Source: a virus
Reading direction: 5' to 3' (one strand)
DNA length: 33,539 nt
Virus record (IMG/VR): IMGVR_UViG_3300032236_000062
Location: 1 to 33,539 of that record
Below, piece by piece: positions 1-33,539 of this stretch (the first letter of the stretch is position 1; each line of letters opens with the position of its first letter). The notes beneath the pieces are model-generated. The model was not told where the DNA came from and ran no database searches. It saw only the letters and a list, made by a program, of their open reading frames with translations. The translations under genes and the position numbers were made by a program.

Positions 1-123
1 GCATGAAGCCTGTATTTATGAGATTTGGGATAAAACAACAGGTGAAGTTATTTGGTTATCAAAGTCGATGGGTAAAATCCTTGACACTAAACCTGACCCA
101 CTCAAGTTAGAAAACTTTTGGCC
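1..123. repeat. Terminal direct repeat, left copy (contig overlap)
   Basis: The first 123 bases are identical to 33417-33539. The repeat sits inside the portal gene and preserves its frame when the ends are joined (710 nt from the right end plus 1561 nt from the left end is 757 codons). It is therefore better explained as the overlap of a circular assembly or a circularly permuted (headful-packaged) genome than as a true physical terminal repeat. Its length may simply reflect the assembler's k-mer size. Confidence 0.95.
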
Positions 124-1561
124 ATGCCCTAAACCGTTATACGCAACAATTACCACAGATTCATTGATTCCTGTACCTGATTTTGCGTTATATCAAGACC
201 AAGCTAGACAGTTAGATACTCTTGCAGACCGTATTGATGGCTTTATTCAGGCATTAAAGGTGCGTGGTGTGTACGATGCATCAGAGCCTAGCTTACAACG
301 TCTATTTACTGAAGGCGAGAACAATACATTGCTTCCAATTAAGAATTGGGGAGCATTTGCTGAGAAGCAAGGTATGGCAGGAGCTATTAATTTGGTGGAT
401 ATTACCCCAATTGCTTCAGCTTTACAAATGTCTTACACAGCGATGGATCAGGTCAAAAACCAAATCTACGAGATTATGGGGATTGCTGATATTCAGAGGG
501 GTCAAACAGATCCTAATGAAACACTTGGCGCACAAATCATTAAGAGTAACAACGCTTCAGGTCGTTTAAAGACAATGCAACATTCAGTTGTAGATTTTGC
601 TACTAGCTTGTTATCTATAAAAGCGCAGATTATCTGCAATCACTTTACTGAAGACACAATTATTAAGATTTCAGGGGCAATGCAGTTATCGCCTCAAGAT
701 CAGATGCTGATTCCACAGGCTTTAGAGCTATTAAAGAACGAACCAGCTAAAAACTTCCGTATTGAAGTAACTTCTGATTCAATGATTTTTCAGGATGAGC
801 AACAAGAAAAACAAAATCGTGTTGAATTTTTAAGTGCTGTTAGTTCATTTATGCAATCTGCGTTACCAACTGCTCAACAAGCACCTGAATTAACACCATT
901 ACTAATGGAAATGCTCAAGTTTGGTGTAACTGCGTTTAAAGCTGGTAAGGGCATGGAAGGTCTTATTGATGAGACTGCCGATAAGTTTAGAGAACAAGCT
1001 AAACAAATGGAAGGTCAACCTAAACCTCCGTCTCCTGAACAACAGAAAATGCAAATGGAAATGCAATTGGCTCAAGCTAAGATGCAAGCCCAGCAACAAC
1101 AAGCACAGCAAGCTGCACAACTTGAACAGCAAAAAATTGCTATGCAAATGGAACTTGAAAAGGCTAAACAAGAATACCAAGCACAAGAAAATCAGCTTAA
1201 ATTCCAGTTGGAAGATCAACGTAATAGATCACAAGCCGAGATGGATTTAAAAGTAGCGCAGATGAAGATGATGACCGAGCGCAATACACAAGTTTTATTA
1301 GCCCACATTAACAACGGTGCTAAGATAGAAACTGCTCGTATATCTGCTGGTGTTGACGATGGACTACAAGCATATATGACTGAAGAAGATATGGCTAAAT
1401 CGATGGAACATCCTCTTGCACCTATTGCTCAAGCTATTGAACAAGGTAATCAACAAATGACACAGGCACTAGGTCAAATCATGCAAACAATGAATGAAAA
1501 TCAGAATAGACCTAAACAAGTATTAAGGGGCGCAGACGGTCGCATTGTTGGTGTACAGTAA
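2..1561 (+). CDS. Portal protein, C-terminal part (joins 32707-33539)
   Basis: This is the 3' part of the portal gene, open from the first bases of the window. The ATG at 68 is only the first in-frame methionine and not the real start, because codons 2-67 continue the frame of the gene that begins at 32707. Joined across the circle the protein is 756 residues, normal for podovirus portals of this type. The central part includes YTAMDQVKNQIYEIMGIADI, typical of the portal region lining the channel. The last third (about 950-1300) is a long Gln/Met/Lys-rich coiled coil, as in many podovirus portals. The portal forms the dodecameric DNA channel at one capsid vertex and docks terminase. The stop overlaps the next start (TAATG). 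Confidence 0.93.
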   Translation, partial: HEACIYEIWDKTTGEVIWLSKSMGKILDTKPDPLKLENFWPCPKPLYATITTDSLIPVPDFALYQDQARQLDTLADRIDGFIQALKVRGVYDASEPSLQRLFTEGENNTLLPIKNWGAFAEKQGMAGAINLVDITPIASALQMSYTAMDQVKNQIYEIMGIADIQRGQTDPNETLGAQIIKSNNASGRLKTMQHSVVDFATSLLSIKAQIICNHFTEDTIIKISGAMQLSPQDQMLIPQALELLKNEPAKNFRIEVTSDSMIFQDEQQEKQNRVEFLSAVSSFMQSALPTAQQAPELTPLLMEMLKFGVTAFKAGKGMEGLIDETADKFREQAKQMEGQPKPPSPEQQKMQMEMQLAQAKMQAQQQQAQQAAQLEQQKIAMQMELEKAKQEYQAQENQLKFQLEDQRNRSQAEMDLKVAQMKMMTERNTQVLLAHINNGAKIETARISAGVDDGLQAYMTEEDMAKSMEHPLAPIAQAIEQGNQQMTQALGQIMQTMNENQNRPKQVLRGADGRIVGVQ

Positions 1562-2043
1562 TGATTACACAAGAACAAGTCCTGAAATTACTTGAATACA
1601 AAGATGGTATTTTGTATTGGAAATCAATGCCATACAAGCGCAATGACCTTATTGGTACTGAAGCTGGAACATTAGACTGTGACCGTAGGCAAATTACTAT
1701 TAACAAAAAGCATTACAAGACACATCGACTTGTATATCTTATGTTTTATGGATATATACCTAAAGAAATAGACCATATTGACGGTAATTCATTAAATAAT
1801 CGAATTGAAAATTTACGCCCTGCAAGCCGTTCTGAACAATGTTGCAATACTAAATTAAGAAAAAACAGTACTAGCGGAATCAAAGGCGTTACTTGGGATA
1901 AATCAAGAAATAAATGGATAGTTTCAATTAATAAAGACAAAAAAACGATGTTTAGAGGTCGTTTTGATGACCTTGAATTGGCTCAACTTGTAGCCGTTGA
2001 AGCTAGAAATAAATATCATGGAGATTTTGCCAAATGGCTATAA
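1561..2043 (+). CDS. HNH homing endonuclease with AP2 domain
   Basis: A free-standing 160-residue homing endonuclease. The HNH core has a His-Arg pair at 55-56 followed by DHIDGNSLNNRIENL at 71-85 (the N and distal positions of the ββα-metal fold). A CC pair lies at 94-95. Residues about 105-157 form an AP2-type DNA-binding domain (SGIKGVTWDKSRNKW, then RGRFDDLELA). Such enzymes cut phage DNA lacking the insertion and copy themselves in by repair. The gene is wedged between portal and fibre with a TAATG overlap upstream and a 10-base overlap with the fibre gene downstream, so it appears to be an invader that now uses the host operon's translation. Confidence 0.92.
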   Translation: MITQEQVLKLLEYKDGILYWKSMPYKRNDLIGTEAGTLDCDRRQITINKKHYKTHRLVYLMFYGYIPKEIDHIDGNSLNNRIENLRPASRSEQCCNTKLRKNSTSGIKGVTWDKSRNKWIVSINKDKKTMFRGRFDDLELAQLVAVEARNKYHGDFAKWL

Positions 2044-4019
2044 CCGTAAAACATAAGTTTGTAAGTGCTATTCCTGATGCTGGCGATCCTACGATTGTTC
2101 AACCGTCCAACTGGAATGATGACCATCAATTAACAGGTCAAGTTCCTATTGCGAATGGTGGAACTGGTGCTAGTACAGCAAATGATAGTTTTAATGCTCT
2201 TGCGCCTAGTCAGACAGGTAATTCAGGTAAGTATCTAACTACTGATGGTTCTAATACGTCTTGGGCTACAAATCCGTTAGGAACTGTCACAAGTGTAGCA
2301 ACAGGCACAGGATTAACTGGTGGCCCAATCACTACAAGTGGAACAATCTCTATTGATAGTACGGTTGCAACACTTACAGGTACACAAACGCTGACAAACA
2401 AGACTTTAACTATACCAGTTCAAAGTAGTTATGAAACATTTACACCAATTGCTGCTCCAAGTTATGCCGAAGGAGAAATATGGTATGACAGCACACAAAA
2501 AGCATTAACTTATTACAACGATGTAACTAATAATCAGGTTCATATTGGGCAAGAAGTCCAATTAAAAGTTATTAATAACACAGGTTCTAGTATTGCTAAT
2601 GGAACACCTGTATATGTAACAGGCACATCTAGTGGTCAAAGTTATCCTAATATTGCTCTTGCTCAAGCAAATGCTGCAAGCACTTCTGCTGTTTTGGGAT
2701 TAACAAATGGAACTATAGCATCAGGTGCTGTGGGTTATGTATGTACTGCAGGACTGCTAACTCCTTGCAATACAGGATCATTTTCAGTAGGACAGGTCTT
2801 ATATTTGAGTCCTTATTCTGCTGGTCAACTAATGAATACAGTTCCTCCAACAGGATATGCAGTTCAAGTAGGTGTGGTGGCTTACGCAAATACCCCTAAT
2901 GGCTCTATTTACGTTAAACAAACAACTCCTTTAGCAGTTTCAGCATCTACAATTGTAGGTCAAGTTGCACTAGCTAATGGTGGGACTAATGCTAATTTAA
3001 CGGCATCTGCTGGTTCTGTACCTTATTCAACATCAACAGCTTTAGCATTATCTGCTGTAGGTACTAGCGGTCAAGTTTTAACCTCACAAGGCACGTCAGC
3101 ACCAACTTGGACAACACCAACAACAGGTACAGTTACAAGTGTTGCTGCAACTGGTGGGACAGGAATTAGCGTAACAGGTAGCCCAATTACTTCTAGTGGC
3201 ACATTAACAATTACTAATACTGCTCCTGATCAAACAGTTGCAATTAATAGCGGTACTGGAATTAGCGTCACAGGAACTTATCCTAACTTTACAGTTACAA
3301 ATACAAGCCCATCTTCAGGTGGTACGGTAACTTCTGTAACAGGTACAGCACCAATTAGTTCTAGTGGTGGTAATACACCTGCTATATCGATTAGTCAGGC
3401 AACGACATCAACTAATGGTTATTTAAGTTCTACCGACTGGAATACGTTTAATAACAAACAACCTGCTGGCACTTATGTCAATTCGGTATCTGCAACGTCA
3501 CCTATCACAAGTACAGGTGGAGTTACTCCGACTATTGCTATTCCTGTTGCTTCTGCATCTGCGAATGGATATTTAAGTTCAACCGATTGGACAACATTTA
3601 ACAATAAAGGTAGTGGAACTGTAACTAGTGTTACAGGAACTTCACCTATTATTTCTAGCGGTGGAGCAACTCCTGCTATTAGCATTCCTGCTGCAACATC
3701 AAGCGTTAATGGTTATCTTACAAGTACAGATTGGACAACTTTTAATAATAAAGCCAATTCTTTTACATATACGACTAATTACATTCCTTATGGTCAAGGA
3801 ACTACTACACCTAATCAAGCAAGTAATTTTACTTTTGATGGTACAACTCAATCTGCACCGATTCAACGAGCAAGTAATGGTATTGTAGTGAATAACAAGA
3901 CTATATCTGCAAGTTACACAATAGCAAGTGGTGATTCAGGAATGTCAGTCGGGCCAGTCACAGTAGCAACAGGTCAAACAGTCACAGTCGCTAGTGGGTC
4001 TCGCTGGGTAGTTCTGTAA
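2034..4019 (+). CDS. Tail fibre / receptor-binding structural protein
   Basis: A 661-residue Gly/Ser/Thr-rich fibre. The N-terminus (MAITVKHKFVSAIPDAGDPT, then QPSNWNDDHQLTG) is the familiar virion-attachment segment of many phage fibres, followed by IANGGTGA-type and GTVTSVATGTGL-type trimeric shaft motifs. Three near-identical units of about 50 residues containing NGYLSSTDWTTFNNK occupy the distal shaft. The last ~45 residues (GMSVGPVTV... ending SRWVVL) form a tip shared with the product of 16217-16717. It is predicted to be a homotrimer on the virion surface that contacts the host. Its place directly after portal/HNH, away from the main fibre cluster, is unusual. The ATG overlaps the HNH gene end. 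Confidence 0.85.
   Translation: MAITVKHKFVSAIPDAGDPTIVQPSNWNDDHQLTGQVPIANGGTGASTANDSFNALAPSQTGNSGKYLTTDGSNTSWATNPLGTVTSVATGTGLTGGPITTSGTISIDSTVATLTGTQTLTNKTLTIPVQSSYETFTPIAAPSYAEGEIWYDSTQKALTYYNDVTNNQVHIGQEVQLKVINNTGSSIANGTPVYVTGTSSGQSYPNIALAQANAASTSAVLGLTNGTIASGAVGYVCTAGLLTPCNTGSFSVGQVLYLSPYSAGQLMNTVPPTGYAVQVGVVAYANTPNGSIYVKQTTPLAVSASTIVGQVALANGGTNANLTASAGSVPYSTSTALALSAVGTSGQVLTSQGTSAPTWTTPTTGTVTSVAATGGTGISVTGSPITSSGTLTITNTAPDQTVAINSGTGISVTGTYPNFTVTNTSPSSGGTVTSVTGTAPISSSGGNTPAISISQATTSTNGYLSSTDWNTFNNKQPAGTYVNSVSATSPITSTGGVTPTIAIPVASASANGYLSSTDWTTFNNKGSGTVTSVTGTSPIISSGGATPAISIPAATSSVNGYLTSTDWTTFNNKANSFTYTTNYIPYGQGTTTPNQASNFTFDGTTQSAPIQRASNGIVVNNKTISASYTIASGDSGMSVGPVTVATGQTVTVASGSRWVVL
3325..3752 (+). 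repeat. Three in-frame fibre-shaft repeats (~48-50 codons each)
   Basis: Three tandem coding units of the form TSVTGT-PI-SSGG-TPAI-I-A-S-NGYLSSTDW-TFNNK. The L(S/T)STDW codons start at 3423, 3573 and 3717, giving periods of 150 and 144 bp. DNA identity between copies is clearly reduced at third positions, so the repeat is old and selected at the protein level. Such arrays change fibre length by recombination. Confidence 0.85.
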
Positions 4020-4495
4020 TGTTTGCAACAGCTTTTCAAGCTAATGCGTTTCAAAACAATGCGTTTCAGATAGCAGGATCGCCTACCCCTACAAAAACAG
4101 GTGGTGATGATGCTTGGATTACCAAAGAAGAATTACGCAGAATACAAAAACTCCAACAAAAAATAGCCTTACGTCAACGCAAACTTGAGCAATCCGTAAA
4201 AGATGCTAATGCTTTCCGTAAAGATGCTATTCGCAACTTGGTTGATCCTAAACCTGTTGCTAAAGTTAAGCAAAGTAAAGTACAATTAAAACAAGAGGTT
4301 GAAGCTGATATACCGTTAGCTGAAACAGAGGAATTACAACGGTCTATCGCCTACCTTGAACGACAACTGGATAATCTCCAACAGGCGGTGGCACAAAGAC
4401 AAGAATACGCTCGATTACAAGCGCATTTAAGAATATTGGAAGCCAAACGTCTAGCGGAACTAGATGATGAGGAAACCATATTATTACTAATGTAG
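4019..4495 (+). CDS. Coiled-coil virion-associated protein (hypothetical)
   Basis: A 158-residue protein with a short FQANAFQNNAFQ repeat at residues 6-17, a motif that recurs at the start of small proteins next to phage fibre genes. The rest is a long charged heptad-rich helix (about residues 35-150, RRIQKLQQKIALRQRKLEQS and later ERQLDNLQQAVAQRQ), predicted coiled coil. It ends in LLLM. TAATG overlap with the fibre gene suggests coupled translation and a fibre-related role, perhaps adaptor or assembly factor. No enzyme motif is visible. Its end contains the ribosome-binding site of the next gene. Confidence 0.75.
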   Translation: MFATAFQANAFQNNAFQIAGSPTPTKTGGDDAWITKEELRRIQKLQQKIALRQRKLEQSVKDANAFRKDAIRNLVDPKPVAKVKQSKVQLKQEVEADIPLAETEELQRSIAYLERQLDNLQQAVAQRQEYARLQAHLRILEAKRLAELDDEETILLLM

Positions 4496-5382
4496 ATCAC
4501 CAATATAAATTAGCATACGAGCATCTTCACGCAGGTCGTTACGAACAAGGATTTAAACTATTTGAGTATCGTTGGCATCCTGAAATATCAGAAAAACAAG
4601 ATAAACCGTATGCACCATCTTTAAAAAATGTTCCTGTTTGGCGAGGCGAATCGTTATTGGGAAAAACTATTACTGTTCAAATGGAACAAGGATTTGGTGA
4701 CATTATTATGTTTGCTAGATTTTTGCCAGCATTAAAAGTTTTAGGTGCAAAAAAAGTAATTGTTTTGCAAGAAAGTTCGTTGCATTATTTGTTAGGTCAA
4801 ATGGAATGTATTGATCGCTTTACAAACATAATAGAAGATAAAGAAGCAATCAATTCTGATTATTGGATAGGTTCAATGTCTTTACCTTATTACATCAGTT
4901 TAATGCACCCATCTGTTAAATCATTATTTCCAGTTAATAAAAATAAAATTGTAGGATCAGAAGGTTATTTTCATGCTATTCCTAGCAATATTCCAAGCAA
5001 AATAGGTGTTAATTGGGAGGCATCTAAACAAATTTTGTATTACATCAAGTCAATTGATATGCGAGAAATGGAAAAACTTGTTGGTTTTGATTGTTATAGT
5101 TTAAATCCAAATACAGAAGGAATATTTAATTCATTGCCTGATGACGGATGGAAAAAAGATTGGGTAAAAACAGCATCACATATAAAAGCCTGTAAGGGAA
5201 TTGTGACTGTAGATACTGGAACTGCACATTTGGCTGGTGCGTTAGGTGTTAAAACCATTGTTTTATTACCCAAAGAAGAATTTGTTTGTTGGCGATGGAA
5301 AAATGCTCGTTGGTATGATTCTGTTGTTTGTTTACGACCTCATGAGTATGATCAAGTACCTGAATTAATAAGGAGAATGTAA
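4480..5382 (+). CDS. TPR-glycosyltransferase (GT9-like), probable AUU start
   Basis: A glycosyltransferase of the tetratricopeptide/GT9-like kind. From an ATT start at 4480 it has 300 residues. Residues about 5-35 resemble a TPR (YKLAYEHLHAGRYEQGFKLF, EYRW), then VPVWRGESLLGKTITV, EQGFGD at ~69-74 and VDTGTAHLAGALG at ~244-256, the nucleotide-sugar-binding signature. No in-frame ATG, GTG or TTG exists between the upstream in-frame stop (4468-4470) and TTG 4657, although family-conserved sequence lies in that stretch. GAGGA at 4469-4473 is six bases before ATT 4480, so AUU initiation is the best reading. TTG 4657 would delete the conserved N-terminus. The substrate is unknown; it may glycosylate a virion protein or host surface. 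Confidence 0.75.
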   Translation: MITNVDHQYKLAYEHLHAGRYEQGFKLFEYRWHPEISEKQDKPYAPSLKNVPVWRGESLLGKTITVQMEQGFGDIIMFARFLPALKVLGAKKVIVLQESSLHYLLGQMECIDRFTNIIEDKEAINSDYWIGSMSLPYYISLMHPSVKSLFPVNKNKIVGSEGYFHAIPSNIPSKIGVNWEASKQILYYIKSIDMREMEKLVGFDCYSLNPNTEGIFNSLPDDGWKKDWVKTASHIKACKGIVTVDTGTAHLAGALGVKTIVLLPKEEFVCWRWKNARWYDSVVCLRPHEYDQVPELIRRM

Positions 5383-5780
5383 TGGCAATTGTAAAAGTAC
5401 AAAAATGTTGCCCTTTATGCAAGAGTGACTATGTTGCAATTGACGAAGCGCAATTAAGTGACAAAGAAAAATATCTGTTGTACTGGAATTATGAGTTAGG
5501 CACACCTGAAGCAGAACAAGCATGGAAAGAAAAAGAAGCCATGCAACCCCAAAAAGCTCCTGACGTAATTCCTGATATTCAAGGTCATATATCAATGGCT
5601 GATGGCTCTTGGGTATCTAGTCGGTCTAAGCATCGTGAAAACCTTAAACGCAATAACTGTATCGAAATAGGTAATGATGTACCCATGCAACAGAAAAAAC
5701 ACGAATTTTCTACTAAAGACAATGAAGCTAGAAAACGTCAAATCGCTGAAATAGCATATTCAAAACTTAACTATAGATAG
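5382..5780 (+). CDS. Conserved phage protein with Cys pair, head-gene region
   Basis: A 132-residue protein of a family often found just upstream of podovirus scaffold and capsid genes. The N-terminus holds a possible metal knuckle (CCPLC at residues 9-13). The middle has the family's DIQGHISMADGSWVSSRSKH segment, followed by HREN and a conserved GND. The remainder is basic and helical. AGGAG lies 7 bases before the ATG, which overlaps the upstream stop (TAATG). Function is unknown. Position argues for a head-assembly or virion role and the Cys-rich start for metal binding. Confidence 0.75.
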   Translation: MAIVKVQKCCPLCKSDYVAIDEAQLSDKEKYLLYWNYELGTPEAEQAWKEKEAMQPQKAPDVIPDIQGHISMADGSWVSSRSKHRENLKRNNCIEIGNDVPMQQKKHEFSTKDNEARKRQIAEIAYSKLNYR

Positions 5781-5788
5781 GAATCGCC

Positions 5789-6841
5789 ATGTCAGAAGAA
5801 TTAGAAAGCCGTAGGGATATGTTAGAAGCAGCACTTGAACAGGCTGAAGAAGGTACTTTAGAAGCTCCTGAAGAAAAAGAAATTGAGGTTGATGATGACC
5901 CAATTGAAGCTGAAGAACAATCTCGGGATGAACAGGGTAGATTTACTTCTGCAGATGAACCTGAAGAAGAATTACAGGCAGATTCTGTAGAAGAAGAACC
6001 AGTAGAAGAAGTTAAAAAACCGACTACTTGGAAAAAAGAATATGTAGACGTTTGGGAAAAAATGAAAGAAGGCAAACCTCTTGACCAACAAGAATTTGCT
6101 AAGTTTGCTGATTATGCTAACCAACGTGAAGCTGAATATAAGCGTGGTGTATCTGCTTACAAGGCTGAGGCTGACAATGCTAGACAGTTAACGGAAGCAA
6201 TAGGGCCATTTATTCCTGAATTACAAGCGCAAAATATTCACCCTGTGGCATGGATTAATAACTTGGGTAGAGCGCATATGATTCTATCTAAAGCCCCATA
6301 TCAGGAAAAGGTGCAGATGTTTCATAGACTTGCACAAGATTATGGAATACAATTGAACCAAGACGGCATACAAATGCCTGAGCAACAATATGTTGATCCT
6401 TATCAACAACAGTTAATGCAACAACTTCAAGCTACCCAGCAACAAGTGCAGCAACTGTCAGCGATTAGGGAACAAGAAGAAAATGCTCGATTAAACCAAG
6501 AAATCAATCGAGTAAGTAGTGACAGAGAGCGGTTTCCGCACTTTGAGATGGTAAGGGAAGATATGGCTCAATTACTTGAGCGTGGTTTAGCCCAAGACCT
6601 AGAATCGGCTTATGCAAAAGCGGTGCGTATGAACGATGAAGCATATAAGTTGGAGACGGATAGACTCCTGAAAACAACCAGTATGCAAGCATCTAAGGCA
6701 CAACAAGTAGCAAAAGCTAAAGCAACTGCTGTTAGTCCACGATCATCTACACCTAGTGGTCAAGTGTCTAAAGGAGATGCAAAGGATAGACGTTCATTAA
6801 TTGCCGAACAATTAGGGCAAGCGATGGACGGTCGGGTTTAA
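5789..6841 (+). CDS. Capsid scaffolding protein
   Basis: A 350-residue, strongly acidic protein (residues 1-75 mostly Glu/Asp, including EEPVEEVKKPTTWKKEYVDVW), followed by a helical Gln-rich region (about 205-240) and a basic, Ala/Lys-rich C-terminus. This charge pattern and the position directly before the major capsid gene match podovirus scaffolding proteins, which guide procapsid assembly and then leave. The segment WKKEYVDVWEKMKEGKPLDQ is typical of this scaffold group. The C-terminal basic tail would bind the coat protein. No protease motif was seen. Confidence 0.85.
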   Translation: MSEELESRRDMLEAALEQAEEGTLEAPEEKEIEVDDDPIEAEEQSRDEQGRFTSADEPEEELQADSVEEEPVEEVKKPTTWKKEYVDVWEKMKEGKPLDQQEFAKFADYANQREAEYKRGVSAYKAEADNARQLTEAIGPFIPELQAQNIHPVAWINNLGRAHMILSKAPYQEKVQMFHRLAQDYGIQLNQDGIQMPEQQYVDPYQQQLMQQLQATQQQVQQLSAIREQEENARLNQEINRVSSDRERFPHFEMVREDMAQLLERGLAQDLESAYAKAVRMNDEAYKLETDRLLKTTSMQASKAQQVAKAKATAVSPRSSTPSGQVSKGDAKDRRSLIAEQLGQAMDGRV

Positions 6842-6864
6842 CTTAACTTTATAAAGGAAATATC

Positions 6865-7845
6865 ATGGCATTCGCAAATAGCGCAATTACCGATATTATC
6901 GCTACCACCATTCAAAGTCGTAGCGGAGTATTGGCAGATAACTTAACACAAAACAACGCAATCCTACAAAGATTGAACTCTAAAGGTAACGTACGCCCAT
7001 TTTCAGGCGGTAACGTAATCTTAGAAGAAATCATGTACAACGATCCAAATACTAACAACGCTAACTCTTATAGTGGCTACGAAGTATTGAACATTACTCC
7101 TGATAGCCCAATTAGTGCTGCTCAGTTCTCTATTACTCAGTACGCAGATAGCGTAACAATGAGTGGTTTAGAAATGTTACAAAATAGTTCTAAAGAAGCA
7201 ATCATCGACTTGTTAGATGGTCGTATGCAAGTTTCTGAAGCTCGCTTGTTAAACCGTATCTCAGGTGACTTGTTCCTTGATGGTACAGGTAATGGCGGTA
7301 AGAACATTACTGGTTTAGCTGCAGCTGTATCAACTTCACCTACAAGCGGTACTTATGGTGGTATTAATCGTGCAAACTGGACATTTTGGCAGAACCAAGC
7401 AACTACAGGTGCTACTTCTTCCACAACTATCCAAGCTGCAATGACTACTGCTGCTATCAAGTCTGTTCGTGGAACTGATAAAGTAGACTTAATCGTAGCT
7501 GGTAACACTTTGTATCAATACTATGTTGCTTCTTTACAGGCTATTCAGCGTATCGCTGGTGTTGAAGAAGGCGCAGCAGGTTTTGCATCATTAAAGTTCT
7601 ACGGTGGCGGTATGTCTGCTGACGTTGTACTTGGTGGTGGTTACGGAGCGCAGGAAACTGCAACTTATATGTATTTGTTAAACACAAACTACATATTCTT
7701 CCGCCCACACAAAGAGCGTAATTTCGTTCCTATCGGTGGCGAGCGTCAATCTATTAACCAAGATGCTATTGTTAAGTTATATGGCTGGGCTGGTAACCTT
7801 ACTTGCTCTAATTCATTCTTACAAGGTGTCTTAACAGGCTCTTAA
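6865..7845 (+). CDS. Major capsid protein
   Basis: A 326-residue coat protein, presumably HK97-fold, in the standard place after the scaffold gene. Features are an N-terminal helix (SAITDIIATTIQSRSGVLAD), an E-loop-like region (GGNVILEEIMYND), the family motif LFLDGTGNGGKNITGL at about residues 134-149, and KSVRGTDKVDLIVAGNTLY in the A/P domain. Its codon choice is visibly more C-ending than its neighbours (AAC, TTC, ATC), as expected for the most highly expressed phage gene. AAAGGAAA precedes the ATG. A strong terminator follows one gene later. Confidence 0.93.
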   Translation: MAFANSAITDIIATTIQSRSGVLADNLTQNNAILQRLNSKGNVRPFSGGNVILEEIMYNDPNTNNANSYSGYEVLNITPDSPISAAQFSITQYADSVTMSGLEMLQNSSKEAIIDLLDGRMQVSEARLLNRISGDLFLDGTGNGGKNITGLAAAVSTSPTSGTYGGINRANWTFWQNQATTGATSSTTIQAAMTTAAIKSVRGTDKVDLIVAGNTLYQYYVASLQAIQRIAGVEEGAAGFASLKFYGGGMSADVVLGGGYGAQETATYMYLLNTNYIFFRPHKERNFVPIGGERQSINQDAIVKLYGWAGNLTCSNSFLQGVLTGS

Positions 7846-7868
7846 TCCATTAGAAAGGAAAAATTATC

Positions 7869-8162
7869 ATGGCTTATACAGTACTCCCTATCGCTGGTAC
7901 AGATTTGTACAATACAACTACTACAAATTTGAATTCTGCTGGCACAGCAATACCAACATTTGGCCCTTTAGGTGCTGAAACTTTTGGTTCAGATGGCTTG
8001 CGTTATGTTTTTGCACAAGCTGGTGTAGCAATTGCAGCATCAACAGCTACTTGCGTTATCAACGCATCAACATTCCAAGTTACTTTGGGTGCTGGTACAT
8101 ATATTGCAGGTGCTTCTATGGCATCAGGTGATTATGGTTGGTTTGGCAAGGCAAGTGTTTGA
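7869..8162 (+). CDS. Small capsid-associated protein (hypothetical)
   Basis: A 97-residue Ala/Gly/Thr-rich, probably all-beta protein without Lys in most of its length. It lies between the major capsid gene and the operon terminator, the usual place for head decoration or head-completion proteins. AGAAAGGAA precedes the ATG by a normal distance. It has no enzyme motif, and I assign the decoration role only from position and composition. Confidence 0.7.
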   Translation: MAYTVLPIAGTDLYNTTTTNLNSAGTAIPTFGPLGAETFGSDGLRYVFAQAGVAIAASTATCVINASTFQVTLGAGTYIAGASMASGDYGWFGKASV

Positions 8163-8186
8163 TTTTTAGTAGTTTTGTAGCATAAT

Positions 8187-8215
8187 AAAGGGGAGTCTTC
8201 GGATTCCCTTTTTTT
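8187..8215 (+). terminator. Intrinsic terminator after capsid operon
   Basis: GGGAGTC (8191-8197) pairs with GATTCCC (8202-8208) around a TTCG tetraloop closed by C-G, with one G-T wobble. The flanking AAAG extends the stem into the 7-T tract at 8209-8215. It would reduce transcription between the capsid genes and the tail module, giving a high capsid-to-tail ratio. Confidence 0.9.
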
Positions 8216-8244
8216 AACCCTTAATTCCTTGAGGAGATTTAAAT

Positions 8245-8892
8245 ATGGCACTTCCTAGCGATGAGCAAAATGCAGATTCAAGACTGCAAGTAAGATTTTA
8301 CAAACGTCCAGTTCAGCAAGAACAAGAAACTTTAGAGGCTGGCAGACCAATATACAAAGAATTTGATTTTGTACATATTTGTGTAGCTGGAGATACCCTA
8401 ACAGAAATTGATACTTATGCACTTGCAAGTCATAAGACTAGATTTCCGATTCAATGGGCTAATTACCAAAACAGATTAGGTTCAGATGACCAAGAAATTG
8501 TTGGGACACCAGTATCTGAATGGCCTTTAGTATCTAAATCTCAAGCTGAAGAACTGCGAGCAATGAAGTTTTACACCGTAGAATCAATTGCCAATGCTTC
8601 TGATCAACAACTGCAACGTATGGGTATGGCTGCTGGAATGTCACCGTATGCGTTCAGGGATAAGGCAAAGTCATATTTAAATTTAGCCCAAGATTCAGCA
8701 GAAACCGACAAAAGAGCGCAAGAAATTAATAATTTGAAAGAAGAACTTGCCAAAAAGGACGAGGAAAATGCTAAAATAAAAGCAGAAACAGATGCGAAGC
8801 TCGCCTTAATGCAAGAACAAATGGCAGCTATACTTGCCGCTGTTGGTGAAAAGAAACCCCGTAAAAAAGCGGTAGCCACAGAGGAAATATAA
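8245..8892 (+). CDS. Conserved podovirus head/tail-region protein
   Basis: A 215-residue protein of a family that follows the capsid gene in many podoviruses. The N-terminal two-thirds carry the family pattern (FVHICVAGDTLTEIDTYA, FPIQWANYQNRL, GTPVSEWP, then FYTVESIANASDQQLQRMGM). The C-terminal third (about 150-205) is a Lys/Glu coiled coil ending in a basic KKPRKKA patch. GAGGAG precedes the ATG. Function is unestablished; head-completion or assembly factor is likely. Confidence 0.78.
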   Translation: MALPSDEQNADSRLQVRFYKRPVQQEQETLEAGRPIYKEFDFVHICVAGDTLTEIDTYALASHKTRFPIQWANYQNRLGSDDQEIVGTPVSEWPLVSKSQAEELRAMKFYTVESIANASDQQLQRMGMAAGMSPYAFRDKAKSYLNLAQDSAETDKRAQEINNLKEELAKKDEENAKIKAETDAKLALMQEQMAAILAAVGEKKPRKKAVATEEI

Positions 8893-8893
8893 A

Positions 8894-9799
8894 ATGTCAT
8901 ACAATCTGCTCCAACTTGTACAGCAAGTAACGGCTGAATTAAACCTAGCAATTCCTACTTATGTAATAGGAAATCCAAGTCAAGACGTGCAACAGGTCTT
9001 AGCTTTGATGAATCGTGCTGGGTATGATTTAATCAAGGAGCATGATTGGCAAGCATTAGAATTAGAGTATCGTTTCTATACTAACGCAATTACCACAACC
9101 TGTAATACAACGAGTGGTACTCAGACTTTGACTAACATTCCGAGTACTGCAGGTTTGGACAGCACTTACTCCATCGTTGGTACGGCAATTCCTCAAGATA
9201 CTTATGTTGACCAAGTTGTAAGTCCCACTATTGTGACTACATCGCAACAATCTTCATCAACTACAGTAGGCGGTTCGGTAACATTTAGTAAAACAATTTA
9301 TCCATTACCACCTGACTACGAAACGATTACAGATAACACTCATTGGGATAAAACTAAGCATTGGCAAATGCTAGGCCCTGTTGATGCTCAACAATGGCAA
9401 TGGTTAAAGTCAGGTTATATATCGACTGGCCCTCGTGTTCGTTGGAGAATATTAGGTAATGAGTTTCAGATATGGCCTCCTTACAATACGCAGGAATATT
9501 TAGGTTTTGAATACAGATCAAAAGGATTTGTAAGAGACGTTGCTGGTAATGTATTAAATAGTTTTCAAGCGGATACCGATACAACGGTGTTAGACGATAC
9601 AGTTATGGTATTGGCTACTAAACTTAAATATTTCCAAATTAAAGCATTTGATACAACGGCATTACGTCAAGATTATCAGCGTTATTTAAGTATTGCTAAG
9701 GCTAACGATAAGGGTTCTGCAACATTGTCATTTGCGCCACAACCAAGCGCAGTATTAATTGGATGGGCAAACATTCCTGATACTGGATACGGTAGTTAA
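8894..9799 (+). CDS. Head-tail connector / adaptor-like protein
   Basis: A 301-residue protein starting with MSYNLLQLVQQVTAELNLAI and QQVLALMNRAGYDLIKEHDW, the helical opening of the P22 gp4/adaptor-like family that binds below the portal. A beta-rich middle contains WQMLGPVDAQQWQWLKSG and FQIWPPYNTQEYLGFEYRSK, and the C-terminus is helical. The order (capsid, this gene, gp10-like gene) supports a tail-adaptor role. The start is two bases after the previous stop. Confidence 0.75.
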   Translation: MSYNLLQLVQQVTAELNLAIPTYVIGNPSQDVQQVLALMNRAGYDLIKEHDWQALELEYRFYTNAITTTCNTTSGTQTLTNIPSTAGLDSTYSIVGTAIPQDTYVDQVVSPTIVTTSQQSSSTTVGGSVTFSKTIYPLPPDYETITDNTHWDKTKHWQMLGPVDAQQWQWLKSGYISTGPRVRWRILGNEFQIWPPYNTQEYLGFEYRSKGFVRDVAGNVLNSFQADTDTTVLDDTVMVLATKLKYFQIKAFDTTALRQDYQRYLSIAKANDKGSATLSFAPQPSAVLIGWANIPDTGYGS

Positions 9800-9801
9800 T
9801 T

Positions 9802-11553
9802 ATGGCAGCAACTACAACCTCAATGGCAGCCCCAATTGGGGGTTGGAATAATAGAGATTCTTTGGCAGAAATGCCTCCTCTTGATGCAGTACAAATGGTT
9901 AATTTTTTTCCAACACCAACTGACGTTCAATTACGCAAGGGTTGGATTAAAACATCTACAGGAATAACTGGTCAAGCTTATACCATTATTAATTACCCTA
10001 CTAGCACAGGATATAAATTATTTGCGTTTGCTGGTTCTAATATTTACGATGCTACAAATTCAACTGCAACTGTTGTATTTACAGGATTAACTAACGCTAA
10101 ATGGCAATTTGTAAATATGTCCACAAGTGGTGGTGATTTTATTATTGCCTGTAATGGTGTAGATCCAGTTCTTATTTATGATGGTTCTATATGGGCATTT
10201 ATGGCTACTACGTCAACTGCTCAGACTATATCAAGCATTACTAGAGGTGGTACAGGTAATTTAACTGCTACATTGACTACTGCAAGTCCTCATGGATTAG
10301 TTACTGGCAATCGAGTATCTATTTCAGGTGCAACACCTAGTCAATTTAATGGCACATACGCAATAACGGTAACAGGGGCATCTACTTTTACTTACACAAT
10401 GGCATCTGCACCAAGTGGTAATGCTTCTGTTGTAGGAACTTATACCGTTAATGGTATAACAGGCGTAAACAGTAACACATTTGTTAATGTCAATTTATTT
10501 AAAAATCGTCTATATTTTTGTCAAAACAATAGTCTAACTTTTTGGTATTTGGATGTTACGGCTATATCAGGTGCTGCAACTAGCTTTGCGTTAGGTGCTT
10601 TCTATCGCAATGGTGGTTACTTGCAAGCGATGGGAACATGGACGTTAGATGCTGGTTATGGTGTTGATGACTTAGCGGTATTTGTTAGTTCGTTGGGTGA
10701 AGTTCTTGTTTATCAAGGGGTAAACCCTAACGATGCAACTGATTGGAAAATGAAAGGATTGTGGCAATTAGGTCAAACCTTTAGCCGTAGATGTTTCTTT
10801 AAATGGGGTGGTGATTTATTATTACTTACTCAAGATGGACTTGTACCATTAACGGCACAACTACAATCTGATCGATTAGACCCAAGAATTAACCTGACTG
10901 ATAAAATTTATTACGCAGTATCTTTGGCTTGTAGTCAATATTATGCTAATTTTGGATGGCAAATAAATTATCTTGCAGAAGCCAATATGTTAATTTTTAA
11001 CATTCCTACGAATGATGGCATTGAACAATATGTGATGAATACCATTAATAAATCATGGGCTAGATTTACTAATATTAGTGCAAATTGTTTTGTAGTGGCA
11101 GGTAATGAAAAAATGTATTTTGGTGGGAATGGTTTTGTAGGGCAGTATTTTACAGGATATTCTGATAACAACACAAACATTACAGGCACTTGTCAGCAAG
11201 CATACAATTATTTTGGTACACAAGGTCAATTAAAAAGATTTACTCTTGTTAGACCTATATTTCAGACAGATAGAGGTATGCCAACGGTGTTATGTGGCAT
11301 TTCTACCGACTTTGATACCCTACCATTAGTCAATCAAATAGCGTTTAATCCTGCAACTATTAAAACGGGTGTATGGGATACGGCTAAATGGGATCAAAAC
11401 ACATGGGGTGGTGGTGCAGTTATTACTAAATACTGGCAAGGTGTCACAGGATTAGGATTTTCTGCATCCGTTAATTTAAATATTGCTTCACAAAACATTG
11501 ATTTTCATTGGGCTTCTACCGATTATGTTATGGAAAACGGTGGCGTATTGTAA
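9802..11553 (+). CDS. P22 gp10-like tail/packaged-DNA stabilisation protein
   Basis: A 583-residue, mostly beta protein. The N-terminus (APIGGWNNRDSLAEMPPLDA, then NFFPTPTDVQLRKGW) is the signature of the large family of podovirus hub proteins that close the head after packaging, like P22 gp10. A Big/fibronectin-like insertion (SSITRGGTGNLTATLTTASP, HGLVTGNRVSISG) lies at about residues 145-215. The rest has propeller-like repeats. It is predicted to form the hexameric tail hub on which fibres sit. It overlaps the next gene (TAATG). Confidence 0.82.
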   Translation: MAATTTSMAAPIGGWNNRDSLAEMPPLDAVQMVNFFPTPTDVQLRKGWIKTSTGITGQAYTIINYPTSTGYKLFAFAGSNIYDATNSTATVVFTGLTNAKWQFVNMSTSGGDFIIACNGVDPVLIYDGSIWAFMATTSTAQTISSITRGGTGNLTATLTTASPHGLVTGNRVSISGATPSQFNGTYAITVTGASTFTYTMASAPSGNASVVGTYTVNGITGVNSNTFVNVNLFKNRLYFCQNNSLTFWYLDVTAISGAATSFALGAFYRNGGYLQAMGTWTLDAGYGVDDLAVFVSSLGEVLVYQGVNPNDATDWKMKGLWQLGQTFSRRCFFKWGGDLLLLTQDGLVPLTAQLQSDRLDPRINLTDKIYYAVSLACSQYYANFGWQINYLAEANMLIFNIPTNDGIEQYVMNTINKSWARFTNISANCFVVAGNEKMYFGGNGFVGQYFTGYSDNNTNITGTCQQAYNYFGTQGQLKRFTLVRPIFQTDRGMPTVLCGISTDFDTLPLVNQIAFNPATIKTGVWDTAKWDQNTWGGGAVITKYWQGVTGLGFSASVNLNIASQNIDFHWASTDYVMENGGVL

Positions 11554-11993
11554 TGCGTAGAGTTACAACTGAAAACCAAAAATATTTAGGTGATTGGTTA
11601 GTAAGGATAATGAATCATCCTCTACCTGAAGAAACGAGATGTATCGGTCAAGAAATAGATGGACAAATAGCAGCAGTCGTTGGTTTTAACAATTTTATGC
11701 CTCATTCGTGTCAGATTCATATTGGTGCGACAGATTCTAACTGGATAAGTAAAGATTTATTGTGGGCTACGTTTGATTACCCCTTTAATAAATTAAATCT
11801 TAGGGTTATAATAGGTCAAGTATGCGCTGATAACGCTGATGCACTAAGGTTAAACCGACACTTAGGCTTTAAAATTGTAGCTGAAATACCTGATGCTCAT
11901 ATGGATGGGGATTTGGTAATTATGACTATGAGGAAAGAAGATTGTCGGTTTTTAGACATCCAATGTCCTCTAAGAAAGTTAATAGGAGAATGA
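11553..11993 (+). CDS. GNAT-like N-acetyltransferase
   Basis: 146 residues from the ATG at 11553, which overlaps the previous stop (TAATG). An upstream in-frame start at 11508 lies inside the tail gene and is not needed. The C-terminal half carries the acetyl-CoA fold pattern (RVIIGQVCADNADALRLNRH, LGFKIVAEIPDAH), resembling RimJ/RimL-type GNAT proteins. The canonical R/Q-x-x-G-x-G/A loop is not clear, so catalytic status is uncertain. GNAT-like genes often sit within phage tail modules; the target is unknown. Confidence 0.75.
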   Translation: MRRVTTENQKYLGDWLVRIMNHPLPEETRCIGQEIDGQIAAVVGFNNFMPHSCQIHIGATDSNWISKDLLWATFDYPFNKLNLRVIIGQVCADNADALRLNRHLGFKIVAEIPDAHMDGDLVIMTMRKEDCRFLDIQCPLRKLIGE

Positions 11994-11994
11994 T

Positions 11995-12834
11995 ATGGGT
12001 GGTGGTGGATTTTTAGGATTAGGGCCTGCGCCAAGTGCGCCTCCAGCTCCTGATTATCAGGCTGCTGCACAAGCAACAGCAACAGGTAATTTAGACGCTG
12101 CGAGAGCTGCGACTGCTGCGAATCGTGTTAATCAAGTAACTCCGTATGGAAACTTAGATTATGTTCAAAGCGGAACAGATCAATACGGTAATCCGACATG
12201 GACTGCTACTACATCTTTATCTCCAACAGGTCAGGCATTATTAAATACTCAAAATCAAACCAGTTTAGGTTTAGGTTCATCCATTAATAATCAGTTAGCC
12301 AATGTTAATCAAACAATGGGGCAAGGATTTAATCCTAATTTGCCTCAAGTTGGTATCAATGCTGGTGAGAATTATCAAGATGCGTACATGAGAAGGCTTG
12401 CCCCTCAGATACAACAATCGAGAGAACAATTAGATAACCAGTTAGCAAATTCAGGTATTCCTGTTGGCTCTGAAGCGTATATGAGAGCAAAACAAGCACA
12501 AGGTCAAAAAGAAAATGATTTGTTAGCTGCTGCAACAACACAAGGATTTGGTACTGGATTATCTGCTAATCAACAGGCTTATAACCAAGCTCTTACCAAT
12601 TACAACTTACCATTAAATACTTTAAGCGCATTAAGAACTGGCGCACAAGTACAAAATCCTACTTTTGTAAATGCTCCACAGCAAGCAACGACTTCAGGGG
12701 CTGATATTTTGGGTGCATCACAAATGGGATACAACGCTCAAATGGGTGGATTTAACGCTGCTAACGCTGCACAACAAAACTTGAATAGTGGATTATTCAG
12801 TCTTGCTGGTGCTGGATTAATGAAATACGGATAA
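11995..12834 (+). CDS. Internal virion / DNA-ejection-type protein
   Basis: A 279-residue protein beginning with a glycine-rich hydrophobic stretch (MGGGGFLGLGPAPSAPPAPD). An Ala/Gln/Asn-rich helical body includes QVTPYGNLDYVQSGTDQYGN and LAPQIQQSREQLDNQLANSG, and the C-terminus is a glycine/alanine-rich hydrophobic segment. This composition and the position after tail-hub genes match small ejection proteins that enter the host envelope ahead of DNA. AGGAGAATG overlaps the upstream gene end. Confidence 0.65.
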   Translation: MGGGGFLGLGPAPSAPPAPDYQAAAQATATGNLDAARAATAANRVNQVTPYGNLDYVQSGTDQYGNPTWTATTSLSPTGQALLNTQNQTSLGLGSSINNQLANVNQTMGQGFNPNLPQVGINAGENYQDAYMRRLAPQIQQSREQLDNQLANSGIPVGSEAYMRAKQAQGQKENDLLAAATTQGFGTGLSANQQAYNQALTNYNLPLNTLSALRTGAQVQNPTFVNAPQQATTSGADILGASQMGYNAQMGGFNAANAAQQNLNSGLFSLAGAGLMKYG

Positions 12835-12837
12835 TAT

Positions 12838-13161
12838 ATGCCTACATACACAGATACTTATATGCCTAGTGGATTTTCTCAAGATCAAGGGTTAAATCCT
12901 GTTTTTCAAAATATTGCACAGCAACAAGCAATGCAAAATGCTGCATTACAACAGCAAAATCAACAAGTGCAACAGGCTGGCATGACTGGTCAAAACGCTA
13001 ATCAAAATCAATTAGCATTGGCAATGGCTTTGCGTAATAAAAATGATCCATATCAACAAGCTCAACAAGCAATGAAAAAATATGGTCAAGGCAATGTATA
13101 TGGTTATGGTGGTCAAGGACAAGTCCCAACTAACCCTGATTTTTCTAAAGATTCATTTTAA
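12838..13161 (+). CDS. Gln/Asn-rich small virion protein (hypothetical)
   Basis: 107 residues dominated by Gln and Asn (QQQAMQNAALQQQNQQVQQ) with a tyrosine/glycine-rich end (KKYGQGNVYGYGGQGQ). It is low-complexity and has no recognisable domain. It sits between two ejection-type genes in the same operon, so it is probably an internal virion component or assembly partner of them. It lacks a strong Shine-Dalgarno and starts three bases after the previous stop, suggesting coupling. Confidence 0.6.
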   Translation: MPTYTDTYMPSGFSQDQGLNPVFQNIAQQQAMQNAALQQQNQQVQQAGMTGQNANQNQLALAMALRNKNDPYQQAQQAMKKYGQGNVYGYGGQGQVPTNPDFSKDSF

Positions 13162-13170
13162 GGAATAATT

Positions 13171-14415
13171 ATGGCAGACCCATACGGCAATTTATTACCC
13201 GAAGAATACCAACAGCAACAAGCTATTAATCGCCAGCAACAATTGGCAAGTATGCTTATGCAAAACAATCAACAGCCACAAGGTCAGATGATAAGTGGTC
13301 GTTATGTTGCGCCTAGTTTTTTTCAAAATATCGCACCATTAGTTAATGCTTATGTCGGTAAAGGATTGCTTGAAGAAGGTGATGTTAAGGCTGCTAAATT
13401 AGCTGAGGCAATTCGTGGTAGAAATGCAACAGAAATGCAAGACATTTTAAATAAACAATTTGGTAGTGCTGATTACAGACCTGCTATTACCCCTGAAATT
13501 AAACGTGATGATATGGGTAATGTAATGCCTAATATTGAAAATCAAGTAGGTGTAGCACCGAATAAACAAGCAGCGTTTATGGCAGCATCGCAAGCAAGAG
13601 GCCCACAAGCACAAGCATTGTTCCAAACATTATTAGCTAACAAGTTAGCCCCTAAAGTTCATACCGTTGCACAAGGTGGTGCTTTGGTACAAGAAAATGA
13701 TCAAGGCGGAATTACTCCTTTGTATCAAAATCCTAAAGAACCTGAACATCCCGCTTCTTATAAAGAATATTTATTGGCACAAAAAGATCCTATAAACCCA
13801 TTTAAAGGTTCATATACTGATTATCAAATAGAAGATGCTAATCGTAGAAGACCTATCACTAATGTAACCACCAATGTAATGCCTGAACAAAAAACTTTTG
13901 AAAATACTCAAAAATTAAGACAAAATTTTAATCAAGAACCTATTTATAAAGGTTTTCAAGAAGTTAAAAGTGCTTATAGTCAAATTAATGATGGATTAAA
14001 TTTAAAATCACCTGCTGGTGACTTAGCTGCTGCAACTAAATTTATGAAAATACTTGATCCTGGTTCTGTTGTAAGAGAATCTGAATTGGCAATGGCTATG
14101 AAAGCTACAGGCGCATTAGATCGTTTGCAAAATTATGCACAAAATGTAGTCAAAGGTACAAAATTAACGCCTAGTCAAAGAGAAGATTTTAGAAAATTAT
14201 CTACAGATTTTTATAATTCTTCTGCAACACAATACAATCAAAAACAATCTGAATATACAGATATTGCTAAACGATATAATTTAAATCCTCAAGACGTAAC
14301 AAGTGCGCCAATAAAATTGGAAGGTACAAGCAATACTCAATATGCTACTAATCCTAAAACCAAAGAACGAATTATGTCAAATGATGGCGGTAAAACTTGG
14401 AGTAAAGCACCATGA
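13171..14415 (+). CDS. Internal virion / DNA-ejection-type protein
   Basis: A 414-residue protein with a Gln-rich N-terminus and the family segment GRYVAPSFFQNIAPLVNAYV at about residues 43-62. The C-terminal half carries a recognisable phage domain: SAYSQINDGLNLKSPAGDLA, then FMKILDPGSVVRESELA and LTPSQREDFRKLSTDFY. This domain recurs in internal/ejection proteins of many podoviruses and in some siphovirus virion proteins. AAGGAATA precedes the ATG. It overlaps the next gene by ATGA. Confidence 0.7.
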   Translation: MADPYGNLLPEEYQQQQAINRQQQLASMLMQNNQQPQGQMISGRYVAPSFFQNIAPLVNAYVGKGLLEEGDVKAAKLAEAIRGRNATEMQDILNKQFGSADYRPAITPEIKRDDMGNVMPNIENQVGVAPNKQAAFMAASQARGPQAQALFQTLLANKLAPKVHTVAQGGALVQENDQGGITPLYQNPKEPEHPASYKEYLLAQKDPINPFKGSYTDYQIEDANRRRPITNVTTNVMPEQKTFENTQKLRQNFNQEPIYKGFQEVKSAYSQINDGLNLKSPAGDLAAATKFMKILDPGSVVRESELAMAMKATGALDRLQNYAQNVVKGTKLTPSQREDFRKLSTDFYNSSATQYNQKQSEYTDIAKRYNLNPQDVTSAPIKLEGTSNTQYATNPKTKERIMSNDGGKTWSKAP

Positions 14416-16220
14416 CACTACCTGAAGGATTTGTATTAGAACAATCTAATAGTTTGCCTGAAGGTTTTGTTTTAGAACAAAAACCAACTGTTGAAATTAA
14501 TCCTTATGAAGCAGCATTTAGAGAAGCATTACAAAATGTGCCACAAGGCAAACGTGTTATGGGTGGTATGTTAGGTGGTTTAGGTGGCGAAACTATTAAA
14601 AACATAGGTGCAGTAACTGAATTAGTTAATCCTACATACGGCAAACCTATTGCACAATTTGGTCAAGCAATGACTAATGTTTCAAAAGAAGCAAGCCCAT
14701 ACAATATAGATTATGTGCCAACTCCAGCAACAATAGGTGCAATCGGTTCTTATTTTGCGCCTACAAGTCTTATTAATAAAGGTAGCGAATTATTAGCTGC
14801 AGGTTCTAATATGCCCAAATTAGTAAAAACATTAAGCAATGTTGGTGGCAATATGGGATTAGGATTTTTAACAACTGAAGGCACAGGTCAAGAAGGTTTA
14901 ATAGATCGTGCAAAATCTGCAGCATTAGCTGGCGGTGTAACTCTTGGATTGCCTGTTGTAGGTGCGGCAGCAAATAAAATATATCAAGGTGGCAAATCTA
15001 TGCTTGAACCTTTTTATCAAAAAGGTCAAGAAGCTATTATTGCTAGAGCTTTGCGTAATTTTGCTGGTGGTCAATCAGATGAAGCTATAACTAATTTATT
15101 AGCATCTACACCTACAGTTAAAGGTTCATTACCAACTGTTGGACAAGCATCAGGTGTTCCTAGTTTAGCTGCAACAGAACGAGCATTACAAAATGCATCA
15201 CCCGAAGCCACAAATATGTTGGCTAATCGTCAGACGCAAAACGCTTTAGCAAGAACTAATGCTTTAGAAAACATTGCGCCACCTAGTCGTATTGATAAAT
15301 ATACAGATTTAAGAGCAAAATTGGGTGATGATTTGTATGAGCCTGCTTTAGAAAAAGGCATGGATTTTTCAAAATTAACACCTGAATTACAACAACAAAT
15401 TAAAGGATTAATAAAATCTCCTGCTATTAAAAAAGCAATAGGACAAGCTCAAACTAATGCTTTAAATAAAGGAATTGATATAGGTGATCCGTCAGGATCA
15501 TTAAGAGGATTACATCAAACTAAAGTAGCGTTAGATGAACAAATTGCTGCTGTAGAAGCTAAATTATTACGAGATGGAATACCATCTGCAAAAAATGCAG
15601 AATTGGATGGATTAAAAACAGCAAAAAATAGATTGTTAGCTTTTATTGAAAACCCTCAAATTAGTCCAGATTATAAAATTGCTAGAGAAACTTACGCTCG
15701 TTTATCTAAACCTGTTGATCAGTTAGAGCAAATAGCTAAATTGGCAGATAGAACAGTAAGTGCTAAAGACAATACTATATATACAGATCGTTTCTTTAAA
15801 GAATTAGAAAAAGTCAAAAAAGATGGTTTATTATCTAAGCAACAAATAGCTAGATTAGAAGCAATTGGCGATGATTTAAAATTAAAATCTTTTGCTGAAA
15901 CTTCTGGTCGTGGTGTAGGTTCAGATACTATGCAAAAACTAGCTTATGCAAACGCTGCAAATGCTGTTGGATTACCAAATATGTTGCGTGGTACATCTGG
16001 TGGTCAAATGGTAGCAAGGGCAGCTCAAAAAGTTGGTAATACTCTTTACAGTAATGCAAATAAAGAAATAACTAATAGAATGGCAGAAACAATGCTTTCT
16101 CCGCAGCGTGCTGCTGAACTTATGCAAATGCCAGTTAGTCCTAATTTAAATACACAGCAAGCTCAGAATTTAGCCAAAATGTTAATGCTTCAACAAACAA
16201 CACAAGGAACACAACCATGA
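14412..16220 (+). CDS. Large internal virion / DNA-ejection protein
   Basis: A 602-residue protein beginning with two copies of LPEGFVLEQ (residues ~3-11 and 15-23), a short repeat common at the N-terminus of large phage internal proteins. Hydrophobic, glycine-rich segments (about residues 150-200: NMGLGFLTTEGTGQE, AALAGGVTLGLPVVGAAANK) could insert into the host membrane. The rest is helical and includes a long Lys/Leu-rich region. It is the largest and last of four adjacent internal-protein genes and likely part of the channel through which DNA enters. ATGA overlaps on both sides. Confidence 0.68.
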   Translation: MTLPEGFVLEQSNSLPEGFVLEQKPTVEINPYEAAFREALQNVPQGKRVMGGMLGGLGGETIKNIGAVTELVNPTYGKPIAQFGQAMTNVSKEASPYNIDYVPTPATIGAIGSYFAPTSLINKGSELLAAGSNMPKLVKTLSNVGGNMGLGFLTTEGTGQEGLIDRAKSAALAGGVTLGLPVVGAAANKIYQGGKSMLEPFYQKGQEAIIARALRNFAGGQSDEAITNLLASTPTVKGSLPTVGQASGVPSLAATERALQNASPEATNMLANRQTQNALARTNALENIAPPSRIDKYTDLRAKLGDDLYEPALEKGMDFSKLTPELQQQIKGLIKSPAIKKAIGQAQTNALNKGIDIGDPSGSLRGLHQTKVALDEQIAAVEAKLLRDGIPSAKNAELDGLKTAKNRLLAFIENPQISPDYKIARETYARLSKPVDQLEQIAKLADRTVSAKDNTIYTDRFFKELEKVKKDGLLSKQQIARLEAIGDDLKLKSFAETSGRGVGSDTMQKLAYANAANAVGLPNMLRGTSGGQMVARAAQKVGNTLYSNANKEITNRMAETMLSPQRAAELMQMPVSPNLNTQQAQNLAKMLMLQQTTQGTQP

Positions 16221-16717
16221 GTCGCAACGGATCAGGTACTTTCAATCTAACTGCTGGCAATCCAGTAGTCACAGGCTCGACTATAAGCTCAACATGGGCT
16301 AATAATACGCTATCAGACATTGCTAACGGTTTAACACAGTCTGTAGCAGCAGATGGTCAGACTACGATTACAGGCCCATTAGTAGGTTTAGACAACACAA
16401 TTACATTTGGTGGCACAGGACAAATTAATCTTCCTATAGGAACAACTGCACAACGATCAGCATCACCATATTCAGGAATGATTCGTTATAACACGACATT
16501 TGGGCAATATGAAGGATACTATAATTCTACATGGGGTCAAATTGGTGGTGGCGCAACTGGAGCAGGTGGCGATCAAGTATTCCAAGAAAACGGAGTAACT
16601 GTAACTACTAGCTATACACTTACTACAAATAAAAACGCTATGAGTGTTGGGCCAATAACTGTAAATAGTGGTGCTACCGTTACAATTCCTGCTGGTCAAA
16701 GATGGGTAGTATTGTAA
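16217..16717 (+). CDS. Short fibre/spike protein sharing its tip with 2034-4019
   Basis: A 166-residue protein. The N-terminus resembles attachment segments of short fibres (GSGTFNLTAGNPVVTGSTIS, STWANNTLSDIANGLTQSV). The centre has a capping motif (MIRYNTTFGQYEGYYNSTWG) typical of fibre ends. The last ~40 residues (YTLTTNKNAMSVGPITV... RWVVL) match the C-terminus of the 661-residue fibre. Both may fold as the same trimeric tip. ATGA overlap with the ejection gene. Confidence 0.75.
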   Translation: MSRNGSGTFNLTAGNPVVTGSTISSTWANNTLSDIANGLTQSVAADGQTTITGPLVGLDNTITFGGTGQINLPIGTTAQRSASPYSGMIRYNTTFGQYEGYYNSTWGQIGGGATGAGGDQVFQENGVTVTTSYTLTTNKNAMSVGPITVNSGATVTIPAGQRWVVL

Positions 16718-16756
16718 TGAAAACTACTTTAAAATATTAGAAAGTAAAGGATATTT

Positions 16757-17896
16757 ATGCCATACGGACAGATACAAGTCGATACAGTAAAAGACAGTTT
16801 AAACAATACATTTGCACCTGCAAGTTCTGTATTTAGGAATCGTATTATTAATGGTCAGTTTCAAATAAGCCAATACAATGGAACTTCTTCTGTTACACCT
16901 GTAGATAGTGCTGTTGTTTATGTAATTGATAGATGGGCTACATACGCTACTGCTGCTTCTAAAATTTCTTATCAACAAAATGCTGGTTCTGTAACACCAC
17001 CAACAGGATTTACAAATTATCTTGGTGCAACTTCTTTATCTGCTTATACTGTTGTTTCAAGTGATTTATTTCAATTGCAACAAAGAATTGAAGGTTTTAA
17101 TGTTTCTGATTTAGGATGGGGAACTGCTAACGCTAAAACAGTTACTTTATCGTTTCAAGTGTATTCATCATTAACTGGCACTTTTGGTGGAAGTTTGCGT
17201 AATTCTGCTTCAAATCGTTCTTATCCATTTAGTTACACAATTTCTTCTGCAAATACATGGACTACTATTTCTTTAACTATTGTTGGTGATACCACAGGCA
17301 CTTGGCTAACAACTAATGGAATTGGTATTTCAGTTACATGGGGAATGGGTGTTGGTTCAACATATAGCGGAACTGCTGGTTCTTGGTCAGCAAATAATTA
17401 TGCTTCAGCCACAGGTGCAACATCAGTAGTCGGCACAAGTGGTGCAACATTCTACATAACAGGTGTTCAATTAGAAGTAGGAACAAATGCTACTAACTTT
17501 GACTATAGACCGTATGGGACTGAGTTAGCATTGTGTCAGAGGTATTGTTATCAAATCAATTCAGATAACGCAAGTAATGGTGGGGGTACTGGACTTACTG
17601 GAGTTGGTAATGGTTCTACATCAGCGGGATTATCAAGAGCACAAACATCTATACCAACTATGCGAACTTCACCAACTTTAACTTTATCAAACGTAAGTAC
17701 AAATGGTACAGATTTAAGAGCATATAACGGTTCTGTTGTTTCAAACGTAACTGGATTAGTAAATAATTTTTGCACTACTAATGCGTTACAATTGGATGCA
17801 AATACTGGTTCTGCATATACCGTTGGAAATGCACTTACTGTGCTTTGGCAAAATTCAATTAACGGTGGTTATATTCGCCTAACTGCGGAGTTATAA
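16757..17896 (+). CDS. Tail fibre with carbohydrate-binding-type domain
   Basis: A 379-residue fibre. [20 protein letters not shown] at about residues 24-43 is a very common phage fibre signature. It precedes a jelly-roll-like domain ([17 protein letters not shown], then [10 protein letters not shown] and [20 protein letters not shown]) ending with [17 protein letters not shown], the usual end of this module. It probably binds surface glycans. The last ~110 residues are a separate beta domain. AAAGGATATTT precedes the ATG, with a 39-base gap from the short fibre gene. Confidence 0.82.
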
Positions 17897-17897
17897 A

Positions 17898-18059
17898 ATG
17901 TATAAATTATGTCCAGACAGTCCTTTAGGAAAATCATCAAGCATTATTCGTCTATCAGACGGTGCTTTTATCCCATTTGACGAAGCTAATGTTGATTATC
18001 AACAATATTTAGCGTGGCTTGAACTCGGCAATACACCTTTACCAGCGGAGAATACATAA
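17898..18059 (+). CDS. Small fibre-associated protein (53 aa)
   Basis: A 53-residue protein (ATG 17898, TAA 18057-18059) with the motif [20 protein letters not shown] followed by GNTPLPAE. This motif is widespread in small phage proteins and fibre-assembly proteins next to fibre genes. It is likely a fibre chaperone remnant or tip-associated protein. The stop overlaps the next ATG (TAATG). Confidence 0.75.
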
Positions 18060-18292
18060 TGGCTTGCATAATTAACGCATCAACATCAGCAGGATTAGTA
18101 CAAACGGCTGATTTAAGTGGTCAACTTCAACTTCAATCTAATGGTGTAGCAATAACTGTACCAACAACAGCAGGAACAATGTTAGTTGGTGGAACACCTA
18201 GTACAAGTGTTTTATCTACAGTTACTAATAAAATTGCTGTAAATATAGGTGGAACTACTTATTATTTATTAGCATCAACATCAGGAACTTAA
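18059..18292 (+). CDS. Small beta-rich virion protein (hypothetical)
   Basis: 77 residues, Ser/Thr/Gly/Val-rich (INASTSAGLVQTADLSGQLQ ... YYLLASTSGT), no charged core and no enzyme motif. It looks like a short beta-structured fibre or decoration protein. TAATG overlap with the preceding fibre-associated gene and close spacing with the next put it in the fibre cluster. The opening segment recurs in phage fibre-region proteins. Confidence 0.65.
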   Translation: MACIINASTSAGLVQTADLSGQLQLQSNGVAITVPTTAGTMLVGGTPSTSVLSTVTNKIAVNIGGTTYYLLASTSGT

Positions 18293-18293
18293 T

Positions 18294-18458
18294 ATGACTA
18301 TATTAGTTGATGGTACAAACGGATTACAACCACCAGTCGTTACTACTTCTCAAAAGAACGCATTAACTGTAACTGCTGGTTATGTTGTTTATGATTCAAC
18401 ACTTGGCAAACTTTGTGTATACACAGGCTCTGCTTGGCAGACAATAACATCAGCATAA
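18294..18458 (+). CDS. Small fibre-region protein (54 aa)
   Basis: 54 residues from ATG 18294 to TAA 18456-18458. The end (VYDSTLGKLCVYTGSAWQTI) matches the Y-D-S-T-x-x-K-L-x-V-Y-T-G-x-x-W capping motif common at the ends of phage fibres. It is probably a trimeric tip or capping piece encoded separately. It starts two bases after the previous stop. Confidence 0.65.
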   Translation: MTILVDGTNGLQPPVVTTSQKNALTVTAGYVVYDSTLGKLCVYTGSAWQTITSA

Positions 18459-18459
18459 A

Positions 18460-18672
18460 ATGGATATGGAAGCTGTGATCGCTGAAAATGACAAAAGACT
18501 GTCTGTACATGAGGCAGTATGTGCTGAACGCTACGAAGGTATCCTAGATTCGTTTGATAAAGGATCTAAACGTATGCAACGCATTGAGTATCTTTTATAC
18601 GCAGTTATCGCTTCGGTGTTTTTTGGTAAAGATATGATTGTTAACATTGTTCAGCATTTAATATCAAAATGA
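18460..18672 (+). CDS. Small membrane protein, lysis cassette (XhlA-like topology)
   Basis: 70 residues: an N-terminal charged helix (RLSVHEAVCAERYEGILDSF) and one hydrophobic segment at about 45-65 (IEYLLYAVIASVFFGKDMIV). The layout resembles hemolysin XhlA-type phage lysis accessory proteins, but identity is not certain. First gene of the lysis block; starts one base after the fibre gene stop. Confidence 0.65.
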   Translation: MDMEAVIAENDKRLSVHEAVCAERYEGILDSFDKGSKRMQRIEYLLYAVIASVFFGKDMIVNIVQHLISK

Positions 18673-18673
18673 A

Positions 18674-19120
18674 ATGTCTAATCCAATTGCTGAAGGCACA
18701 AAGTCATTAAGCGAAGGTCTTAATCAGGCTCGTGAGGCTGGTAAAAATCTTACCAAAAGCATTGAAGACATACAACATGACGGTTTAGAAGTAGCAAGGC
18801 AAGAATTAGAAACACTTAAACGCAAGAAATTAATTGAAGAAGCTCGTGAAAATTCATTAATTTATAAAGCAATTGACGAATACGAGTCACAAAAAGCCGT
18901 TATTATTGCTGAAAATAAAGCTGAAGAAGAATTTAAACAGCGTTACGGTGATAAAGAATGGGGCAAGGTTCTTGAGTTAAAAGAAGTTGTAGAAAAGGAA
19001 TATAACGAAAACAAGAAGTATTACGGACACAAGTTAGATGATGTCAAGCGTGTACAGTTTTATTGTTGGGTAGTTGCAGCTTTCATCACTTTTCTTTTGT
19101 GGAAGTTTAATCTTGTATGA
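18674..19120 (+). CDS. Tail-anchored coiled-coil membrane protein, lysis region
   Basis: 148 residues: a long charged helical region (residues 5-125) and a single C-terminal membrane span (FYCWVVAAFITFLLWKF at about 129-145). The family occurs beside holin genes in many phages, with unknown function; lysis timing or a spanin-like role is possible. The next gene begins inside its last codons (19117). Confidence 0.68.
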   Translation: MSNPIAEGTKSLSEGLNQAREAGKNLTKSIEDIQHDGLEVARQELETLKRKKLIEEARENSLIYKAIDEYESQKAVIIAENKAEEEFKQRYGDKEWGKVLELKEVVEKEYNENKKYYGHKLDDVKRVQFYCWVVAAFITFLLWKFNLV

Positions 19121-19281
19121 ACTGGGTAAAAATTTGGTTTGCGACTTTTATTGTTGAGTTATTTATTTGGACATATGTGATTTATTTGCATTTTGAAATT
19201 AAACGGTTAGAAAAAATAAGAGTACCTAAATATCAGAAACAAGTTATTGTGCGAACTAAGAAGGATATTGTGCGTGGATGA
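19117..19281 (+). CDS. Small N-anchored membrane protein (54 aa), spanin-like?
   Basis: 54 residues from the ATG at 19117 (ATGA overlap with the preceding stop) to TGA 19279-19281. Residues 4-25 form a hydrophobic span (VKIWFATFIVELFIWTYVIY) followed by a basic tail (KRLEKIRVPKYQKQ). The topology could be that of a very short inner-membrane spanin or a lysis regulator; nothing in it proves either. It is supported by coupling and by the neighbouring lysis genes. Confidence 0.6.
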   Translation: MNWVKIWFATFIVELFIWTYVIYLHFEIKRLEKIRVPKYQKQVIVRTKKDIVRG

Positions 19282-19351
19282 AGAAATATTTAAATATTGG
19301 ATGTATTTTGCAATCATTTGTTTAATGGCTATCATTCTTTTAAAGGAATAA
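19274..19351 (+). CDS. Tiny membrane peptide (25 aa, GTG start)
   Basis: GTG at 19274 opens a 25-codon frame inside the end of the previous gene, running to TAA 19349-19351. It encodes one hydrophobic span (YFAIICLMAIILL at about 11-23). AAGGA lies 8 bases upstream. Very small overlapping membrane peptides are usual in lysis cassettes, but this one rests only on frame, spacing and hydrophobicity. Confidence 0.45.
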   Translation: MDEEIFKYWMYFAIICLMAIILLKE

Positions 19352-19352
19352 T

Positions 19353-19751
19353 ATGTTTGGTATAGACGATATTGTTGGTGCAGGTCTTAAAATTATTGAC
19401 AAGGTAATCCCTGATCCACAAGCCAAAGCACAGGCTCAATTAGAACTTCAAAAACTTGCTCAAGATGGACAGTTAGCAGAATTACAAGCCGACATGAACG
19501 AGCAAAATAACGTCTCAGACCGTTGGAAAGCTGACTTGGGGTCAGACTCTTGGCTATCTAAAAATATACGTCCTATGACGCTTATATTCATTTTAGGAGT
19601 GTATACAACATTTGCTGGGTTCTCAGCTTTTAATGTCAACGTCAATCAAGCATATGTAGAATTACTTGGGCAATGGGGTATGCTTATTATGTCAGCCTAT
19701 TTTGGTGGTAGAACACTTGAAAAAATTATGTCTAAGAAAGGCGATAAATGA
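19353..19751 (+). CDS. Holin, GTA-holin-like (3TM superfamily III type)
   Basis: 132 residues. The N-terminal amphipathic region (KIIDKVIPDPQAKAQAQLEL) and the motif DSWLSKNIRPMTLIFILGVY at about 63-82 are typical of the GTA_holin_3TM family. Two hydrophobic spans follow (about 74-95 and 103-122), with a basic C-terminus (KKGDK). It would permeabilise the inner membrane to release or activate the endolysin. TAAAGGAATAAT precedes the ATG. It overlaps the next gene by 4 bases. Confidence 0.85.
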   Translation: MFGIDDIVGAGLKIIDKVIPDPQAKAQAQLELQKLAQDGQLAELQADMNEQNNVSDRWKADLGSDSWLSKNIRPMTLIFILGVYTTFAGFSAFNVNVNQAYVELLGQWGMLIMSAYFGGRTLEKIMSKKGDK

Positions 19752-19960
19752 GTGCTAAAGAACATATTATGTTAATTGCAGCTTATTCTTTGGTGGCTGT
19801 TATTGCTGGAATGTTATTGATGTTTGGATACGCAGTATTAGATCCTAACTTTGACACAGATAAAGTATTTCAAATTATTGGGCCAGCATTTCAAACGGTC
19901 ATTGGTGGTTTTATTGGATTAATTACAGGCATAAAGATAGGAAGCGATGATGATAAGTAA
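19748..19960 (+). CDS. Small two-span membrane protein, holin/antiholin candidate
   Basis: 70 residues with two hydrophobic segments (IMLIAAYSLVAVIAGMLLMF at 7-26 and FQTVIGGFIGLITGIKI at about 48-64) and an acidic tail. Situated between holin and endolysin, it may be a second holin or an antiholin setting lysis time. ATGA overlap upstream and a 14-base overlap with the endolysin downstream imply coupled translation. Confidence 0.7.
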   Translation: MSAKEHIMLIAAYSLVAVIAGMLLMFGYAVLDPNFDTDKVFQIIGPAFQTVIGGFIGLITGIKIGSDDDK

Positions 19961-20459
19961 CTGGGAAAAAAGTTTTGCTGAAATGATTCAATCAGAAGGC
20001 GGATTTGTTAATGATAGTCGAGACGCAGGTGGTGCTACTAACTGGGGTGTTACTAAAGCCGTATGGGAATCATGGGTTAAGCATCCAGTCACAGTTGATG
20101 ACATAAAACAACTCACTCAAGAACAAGTTAAACCTTTATACAAGAAGAATTATTGGGATGCCGTACATGGCGATGATTTACCAATTGGATTGGATTTTTT
20201 AGTGTTTAGTTTTGGTGTGAACGCTGGTACTGGTCGGTCTATTAAAATATTACAAACTTCATTGGGTACTGTTGCAGATGGAGCAATAGGGCCTAACACG
20301 TTAAAAAAAATACAAGAAGCTGATGCTAAAGAATTAATTGAAAAGTTTAGTGCTGCTAAGATTTCATTCTATAAATCACTTTCCACGTTCGCTACATTTG
20401 GTAAAGGTTGGTTAAATCGTGTTGAACGTGAAAAGCAAGAAGCATTAAAAATGCTTTAA
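19947..20459 (+). CDS. Endolysin, glycoside hydrolase family 108 (muramidase)
   Basis: 170 residues. The GH108 motif EGGFVND at 17-23 contains the catalytic Glu17, and DAGGATNWGVT follows at 26-36. The C-terminal half has the peptidoglycan-binding PG_binding_3 pattern (GVNAGTGRSIKILQ, VADGAIGPNTL). It cleaves the glycan backbone of peptidoglycan to lyse the host. There is no signal peptide, so export depends on the holin genes just upstream. The start overlaps the previous gene; ATG-ATG at 19947/19950 leaves a one-or-two-residue ambiguity. Its stop codon overlaps that of the convergent gene. Confidence 0.92.
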   Translation: MMISNWEKSFAEMIQSEGGFVNDSRDAGGATNWGVTKAVWESWVKHPVTVDDIKQLTQEQVKPLYKKNYWDAVHGDDLPIGLDFLVFSFGVNAGTGRSIKILQTSLGTVADGAIGPNTLKKIQEADAKELIEKFSAAKISFYKSLSTFATFGKGWLNRVEREKQEALKML

Positions 20460-20605
20460 CCCTTGTAATGTCTCCACTTTTCCAAGAAGTAGGGGTTTTT
20501 TGAAGGTCTAATAAATCCAAAGCGTTCAAATGTTTTCATGATGTTGGTTGCTTCGGGTTTAATCCAAATAAAGCGTTGGGGATCAAGTATTTTTGCAGGT
20601 GTCAT
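20456..20605 (-). CDS. Small convergent phage protein (49 aa)
   Basis: A 49-residue frame from ATG at 20605 to a stop at 20456-20458 that overlaps the endolysin stop on the other strand. AGAGG lies 7 bases before the ATG, and the ATG shares ATGA with the upstream gene's stop. The product is basic and aromatic (FIWIKPEATNIMKTFERFGF). No function is known. Coupling with the gene upstream supports it as the last gene of the leftward operon. Confidence 0.65.
   Translation of the reverse strand: MTPAKILDPQRFIWIKPEATNIMKTFERFGFIRPSKNPYFLEKWRHYKG
20458..20501 (+). terminator. Possible terminator after lysis operon
   Basis: AACCC (20458-20462) can pair with GGGTT (20493-20497) across a 30-base loop, followed by TTTTTT (20496-20501). 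The stem is short and the loop long, so this is weaker than the other two terminators. It lies inside the convergent small gene, where a stop to rightward transcription is expected. Confidence 0.35.
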
Positions 20606-20889
20606 TTAATTACCTCTGCTAATTTAAGTTCGCCTGTTTCGCTATCCCAAATAAATTTAACATTGCATACAGGAGCTTGAGTTTTAATTACGCATTCAGT
20701 TCCTATTTTTAACAAATAAGCATACATAACATCATCAGGCTTTGGTTCAGGCTTAATACGATAAATTAAACGTCTATTCCATGTTGGATCATAAGTGCAA
20801 TCATCCCATGTATCAGTATTTGGATGAAATACTTGAATTTCAGCACCATCAGCCCATGCTTTAATTAAATCTGCGTGTTTATGTTTCAT
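20602..20889 (-). CDS. Conserved early phage protein
   Basis: 95 residues. KHADLIKAWADGAEIQVF at 4-21 and the WNRRLIYRIKPEPKP segment form a very common phage protein family of unknown function found in early regions. There is no membrane segment or catalytic motif. It is coupled by ATGA overlaps to genes on both sides in the leftward operon. Confidence 0.75.
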   Translation of the reverse strand: MKHKHADLIKAWADGAEIQVFHPNTDTWDDCTYDPTWNRRLIYRIKPEPKPDDVMYAYLLKIGTECVIKTQAPVCNVKFIWDSETGELKLAEVIK

Positions 20890-21086
20890 TTTGGTAACGC
20901 TCCTATTACACGATAAATTTTAAATTTCTTGCTTGGATGCCAACGGTCTAGGACTGTATAACCCATCGCACGCAGTTCTCCAACACGAGTTGACAGTTTC
21001 ATACCACCACCTGCGTTTAAAGCGTCTATGGGGCTTATCCAACGCTTACTGGCTAGTTTTACAATTATTTGATGTTGAGTTGCCAT
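20886..21086 (-). CDS. Small winged-helix DNA-binding protein (HTH_39-like)
   Basis: 66 residues: a helix-turn-helix/winged-helix pattern (ISPIDALNAGGGMKLSTRVG, ELRAMGYTVLDRW) as in the small phage HTH_39 family. It probably binds DNA or a host nucleoprotein and may regulate early genes. It ends by ATGA overlap with the next gene. AGGAGAAAATA precedes the ATG on this strand. It has no known partner. Confidence 0.75.
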   Translation of the reverse strand: MATQHQIIVKLASKRWISPIDALNAGGGMKLSTRVGELRAMGYTVLDRWHPSKKFKIYRVIGALPK

Positions 21087-21259
21087 TATTTTCTCCTTGC
21101 TATTCGACAGTCAGCCTTTTCTTGAGGTGTAAAGTCAGGGCTGATTTCTGACAATTCACAGTTTTTAATACCCCAATGCGTTTGTTTTTCAGGCAAGGAA
21201 GTAATAAAAATAACAAAACCACATAAAAACGTAGACATTCCTAGGGCAAATGTTTTCAT
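21086..21259 (-). CDS. Small secreted or membrane-anchored early protein (57 aa)
   Basis: 57 residues from the ATG at 21259, preceded by GAGGGGG. A GTG at 21283 in frame lacks a ribosome-binding site and was rejected. The first ~25 residues are a signal-anchor (FALGMSTFLCGFVIFITSL). The remainder has two Cys and the segment ISPDFTPQEKADCRIARRK, a pattern seen in small phage periplasmic proteins. Function is unknown, possibly envelope-acting. Confidence 0.65.
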   Translation of the reverse strand: MKTFALGMSTFLCGFVIFITSLPEKQTHWGIKNCELSEISPDFTPQEKADCRIARRK

Positions 21260-21342
21260 AGCCCCCTCACCAAGACCCAACACGCTAAGGCTGGGCCAAA
21301 CACTACGATTGCTCCGATAAATGCTTCAATAAATGTTCTCAT
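21256..21342 (-). CDS. Tiny membrane protein (28 aa)
   Basis: A 28-residue frame, ATG at 21342, preceded by AAGGGGG. The stop forms an ATGA overlap with the start of the next gene. The product is one hydrophobic helix (FIGAIVVFGPALACWVLV). Ribosome-binding site, coupling and hydrophobicity support it; the role is unknown. Confidence 0.55.
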   Translation of the reverse strand: MRTFIEAFIGAIVVFGPALACWVLVRGL

Positions 21343-21351
21343 AAAACCCCC

Positions 21352-21651
21352 TTATTTAGAAGTTGTTTTAACGGCAAATACAGCCGTTGTTTTGGTGAAC
21401 TGGGCGACTACATCATCAGCTACATTCAAAGAGGCTAGGAGTGCTTTGTAATCGACTACGGAACGGTTAGACTCAACTACCGTTGATTTGAATAACGCAC
21501 CCTCAAATATTTTTGAACCGTTGGGTGCAGTTGCTTGGTTTTTTAAAGCATCTTTAATCATGTCAGCCTGTTTAGTCAAGTCAGCGATTTGTGCTAATAA
21601 ACCACCGAGTGTATCTACAGTTAATGCGTTGATGTTTGTTATTGCGTTCAT
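21352..21651 (-). CDS. Conserved early phage protein (helical, first gene of operon)
   Basis: 99 residues. The N-terminal helix (TLGGLLAQIADLTKQADMIK, then DALKNQA) may be a coiled coil. The C-terminus is beta-rich with the pattern ESNRSVVDYKALLASLNV and FTKTTAVFAVKTT. Similar proteins precede recombination genes in several phage groups; function is not known to me. AAGGGATAG precedes the ATG. It is the first gene after the leftward promoter at 21693-21721. Confidence 0.7.
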   Translation of the reverse strand: MNAITNINALTVDTLGGLLAQIADLTKQADMIKDALKNQATAPNGSKIFEGALFKSTVVESNRSVVDYKALLASLNVADDVVAQFTKTTAVFAVKTTSK

Positions 21652-21692
21652 TTTTCTATCCCTTTATTTAACACTGCTCATGCAGTAACTAC

Positions 21693-21721
21693 AGAATAAT
21701 TTAGTTTTCTAAAGTATGCAA
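21693..21721 (-). promoter_or_regulatory. Leftward promoter with operator dyad between -35 and -10
   Basis: On the minus strand TTGCAT (21716-21721), 17 bases, TATTCT (21693-21698). The spacer contains the dyad TTTAG-TTTT-CTAAA (21700-21713). The spacer differs by one base from that of the rightward promoter at 25246-25274. It would drive 21651-20456. A protein on the dyad would block RNA polymerase directly. Confidence 0.75.
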
Positions 21722-21732
21722 GCGATATTTAA

Positions 21733-21747
21733 TAGGGACAAACCCTA
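21733..21747. promoter_or_regulatory. Upstream 15-bp dyad (TAGGG-N5-CCCTA)
   Basis: TAGGGACAAACCCTA, a perfect 5-bp inverted repeat 11 bases upstream of the leftward -35 element. A matching element, TAGGGAAACTACCTA, lies at 25221-25235, 10 bases upstream of the other operator promoter. The shared spacing suggests an activator or second repressor site. Confidence 0.5.
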
Positions 21748-21791
21748 AGTGTTGTAAAAAGGGGATGGGTTGTATTTGGCAGTTGCTATCT

Positions 21792-21845
21792 GTTAGGCGG
21801 AAAGCCGTAAAAAACCTAACTTACTGCATCCTACATTGACGGCTT
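21792..21845. ncRNA. H-type pseudoknot-like element in intergenic region
   Basis: GTTAGG (21792-21797), AAGCCGT (21802-21808), CCTAAC (21815-21820) and ACGGCTT (21839-21845) give two interleaved perfect helices of 6 and 7 bp. The connecting segments are CGGA, AAAAAA and 18 nt. GGGG 21761-21764 and CCCC 21850-21853 could close an outer stem. It lies between a leftward terminator and a leftward promoter, so neither flanking operon obviously transcribes it. The strand is undetermined. Confidence 0.4.
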
Positions 21846-21855
21846 AACACCCCAT

Positions 21856-21880
21856 AAAAAAAGGGATACCGAAGTATCCC
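21856..21880 (-). terminator. Intrinsic terminator of the exonuclease operon
   Basis: On the minus strand GGGATAC, loop TTCG, GTATCCC, then TTTTTTT: a perfect 7-bp stem with a C(UUCG)G tetraloop and a U tract. It ends leftward transcription 26 bases after the exonuclease stop and separates the two leftward operons. Confidence 0.93.
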
Positions 21881-21905
21881 GAACTCACGTTGAAGTCAGA
21901 TTCAA

Positions 21906-22652
21906 TTATAAACCATTCTTGATCTGATACACCCTGAGTAAGTGTTCAAAACATTCCCATCCTTTTTGCAAGGCAAGGTCTTCGATTTCAATCAATTTTA
22001 CTTCATTGGTTGTACCGTTAATAAAGACAATAGCGCATCTTGCGCTGGGCATACCTAAGCCCTCACGATACGCTGCTAATTGCATTTCCATTTCAAAGTA
22101 CACATCGACCTTATCTAATGCCGTATCTTTGGTCTTAAAGTCCACCACGATGCCATTAGGACACATCAGGTCGCATTTACCACCATAACCAAAGGCATGA
22201 GCAAAAGACTTCTCTGCTATCCAATGACGGTCACCAAAAGCATCATACAAAGCCTTTTCTACGTTGCCTAAATACAACGGTGGTTCAATGTGATACGAAC
22301 CCTCGAAATGGGCTTGGACTATAGCGTGAATTTTAACTCCTCTTTCAGCCGCATCCCTTCCAGTAGCCTTTGAATCGGACATCACTCGCTTAAGCCAGTC
22401 TTCTTCAGGCTCATTAGGTAGTCTAGGCAAGGTTAGCGCAGCTAATAAGACTTGTTGCTGAAGCCACGAGTTAAGCCCTGCCTTAGCCAAGAGCGAGTTT
22501 ATGGTGGTAACGCTAGGCAATAACCCAAGTTTGCGAGCATCCCTGAGTGTTGTATTGCGTTCAGCACCATTAGCACCAATCATCGTATAGTAAGGCTCAC
22601 CAGTTTTTGTATACCAATGGCCTCCTTCCGTTAGTTTTTCTTTAACTATCAT
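21906..22652 (-). CDS. PD-(D/E)XK exonuclease (RecB/Cas4-like)
   Basis: 248 residues. Nuclease motifs appear in order: G-x-x-x-H at 105-109 (RGVKIHA), Glu147, Asp161 in GGKCDL, DFK at 171-173 (VVDFKTK) and Q-x-x-x-Y at 191-195 (QLAAY). This is the RecB/Cas4/lambda-exonuclease-like metal-dependent fold. It probably processes DNA ends for phage recombination with the ssDNA-binding-like protein two genes upstream. The start overlaps the preceding gene by 11 bases. A terminator follows the stop. Confidence 0.88.
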   Translation of the reverse strand: MIVKEKLTEGGHWYTKTGEPYYTMIGANGAERNTTLRDARKLGLLPSVTTINSLLAKAGLNSWLQQQVLLAALTLPRLPNEPEEDWLKRVMSDSKATGRDAAERGVKIHAIVQAHFEGSYHIEPPLYLGNVEKALYDAFGDRHWIAEKSFAHAFGYGGKCDLMCPNGIVVDFKTKDTALDKVDVYFEMEMQLAAYREGLGMPSARCAIVFINGTTNEVKLIEIEDLALQKGWECFEHLLRVYQIKNGL

Positions 22653-22839
22653 TTTTTTCTCTTGCTTTCATCATTTTGTCAGCCAATAAGTATGATGTTT
22701 TAAATGTTTCTAAAGCATCAAACTGTTCGTCTTTTATTAAATTAAGTTGTACTTCTGCAAATCGAATAGCAAAGTAATCTCTTAAATCCATGCCTCGATA
22801 TTCTTCAGCTTGAATATATCCACTTGGAAATGCTTTCAT
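22642..22839 (-). CDS. Small conserved early protein
   Basis: 65 residues with the phrase GMDLRDYFAIRF at 16-27, common in small early phage proteins, followed by a Leu/Lys-rich helix with TSYLLADKMMKAREK. No catalytic motif is seen. Position between ssDNA-binding-like and exonuclease genes suggests an accessory role in recombination. AAGGAGC precedes the ATG. Confidence 0.68.
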   Translation of the reverse strand: MKAFPSGYIQAEEYRGMDLRDYFAIRFAEVQLNLIKDEQFDALETFKTSYLLADKMMKAREKNDS

Positions 22840-22848
22840 ATTAGCTCC

Positions 22849-23472
22849 TTAAAATGGGACATCGGGTTCATCACTAGGAAAATCAGCTAATGTCTTGGGA
22901 AATGGGTCTTCTTTCTTCTTGCCACCCCTGTACTCAGACGATTCCATAATCTTTTCTTTGTAGTATTTAGGTAGGTTCTCGAACTTATCCTGATCCCAGT
23001 CTTGCAACCAAAAATGATTAACTGGATTAATTCCTTGTGGTACTACGTTTTTGAGAGCTGACGGAATAGGGCTAATGCCAGCAATATTAGCGTACTTACC
23101 GTCCTCGCTATGACTGATATTCACCATACAAAACTTGTCTAGTAAGGTCTTCATATCAAAGTTCTTACGGTCTTCTGCTGACATCTTTTTATTAGCCCAA
23201 GATTCTAAGTCCTTACGCAAGGTTGCTTGGTCACCAAGACTGACTGTATAGCGTTTAGATACGATTAATGGCTTACCATCATCGGTCTTGAGTGGTTTAC
23301 CCTCGTTATCATCACCATGCAGTTCAAAGGTCAGTACAACCTTGTGCATGATCTTGGTTTCACCTGACCATTCGACTGACTGGTGACCTAAGTCAATAAT
23401 CGAGTACAAACGTGCCATATGTAACCCAGCAGGGGCTATCTTAAAATCTTTTTGTGTGTCGGTAATAATCAT
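22849..23472 (-). CDS. Phage ssDNA-binding-like replication/recombination protein
   Basis: 207 residues. It has a beta-rich body (KVVLTFELHGDDNEGKPLKT, GKPLIVSKRYTVSLGD) matching a phage family annotated as ssDNA-binding or replication proteins. It ends in an acidic tail closing with DEPDVPF, resembling the hydrophobic-tipped tail of SSB proteins that recruits partners. Located two genes before the exonuclease, it probably coats single strands. No separate annealing protein (Erf, RecT, Sak) was recognised, so this protein might also cover that need. It overlaps the upstream gene by 4 bases. Confidence 0.75.
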   Translation of the reverse strand: MIITDTQKDFKIAPAGLHMARLYSIIDLGHQSVEWSGETKIMHKVVLTFELHGDDNEGKPLKTDDGKPLIVSKRYTVSLGDQATLRKDLESWANKKMSAEDRKNFDMKTLLDKFCMVNISHSEDGKYANIAGISPIPSALKNVVPQGINPVNHFWLQDWDQDKFENLPKYYKEKIMESSEYRGGKKKEDPFPKTLADFPSDEPDVPF

Positions 23473-23708
23473 TTTCTTTCTCCAAATTGAGTTGCTTTAT
23501 CAAAGCGTGTAAATGCGTCACCAATATCCTTAAACACATCGGATAGGTATTTTTTGTTGTAATTGATTCTTGGTAATCCACAGCCATAACGAAGCAAATC
23601 TATCTGTTCGTTATCTAATGCTGCGCCATCAAGCAGATGGTCGAAGATGTCTTCTAATTGTCTTTCAAGTTGATGCTGGTCATTCATTTGCTGTTCTTGC
23701 TCACTCAT
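23469..23708 (-). CDS. Early protein, first gene of exonuclease operon (hypothetical)
   Basis: 79 residues, acidic and helical (LERQLEDIFDHLLDGAALDN, then YLSDVFKDIGDAFTRFD). No recognisable domain. AGGAGA lies 8 bases before the ATG, and its end overlaps the ssDNA-binding-like gene. It is the promoter-proximal gene of the leftward operon from 23749-23777. Confidence 0.65.
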   Translation of the reverse strand: MSEQEQQMNDQHQLERQLEDIFDHLLDGAALDNEQIDLLRYGCGLPRINYNKKYLSDVFKDIGDAFTRFDKATQFGERK

Positions 23709-23748
23709 TTGAGTTTCTCCTATTTAACACGTCACATGACGTACAAAC

Positions 23749-23777
23749 AGATTAACTTATCTAAAGTGATTTGTCAA
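23749..23777 (-). promoter_or_regulatory. Strong leftward promoter with operator
   Basis: On the minus strand TTGACA (consensus -35, 23772-23777), 17 bases, TAATCT (23749-23754). The spacer and -10 overlap an operator-like sequence TTAAC-TTAT-CTAAA (plus strand 23752-23765). It would drive 23708-21906, and sits back-to-back with the regulator's promoter. Confidence 0.8.
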
Positions 23778-23782
23778 CAGTC

Positions 23783-23811
23783 TTGTAAAATATATTTAAA
23801 TCTGTTAAGAT
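23783..23811 (+). promoter_or_regulatory. Regulator promoter; leaderless transcript likely
   Basis: TTGTAA (23783-23788), 17 bases, TAAGAT (23806-23811) preceded by TG at -15 (extended -10). The start point would fall at about 23818-23819, the A of the ATG, and no Shine-Dalgarno precedes it. A half-match to the operator (TTAAG-ATAA at 23805-23813) overlaps the -10, consistent with autoregulation. Confidence 0.6.
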
Positions 23812-23818
23812 AATTGTT

Positions 23819-24055
23819 ATGGACACATTAAAACTTACTCACGATCAGTTAATAAATATTTTAGGCGGTACTAAAAACGTGGCTAAGATGGCTAAGGTTA
23901 GTCAGGCTGCGGTTACTCACTGGCGAACAACCGACATTCCTGAAGGTCAGATGATTAGGTTAGCTGCCGAATTAGAAAAAAAATCGCATGGATTAATTAC
24001 TCGCAAGGGTTTATTTCCAACAACTTATAAAATGATATGGCCTGAATTAGAATGA
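23819..24055 (+). CDS. Cro/CI-like helix-turn-helix regulator
   Basis: 78 residues. LINILGGTKNVAKMAKVSQA then AVTHWRTTDIPEGQ (about 10-43) is a Cro/YdaS-type helix-turn-helix with the recognition helix near SQAAVTHWR. There is no cleavage or oligomerisation domain, so it is Cro-like rather than a full CI. It is the likely ligand of the dyads found in four promoter regions. It is transcribed divergently from the exonuclease operon and overlaps the next gene by 4 bases (ATGA). Confidence 0.82.
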   Translation: MDTLKLTHDQLINILGGTKNVAKMAKVSQAAVTHWRTTDIPEGQMIRLAAELEKKSHGLITRKGLFPTTYKMIWPELE

Positions 24056-24822
24056 AACCACATATTGTAGCTTTTGGTGGTGGTGTAGATAGTACGGCTA
24101 TGATTTTAGGTCTTTATGAACAAAAACGACCAATTGATTTAATACTTTTTGCTGATACTGGCGGAGAACGACCCGAAACATATCAACATATTAAAAACTT
24201 TAGTAATTGGTTAACAAACAAAGGTTTACCTGAAATTACTATTGTTAAAAAAGTGCTTAAAGATGGAAGTTTAGAAACACTTGAACAAGAATGTCATAGA
24301 AGGCACAATTTACCATCTATTGCGTATGGATTTAAATCTTGTTCACAAAAACACAAAATAGCCCCACAAGATAAATTTTTAAACCATTGGCAACCAGCTA
24401 TTGATTGGTGGAAAACAGGCGATAAATGTGTTAAATACATTGGTTATGATGCTGGAGAGTCCCATAGAGCTGACAACGCAGATAAACGTAATGATCCCAA
24501 ATATACTTATGAGTACCCATTAATAGAATGGCAATGGGAAAGAGAAGATTGTTTAGATATTATTGCAAAATACAATATAAATAATGTAGGTAAATCAGCG
24601 TGTTTTTTTTGTCCTTCATCACGACCAAAAGAAATTGTTGATTTATATGAAAAACATCCTGATTTAGCACAAAGAGCTTTGGACATTGAAAAACAAGCAG
24701 AGTTAACTAGCATAAAAGGTTTAGGTAGAAATTATGCGTGGTCAGATGTAATTATGATGCACAAACAACAAATAATTTTACCTTTTGTTGGTTTTGATGC
24801 ACCTTGCGAGTGTACAGAATAA
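24052..24822 (+). CDS. PP-loop enzyme, PAPS-reductase / DndC-like family
   Basis: 256 residues. PP-loop GGGVDS at 9-14 binds ATP. LFADTGGERPETY at 32-44 and a CSQKHKIAP segment with Cys97 follow, then GYDAGESHRA at 131-140 and CFFC at 184-187. The fold is that of PAPS reductase and the DNA-phosphorothioation protein DndC. The cysteines could hold an iron-sulfur cluster or relay sulfur. True PAPS reductases end with a different Cys motif, so simple sulfate reduction is doubtful. Translated with the regulator by ATGA overlap, which is unusual for a metabolic gene. The substrate is unknown. Confidence 0.8.
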   Translation: MKPHIVAFGGGVDSTAMILGLYEQKRPIDLILFADTGGERPETYQHIKNFSNWLTNKGLPEITIVKKVLKDGSLETLEQECHRRHNLPSIAYGFKSCSQKHKIAPQDKFLNHWQPAIDWWKTGDKCVKYIGYDAGESHRADNADKRNDPKYTYEYPLIEWQWEREDCLDIIAKYNINNVGKSACFFCPSSRPKEIVDLYEKHPDLAQRALDIEKQAELTSIKGLGRNYAWSDVIMMHKQQIILPFVGFDAPCECTE

Positions 24823-24837
24823 AAATTCTGTTATACT
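24814..24837 (+). promoter_or_regulatory. Extended -10 promoter and inverted repeat for candidate RNA
   Basis: TGTTATACT (24829-24837) is an extended -10 element with no clear -35. It overlaps a perfect inverted repeat, ACAGAAT-AAAA-ATTCTGT (24814-24831), that spans the stop codon of the PP-loop gene. Transcription would start near 24843-24845. Confidence 0.55.
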
Positions 24838-24842
24838 ACTTA

Positions 24843-24972
24843 TGCAGAGTGAGATCTGTTTGTTAAAAAGTTCAGTAAATATAGACCCTTTTGGGTTGTT
24901 CTGAGTGTTTACTAAATGAACTGAACCATTTATTAAGCAATCTCACCTTAGAGCAACCCAAAGGGGTTTTTC
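24843..24972 (+). ncRNA. Candidate structured phage RNA ending in a terminator
   Basis: CCCTTTTGGGTTGTTCT (24886-24902) pairs with AGAGCAACCCAAAGGGG (24950-24966) as a 17-bp helix with two G-U pairs, followed by TTTTT (24967-24971). The 47-nt enclosed segment has its own hairpin, TAAATG (24913-24918) with CATTTA (24927-24932). Two further helices compete or interleave: GTGAGAT (24849-24855) with ATCTCAC (24940-24946), and GTTCAGT (24870-24876) with ACTGAAC (24920-24926). An extended -10 promoter lies upstream and no ORF is present. It is either a discrete regulatory RNA or a leader that switches termination. Confidence 0.6.
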
Positions 24973-25220
24973 TATTTCTGTCGTACTCCAAACGATATTA
25001 AGAACCTACATGGGTTGCGTGGAAGTAAACATAGGCTAATCCTTCACCCGATTGCAAGCCTCGTGAACTTAAATGGGTATCACACAAGATATAGGGACAA
25101 CGGTGAGACAAGACCTATATTCGATTGAACATTATCTTCGGAAGCATTAGTTTAGGTTCAACTACTTAAATGGATGGAGGCTAATCACCCTTGGGGTATC
25201 TATTCTTAAAATTAATGTAT
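24973..25220. other. Gene-free region with repeats and hairpins
   Basis: No convincing coding frame on either strand. It holds two copies of ACTTAAATGG (25067-25076, 25164-25173), two of GGCTAATC (25034-25041, 25179-25186), an ATATAGG...CCTATAT inverted repeat around 25090-25120, and a TTGAAC...GTTCAA pair enclosing CTTCGGAAG (about 25124-25162). A half copy of the upstream dyad (TAGGGACAA) is at 25092-25100. It could be a second structured RNA, a replication origin or a decayed insert; I cannot tell which. Confidence 0.4.
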
Positions 25221-25274
25221 TAGGGAAACTACCTATAAAAAAGAGTTGATTACTTTAGAAAACTAAACTATACT
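25221..25274 (+). promoter_or_regulatory. Rightward early promoter with two dyads
   Basis: TTGATT (25246-25251), 17 bases, TATACT (25269-25274). The spacer contains the perfect dyad TTTAG-AAAA-CTAAA (25254-25267). Ten bases upstream of the -35 lies TAGGGAAACTACCTA (25221-25235). Both elements and their spacing match the leftward promoter at 21693-21747. It would drive the replication/recombination operon from 25305 onward. Confidence 0.8.
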
Positions 25275-25304
25275 GTCTTTACTTAAACAGAAAGTGAGAT
25301 AGAA

Positions 25305-25466
25305 ATGAACGATAAAGAACTAATCAAAATGCTAGAAGAAGAATGTGAAGCATTAAGAAGACAATTAAGAGACTGCCATTTATACATGACAGATACTCAA
25401 AAATGGAAAATGGCTCGTGATAACGCTAATATTCAATACGATATTAGAGTTGAAAGGTGCGACTAA
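25305..25466 (+). CDS. Small coiled-coil early protein (53 aa)
   Basis: 53 residues from the ATG at 25305 to TAA 25464-25466. The helical N-terminus (ELIKMLEEECEALRRQLRDC) is a likely coiled coil. It is the first gene after the operator promoter. The upstream GTGAGATAG is a moderate ribosome-binding site. The stop overlaps the next ATG (TAATG). Function unknown. Confidence 0.65.
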   Translation: MNDKELIKMLEEECEALRRQLRDCHLYMTDTQKWKMARDNANIQYDIRVERCD

Positions 25467-25699
25467 TGGACATCATTAATATTTTAGATGCTTCAGAAAA
25501 AGCCATCGCTACGCTGATGTTAGAAGTTAATCGCTTAAACAATGAAATTAAATTAAAAGATGAACAACTAGAAGCGTTAAAAAAAGAACTGGCATTGCAA
25601 AAACTATCTGATATTGGTCAAGAGATTGAAGACCGAGACTCTGCTATATACGCTACTGGTTATTGGAATGGTATTTCTAAGAAAGCGAGTGAAAAATGA
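25466..25699 (+). CDS. Small coiled-coil early protein (77 aa)
   Basis: 77 residues from the ATG at 25466. An in-frame GTG at 25457 was rejected because the ATG is coupled to the preceding stop and has AAAGG at 9 bases. It is mostly one long heptad helix (LMLEVNRLNNEIKLKDEQLE, ALKKELALQK) and ends YWNGISKKASEK. The last six residues equal the end of the next protein. Function unknown. Confidence 0.65.
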   Translation: MDIINILDASEKAIATLMLEVNRLNNEIKLKDEQLEALKKELALQKLSDIGQEIEDRDSAIYATGYWNGISKKASEK

Positions 25700-25701
25700 C
25701 T
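25679..25701 (+). repeat. Gene-junction direct repeat, copy 1 (second copy 25864-25886)
   Basis: A perfect 23-bp direct repeat at 25679-25701 and 25864-25886. Each copy carries the last codons of one gene (KKASEK), its TGA, the overlapping ATG of the next gene and that gene's ribosome-binding site (AGCGAG region). The gene between the copies (25696-25884) is thus a precise cassette bounded by identical translation junctions, as expected from recombination or duplication. Confidence 0.85.
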
Positions 25702-25884
25702 AGTTTTGTACCATATGGAACATTAACTTTTTGTAAAAATTGTGGCGAACAAAATCCTTATCATCGTGAACTAACTGATGAGGAAATAGAAGAAGTGGCA
25801 AAACCATATTGTGATTTACAAAATTGGGTTGTTGATAAACATGAATTTGCAAGAGCAATACTAAAGAAAGCGAGTGAAAAATGA
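25696..25884 (+). CDS. Small protein with Cys pair, between repeat junctions
   Basis: 62 residues. LTFCKNCGEQNPYHREL contains C-x-x-C at 13-16, a possible zinc knuckle. LTDEEIEEVAKPYCDLQNWV and FARAILKKASEK follow, a pattern common in small phage proteins. Both ends lie in the 23-bp direct repeat, so it may have been gained as a cassette or be lost by recombination. Function unknown. Confidence 0.65.
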   Translation: MTSFVPYGTLTFCKNCGEQNPYHRELTDEEIEEVAKPYCDLQNWVVDKHEFARAILKKASEK

Positions 25885-26261
25885 CTTTTGATATATTTTG
25901 GAGTAAATATCCTCGTAAGATTGCTAAACGCATGGCTCGTGAAGTTTTTAACCGTATGCCTAAAGAAGATCAAGAGATGGCATTAAAGGCCATAGACACC
26001 CACGTTAAACATTGGAACGTAGAAGGTACAGAAATACAGTTTATACCCCACGCAACGACTTGGTTACGTCAGGGCAGGTTTGAAGATGAAATTGTTTTGC
26101 AAGTGGTTAAGGGTAAAGAATGGCACGAAACGTCAACAGGTCTAATTGAAAAAGGTCGGGAGTTTAATCTTGACCCCAGTCAGTTTCAACACTTTTATCA
26201 GTTTAAAGAGGCCGTACATCAAGCTGTTAAAGGTAATGTTATTAATGTTAAGTTTGGGTAA
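25881..26261 (+). CDS. Replication-organiser-like protein (phage O-type C-terminal domain)
   Basis: 126 residues. It opens with FDIFWSKYPRKIAKRMARE, the F-x-x-F/W-x-x-Y-P-x-K signature of phage replisome-organiser proteins (lambda O or DnaD-like relatives). HATTWLRQGRFEDE at about 53-66 follows, also typical. It probably helps bring host replication enzymes to the phage origin. It is short and lacks a clear origin-binding domain. The origin may be in the gene-free region upstream. Confidence 0.72.
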   Translation: MTFDIFWSKYPRKIAKRMAREVFNRMPKEDQEMALKAIDTHVKHWNVEGTEIQFIPHATTWLRQGRFEDEIVLQVVKGKEWHETSTGLIEKGREFNLDPSQFQHFYQFKEAVHQAVKGNVINVKFG

Positions 26262-26837
26262 ATGATGATTGCTGTTCTTTTTGCTAGAAATGACAGCAGA
26301 TACAAAGATATGCCTGAATTTGATGTTTATGACATTAATCGTGATGCTAGAACGTATTGTGATTCATATCCTGTAATTGCTCATCCACCTTGCAGGGCTT
26401 GGGGAATACTTAGTCATATGGCTAACCCAAGAGAAGGTGAAAAACAATTAGCTTATTTATCATTAGCGCAAGTACGGCTTAACGGTGGAATATTAGAACA
26501 TCCAGTTACTAGCCGTTTATGGAAAGATGCAAAATTGCCTTTGATGGATGAGTTTTCTGATGAATACGGTGGTTTTACTATAGAAATTGATCAATATGAT
26601 TATGGTCATGTGGCCCATAAAATGACTAAATTATATATTTGTGGGATAACACCATCAGATTTACCCCCCTTTCCACAAAAGCGGTTAGAAACACCATTAA
26701 GGTCAATATGTGGAAATGTTAAAGGGACTATTAGATGTACCCAATATCAGCGTGAATACACACCCGATGATTTAATATTTTTTTTTAAACAAATATGCGA
26801 GAAAATAAATGAACGAAAAAGACTACGATCCTCATGA
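26262..26837 (+). CDS. PPC-motif protein, methyltransferase-related (uncertain)
   Basis: 191 residues. IAHPPCRAWG at 39-48 resembles the catalytic PPC motif IV of cytosine-5 DNA methyltransferases. NGGILEHPVTSRLWKDA recalls the next conserved strand. There is no visible SAM-binding F-x-G-x-G motif, and the N-terminus VLFARNDSRYKD is not the usual opening. It may be a degenerate methyltransferase or an enzyme sharing the fold, for instance acting on another base. ATG-ATG at 26262/26265. The C-terminus overlaps the next gene by 29 bases. Confidence 0.6.
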   Translation: MMIAVLFARNDSRYKDMPEFDVYDINRDARTYCDSYPVIAHPPCRAWGILSHMANPREGEKQLAYLSLAQVRLNGGILEHPVTSRLWKDAKLPLMDEFSDEYGGFTIEIDQYDYGHVAHKMTKLYICGITPSDLPPFPQKRLETPLRSICGNVKGTIRCTQYQREYTPDDLIFFFKQICEKINERKRLRSS

Positions 26838-27144
26838 TGCGATTAATTTTATTTATACGCACAAAGACGCGTATGCTAAAGCCAAAGGTCAATTAGCCCA
26901 GTTAGAAGCGTTTAAATCATCGTTAAAAGCGATTCAAATGCAACAGAGTACACAGACATCCATATCAGGTAAAGAAATGGATGCGTACGCTTCTGAAGAA
27001 TATCAGGCACTATGCAACGGTATAGGCGCAGCTACTGAACAGGTTGAATCGTTACGTTGGGCATTGGAGTCTGCTAAGATGCGCTTTCAGGCATGGCAAA
27101 CAGAATCGGCTAACAATCGTCAGATTGAAAAATTTACAATATGA
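26809..27144 (+). CDS. Conserved early phage protein next to Ref/RusA
   Basis: 111 residues, helical. The centre and end, AYASEEYQALCNGIGAATEQ then VESLRWALESAKMRFQAWQ and NNRQ, are a widespread phage pattern. The family nearly always sits next to Ref or RusA nuclease genes, so it may assist recombination or DNA processing. ATGA overlap with the Ref gene. Confidence 0.75.
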   Translation: MNEKDYDPHDAINFIYTHKDAYAKAKGQLAQLEAFKSSLKAIQMQQSTQTSISGKEMDAYASEEYQALCNGIGAATEQVESLRWALESAKMRFQAWQTESANNRQIEKFTI

Positions 27145-27440
27145 AGAAAGCAGAAAAACAATATTATGGAAAAGTTGCACGACTGGGATGTATTTTGTGT
27201 AAATCCGTACTTGGCTACGATGATACGCCATGTGAAATCCATCATATCAGACGGTATGGAGGAAAAAGAAGTTTCGCACCAGTTATCGGATTATGCCCTG
27301 AACACCACAGGGGAGATACTGGTATTCACACACTTGGCAAGCGATTCGAATCTCGCTATGGAGTTGACGAGCAAGCCTTACTTGAACTTACATGGAAGCT
27401 CTTAAATGTTGACCCTGAGTTGGTATCCGAAGGAACTTAA
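27141..27440 (+). CDS. Ref-family HNH nuclease (recombination enhancement)
   Basis: 99 residues. Metal ligands Cys17 and Cys20 (GCILC), the double His34-His35 in CEIHHIRR, and CPEHH at 52-56 match the Ref family of HNH endonucleases (P1 Ref cuts at RecA-formed displacement loops). The N-terminal basic tail is short. It likely makes targeted breaks during phage recombination together with the exonuclease and RusA. Start is fixed by ATGA overlap; its end overlaps RusA by 35 bases. Confidence 0.85.
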   Translation: MKKAEKQYYGKVARLGCILCKSVLGYDDTPCEIHHIRRYGGKRSFAPVIGLCPEHHRGDTGIHTLGKRFESRYGVDEQALLELTWKLLNVDPELVSEGT

Positions 27441-27735
27441 CCCTAATTCATCGTGCCATTACCATGTAAAAGCCAAACACAAAGCGATTTACAAAGAACT
27501 GTGCTACTGGCTCACCAAAGAAGCGAAGATACCTAAAGACGATTACAAAGAACTGCATATCGTCTTTTATAAGCCAAATCGCAGGCACATGGACTTAGAT
27601 AATATGCTTGCCAGCATCAAATCAGGGTTAGATGGTATGTGTCAAGCCCTTGAAATTGATGACAGGTGTTTTAAAAAAATAACCGTAGAAATTGCAGAAA
27701 ACATTGGAGGGATGATTAAAATTCATTTATACTAA
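27406..27735 (+). CDS. rusA: RusA-type Holliday-junction resolvase
   Basis: 109 residues, typical RusA length. HMDLDNMLASIKSGLDG at 61-77 holds the catalytic acidic pair D63/D65 with N66 and Lys72. ALEIDD at 81-86 holds the distal aspartates. It resolves four-way junctions made during replication and recombination, and debranches DNA before packaging. Starts inside the Ref gene with GGAAG 7 bases upstream. Confidence 0.9.
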   Translation: MLTLSWYPKELNPNSSCHYHVKAKHKAIYKELCYWLTKEAKIPKDDYKELHIVFYKPNRRHMDLDNMLASIKSGLDGMCQALEIDDRCFKKITVEIAENIGGMIKIHLY

Positions 27736-27755
27736 GGGTTAAATAGGAGATTTTT

Positions 27756-28118
27756 ATGGAAAAATCGATGGCATTATTTCTTGCCACCCTGCTACATTCG
27801 GGGACAAATACCCATTTTATGCATTGGGCTACGAAATCTTATGCACAACATAAAACTCTTGGTAAATTCTATGAAAATATTATTGAACTTACAGATACTT
27901 TGGCAGAGGCTTATTTCGGATGCTATGGGCAAATTACTAATTTTCCTGATTCTTATCATATGCCTAAAGGTACATCACTTAGTTACTTAGAATCCTTACA
28001 ACGGTTTGTTAAGGATGCTAGACAAGATTTACCTACAGAATCCGAAATTGTGCAACTTATCGACAACATCGCACAAGAAATTGATACAACAATTTACTTA
28101 CTCAAATTTAAGGGTTAA
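27756..28118 (+). CDS. Ferritin-like helical protein (DUF5856-type)
   Basis: 120 residues, all helical. LFLATLLHSGTNTHFMHWAT, SYAQHKTLGKFY and ELTDTLAEAYFG match DUF5856, a phage family predicted to be ferritin/Dps-like. His and Glu residues spaced along the helices could bind metal, but a complete diiron set is not evident. TAGGAGA lies upstream. Its role in infection is unknown, perhaps DNA protection. Confidence 0.78.
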   Translation: MEKSMALFLATLLHSGTNTHFMHWATKSYAQHKTLGKFYENIIELTDTLAEAYFGCYGQITNFPDSYHMPKGTSLSYLESLQRFVKDARQDLPTESEIVQLIDNIAQEIDTTIYLLKFKG

Positions 28119-28120
28119 TC

Positions 28121-28351
28121 ATGCCATTAGTTAAATCAGCCAGTCCTAAAGCAGTTGGAACTAACATCAAAACTGAAGAAATGGCTGGTAAGCCACATAA
28201 TCAGGCAGTAGCGATTGCCTTGAGTGTGCAAGATAAGGCCAAACAACGCAAGAGTACGATTGAAGCTGCTTACAAAAAGCACATGAAGTCTAGCGAAGAA
28301 GTTGGCGAAACTAAAAAAGAATCCAAAAAAACTGAGATGGAGGAAATGTAA
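28121..28351 (+). CDS. Small basic conserved phage protein
   Basis: 76 residues. GTNIKTEEMAGKPHNQAVAI, then ALS, is a very common motif in small late phage proteins. The C-terminal half is Lys/Glu-rich and unstructured. Members sit near packaging genes; some may be virion proteins. Function unknown. The stop overlaps the next ATG (TAATG). Confidence 0.8.
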   Translation: MPLVKSASPKAVGTNIKTEEMAGKPHNQAVAIALSVQDKAKQRKSTIEAAYKKHMKSSEEVGETKKESKKTEMEEM

Positions 28352-28524
28352 TGTCAAACTGGATCGCTGGTGCAATTAAACATAAAGGCGCACTTAAAAA
28401 AGAGTTAGGTGTTCCTGCTGACAAAACTATTCCAAAAGCTAAGTTAGAAAAAGCTGCTGAGGCTAAAGGTCGTGAAGGTCGCAGAGCAAGATTAGCCTTA
28501 GAGCTAGAAAAGTTCCACAAATGA
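28351..28524 (+). CDS. Small basic conserved phage protein (57 aa)
   Basis: 57 residues from ATG 28351 to TGA 28522-28524. MSNWIAGAIKHKGALKKELG and AKLEKAAEAKGREGRRARLA form a familiar phage micro-protein family found beside DUF6321 proteins near packaging genes. Strongly basic, so it may bind DNA or sit inside the capsid. GGAGG 7 bases before the ATG; the end overlaps the next gene. Confidence 0.8.
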   Translation: MSNWIAGAIKHKGALKKELGVPADKTIPKAKLEKAAEAKGREGRRARLALELEKFHK

Positions 28525-28808
28525 GTCGGCAAGATGACATTCGTGCAGCAATAGAAAAACATGATAAACCTATTGCAAAGACCACGACTGGCAAAGGTAA
28601 GAACTATTTACCGACAAGCGAAGGTGCTGGCATGACTGCTAAAGGTCGTGCAGCATACAACGCTAAGAATGGTAGTCATTTAAAAGCACCACAAGCATCA
28701 GGATCAAGACACGATAGTTTCTGCGCTAGGATGAAGGGGGTTGTTGAACATTCTAAGGGTGATGCGCCAAGAGCAAAAGCAAGTTTAAAGAGGTGGCATT
28801 GTGGCTAA
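28521..28808 (+). CDS. DUF6321 family phage protein
   Basis: 95 residues. The family signature GAGMTAKGRAAYNAKNGSHL is followed by KAPQASGSRHDSFCARMKG and a basic end (ASLKRWHCG). DUF6321 proteins are small, basic and found near terminase or virion genes; their role is unknown. ATGA overlap at the start; the next gene begins inside the last codons. Confidence 0.82.
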   Translation: MSRQDDIRAAIEKHDKPIAKTTTGKGKNYLPTSEGAGMTAKGRAAYNAKNGSHLKAPQASGSRHDSFCARMKGVVEHSKGDAPRAKASLKRWHCG

Positions 28809-28986
28809 AAACGGATTATACGCAAATATTCATGCTAAACAAGAACGGATTAAAAACGGTTCAGGCGAGCATATGAACAAGGTTGGTAGCAAAAATGCCC
28901 CAACTGCTAAAGACTTTAAAGAATCTGCTAAGACTGCTAAAAAGACTAGGCGAGATCACATTGAAGACGCTATGAAAGGATACTAA
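28801..28986 (+). CDS. Small basic conserved phage protein (GTG start)
   Basis: 61 residues starting at GTG 28801, with AGAGG 8 bases upstream, overlapping the DUF6321 gene. KNGLYANIHAKQERIKNGSG and KNAPTAKDFKESAKTA are hallmarks of a widespread family of small phage proteins accompanying DUF6321. Function unknown. The stop and next ATG overlap by one base. Confidence 0.78.
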   Translation: MAKNGLYANIHAKQERIKNGSGEHMNKVGSKNAPTAKDFKESAKTAKKTRRDHIEDAMKGY

Positions 28987-29135
28987 TGGAACACATGAAC
29001 CGCAAGTACAAAAAAGAAGACGCAATGTTGCGCCCTCATACAGAAACTACCTTAGAAAAGCAACAAAGACTACGTTTAGAGCGTAGAGCTGCTATTGCTA
29101 ATAAACTCAAAGACTTGGATAAAGAAGTCAAGTAA
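28986..29135 (+). CDS. Small basic protein (49 aa)
   Basis: 49 residues from ATG 28986 to TAA 29133-29135. Very basic, with a likely helix (TLEKQQRLRLERRAAIANKL). No known family recognised. TAATG coupling with the gene upstream and a two-base gap to the gene downstream support translation. Confidence 0.62.
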   Translation: MEHMNRKYKKEDAMLRPHTETTLEKQQRLRLERRAAIANKLKDLDKEVK

Positions 29136-29137
29136 TT

Positions 29138-30487
29138 GTGGCAGAAAATCAAACCTTAGCAGATTTATTGCGTCAAAAAGCGCAATCTGTAATTGATTTT
29201 CCTACTAATGTAGCTCGTAATTTGAGCGATCCACAAGCATTTTTAAAATCTTTTGGATACACACCTAGTCAGCAACTAAGTGGATTTAGCGCAGGATATG
29301 CTGGAGTACCTGAAAAACCACCATCAGATATTGGTGTACTTGATCCTAGAAACATTGAATACAACAAAGGTTATGGATCGGGTGAAGATGCTGCATTAGC
29401 AACAATGGTTGCAGCTCCATTTGCGCCATTAGCCAAGCCTATAGCGAAGGCTGCTGGAAGACAGGCATGGAACGCAACAGAAAACATGATGATTAATCAA
29501 GGTTTAATGCCTAGCATTGTTCCTAGAAATGAATCATTAGCAAATGCTTTAAGAAATACAAAAACTGCTGAATTTGACCCTCGTTATGATACCCGAAAAT
29601 TAGAGCAGGAAAGATTAAAAAATTTAATAACCCATACTGAACAACTTAATTTAAATCCTATACCATCCGTATCGTTAGCTGATTTTGAAGGAAGGCCATT
29701 TATTACATCTATGGCAGATAGAACTGCGGCAGGTGCTGATTTACTTGGTGTAAACGGTGTAATGTATAAACGACCTGTGCCATTGTATGGTGGACAAGAT
29801 TATATGTTTAATAACCCAAATCAAGTATGGGCTTCTGCACAAAGCGCAGTAACACCAATTATTCAAAATGCTAAGATATTAAAAGAAGCTACAGGTCAAA
29901 ATCCTATTTATATCCCTTGGCGAATGGCTCCTACTGGTGGCGATTTTGCACATATGACAGGTGAAAGCATGATTGCTCATGCAGAAGCTGCAATGGGTAA
30001 ATCAGATAAAACAGCATTAAATAACTCTATTAAAGAATTATTGCCTAGTTGGAAAGGTGTAGATTCGCCACAAAACATTTCTCAATATCGTTCAGCACCT
30101 AAAAAAGTTCGTGATGCAATCATGCAAGTAATGGATAGAGATTTTAGAGACTTAGGCGGCTTAAACTACGGTGAAGCTAGAATTGCCGTATCTGATCCTC
30201 GCCAGTTAAATGCTATGGAAGGCGGTATACAAAATGTGGGCGAAATATTTGCTGATAAACCCATGATTATGCATTCAGGCCATCCTTCATATCCTAGAGG
30301 TGTAGCAGGACAAGGATTAGGCAGATTAGAAGAAAATAGAAACATATTTGAATTATTGCCTAATGTGGCAAAAGAACGTGGAATAGTAAATCCAACTAAT
30401 CCATCGGCTAATGATTTAAGAGCATTACAGATGAAGCCATATGCTGGCATATTGACACCAAAACTTTTAAAAGATTTAGGTTATTAA
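29138..30487 (+). CDS. Conserved protein upstream of terminase (hypothetical)
   Basis: 449 residues from GTG 29138. The start ADLLRQKAQSVIDFPTNVAR and the segment GYGSGEDAALATMVAAPFAP (about 75-94) resemble polyvalent or internal-type phage proteins carried next to packaging genes. The C-terminal half contains GGLNYGEARIAVSDPRQLNA and MIMHSGHPSYPRG. No catalytic signature is recognised. It may be injected or virion-associated. Its end overlaps the antisense gene at 30484-30669 by 4 bases. The Shine-Dalgarno is weak, so coupling to the gene before it is probable. Confidence 0.65.
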   Translation: MAENQTLADLLRQKAQSVIDFPTNVARNLSDPQAFLKSFGYTPSQQLSGFSAGYAGVPEKPPSDIGVLDPRNIEYNKGYGSGEDAALATMVAAPFAPLAKPIAKAAGRQAWNATENMMINQGLMPSIVPRNESLANALRNTKTAEFDPRYDTRKLEQERLKNLITHTEQLNLNPIPSVSLADFEGRPFITSMADRTAAGADLLGVNGVMYKRPVPLYGGQDYMFNNPNQVWASAQSAVTPIIQNAKILKEATGQNPIYIPWRMAPTGGDFAHMTGESMIAHAEAAMGKSDKTALNNSIKELLPSWKGVDSPQNISQYRSAPKKVRDAIMQVMDRDFRDLGGLNYGEARIAVSDPRQLNAMEGGIQNVGEIFADKPMIMHSGHPSYPRGVAGQGLGRLEENRNIFELLPNVAKERGIVNPTNPSANDLRALQMKPYAGILTPKLLKDLGY

Positions 30488-30669
30488 TACAAATATTCAG
30501 GTTTAAATTGTTTTGCCATAGATTGATTAAATCGTTTAGTTAAAAATTCATTAACCATATCGATTGTTACTAATGTGATATTACTAGCTAGACAATACGT
30601 TTCAAATAAAGTTAAAGCATTTAACATTCTTTTTGGCATTTTGATATCAACATTTACAATAGGCTTCAT
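30484..30669 (-). CDS. Small antisense gene between late operons (61 aa)
   Basis: 61 residues on the minus strand, convergent with the 449-residue gene and divergent from terminase. AAGGAGA lies 6 bases before the ATG, and a perfect -10 (TATAAT) precedes it. KMPKRMLNALTLFETYCLAS suggests a helical, possibly ribbon-helix-helix-like protein. It has its own promoter with an operator-type dyad. It may regulate the packaging operon or act as a superinfection factor; this is inference. Confidence 0.65.
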   Translation of the reverse strand: MKPIVNVDIKMPKRMLNALTLFETYCLASNITLVTIDMVNEFLTKRFNQSMAKQFKPEYLY

Positions 30670-30694
30670 GACAATCTCCTTATTTTGTAATACA

Positions 30695-30721
30695 ATTATA
30701 CCAATAATTAAGTTATCTTAA
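30695..30721 (-). promoter_or_regulatory. Divergent promoter region with fourth operator dyad
   Basis: TATAAT on the minus strand (30695-30700), with a weak -35, and the dyad TTAAG-TTAT-CTTAA (30708-30721). The dyad has the same 5-4-5 structure as the early operators. It lies between the antisense gene and small terminase, so it could control either. No strong rightward promoter is visible here. Confidence 0.6.
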
Positions 30722-30740
30722 CTAACAACTTGGAAAAGAT

Positions 30741-31037
30741 ATGGAAAAAAAAGTATCGAAATCTGTTGGCAACTTAAATAGGGCAGGTAGACCAGCAGGA
30801 ATACCTAATAAATCAACAACTATGGCTCGTGAGGCTATTGCTCGTTTTGTTGATGGTAACTCAGACAAATTACAGGGTTGGCTTGATGAAATAGCTGCTA
30901 ATGAAAAGCTAGGCCCTAAAGTTGCATTTGATTGCTTTATGCAAGTAGCTGAGTACCATGTGCCTAAACTCGCTAGGGTTGAACAAGTAGGCGATGTTGA
31001 AAAACCTGTGGTGCATATATTTAAATGGAAGGATTAG
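30741..31037 (+). CDS. Terminase small subunit
   Basis: 98 residues. NRAGRPAGIPNKSTTMAREA at 13-32 is the GRPxGxPNK motif frequent in small terminase and related DNA-binding phage proteins, followed by AIARFVDGNSDKLQGWLDEI and a helical region that would oligomerise. It recognises phage DNA and loads the large subunit. It overlaps the large terminase gene by 13 bases. Confidence 0.8.
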   Translation: MEKKVSKSVGNLNRAGRPAGIPNKSTTMAREAIARFVDGNSDKLQGWLDEIAANEKLGPKVAFDCFMQVAEYHVPKLARVEQVGDVEKPVVHIFKWKD

Positions 31038-32395
31038 TCGAGGTTGTCCATGAGTTTGATTACAAAGCTCGTGACGCTTTCTTAGACTTTCATTATCGCA
31101 AGGAACGCTGGGCAGTATTAGTATGTCACAGACGTGCAGGAAAGACCGTAGCAACGATTTGCGACATTATCCGTAGGGCAATCAGCGAAAACAAACCAAA
31201 TGGCAGATACGCTTATATTGCGCCTTATTACGCTCAGGCTAAAAACATCGCTTGGGACTATCTTTTAAGGTTTGCTGAACCTGCTATCGCTAAGGCTAAC
31301 CAGTCTGAGTTATGGATTGAACTCATTAATGGGGCGAAGATTCGGTTATTTGGTGCAGACAATCCTGATAATCTTAGGGGTTTATACCTAGACGGTGTAG
31401 TCTTAGATGAATACGCTGATATGAAACCTCGTATATGGGGTGAGATTGTACGACCGTTACTAACCGATAGAAACGGTTTAAATGGCTATGAGACATGGGC
31501 GGTGTTTATTGGTACACCAAAGGGTCATAACGCTTTCTACGACATTTATAACGAGGCTCAGAAGAATCCTAACTGGTATACGAAGGTCTTGCGAGCGGAT
31601 CAATCAGGTTTATTACCTGCGAGTGAGTTGTTGGATGCCCAGCAATCCATGTCTGCCAATCAATATGAACAGGAGTTCTTAGTATCATTCGAGGCTTCCA
31701 TAACAGGCGCATTTTATGGGCAGGAGATGCGTAGGATTACTGACCTTAATCGTATTACAGATGTTGAGTACGACCCAATGTTTCCCTGTCATACTGCGTG
31801 GGACTTGGGCTTCAATGATAGTACAAGTATTCTTTGGTGGCAAGTAGTTTTTGGTGAGATTAGAATCCTCGACCATCACAGTTCAAACGGTCAGGCTATT
31901 GCTTATTACACAGGTTTGATTAAGCAAAAAGAAGAAGAATTTGGGTACAAATATGGCACTCATTGGCTACCTCATGACGCTAGGGCAAAAACACTAGCAA
32001 GTAACGGAAAGAGCATAATTGAGCAAATTTCTGCAAAAATTGACATAAAACATCTAAAAATCGTACCAAATCTGTCATTACAGGACGGAATCCAAGCAAC
32101 AAGACTTGCATTAACTCGCTGTTGGTTCGATAATAAGACAGAAGAACTTATTGAATGTTTGCGTCAATATCAGAGGGAATGGGATGATGATAAAAAAGTA
32201 TTTAGGGATCGCCCGAAACACGATTGGACAAGCCATTCAGCAGACGCAATGCGCTATCTCAGCGTTGTTTGGCAAGATGAAGACACTCCTATCCTCAAAG
32301 ATGCAAGAATTAAAGGACTTCATGTCGGGGAAACAGACGTAACACTTAATGAATTATGGACTCAAACACCAAAACAAACCTTTAGGAGAATCTAA
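31025..32395 (+). CDS. Terminase large subunit
   Basis: 456 residues. The ATPase has Walker A CHRRAGKT at 34-41, Walker B GVVLDEYA (DE at 128-129) and motif III GTPKGHN at 163-169. The nuclease domain has AWDLGFNDST with D260, HD at 317-318 and DWTSHSADAMRYL at 400-412. It pumps DNA into the capsid through the portal and cuts it. It starts inside the small subunit gene. The order small-large-spacer-portal is standard. Confidence 0.95.
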   Translation: MEGLVEVVHEFDYKARDAFLDFHYRKERWAVLVCHRRAGKTVATICDIIRRAISENKPNGRYAYIAPYYAQAKNIAWDYLLRFAEPAIAKANQSELWIELINGAKIRLFGADNPDNLRGLYLDGVVLDEYADMKPRIWGEIVRPLLTDRNGLNGYETWAVFIGTPKGHNAFYDIYNEAQKNPNWYTKVLRADQSGLLPASELLDAQQSMSANQYEQEFLVSFEASITGAFYGQEMRRITDLNRITDVEYDPMFPCHTAWDLGFNDSTSILWWQVVFGEIRILDHHSSNGQAIAYYTGLIKQKEEEFGYKYGTHWLPHDARAKTLASNGKSIIEQISAKIDIKHLKIVPNLSLQDGIQATRLALTRCWFDNKTEELIECLRQYQREWDDDKKVFRDRPKHDWTSHSADAMRYLSVVWQDEDTPILKDARIKGLHVGETDVTLNELWTQTPKQTFRRI

Positions 32396-32697
32396 TGTCA
32401 GCCGTAGCCCTACCTTATGCAGTATTTTATGAAACAGTCGCAGCAAGTCAAACCGCTCAAGTATTAGGAGTAACTGGCGCAAAAGGCGACATTCTTGCTC
32501 AACTTATTATTACCGTTACAGCAACAGCAACATCTACAGTTACTTTGCTAGACGGTGCAATATCTTATCCATTAATTGTTGCAACAACTCCAGTTGGCGT
32601 ATATTCAATTACATTTAATGCCCAATCAGTATCAGGTGCATGGAAGATTACTACAGGCGCAGGTGCTACTGTATTTGCTACAGGTAACTTTACTTAA
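32395..32697 (+). CDS. Small beta-rich protein between terminase and portal
   Basis: 100 residues, Thr/Val/Ala-rich and almost without charge, so a small beta sandwich is likely (LIITVTATATSTVTLLDGAI, GVYSITFNAQ). It resembles small virion proteins that decorate capsids or fibres; there is no direct proof. TAGGAG precedes the ATG, which overlaps the terminase stop (TAATG). Confidence 0.65.
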   Translation: MSAVALPYAVFYETVAASQTAQVLGVTGAKGDILAQLIITVTATATSTVTLLDGAISYPLIVATTPVGVYSITFNAQSVSGAWKITTGAGATVFATGNFT

Positions 32698-32706
32698 GGA
32701 TTTAAA

Positions 32707-33539
32707 ATGGAGCATACCTACCAAGATTGGTACAACTGCATAGCCCAGTATGAAAGAACTTACAAAGACTGGGAAAGTCGTAGCGATAGAATCGTTAAAC
32801 GGTACCGTGATGAACAGCGTAGTCGAAACAATCCTAACGCTAAGTTTAATATTCTTTGGTCTAACGTACAGACAATCACACCTGCTATCTTTGCTAGGCT
32901 TCCTAGACCTGATGTAAGCCGTAGGTTTAGAGATAATGACCCAGTTGGTAGGGTAGCCTCAATGATGCTTGAACGTGCCTTAGAGTACGAAATTGAGCAT
33001 TATGGTGACTACAACTCAGCGATGAAGTCATCCGTATTGGATAGATTGCTAGGTGGTCGTGGTACATCTTGGGTACGTTATGAACCTCATATTGTCGGAG
33101 GTAAAACAGAAGGCGAACCTGATGATGGATGGGAAATCACAGAAGATATTGATGATGCTGAAACCGAAGGCGGTATACATCGTGAAGATCAAGAGCGTAT
33201 TGAGTACGAATGTGCGCCAGTTGATTATGTAGCATGGCGAGACTTTGGTCATACCATCGCTAGGACATGGGAAGAAGTTACTGCGGTATGGAGAAAAGTT
33301 TATCTTGGTAGACCTGCTTTAGTTGAACGATTTGGTGAAGAACTTGGTGGTAAGATTCCTTTAGATACTAAACCTGAGACATCTAAGTCATACAATGAAA
33401 AGATGGGCGAAGGAGCGCATGAAGCCTGTATTTATGAGATTTGGGATAAAACAACAGGTGAAGTTATTTGGTTATCAAAGTCGATGGGTAAAATCCTTGA
33501 CACTAAACCTGACCCACTCAAGTTAGAAAACTTTTGGCC
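32707..33539 (+). CDS. Portal protein, N-terminal part (continues at 2-1561)
   Basis: Start ATG 32707, preceded by AAGGA. The translation begins MEHTYQDWYNCIAQYERTYK and includes FNILWSNVQTITPAIFARLP and CAPVDYVAWRDFGHTIARTW, strong portal signatures. The frame is open to the window end and continues without break at position 2 when the 123-bp repeat is collapsed. The complete protein is 756 residues. See the C-terminal entry for function. Confidence 0.95.
   Translation, partial: MEHTYQDWYNCIAQYERTYKDWESRSDRIVKRYRDEQRSRNNPNAKFNILWSNVQTITPAIFARLPRPDVSRRFRDNDPVGRVASMMLERALEYEIEHYGDYNSAMKSSVLDRLLGGRGTSWVRYEPHIVGGKTEGEPDDGWEITEDIDDAETEGGIHREDQERIEYECAPVDYVAWRDFGHTIARTWEEVTAVWRKVYLGRPALVERFGEELGGKIPLDTKPETSKSYNEKMGEGAHEACIYEIWDKTTGEVIWLSKSMGKILDTKPDPLKLENFW
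33417..33539. repeat. Terminal direct repeat, right copy (contig overlap)
   Basis: Exact copy of positions 1-123. Collapsing the two copies gives a circular unit of 33,416 bp. Confidence 0.95.

Follow-up and report, generated by a model that had tools for sequence, protein, structure and literature searches.

The phage genome studied here very probably holds a Cro-type negative regulon of a single specificity, in which one Cro-like protein of 78 aa switches off three early promoters, A, L and R. The window, as we call the whole stretch of DNA analysed, has 33,539 nt; it corresponds to a virus record of IMG/VR and has a direct terminal repeat of 123 bp. A previous sequence-only reading had proposed a regulatory circuit with four dyad sites, the Cro-like protein as their ligand and an antisense gene next to the terminase. 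We find that the operator family in the early promoters, with the Cro-like protein as its likely ligand, is well supported, whereas the antisense branch at the terminase is not supported in the form proposed. The features of the system are given in Table 1.

Table 1. Promoters, operators, hairpins and genes of the putative regulon, with their positions in the window.
Feature	Position	Strand	Remarks
Promoter A	21693..21721	-	TTGCAT-17-TATTCT
Operator O_A, TTTAG-N4-CTAAA	21700..21713	-	in spacer of promoter A; syntenic in relatives
Hairpin ACTGC-N4-GCAGT, predicted mRNA 5' end	21673..21686	-	starts 6 nt past -10 of promoter A
99-aa gene under promoter A	21352..21651	-	homologues at the same place in relatives
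Promoter L, divergent from regulator	23749..23777	-	TTGACA-17-TAATCT
Operator O_L, TTAAC-TTAT-CTAAA, one-mismatch member	23752..23765	-	between -35 and -10 of promoter L
Hairpin ACGTC-N4-GACGT	23729..23742	-	6 nt past -10 of promoter L; compensatory changes in relatives
Leftward early operon: 79-aa, 207-aa, 65-aa and exonuclease-like genes	21906..23708	-	from promoter L
Regulator's own promoter	23783..23811	+	TTGTAA-17-TAAGAT
Putative autoregulatory half-site O_reg, TTAAG-ATAA	23805..23818	+	overlaps -10 and predicted start
Cro/YdaS-like regulator, 78 aa, proposed ligand of all sites	23819..24055	+	recognition helix S-QAAVTHWR
Promoter R	25246..25274	+	TTGATT-17-TATACT
Operator O_R, TTTAG-AAAA-CTAAA	25254..25267	+	in spacer of promoter R
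Hairpin ACTT-N7-AAGT	25281..25295	+	6 nt past -10 of promoter R
Rightward early operon: replication-like and RusA-like genes	25305..27735	+	from promoter R
61-aa gene	30484..30669	-	occasional cassette
TATAAT of 61-aa gene	30695..30700	-	verified
-10-like AATAAT of putative terS	30703..30708	+	TANAAT in relatives
Operator-like O_ter	30708..30721	+	overlaps -10 and predicted start of putative terS
Putative terS, taken as small terminase subunit by position	30741..31037	+	upstream of and overlapping terL; weak PHROG matches only

Dyad sites in the window and in related phages

The dyad sites are real. All four 14-mers reported previously are present in the window at their coordinates, which were correct: 21700, 23752, 25254 and 30708. 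The first and third are perfect dyads, each being the exact reverse complement of the other; the site at 30708 is perfect too. The site at 23752 is an imperfect dyad, with a C in the left arm where the family has G, and can only be counted in the proposed family as a one-mismatch member. Its mismatched arm is common to the window and its closest relatives.

The strict pattern TTWAG-N4-CTWAA is found four times in the 33.5-kb window, while 0.36 ± 0.59 matches are expected from dinucleotide shuffles and none of 100 shuffles reaches four. Intergenic DNA represents 6.6% of the window, yet three of these four matches are found there (21700, 25254 and 30708). The other one, at 13385, is a fifth site which had been overlooked; it lies inside a gene. 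We judge it a coding coincidence, and the TTAAGCAAWCTAAA-like matches present about 5–6 kb after terL in relatives have also been rejected as operators, since in both cases there is an in-frame K-Q-x-K reading. The window counterpart of the latter, at 4266, reads VKQSK. The comparison with shuffled DNA which had been proposed as a check favours the strict dyad only: when one mismatch is allowed the window has no excess (13 matches, 10.9 expected). On the window alone 23752 and the half-site at 23805 are therefore indefensible; they are supported nonetheless by their conservation in relatives. A matrix built only from the sites of relatives gives the first three ranks in the window to 30708, 25254 and 21700, in this order, followed by the coding match; 23752 is only ninth. 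We have trusted synteny over this ranking, because the pattern itself had picked the training sites of the matrix.

Promoters A, L and R are ordinary sigma70-like promoters. Their hexamers and spacings have been verified in the window, which agrees with the previous claim that three of the sites are found within -35/-10 promoters of 17-bp spacing; O_L also overlaps the -10 of promoter L. Several A promoters were read by eye after automatic picking of the -35 and -10 had misassigned them. Palindromic operators overlapping early promoters, as in Cro-type regulation, are found at A, L and R both in the window and in relatives. The TTTAG and TTAAG arms resemble the AT-rich spacers of promoters, yet dyads are unexpected in spacers.

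The relatives were obtained by a scan with the regulator, which gave 21 loci, and by a scan with the neighbouring 207-aa protein, which gave 80. In most of the scanned loci the regulator is divergent from the leftward operon. Among 56 distinct divergent regions the strict dyad is found in 43 and a one-mismatch dyad in 10, and in 52 of the 56 the dyad starts 66–72 bp before the start codon of the regulator. The arms are fixed and the centre is variable. Matches are present in 21 of 22 larger records, mostly three to five in each of them, whereas the pattern written backwards has three matches in all. Almost all records which cover A, L and R have the same dyads there, in syntenic position. Pooling 20 relatives, the 98 kb outside ORFs hold 58 sites and the 474 kb of ORFs hold 11, an ORF having 90 codons or more; the odds ratio is 25 (p 9e-34) and the backwards control has 2 matches. 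Equal numbers of matches inside genes, which had been named as an argument against the operator family, are thus not found.

Eight phages are related by their terminase or their 207-aa gene but have no detected regulator; together they hold only three scattered matches. The operator set, missing from terminase relatives of this kind, thus depends on the presence of the regulator. Two Manatee Spring phages have a regulator 47–48% identical to that of the window, but its neighbours are erf and SSB. Both have strict sites at A and R; one has a strict site at L and the other has two partial sites in the divergent region. A third branch of regulators (G023, G028 and G031) is an exception to the pattern, as its strict early sites are missing; TTAAGATAACTT is still present at the start of the regulator itself in G023 and G031.

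A hairpin with a 5-bp stem and a 4-nt loop is found in relatives at the L promoter, six bases past the -10 and at a fixed distance from the operator. In 12 distinct sequences all 60 pair cells are standard, and three of the five pairs have changed on both sides. A similar hairpin is found at the same distance from the -10 at A and at most R promoters. As transcription is predicted to start about 7 nt past the -10, the mRNA would begin within the stem of the hairpin. The likely role of these predicted 5' hairpins is, we presume, stabilisation of the mRNA; nothing on such stabilisation was found in the literature searched. An Rfam search of positions 20400–31100 gave no match above the gathering threshold.

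The regulator and its recognition helix

By similarity the regulator is a relative of P22_Cro, but it is not filed as a member: with Pfam P22_Cro (PF14549) it has an E-value of 2.7e-6 and 27.5 bits, below the gathering cut-off of 30.2, and with YdaS_toxin (YdaS, PF15943) an E-value of 2e-6 and 28.0 bits, below the cut-off of 30. Its PHROG assignment is to transcription regulators. The AlphaFold model (pLDDT 91) has the HTH fold of the Cro/lambda-repressor group. Its nearest solved folds are Xfaso1 Cro from Xylella, YdaS of CP-933P and P22 Cro, all modest matches with Foldseek E-values of 0.03–0.2 and TM near 0.5. A search of bacterial genomes with the regulator found two metagenome-bin contigs only and gave no clue to the host. 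The covariation described below and the co-occurrence with the sites lend good support to the previous proposal that this protein is the likely ligand of the operator family.

The ATG of the regulator is about 8 nt past its own -10, so that its mRNA is predicted to be leaderless. The half-match TTAAGATAA at 23805 does overlap this -10 (TAAGAT, 23806–23811), as had been read. The element is conserved: GTTAAGAT, followed within a few bases by the regulator ATG, is found in 53 of 57 relatives. Counting from the sequences, 37 of these 53 own promoters have a full dyad with no more than one mismatch. The second arm (CTTA-) is found in most phages of the VSMWQ clade. O_reg is a real, conserved element and a putatively autoregulatory one.

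The recognition helix and the operator arms vary together. Wherever the helix is QAAVTHWR, the arms at A and R are TTTAG, as are one or both arms at L. With the helix V[PA]AVSMWQ the arms are TTAAG at all sites read, in every half-site, while the arms are mixed in phages with the Manatee Spring helix P[PA]AVSQW. The association is perfect, but few independent changes are behind it, and on its own it could reflect shared ancestry.

A natural swap is more informative. L107 and L121, which come from different metagenomes, are 90–100% identical over most of the left flank and about 99–100% identical just to the right of O_R. Strong divergence is confined to the segment which goes from O_L through the regulator to O_R. 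O_A is found 1.7 kb outside the exchanged segment, and both its arms have switched from TTTAG to TTAAG; around it the two sequences are nearly identical and almost all local differences are in the promoter-operator core. The switch is seen in three contigs of the TTTAG type and several of the TTAAG type, so that it does not come from one chimera. The swap is the strongest evidence that regulator and sites evolve as one system. Since the changed protein is accompanied by a matching change in all three sites, their pairing is directly testable.

The element upstream of terS

The fourth site is indeed beside a perfect TATAAT, on the minus strand at 30700–30695. The gene which follows, of 61 aa, is found in 12 loci only, some of them from the same contig, and the element is kept whether or not it is present: TTAANNTATCTTAA is found upstream of terS in 56 of 60 sequences. 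In some relatives without the 61-aa gene a homologue of 28986–29135 lies directly before the element. A regulated antisense gene is thus not general, and the claim that the terminase site controls it is not supported in the form in which it was made.

In relatives a TANAAT -10 directly precedes the element, so that the predicted start of terS falls within it. Its right arm is intact and near-invariant; the left arm is TTAAC in 43 cases, TTAAT in 12 and TTAAG in 3. With TTAAC or TTAAT as the usual left arm, O_ter may act as a weak operator, or else be a separate element of a late promoter or of packaging. That it is a late-promoter or pac/cos element which merely resembles an operator is a serious alternative, although we give it somewhat less than an even chance. 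It would fit the high conservation of TTAANNTATCTTAA, the loss of the G in the left arm, a fixed spacing of 18–20 nt before the terS start codon in 56 of the 59 cases that could be anchored, the conservation of an ACTTGG block in the leader of terS and the absence of the element from the two Manatee Spring phages. On the other hand the right half of O_ter, TATCTTAA, is equal to the half-site of the regulator, and both arms are perfect in the window, L183 and L186. At best O_ter would be a weak operator, covering the putative start of terS.

Mode of regulation and known systems

The Cro-type regulon probably works as follows. On entry of the phage the early promoters would be open and the regulator would be made from its predicted leaderless mRNA. 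It presumably dimerises and would bind to the P22-type 14-bp dyad TTWAG/TTAAG-N4-CTWAA/CTTAA. At each of the early promoters (A, L and R) a single operator lies between the -35 and the -10. A protein in this position would exclude RNA polymerase, shutting the early operons as the regulator accumulates. Once the full operators are occupied, the partial site on its own -10 would limit the synthesis of regulator; the weaker O_ter would be touched last, or only at a high dose. Binding, dimerisation, repression, order of occupancy and timing during infection are what we infer from the sequence.

It is also conceivable, but unlikely, that the regulator is the sole immunity (CI-like) repressor of these phages. 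It would hold off all early promoters in a dormant, carrier or plasmid-like state and give immunity against co-infecting relatives, and the two types of arm would represent two specificities. The full sites at all three early promoters are in agreement with such a role, as is the exchange of the segment from O_L to O_R with a matching change in the distant O_A (L107 and L121). Heteroimmune lambdoid phages show a comparable exchange pattern. A leaderless mRNA, as predicted for the regulator, is also a feature of lambda cI (PMC8630535). The gene content points in the opposite direction. Neither the window nor 26 relatives, many of whose records are fragments, gave a match to a tyrosine integrase (PF00589), a serine recombinase (PF00239) or a ParA-type ATPase; the P22 integrase, used as a positive control of the integrase search, was found. 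There is no CI-type second repressor among the scanned genes of the early region, where the divergent genes are related to early DNA metabolism, and the Cro/YdaS-like regulator is too short to hold a CI C-terminal domain. One-protein immunity is thus favoured by the exchange pattern and disfavoured by gene content, and Cro-type feedback is most likely.

It is very improbable that the sites are targets of a host regulator or an intrinsic promoter element of RNA polymerase, the 78-aa protein being incidental: they are always within sigma70-like promoters and the terS element is conserved despite a degenerate arm, but their placement differs with the class of promoter (spacer, own -10, start site), the arms follow the regulator when it changes in near-identical DNA, the site set is missing from terminase relatives that have no regulator, and the arms match P22 operators.

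In phage P22, OL1 ATTTAAGACTTCTTAATT and OR3 AGTTAAGTCATCTTAAAT carry the same TTAAG-N4-CTTAA dyad, and over the whole P22 genome the strict pattern is found only at these two annotated places. The sites studied here have this P22-type core, the window sites at A and R being its TTTAG variant. The regulator and P22 Cro have 32% identity and share S-x-x-AV-x-x-W in their recognition helices; both repress divergent early promoters, putatively in our case. However P22 has three operators clustered at each of two promoters and uses c2 and Cro, whereas the window phage has one operator at each of three dispersed promoters and one protein; neither a c2-like gene nor an integrase was found in it.

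YdaS of the E. coli prophage CP-933P is the best sequence match of the regulator among solved structures; the two have a common fold and a C-terminal tail L-P-x-x-x-x-I/L-IWPE. YdaS is an autoregulated divergent repressor, whose operator consensus half GTTTAGTAA contains TTTAG (PMC8630535). It has four sites in a single region, each an 18-bp palindrome; the CI-like PaaR2 uses them too, and the CII-like YdaT follows. No partners similar to PaaR2 or YdaT are seen in the window phage. The Cro of Acinetobacter phage Ab1656-2 is a divergent HTH regulator 44% identical to the window protein, and its intergenic region has the 14-bp-spaced dyad TTAGG-N4-CCTAA. It differs by a base in the arm, by its helix PPSVSGWK and by an adjoining LexA/CI-type repressor and CII. 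In phage P1 one repressor, C1, has single operators scattered over the genome; its sites are asymmetric and the protein is unrelated to the window regulator.

Cro-like repressors with P22-type operators are already known. In a limited literature search, of partial coverage, we found no report of a dispersed regulon with one operator per promoter, a single Cro-like protein, no integrase and natural swaps. Gene regulation is hardly known in uncultured phages of this terminase group; the named phages closest to it, with about 43% TerL identity, are those of Pelagibacter and Methylophilales. Here the sequence alone yields a repressor, its operators and three target operons, all of them predicted, and the natural swaps of helix and operators are a ready-made specificity experiment. 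We consider it doubtful, though worth attention, that these integrase-less freshwater phages have a one-protein immunity with dispersed single operators and at least two specificities, exchanged together with matching changes in a distant operator. If this were true, exchange between near-identical phages would imply selection by resident or co-infecting relatives, and hence a dormant or carrier state. Integrase-less phages which are deemed strictly lytic may then have an immunity state.

Predicted 5' ends of the early transcripts

Small hairpins accompany the early promoters (see the table), with compensatory changes among relatives; probably each forms a stem-loop at the 5' terminus of the mRNA. 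The regulator gene at 23819 and the R (rightward early) promoters of four related loci, L107, L121, L211 and L219, have about 6–8 nt between the -10 element and the start codon: leaderless mRNAs are predicted in these cases. Another inverted repeat, approximately TAGGG-N5-CCCTA, is found 5' of many A and R promoters (about 21732–21748 and 25225–25240, also in relatives). A Rfam search of 20400–31100, which covers both long noncoding stretches, gave no match above gathering. In the stretch at 24823–25245, a terminator-like AACCC-AAAG-GGGTT followed by TTT is present at 24955.

Features located in the window
Feature	Position	Context
Small hairpins	23729–23742, 21673–21686, 25281–25295, and in relatives	each begins 6 nt past an early-promoter -10
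Long noncoding stretches	24823–25245, 21714–21905	
449-aa gene and 61-aa minus-strand gene	29138–30669	flanked by a 49-aa gene and terS

Related regulators

No strict sites (TTWAG-N4-CTWAA) were found at A, L and R in L244, L245 and L246, loci of the regulator branch with helix APPAV[TA]QWR. The Cro region of an Acinetobacter phage (L229, 2396–2415) has TTAGG-N4-CCTAA dyads, with the same spacing as the window family but a different arm. A related phage regulator is also found on L225 and L226, binned as Nitrosotalea and Spartobacteria, which are likely phage contigs inside those bins.

Terminase side and ends of the record

A conserved ACTTGG-like block lies between the terS (putative small terminase) element and the start codon, at 30722–30740 and in the terS leaders of relatives. 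The 449-aa and 61-aa gene pair looks like a cassette; it is absent from some relatives, such as L129 and L138. An exact direct terminal repeat of 123 bp (1–123 and 33417–33539) makes it probable that the record covers the whole genome.

Follow-up and report, generated by a model that had tools for sequence, protein, structure and literature searches.

A phage RNA whose shape is kept while its letters change hints at a new type of RNA switch in phages of freshwater bacteria

Short RNAs that end at a terminator or act on termination have been described for several phages. In phage lambda the promoter pR', the short 6S RNA and the terminator tR' precede phage genes that are expressed upon antitermination, for which the Q protein is needed at the promoter; we know of no covarying pseudoknotted RNA in this system. 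The put RNA of phage HK022 is a sequence-conserved two-hairpin antitermination element without a terminator of its own, while the pRNA of phi29-type phages serves the ring packaging ATPase and makes intermolecular loop pairings. In phage P4, the CI RNA pairs with seqA and seqC. The attenuation of the P4 leader with CI RNA is also mentioned in the available part of a study on IsrK, an RNA of the Gifsy-1 prophage (PMC4825925). According to the same part, IsrK is made from its own promoter and carries a Rho-independent terminator, beyond which part of the transcripts continue into a stable RNA and genes located downstream, and acts on translation of the downstream antirepressor mRNA (PMC4825925).

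The RNA described herein, designated RNA1, was analysed in a virus record of 33,539 bases (hereafter the window, meaning the whole stretch), of which the large terminase is about 41-44% identical to terminases of Pelagibacter and Methylophilales phages and matches ordinary large terminases (phrog_2). RNA1 shares with the lambda system the order of promoter, short RNA, terminator and phage genes. As in P4, a short leader RNA stands before replication genes and RNA pairing may decide on premature termination, but the P4 pairing is that of CI with seqA and seqC, whereas the conserved pairings of RNA1 are internal. With HK022 put it has in common that an RNA structure of a phage early operon would govern termination, but put conserves sequence whereas RNA1 conserves architecture. 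Like RNA1, IsrK is made in a phage from a promoter of its own, ends in a terminator and lies before a second stable RNA; compared by description, the difference is that a pairing between a 5' hairpin loop and the terminator is not described in the available part of PMC4825925. A Cro-like gene is located directly upstream of the RNA1 locus in 95 of 167 loci, and the position of RNA1 may thus be likened to that of cro-tR1 in lambda.

The RNA1 copy in the window extends from 24844 to 24981 (Table 1) and is one member of a phage RNA family. No plus-strand ORF of at least 40 amino acids crosses it, the adjacent plus-strand ORFs ending at 24822 and beginning at 25305, in good agreement with the ORF-free segment originally predicted from the letters of the window. 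Both complementary pairs of that original prediction, GTGAGAT/ATCTCAC and GTTCAGT/ACTGAAC, are present, herein called H1 and H2, both covary in relatives, and they interleave with the terminator helix (T) in the predicted order, 1-2-T5'-2'-1'-T3'. The predicted terminator with its U tract was also found, but its helix is not of 17 bp: it consists of 22 pairs including G-U (24884-24905/24947-24968), or 23 when A24883-T24969 is included, and a scan for consensus terminators finds a short version at 24955-24968. The minimum free energy (MFE) of RNA1 is -52.1 kcal/mol (z = -6.59), and none of 200 shuffled sequences was as good. Hairpin I, the 5'-end hairpin P1 and a second conserved RNA starting at 24982, designated RNA2, are elements beyond those predicted.

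Table 1. Features of the RNA1 locus and neighbouring genes in the window
Feature	Position	Strand	Remarks
Cro-like gene (P22_Cro/YdaS-like)	23819-24055		scores just below Pfam cut-offs
PAPS-reductase-like gene	24052-24822		upstream of RNA1
-10 promoter element TGTTATACT	24829-24837	+	hexamer TATACT 24832-24837; TG 24829-24830
P1, 5'-end hairpin	24844-24847/24856-24859	+	GCAG/CTGT; loop carries H1 5' strand
H1 5' strand	24849-24855	+	GTGAGAT; partner 24940-24946
H2 5' strand	24870-24876	+	GTTCAGT; partner 24920-24926 in loop of hairpin I
T5', 5' arm of terminator helix	24884-24905	+	partner 24947-24968
Inner hairpin I	24906-24939	+	24906-24918/24927-24939; loop holds H2 3' strand ACTGAAC, 24920-24926
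H1 3' strand	24940-24946	+	ATCTCAC; immediately 5' of T3'
T3' arm and U tract	24947-24971	+	intrinsic terminator; U tract 24967-24971
P0 3' strand	24977-24981	+	TCTGT; after U tract; complementary to 24844-24848
RNA2, class W	24982-25206	+	conserved structured RNA; 3' end approximate
Sigma-70-like promoter of next gene	25246-25274	+	TTGATT-17-TATACT; promoter scan
Replication-initiation-like gene	25881-26261		phrog_270; among early genes downstream of RNA1 and RNA2

After search of the whole window against Rfam 15, no family was detected at its gathering score, the best sub-threshold match scoring 26 bits where 94 are required, and a search at a permissive E-value gave chance-like matches only. 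The expectation that RNA1 does not belong to a known RNA family was thus upheld by the Infernal/Rfam check, with 0 matches to RNA1 at the gathering score; in an Rfam scan of 16 RNA1 loci, RF02932 alone was reported, within RNA2, and none in RNA1. BLAST of the locus against isolate-phage records gave no host-assigned relative. The sole convincing BLAST relatives were two uncultured Manatee Spring genomes, MW202753, which carries RNA1 at 66.5 bits with R1, our covariance model of RNA1, plus an RNA2-like stretch, and MW202674, in which RNA2 of class W is present and the upstream R1 match is just 16.0 bits (E = 0.67). The RNA1 pattern gave three matches in 84,980 prokaryote genomes, none with the remaining element on inspection, and there is therefore no sign of prophages carrying the exact RNA1 pattern. 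A description of RNA1 was not found in the literature searched, a coverage from which subscription journals were mostly absent. RNA1 represents an uncatalogued, widespread phage RNA family, absent from Rfam 15, with a fold backed by covariation as follows.

A total of 21 loci were found through the upstream protein, several of which carry RNA1 with altered yet matching helices. In addition, we searched IMG/VR DNA with two patterns, one for the promoter and 5' end and the other for the 3' arm of the terminator, with at least 120 matches each. The terminator-arm pattern gave 126 places with 83 distinct sequences among the matches listed (alignment A1); one place without recognisable 5' start was dropped from the homologue set, and 82 places matching the promoter/5'-end pattern without the second pattern were left out of the analysis. 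In the first homologue set, among the matches listed, the longest Watson-Crick run was at least 6 for H1 in 80 of 81 cases with its own partner as compared with 321 of 5952 after partner swapping, and for H2 in 65 of 81 as compared with 332 of 6316; H1 alone was represented by 20 helix types. For the 83 homologues among the matches listed, pairing of H1 was seen in 99.1% of cells, and 6 of its 7 pairs show two-sided changes; the corresponding values are 97.4% over 22 pairs (5 with two-sided changes) for the terminator helix, 96.9% (8 of 13 pairs) for hairpin I and 100% for P1, where changes are one-sided only.

For H1, T and I taken together, a standard pair was found in 97.5% of cells of alignment A1. 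Kinship among sequences inflates covariation counts, but the control with slid partners preserves relatedness, and the cells with two-sided changes numbered 388 as compared with 112 (sd 14) after shuffling and 26-53 after sliding; the covariation score was 0.345 versus 0.130 shuffled and 0.038-0.067 slid. Two measures were less clear-cut, the pairs with two-sided changes (19 versus 15.6 shuffled) and the further pair types (45 versus 47.9 shuffled). At two terminator pairs GU, as read on the plus strand, is found in 83 and 81 of the 83 sequences. The covariation in related phages by which the prediction was to be checked is thus present in H1, H2, T and I, well above swapped, shuffled and slid controls, and strongly backs a structured phage RNA: RNA1 is a real, structurally conserved phage RNA.

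The helix P0, between the 5' end and the bases after the U tract, is paired in 97% of cells, 2 of which show two-sided changes. In 127 copies of RNA1 type A, its third pair is A-T in 100, G-T in 14, G-C in 13 and A-C in 0, and the neighbouring pair is formed in 70% as compared with 55% after shuffling (shuffled maximum 66%). P0 as a general element of all RNA1 types was rejected, because no P0 could be recognised in the types of unrelated sequence. The small self-hairpins of the terminator arms, S5 and S3, are 95% paired but with zero two-sided changes, and are not claimed.

RNA1 types unrelated in sequence keep the same plan: they begin with a hairpin whose loop can pair with the bases that immediately precede T3', and continue with a stem of about 23 bp and a U run. 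Across RNA1 types, a generic Watson-Crick run of at least 6 for H1 was found in 171 of 177 distinct copies, against about 9% after partner swaps, and the terminator arm is 22-26 nt long in 117 of 123 distinct copies and 23 nt in 92; the parser used for both counts required a run of at least 4 T, and the U tract is not independent there. P1 is present in other types with different letters, while H2 is unclear by eye in several. When the unrelated types were compared for a riboswitch pocket, no common unpaired sequence was detected by eye. The constancy of its shape across many phages of freshwater bacteria, despite changing letters, suggests that RNA1 is an RNA switch of a new kind.

A -10 hexamer (at least 5 of 6 matches) is located just upstream of RNA1 in 91 of 95 distinct homologue upstream sequences, as compared with 10.5% of shuffled ones, and its spacing to RNA1 is 6 nt in 81 of the 95. 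The hexamer is also present in 63 of 67 loci collected without any promoter term in the search pattern. The TGn extension was found in just 18 of 95 homologues, and in 11 of the 67 promoter-blind loci. Thus, for the extended -10 promoter predicted before RNA1, the -10 element is borne out by the homologues but a conserved extension is not. The promoter is missing from our consensus promoter scan because the scan demands a -35 box.

The U tract is followed by a conserved CTGC, and RNA2 begins immediately behind it. Class W, to which RNA2 of the window belongs, covaries, with two-sided changes at 13 of 22 consensus pairs in 47 aligned sequences, although the single-sequence fold of the window copy (24985-25304) is unremarkable (z = -0.50). 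The class is also found at 1431-1695 of locus L001. Class-W RNA2 matches MW202674 along 107 nt with 76% identity, and the stretch is annotated there as a small hypothetical CDS. Since the next gene has its own sigma-70-like promoter, RNA2 does not have to serve as its leader.

RNA2 falls into at least five classes unrelated to one another, and 98 distinct combinations of RNA1 with the next 60 bases were divided into W (32), beta (24), gamma (22), delta (17) and epsilon (3), the classes being set by their first bases with Rfam confirmation for beta alone. Beta is RF02932 (Betaproteobacteria-1 RNA), typed in Rfam as an sRNA gene and reportedly originating from a 2017 paper; it scored 92-112 bits (gathering 49.4) in 6 of the 16 loci scanned (L018, L049, L069, L145, L167 and L170). 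RF02932 has no match in the window (1-33539), so that RNA2 of the window is not this family; RF02932 is one class of RNA2 partner, distinct from RNA1 and from the class in the window. No text on its function was found in the literature searched, and this orphan family now gains a setting, downstream of RNA1. The folding z-scores were unremarkable for beta (0.05) and gamma (-0.18) and reached -2.56 for delta, and therefore structure is not claimed for gamma, delta and epsilon. In gamma (L027, from 10563) and delta (L010, from 5456), RNA1 is followed by a conserved stretch of non-coding sequence, about 200-290 nt in length, that has no Rfam match at the gathering score; both are possibly new RNA families. 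In L153, L173 and L071, a T-rich stretch (AGGAAAGAGAAAACACCAGTTTTCTT...) follows RNA1 in place of the usual RNA2 classes.

The linkage of the two RNAs was also analysed from the side of RNA2. Patterns for RNA2 only, without RNA1, gave 86 stretches for beta and at least 120 for W; the R1 model was run on the loci chosen in this way, and the count was made on the additional loci that had sufficient sequence upstream. An R1 match was located directly before RNA2, on the same strand and at near-constant distance, in 52 of 61 beta (RF02932) loci and in 59 of 84 W loci among the matches listed, including sequence types unlike that of the window. As judged by eye and unscored, 6 of 9 distinct loci missed by R1 in the RF02932 set and 11 of 22 in the W set resemble the RNA1 architecture. 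Loci without RNA1 include L295, L297, L298, L299, L333, L343, L375 and L381, in which a promoter-like box similar to TAATAT, TAGTAT or TAAGAT abuts RNA2; a plain hairpin without U run is found where RNA1 would be in L263, L267 and L336, and L231 carries a simple terminator. RNA1 immediately precedes RNA2, and does not stand alone, among the loci that were examined from both ends. The two RNAs make up a cassette in the order promoter, RNA1 and RNA2, with RNA1 as its first and optional half. One 44-kb contig, IMGVR_UViG_3300047557_000594 (L069 and L077), carries two cassettes of RNA1 and RF02932-class RNA.

After folding of the 83 transcripts cut before T3', H1 was contained in the predicted MFE structure of 81 (mean probability 0.94; 0 of 83 with the strand shuffled), and an H2-like pairing and a pairing of the 3' strand of hairpin I with the leader were each contained in 75. 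In the full-length nested MFE structures, the terminator was formed in 67 of 83 and H1 in 16, indicating that two alternative folds exist. Helix M, between the leader and the 3' strand of hairpin I and filling the gap between H1 and H2, was rejected, with no covariation support (own 4.02 versus swapped 3.98). As none of the bases of H1 and H2 belongs to the terminator, coexistence as a pseudoknot is possible and mutual exclusion is not required; of the predicted choice between pseudoknot and competition, coexistence is therefore allowed, while in the predicted nested folds H1 and H2 do exclude the terminator. As judged from predicted folds and covariation, an intrinsic terminator follows the promoter and an alternative pairing is able to precede it, a layout that points to the attenuator function originally proposed.

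In the best-supported reading, which we consider an even bet, RNA1 acts in cis as a leader whose intrinsic terminator is conditional, interposed between an early promoter of the phage and RNA2. From this we infer where transcription starts and stops, in which order the RNA folds in vivo and how the switch works. Transcription would start at about 24844, and P1 and then H1 and H2 would form during emergence of the RNA, before T3' exists, the leader hairpin looping T5'. If H1 and H2 persist, the terminator of about 23 bp, or two helical turns, could not wind and the polymerase would read into RNA2; if they yield, T and hairpin I would form, and transcription would stop at about 24971 with release of an RNA of about 130 nt. 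A topological block is suggested because H1 closes a loop containing T5' and the 23-bp helix must wind two turns with the polymerase at the other end. In the read-through RNA, the 5' GCAGA would form P0 with the UCUG[CU] located beyond the U tract, closing RNA1 as a domain apart from RNA2; since the P0 partner is transcribed in the read-through RNA only, this suggests for type A that read-through matters. RNA1 would be a clean system for asking whether termination can be governed by a pseudoknot through topology as opposed to competing bases. More tentatively, freshwater phages may carry a two-part cassette in which a topological switch, defined solely by its three-dimensional plan of a 5' hairpin loop locked onto the top of a two-turn terminator helix, stands before at least five interchangeable structured RNAs; as the sequences diverge freely, the phages would swap both switch type and RNA cargo.

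The main rival to the conditional terminator is that RNA1 is the product itself, a compact, nuclease-resistant small RNA acting in trans on the host or the phage, and that RNA2 is a separate RNA reached through leaky read-through. The -10 box and terminator of its own, the length of about 130 nt and the very stable fold agree with such an RNA, and phage small RNAs of like layout are known, for example IsrK of Gifsy-1 as described in the available part of PMC4825925. We regard this as rather unlikely, however: no conserved unpaired seed candidate is visible, the unrelated types keep the architecture only, and RNA1 was located directly before RNA2 whenever a locus was examined from both ends.

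The near-constant stem of about 23 bp across unrelated sequences, the closure of RNA1 by P0 in type A, the covariation of RNA2 as well and the nearby replication-initiation-like gene would also be in agreement with RNA1 and RNA2 being one folded RNA or an oligomer, for instance structural or related to replication, in which H1 and H2 possibly pair between molecules, covariation being unable to separate intra- from intermolecular pairing, and the hairpin is architectural. This is improbable, since a run of T adjoins the base of the stem in all RNA1 copies listed, which is the signature of an intrinsic terminator, and some loci keep RNA2 without RNA1. There is still less to be expected from a put-like element for processive antitermination on RNA polymerase, placed in the early operon where cro-tR1 would be: the location after the Cro-like gene and before early replication genes would suit it, but put acts via a conserved sequence, which the RNA1 types do not share, and RNA1 itself ends in a terminator. 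A long inverted repeat could act in DNA, but a DNA-level or chance structure without RNA function is hardly credible in view of the G-U pairs fixed on the plus strand, the covariation, the consistent -10 box and the large excess over shuffled and slid controls.

Some additional elements were observed in the window, in which ARAGORN detected 0 tmRNA or tRNA genes over the whole length. A 38-nt element occurs in inverted orientation at 25246-25283 and 21684-21721 (84% complementary), holds a TTTAG..CTAAA palindrome together with a sigma-70-like promoter, and is possibly the operator/promoter of two early operons. A gene similar to HNH/AP2 homing endonucleases lies between structural genes (1561-2043), and a protein similar to RecA-dependent nucleases is encoded in the early region (27141-27440).
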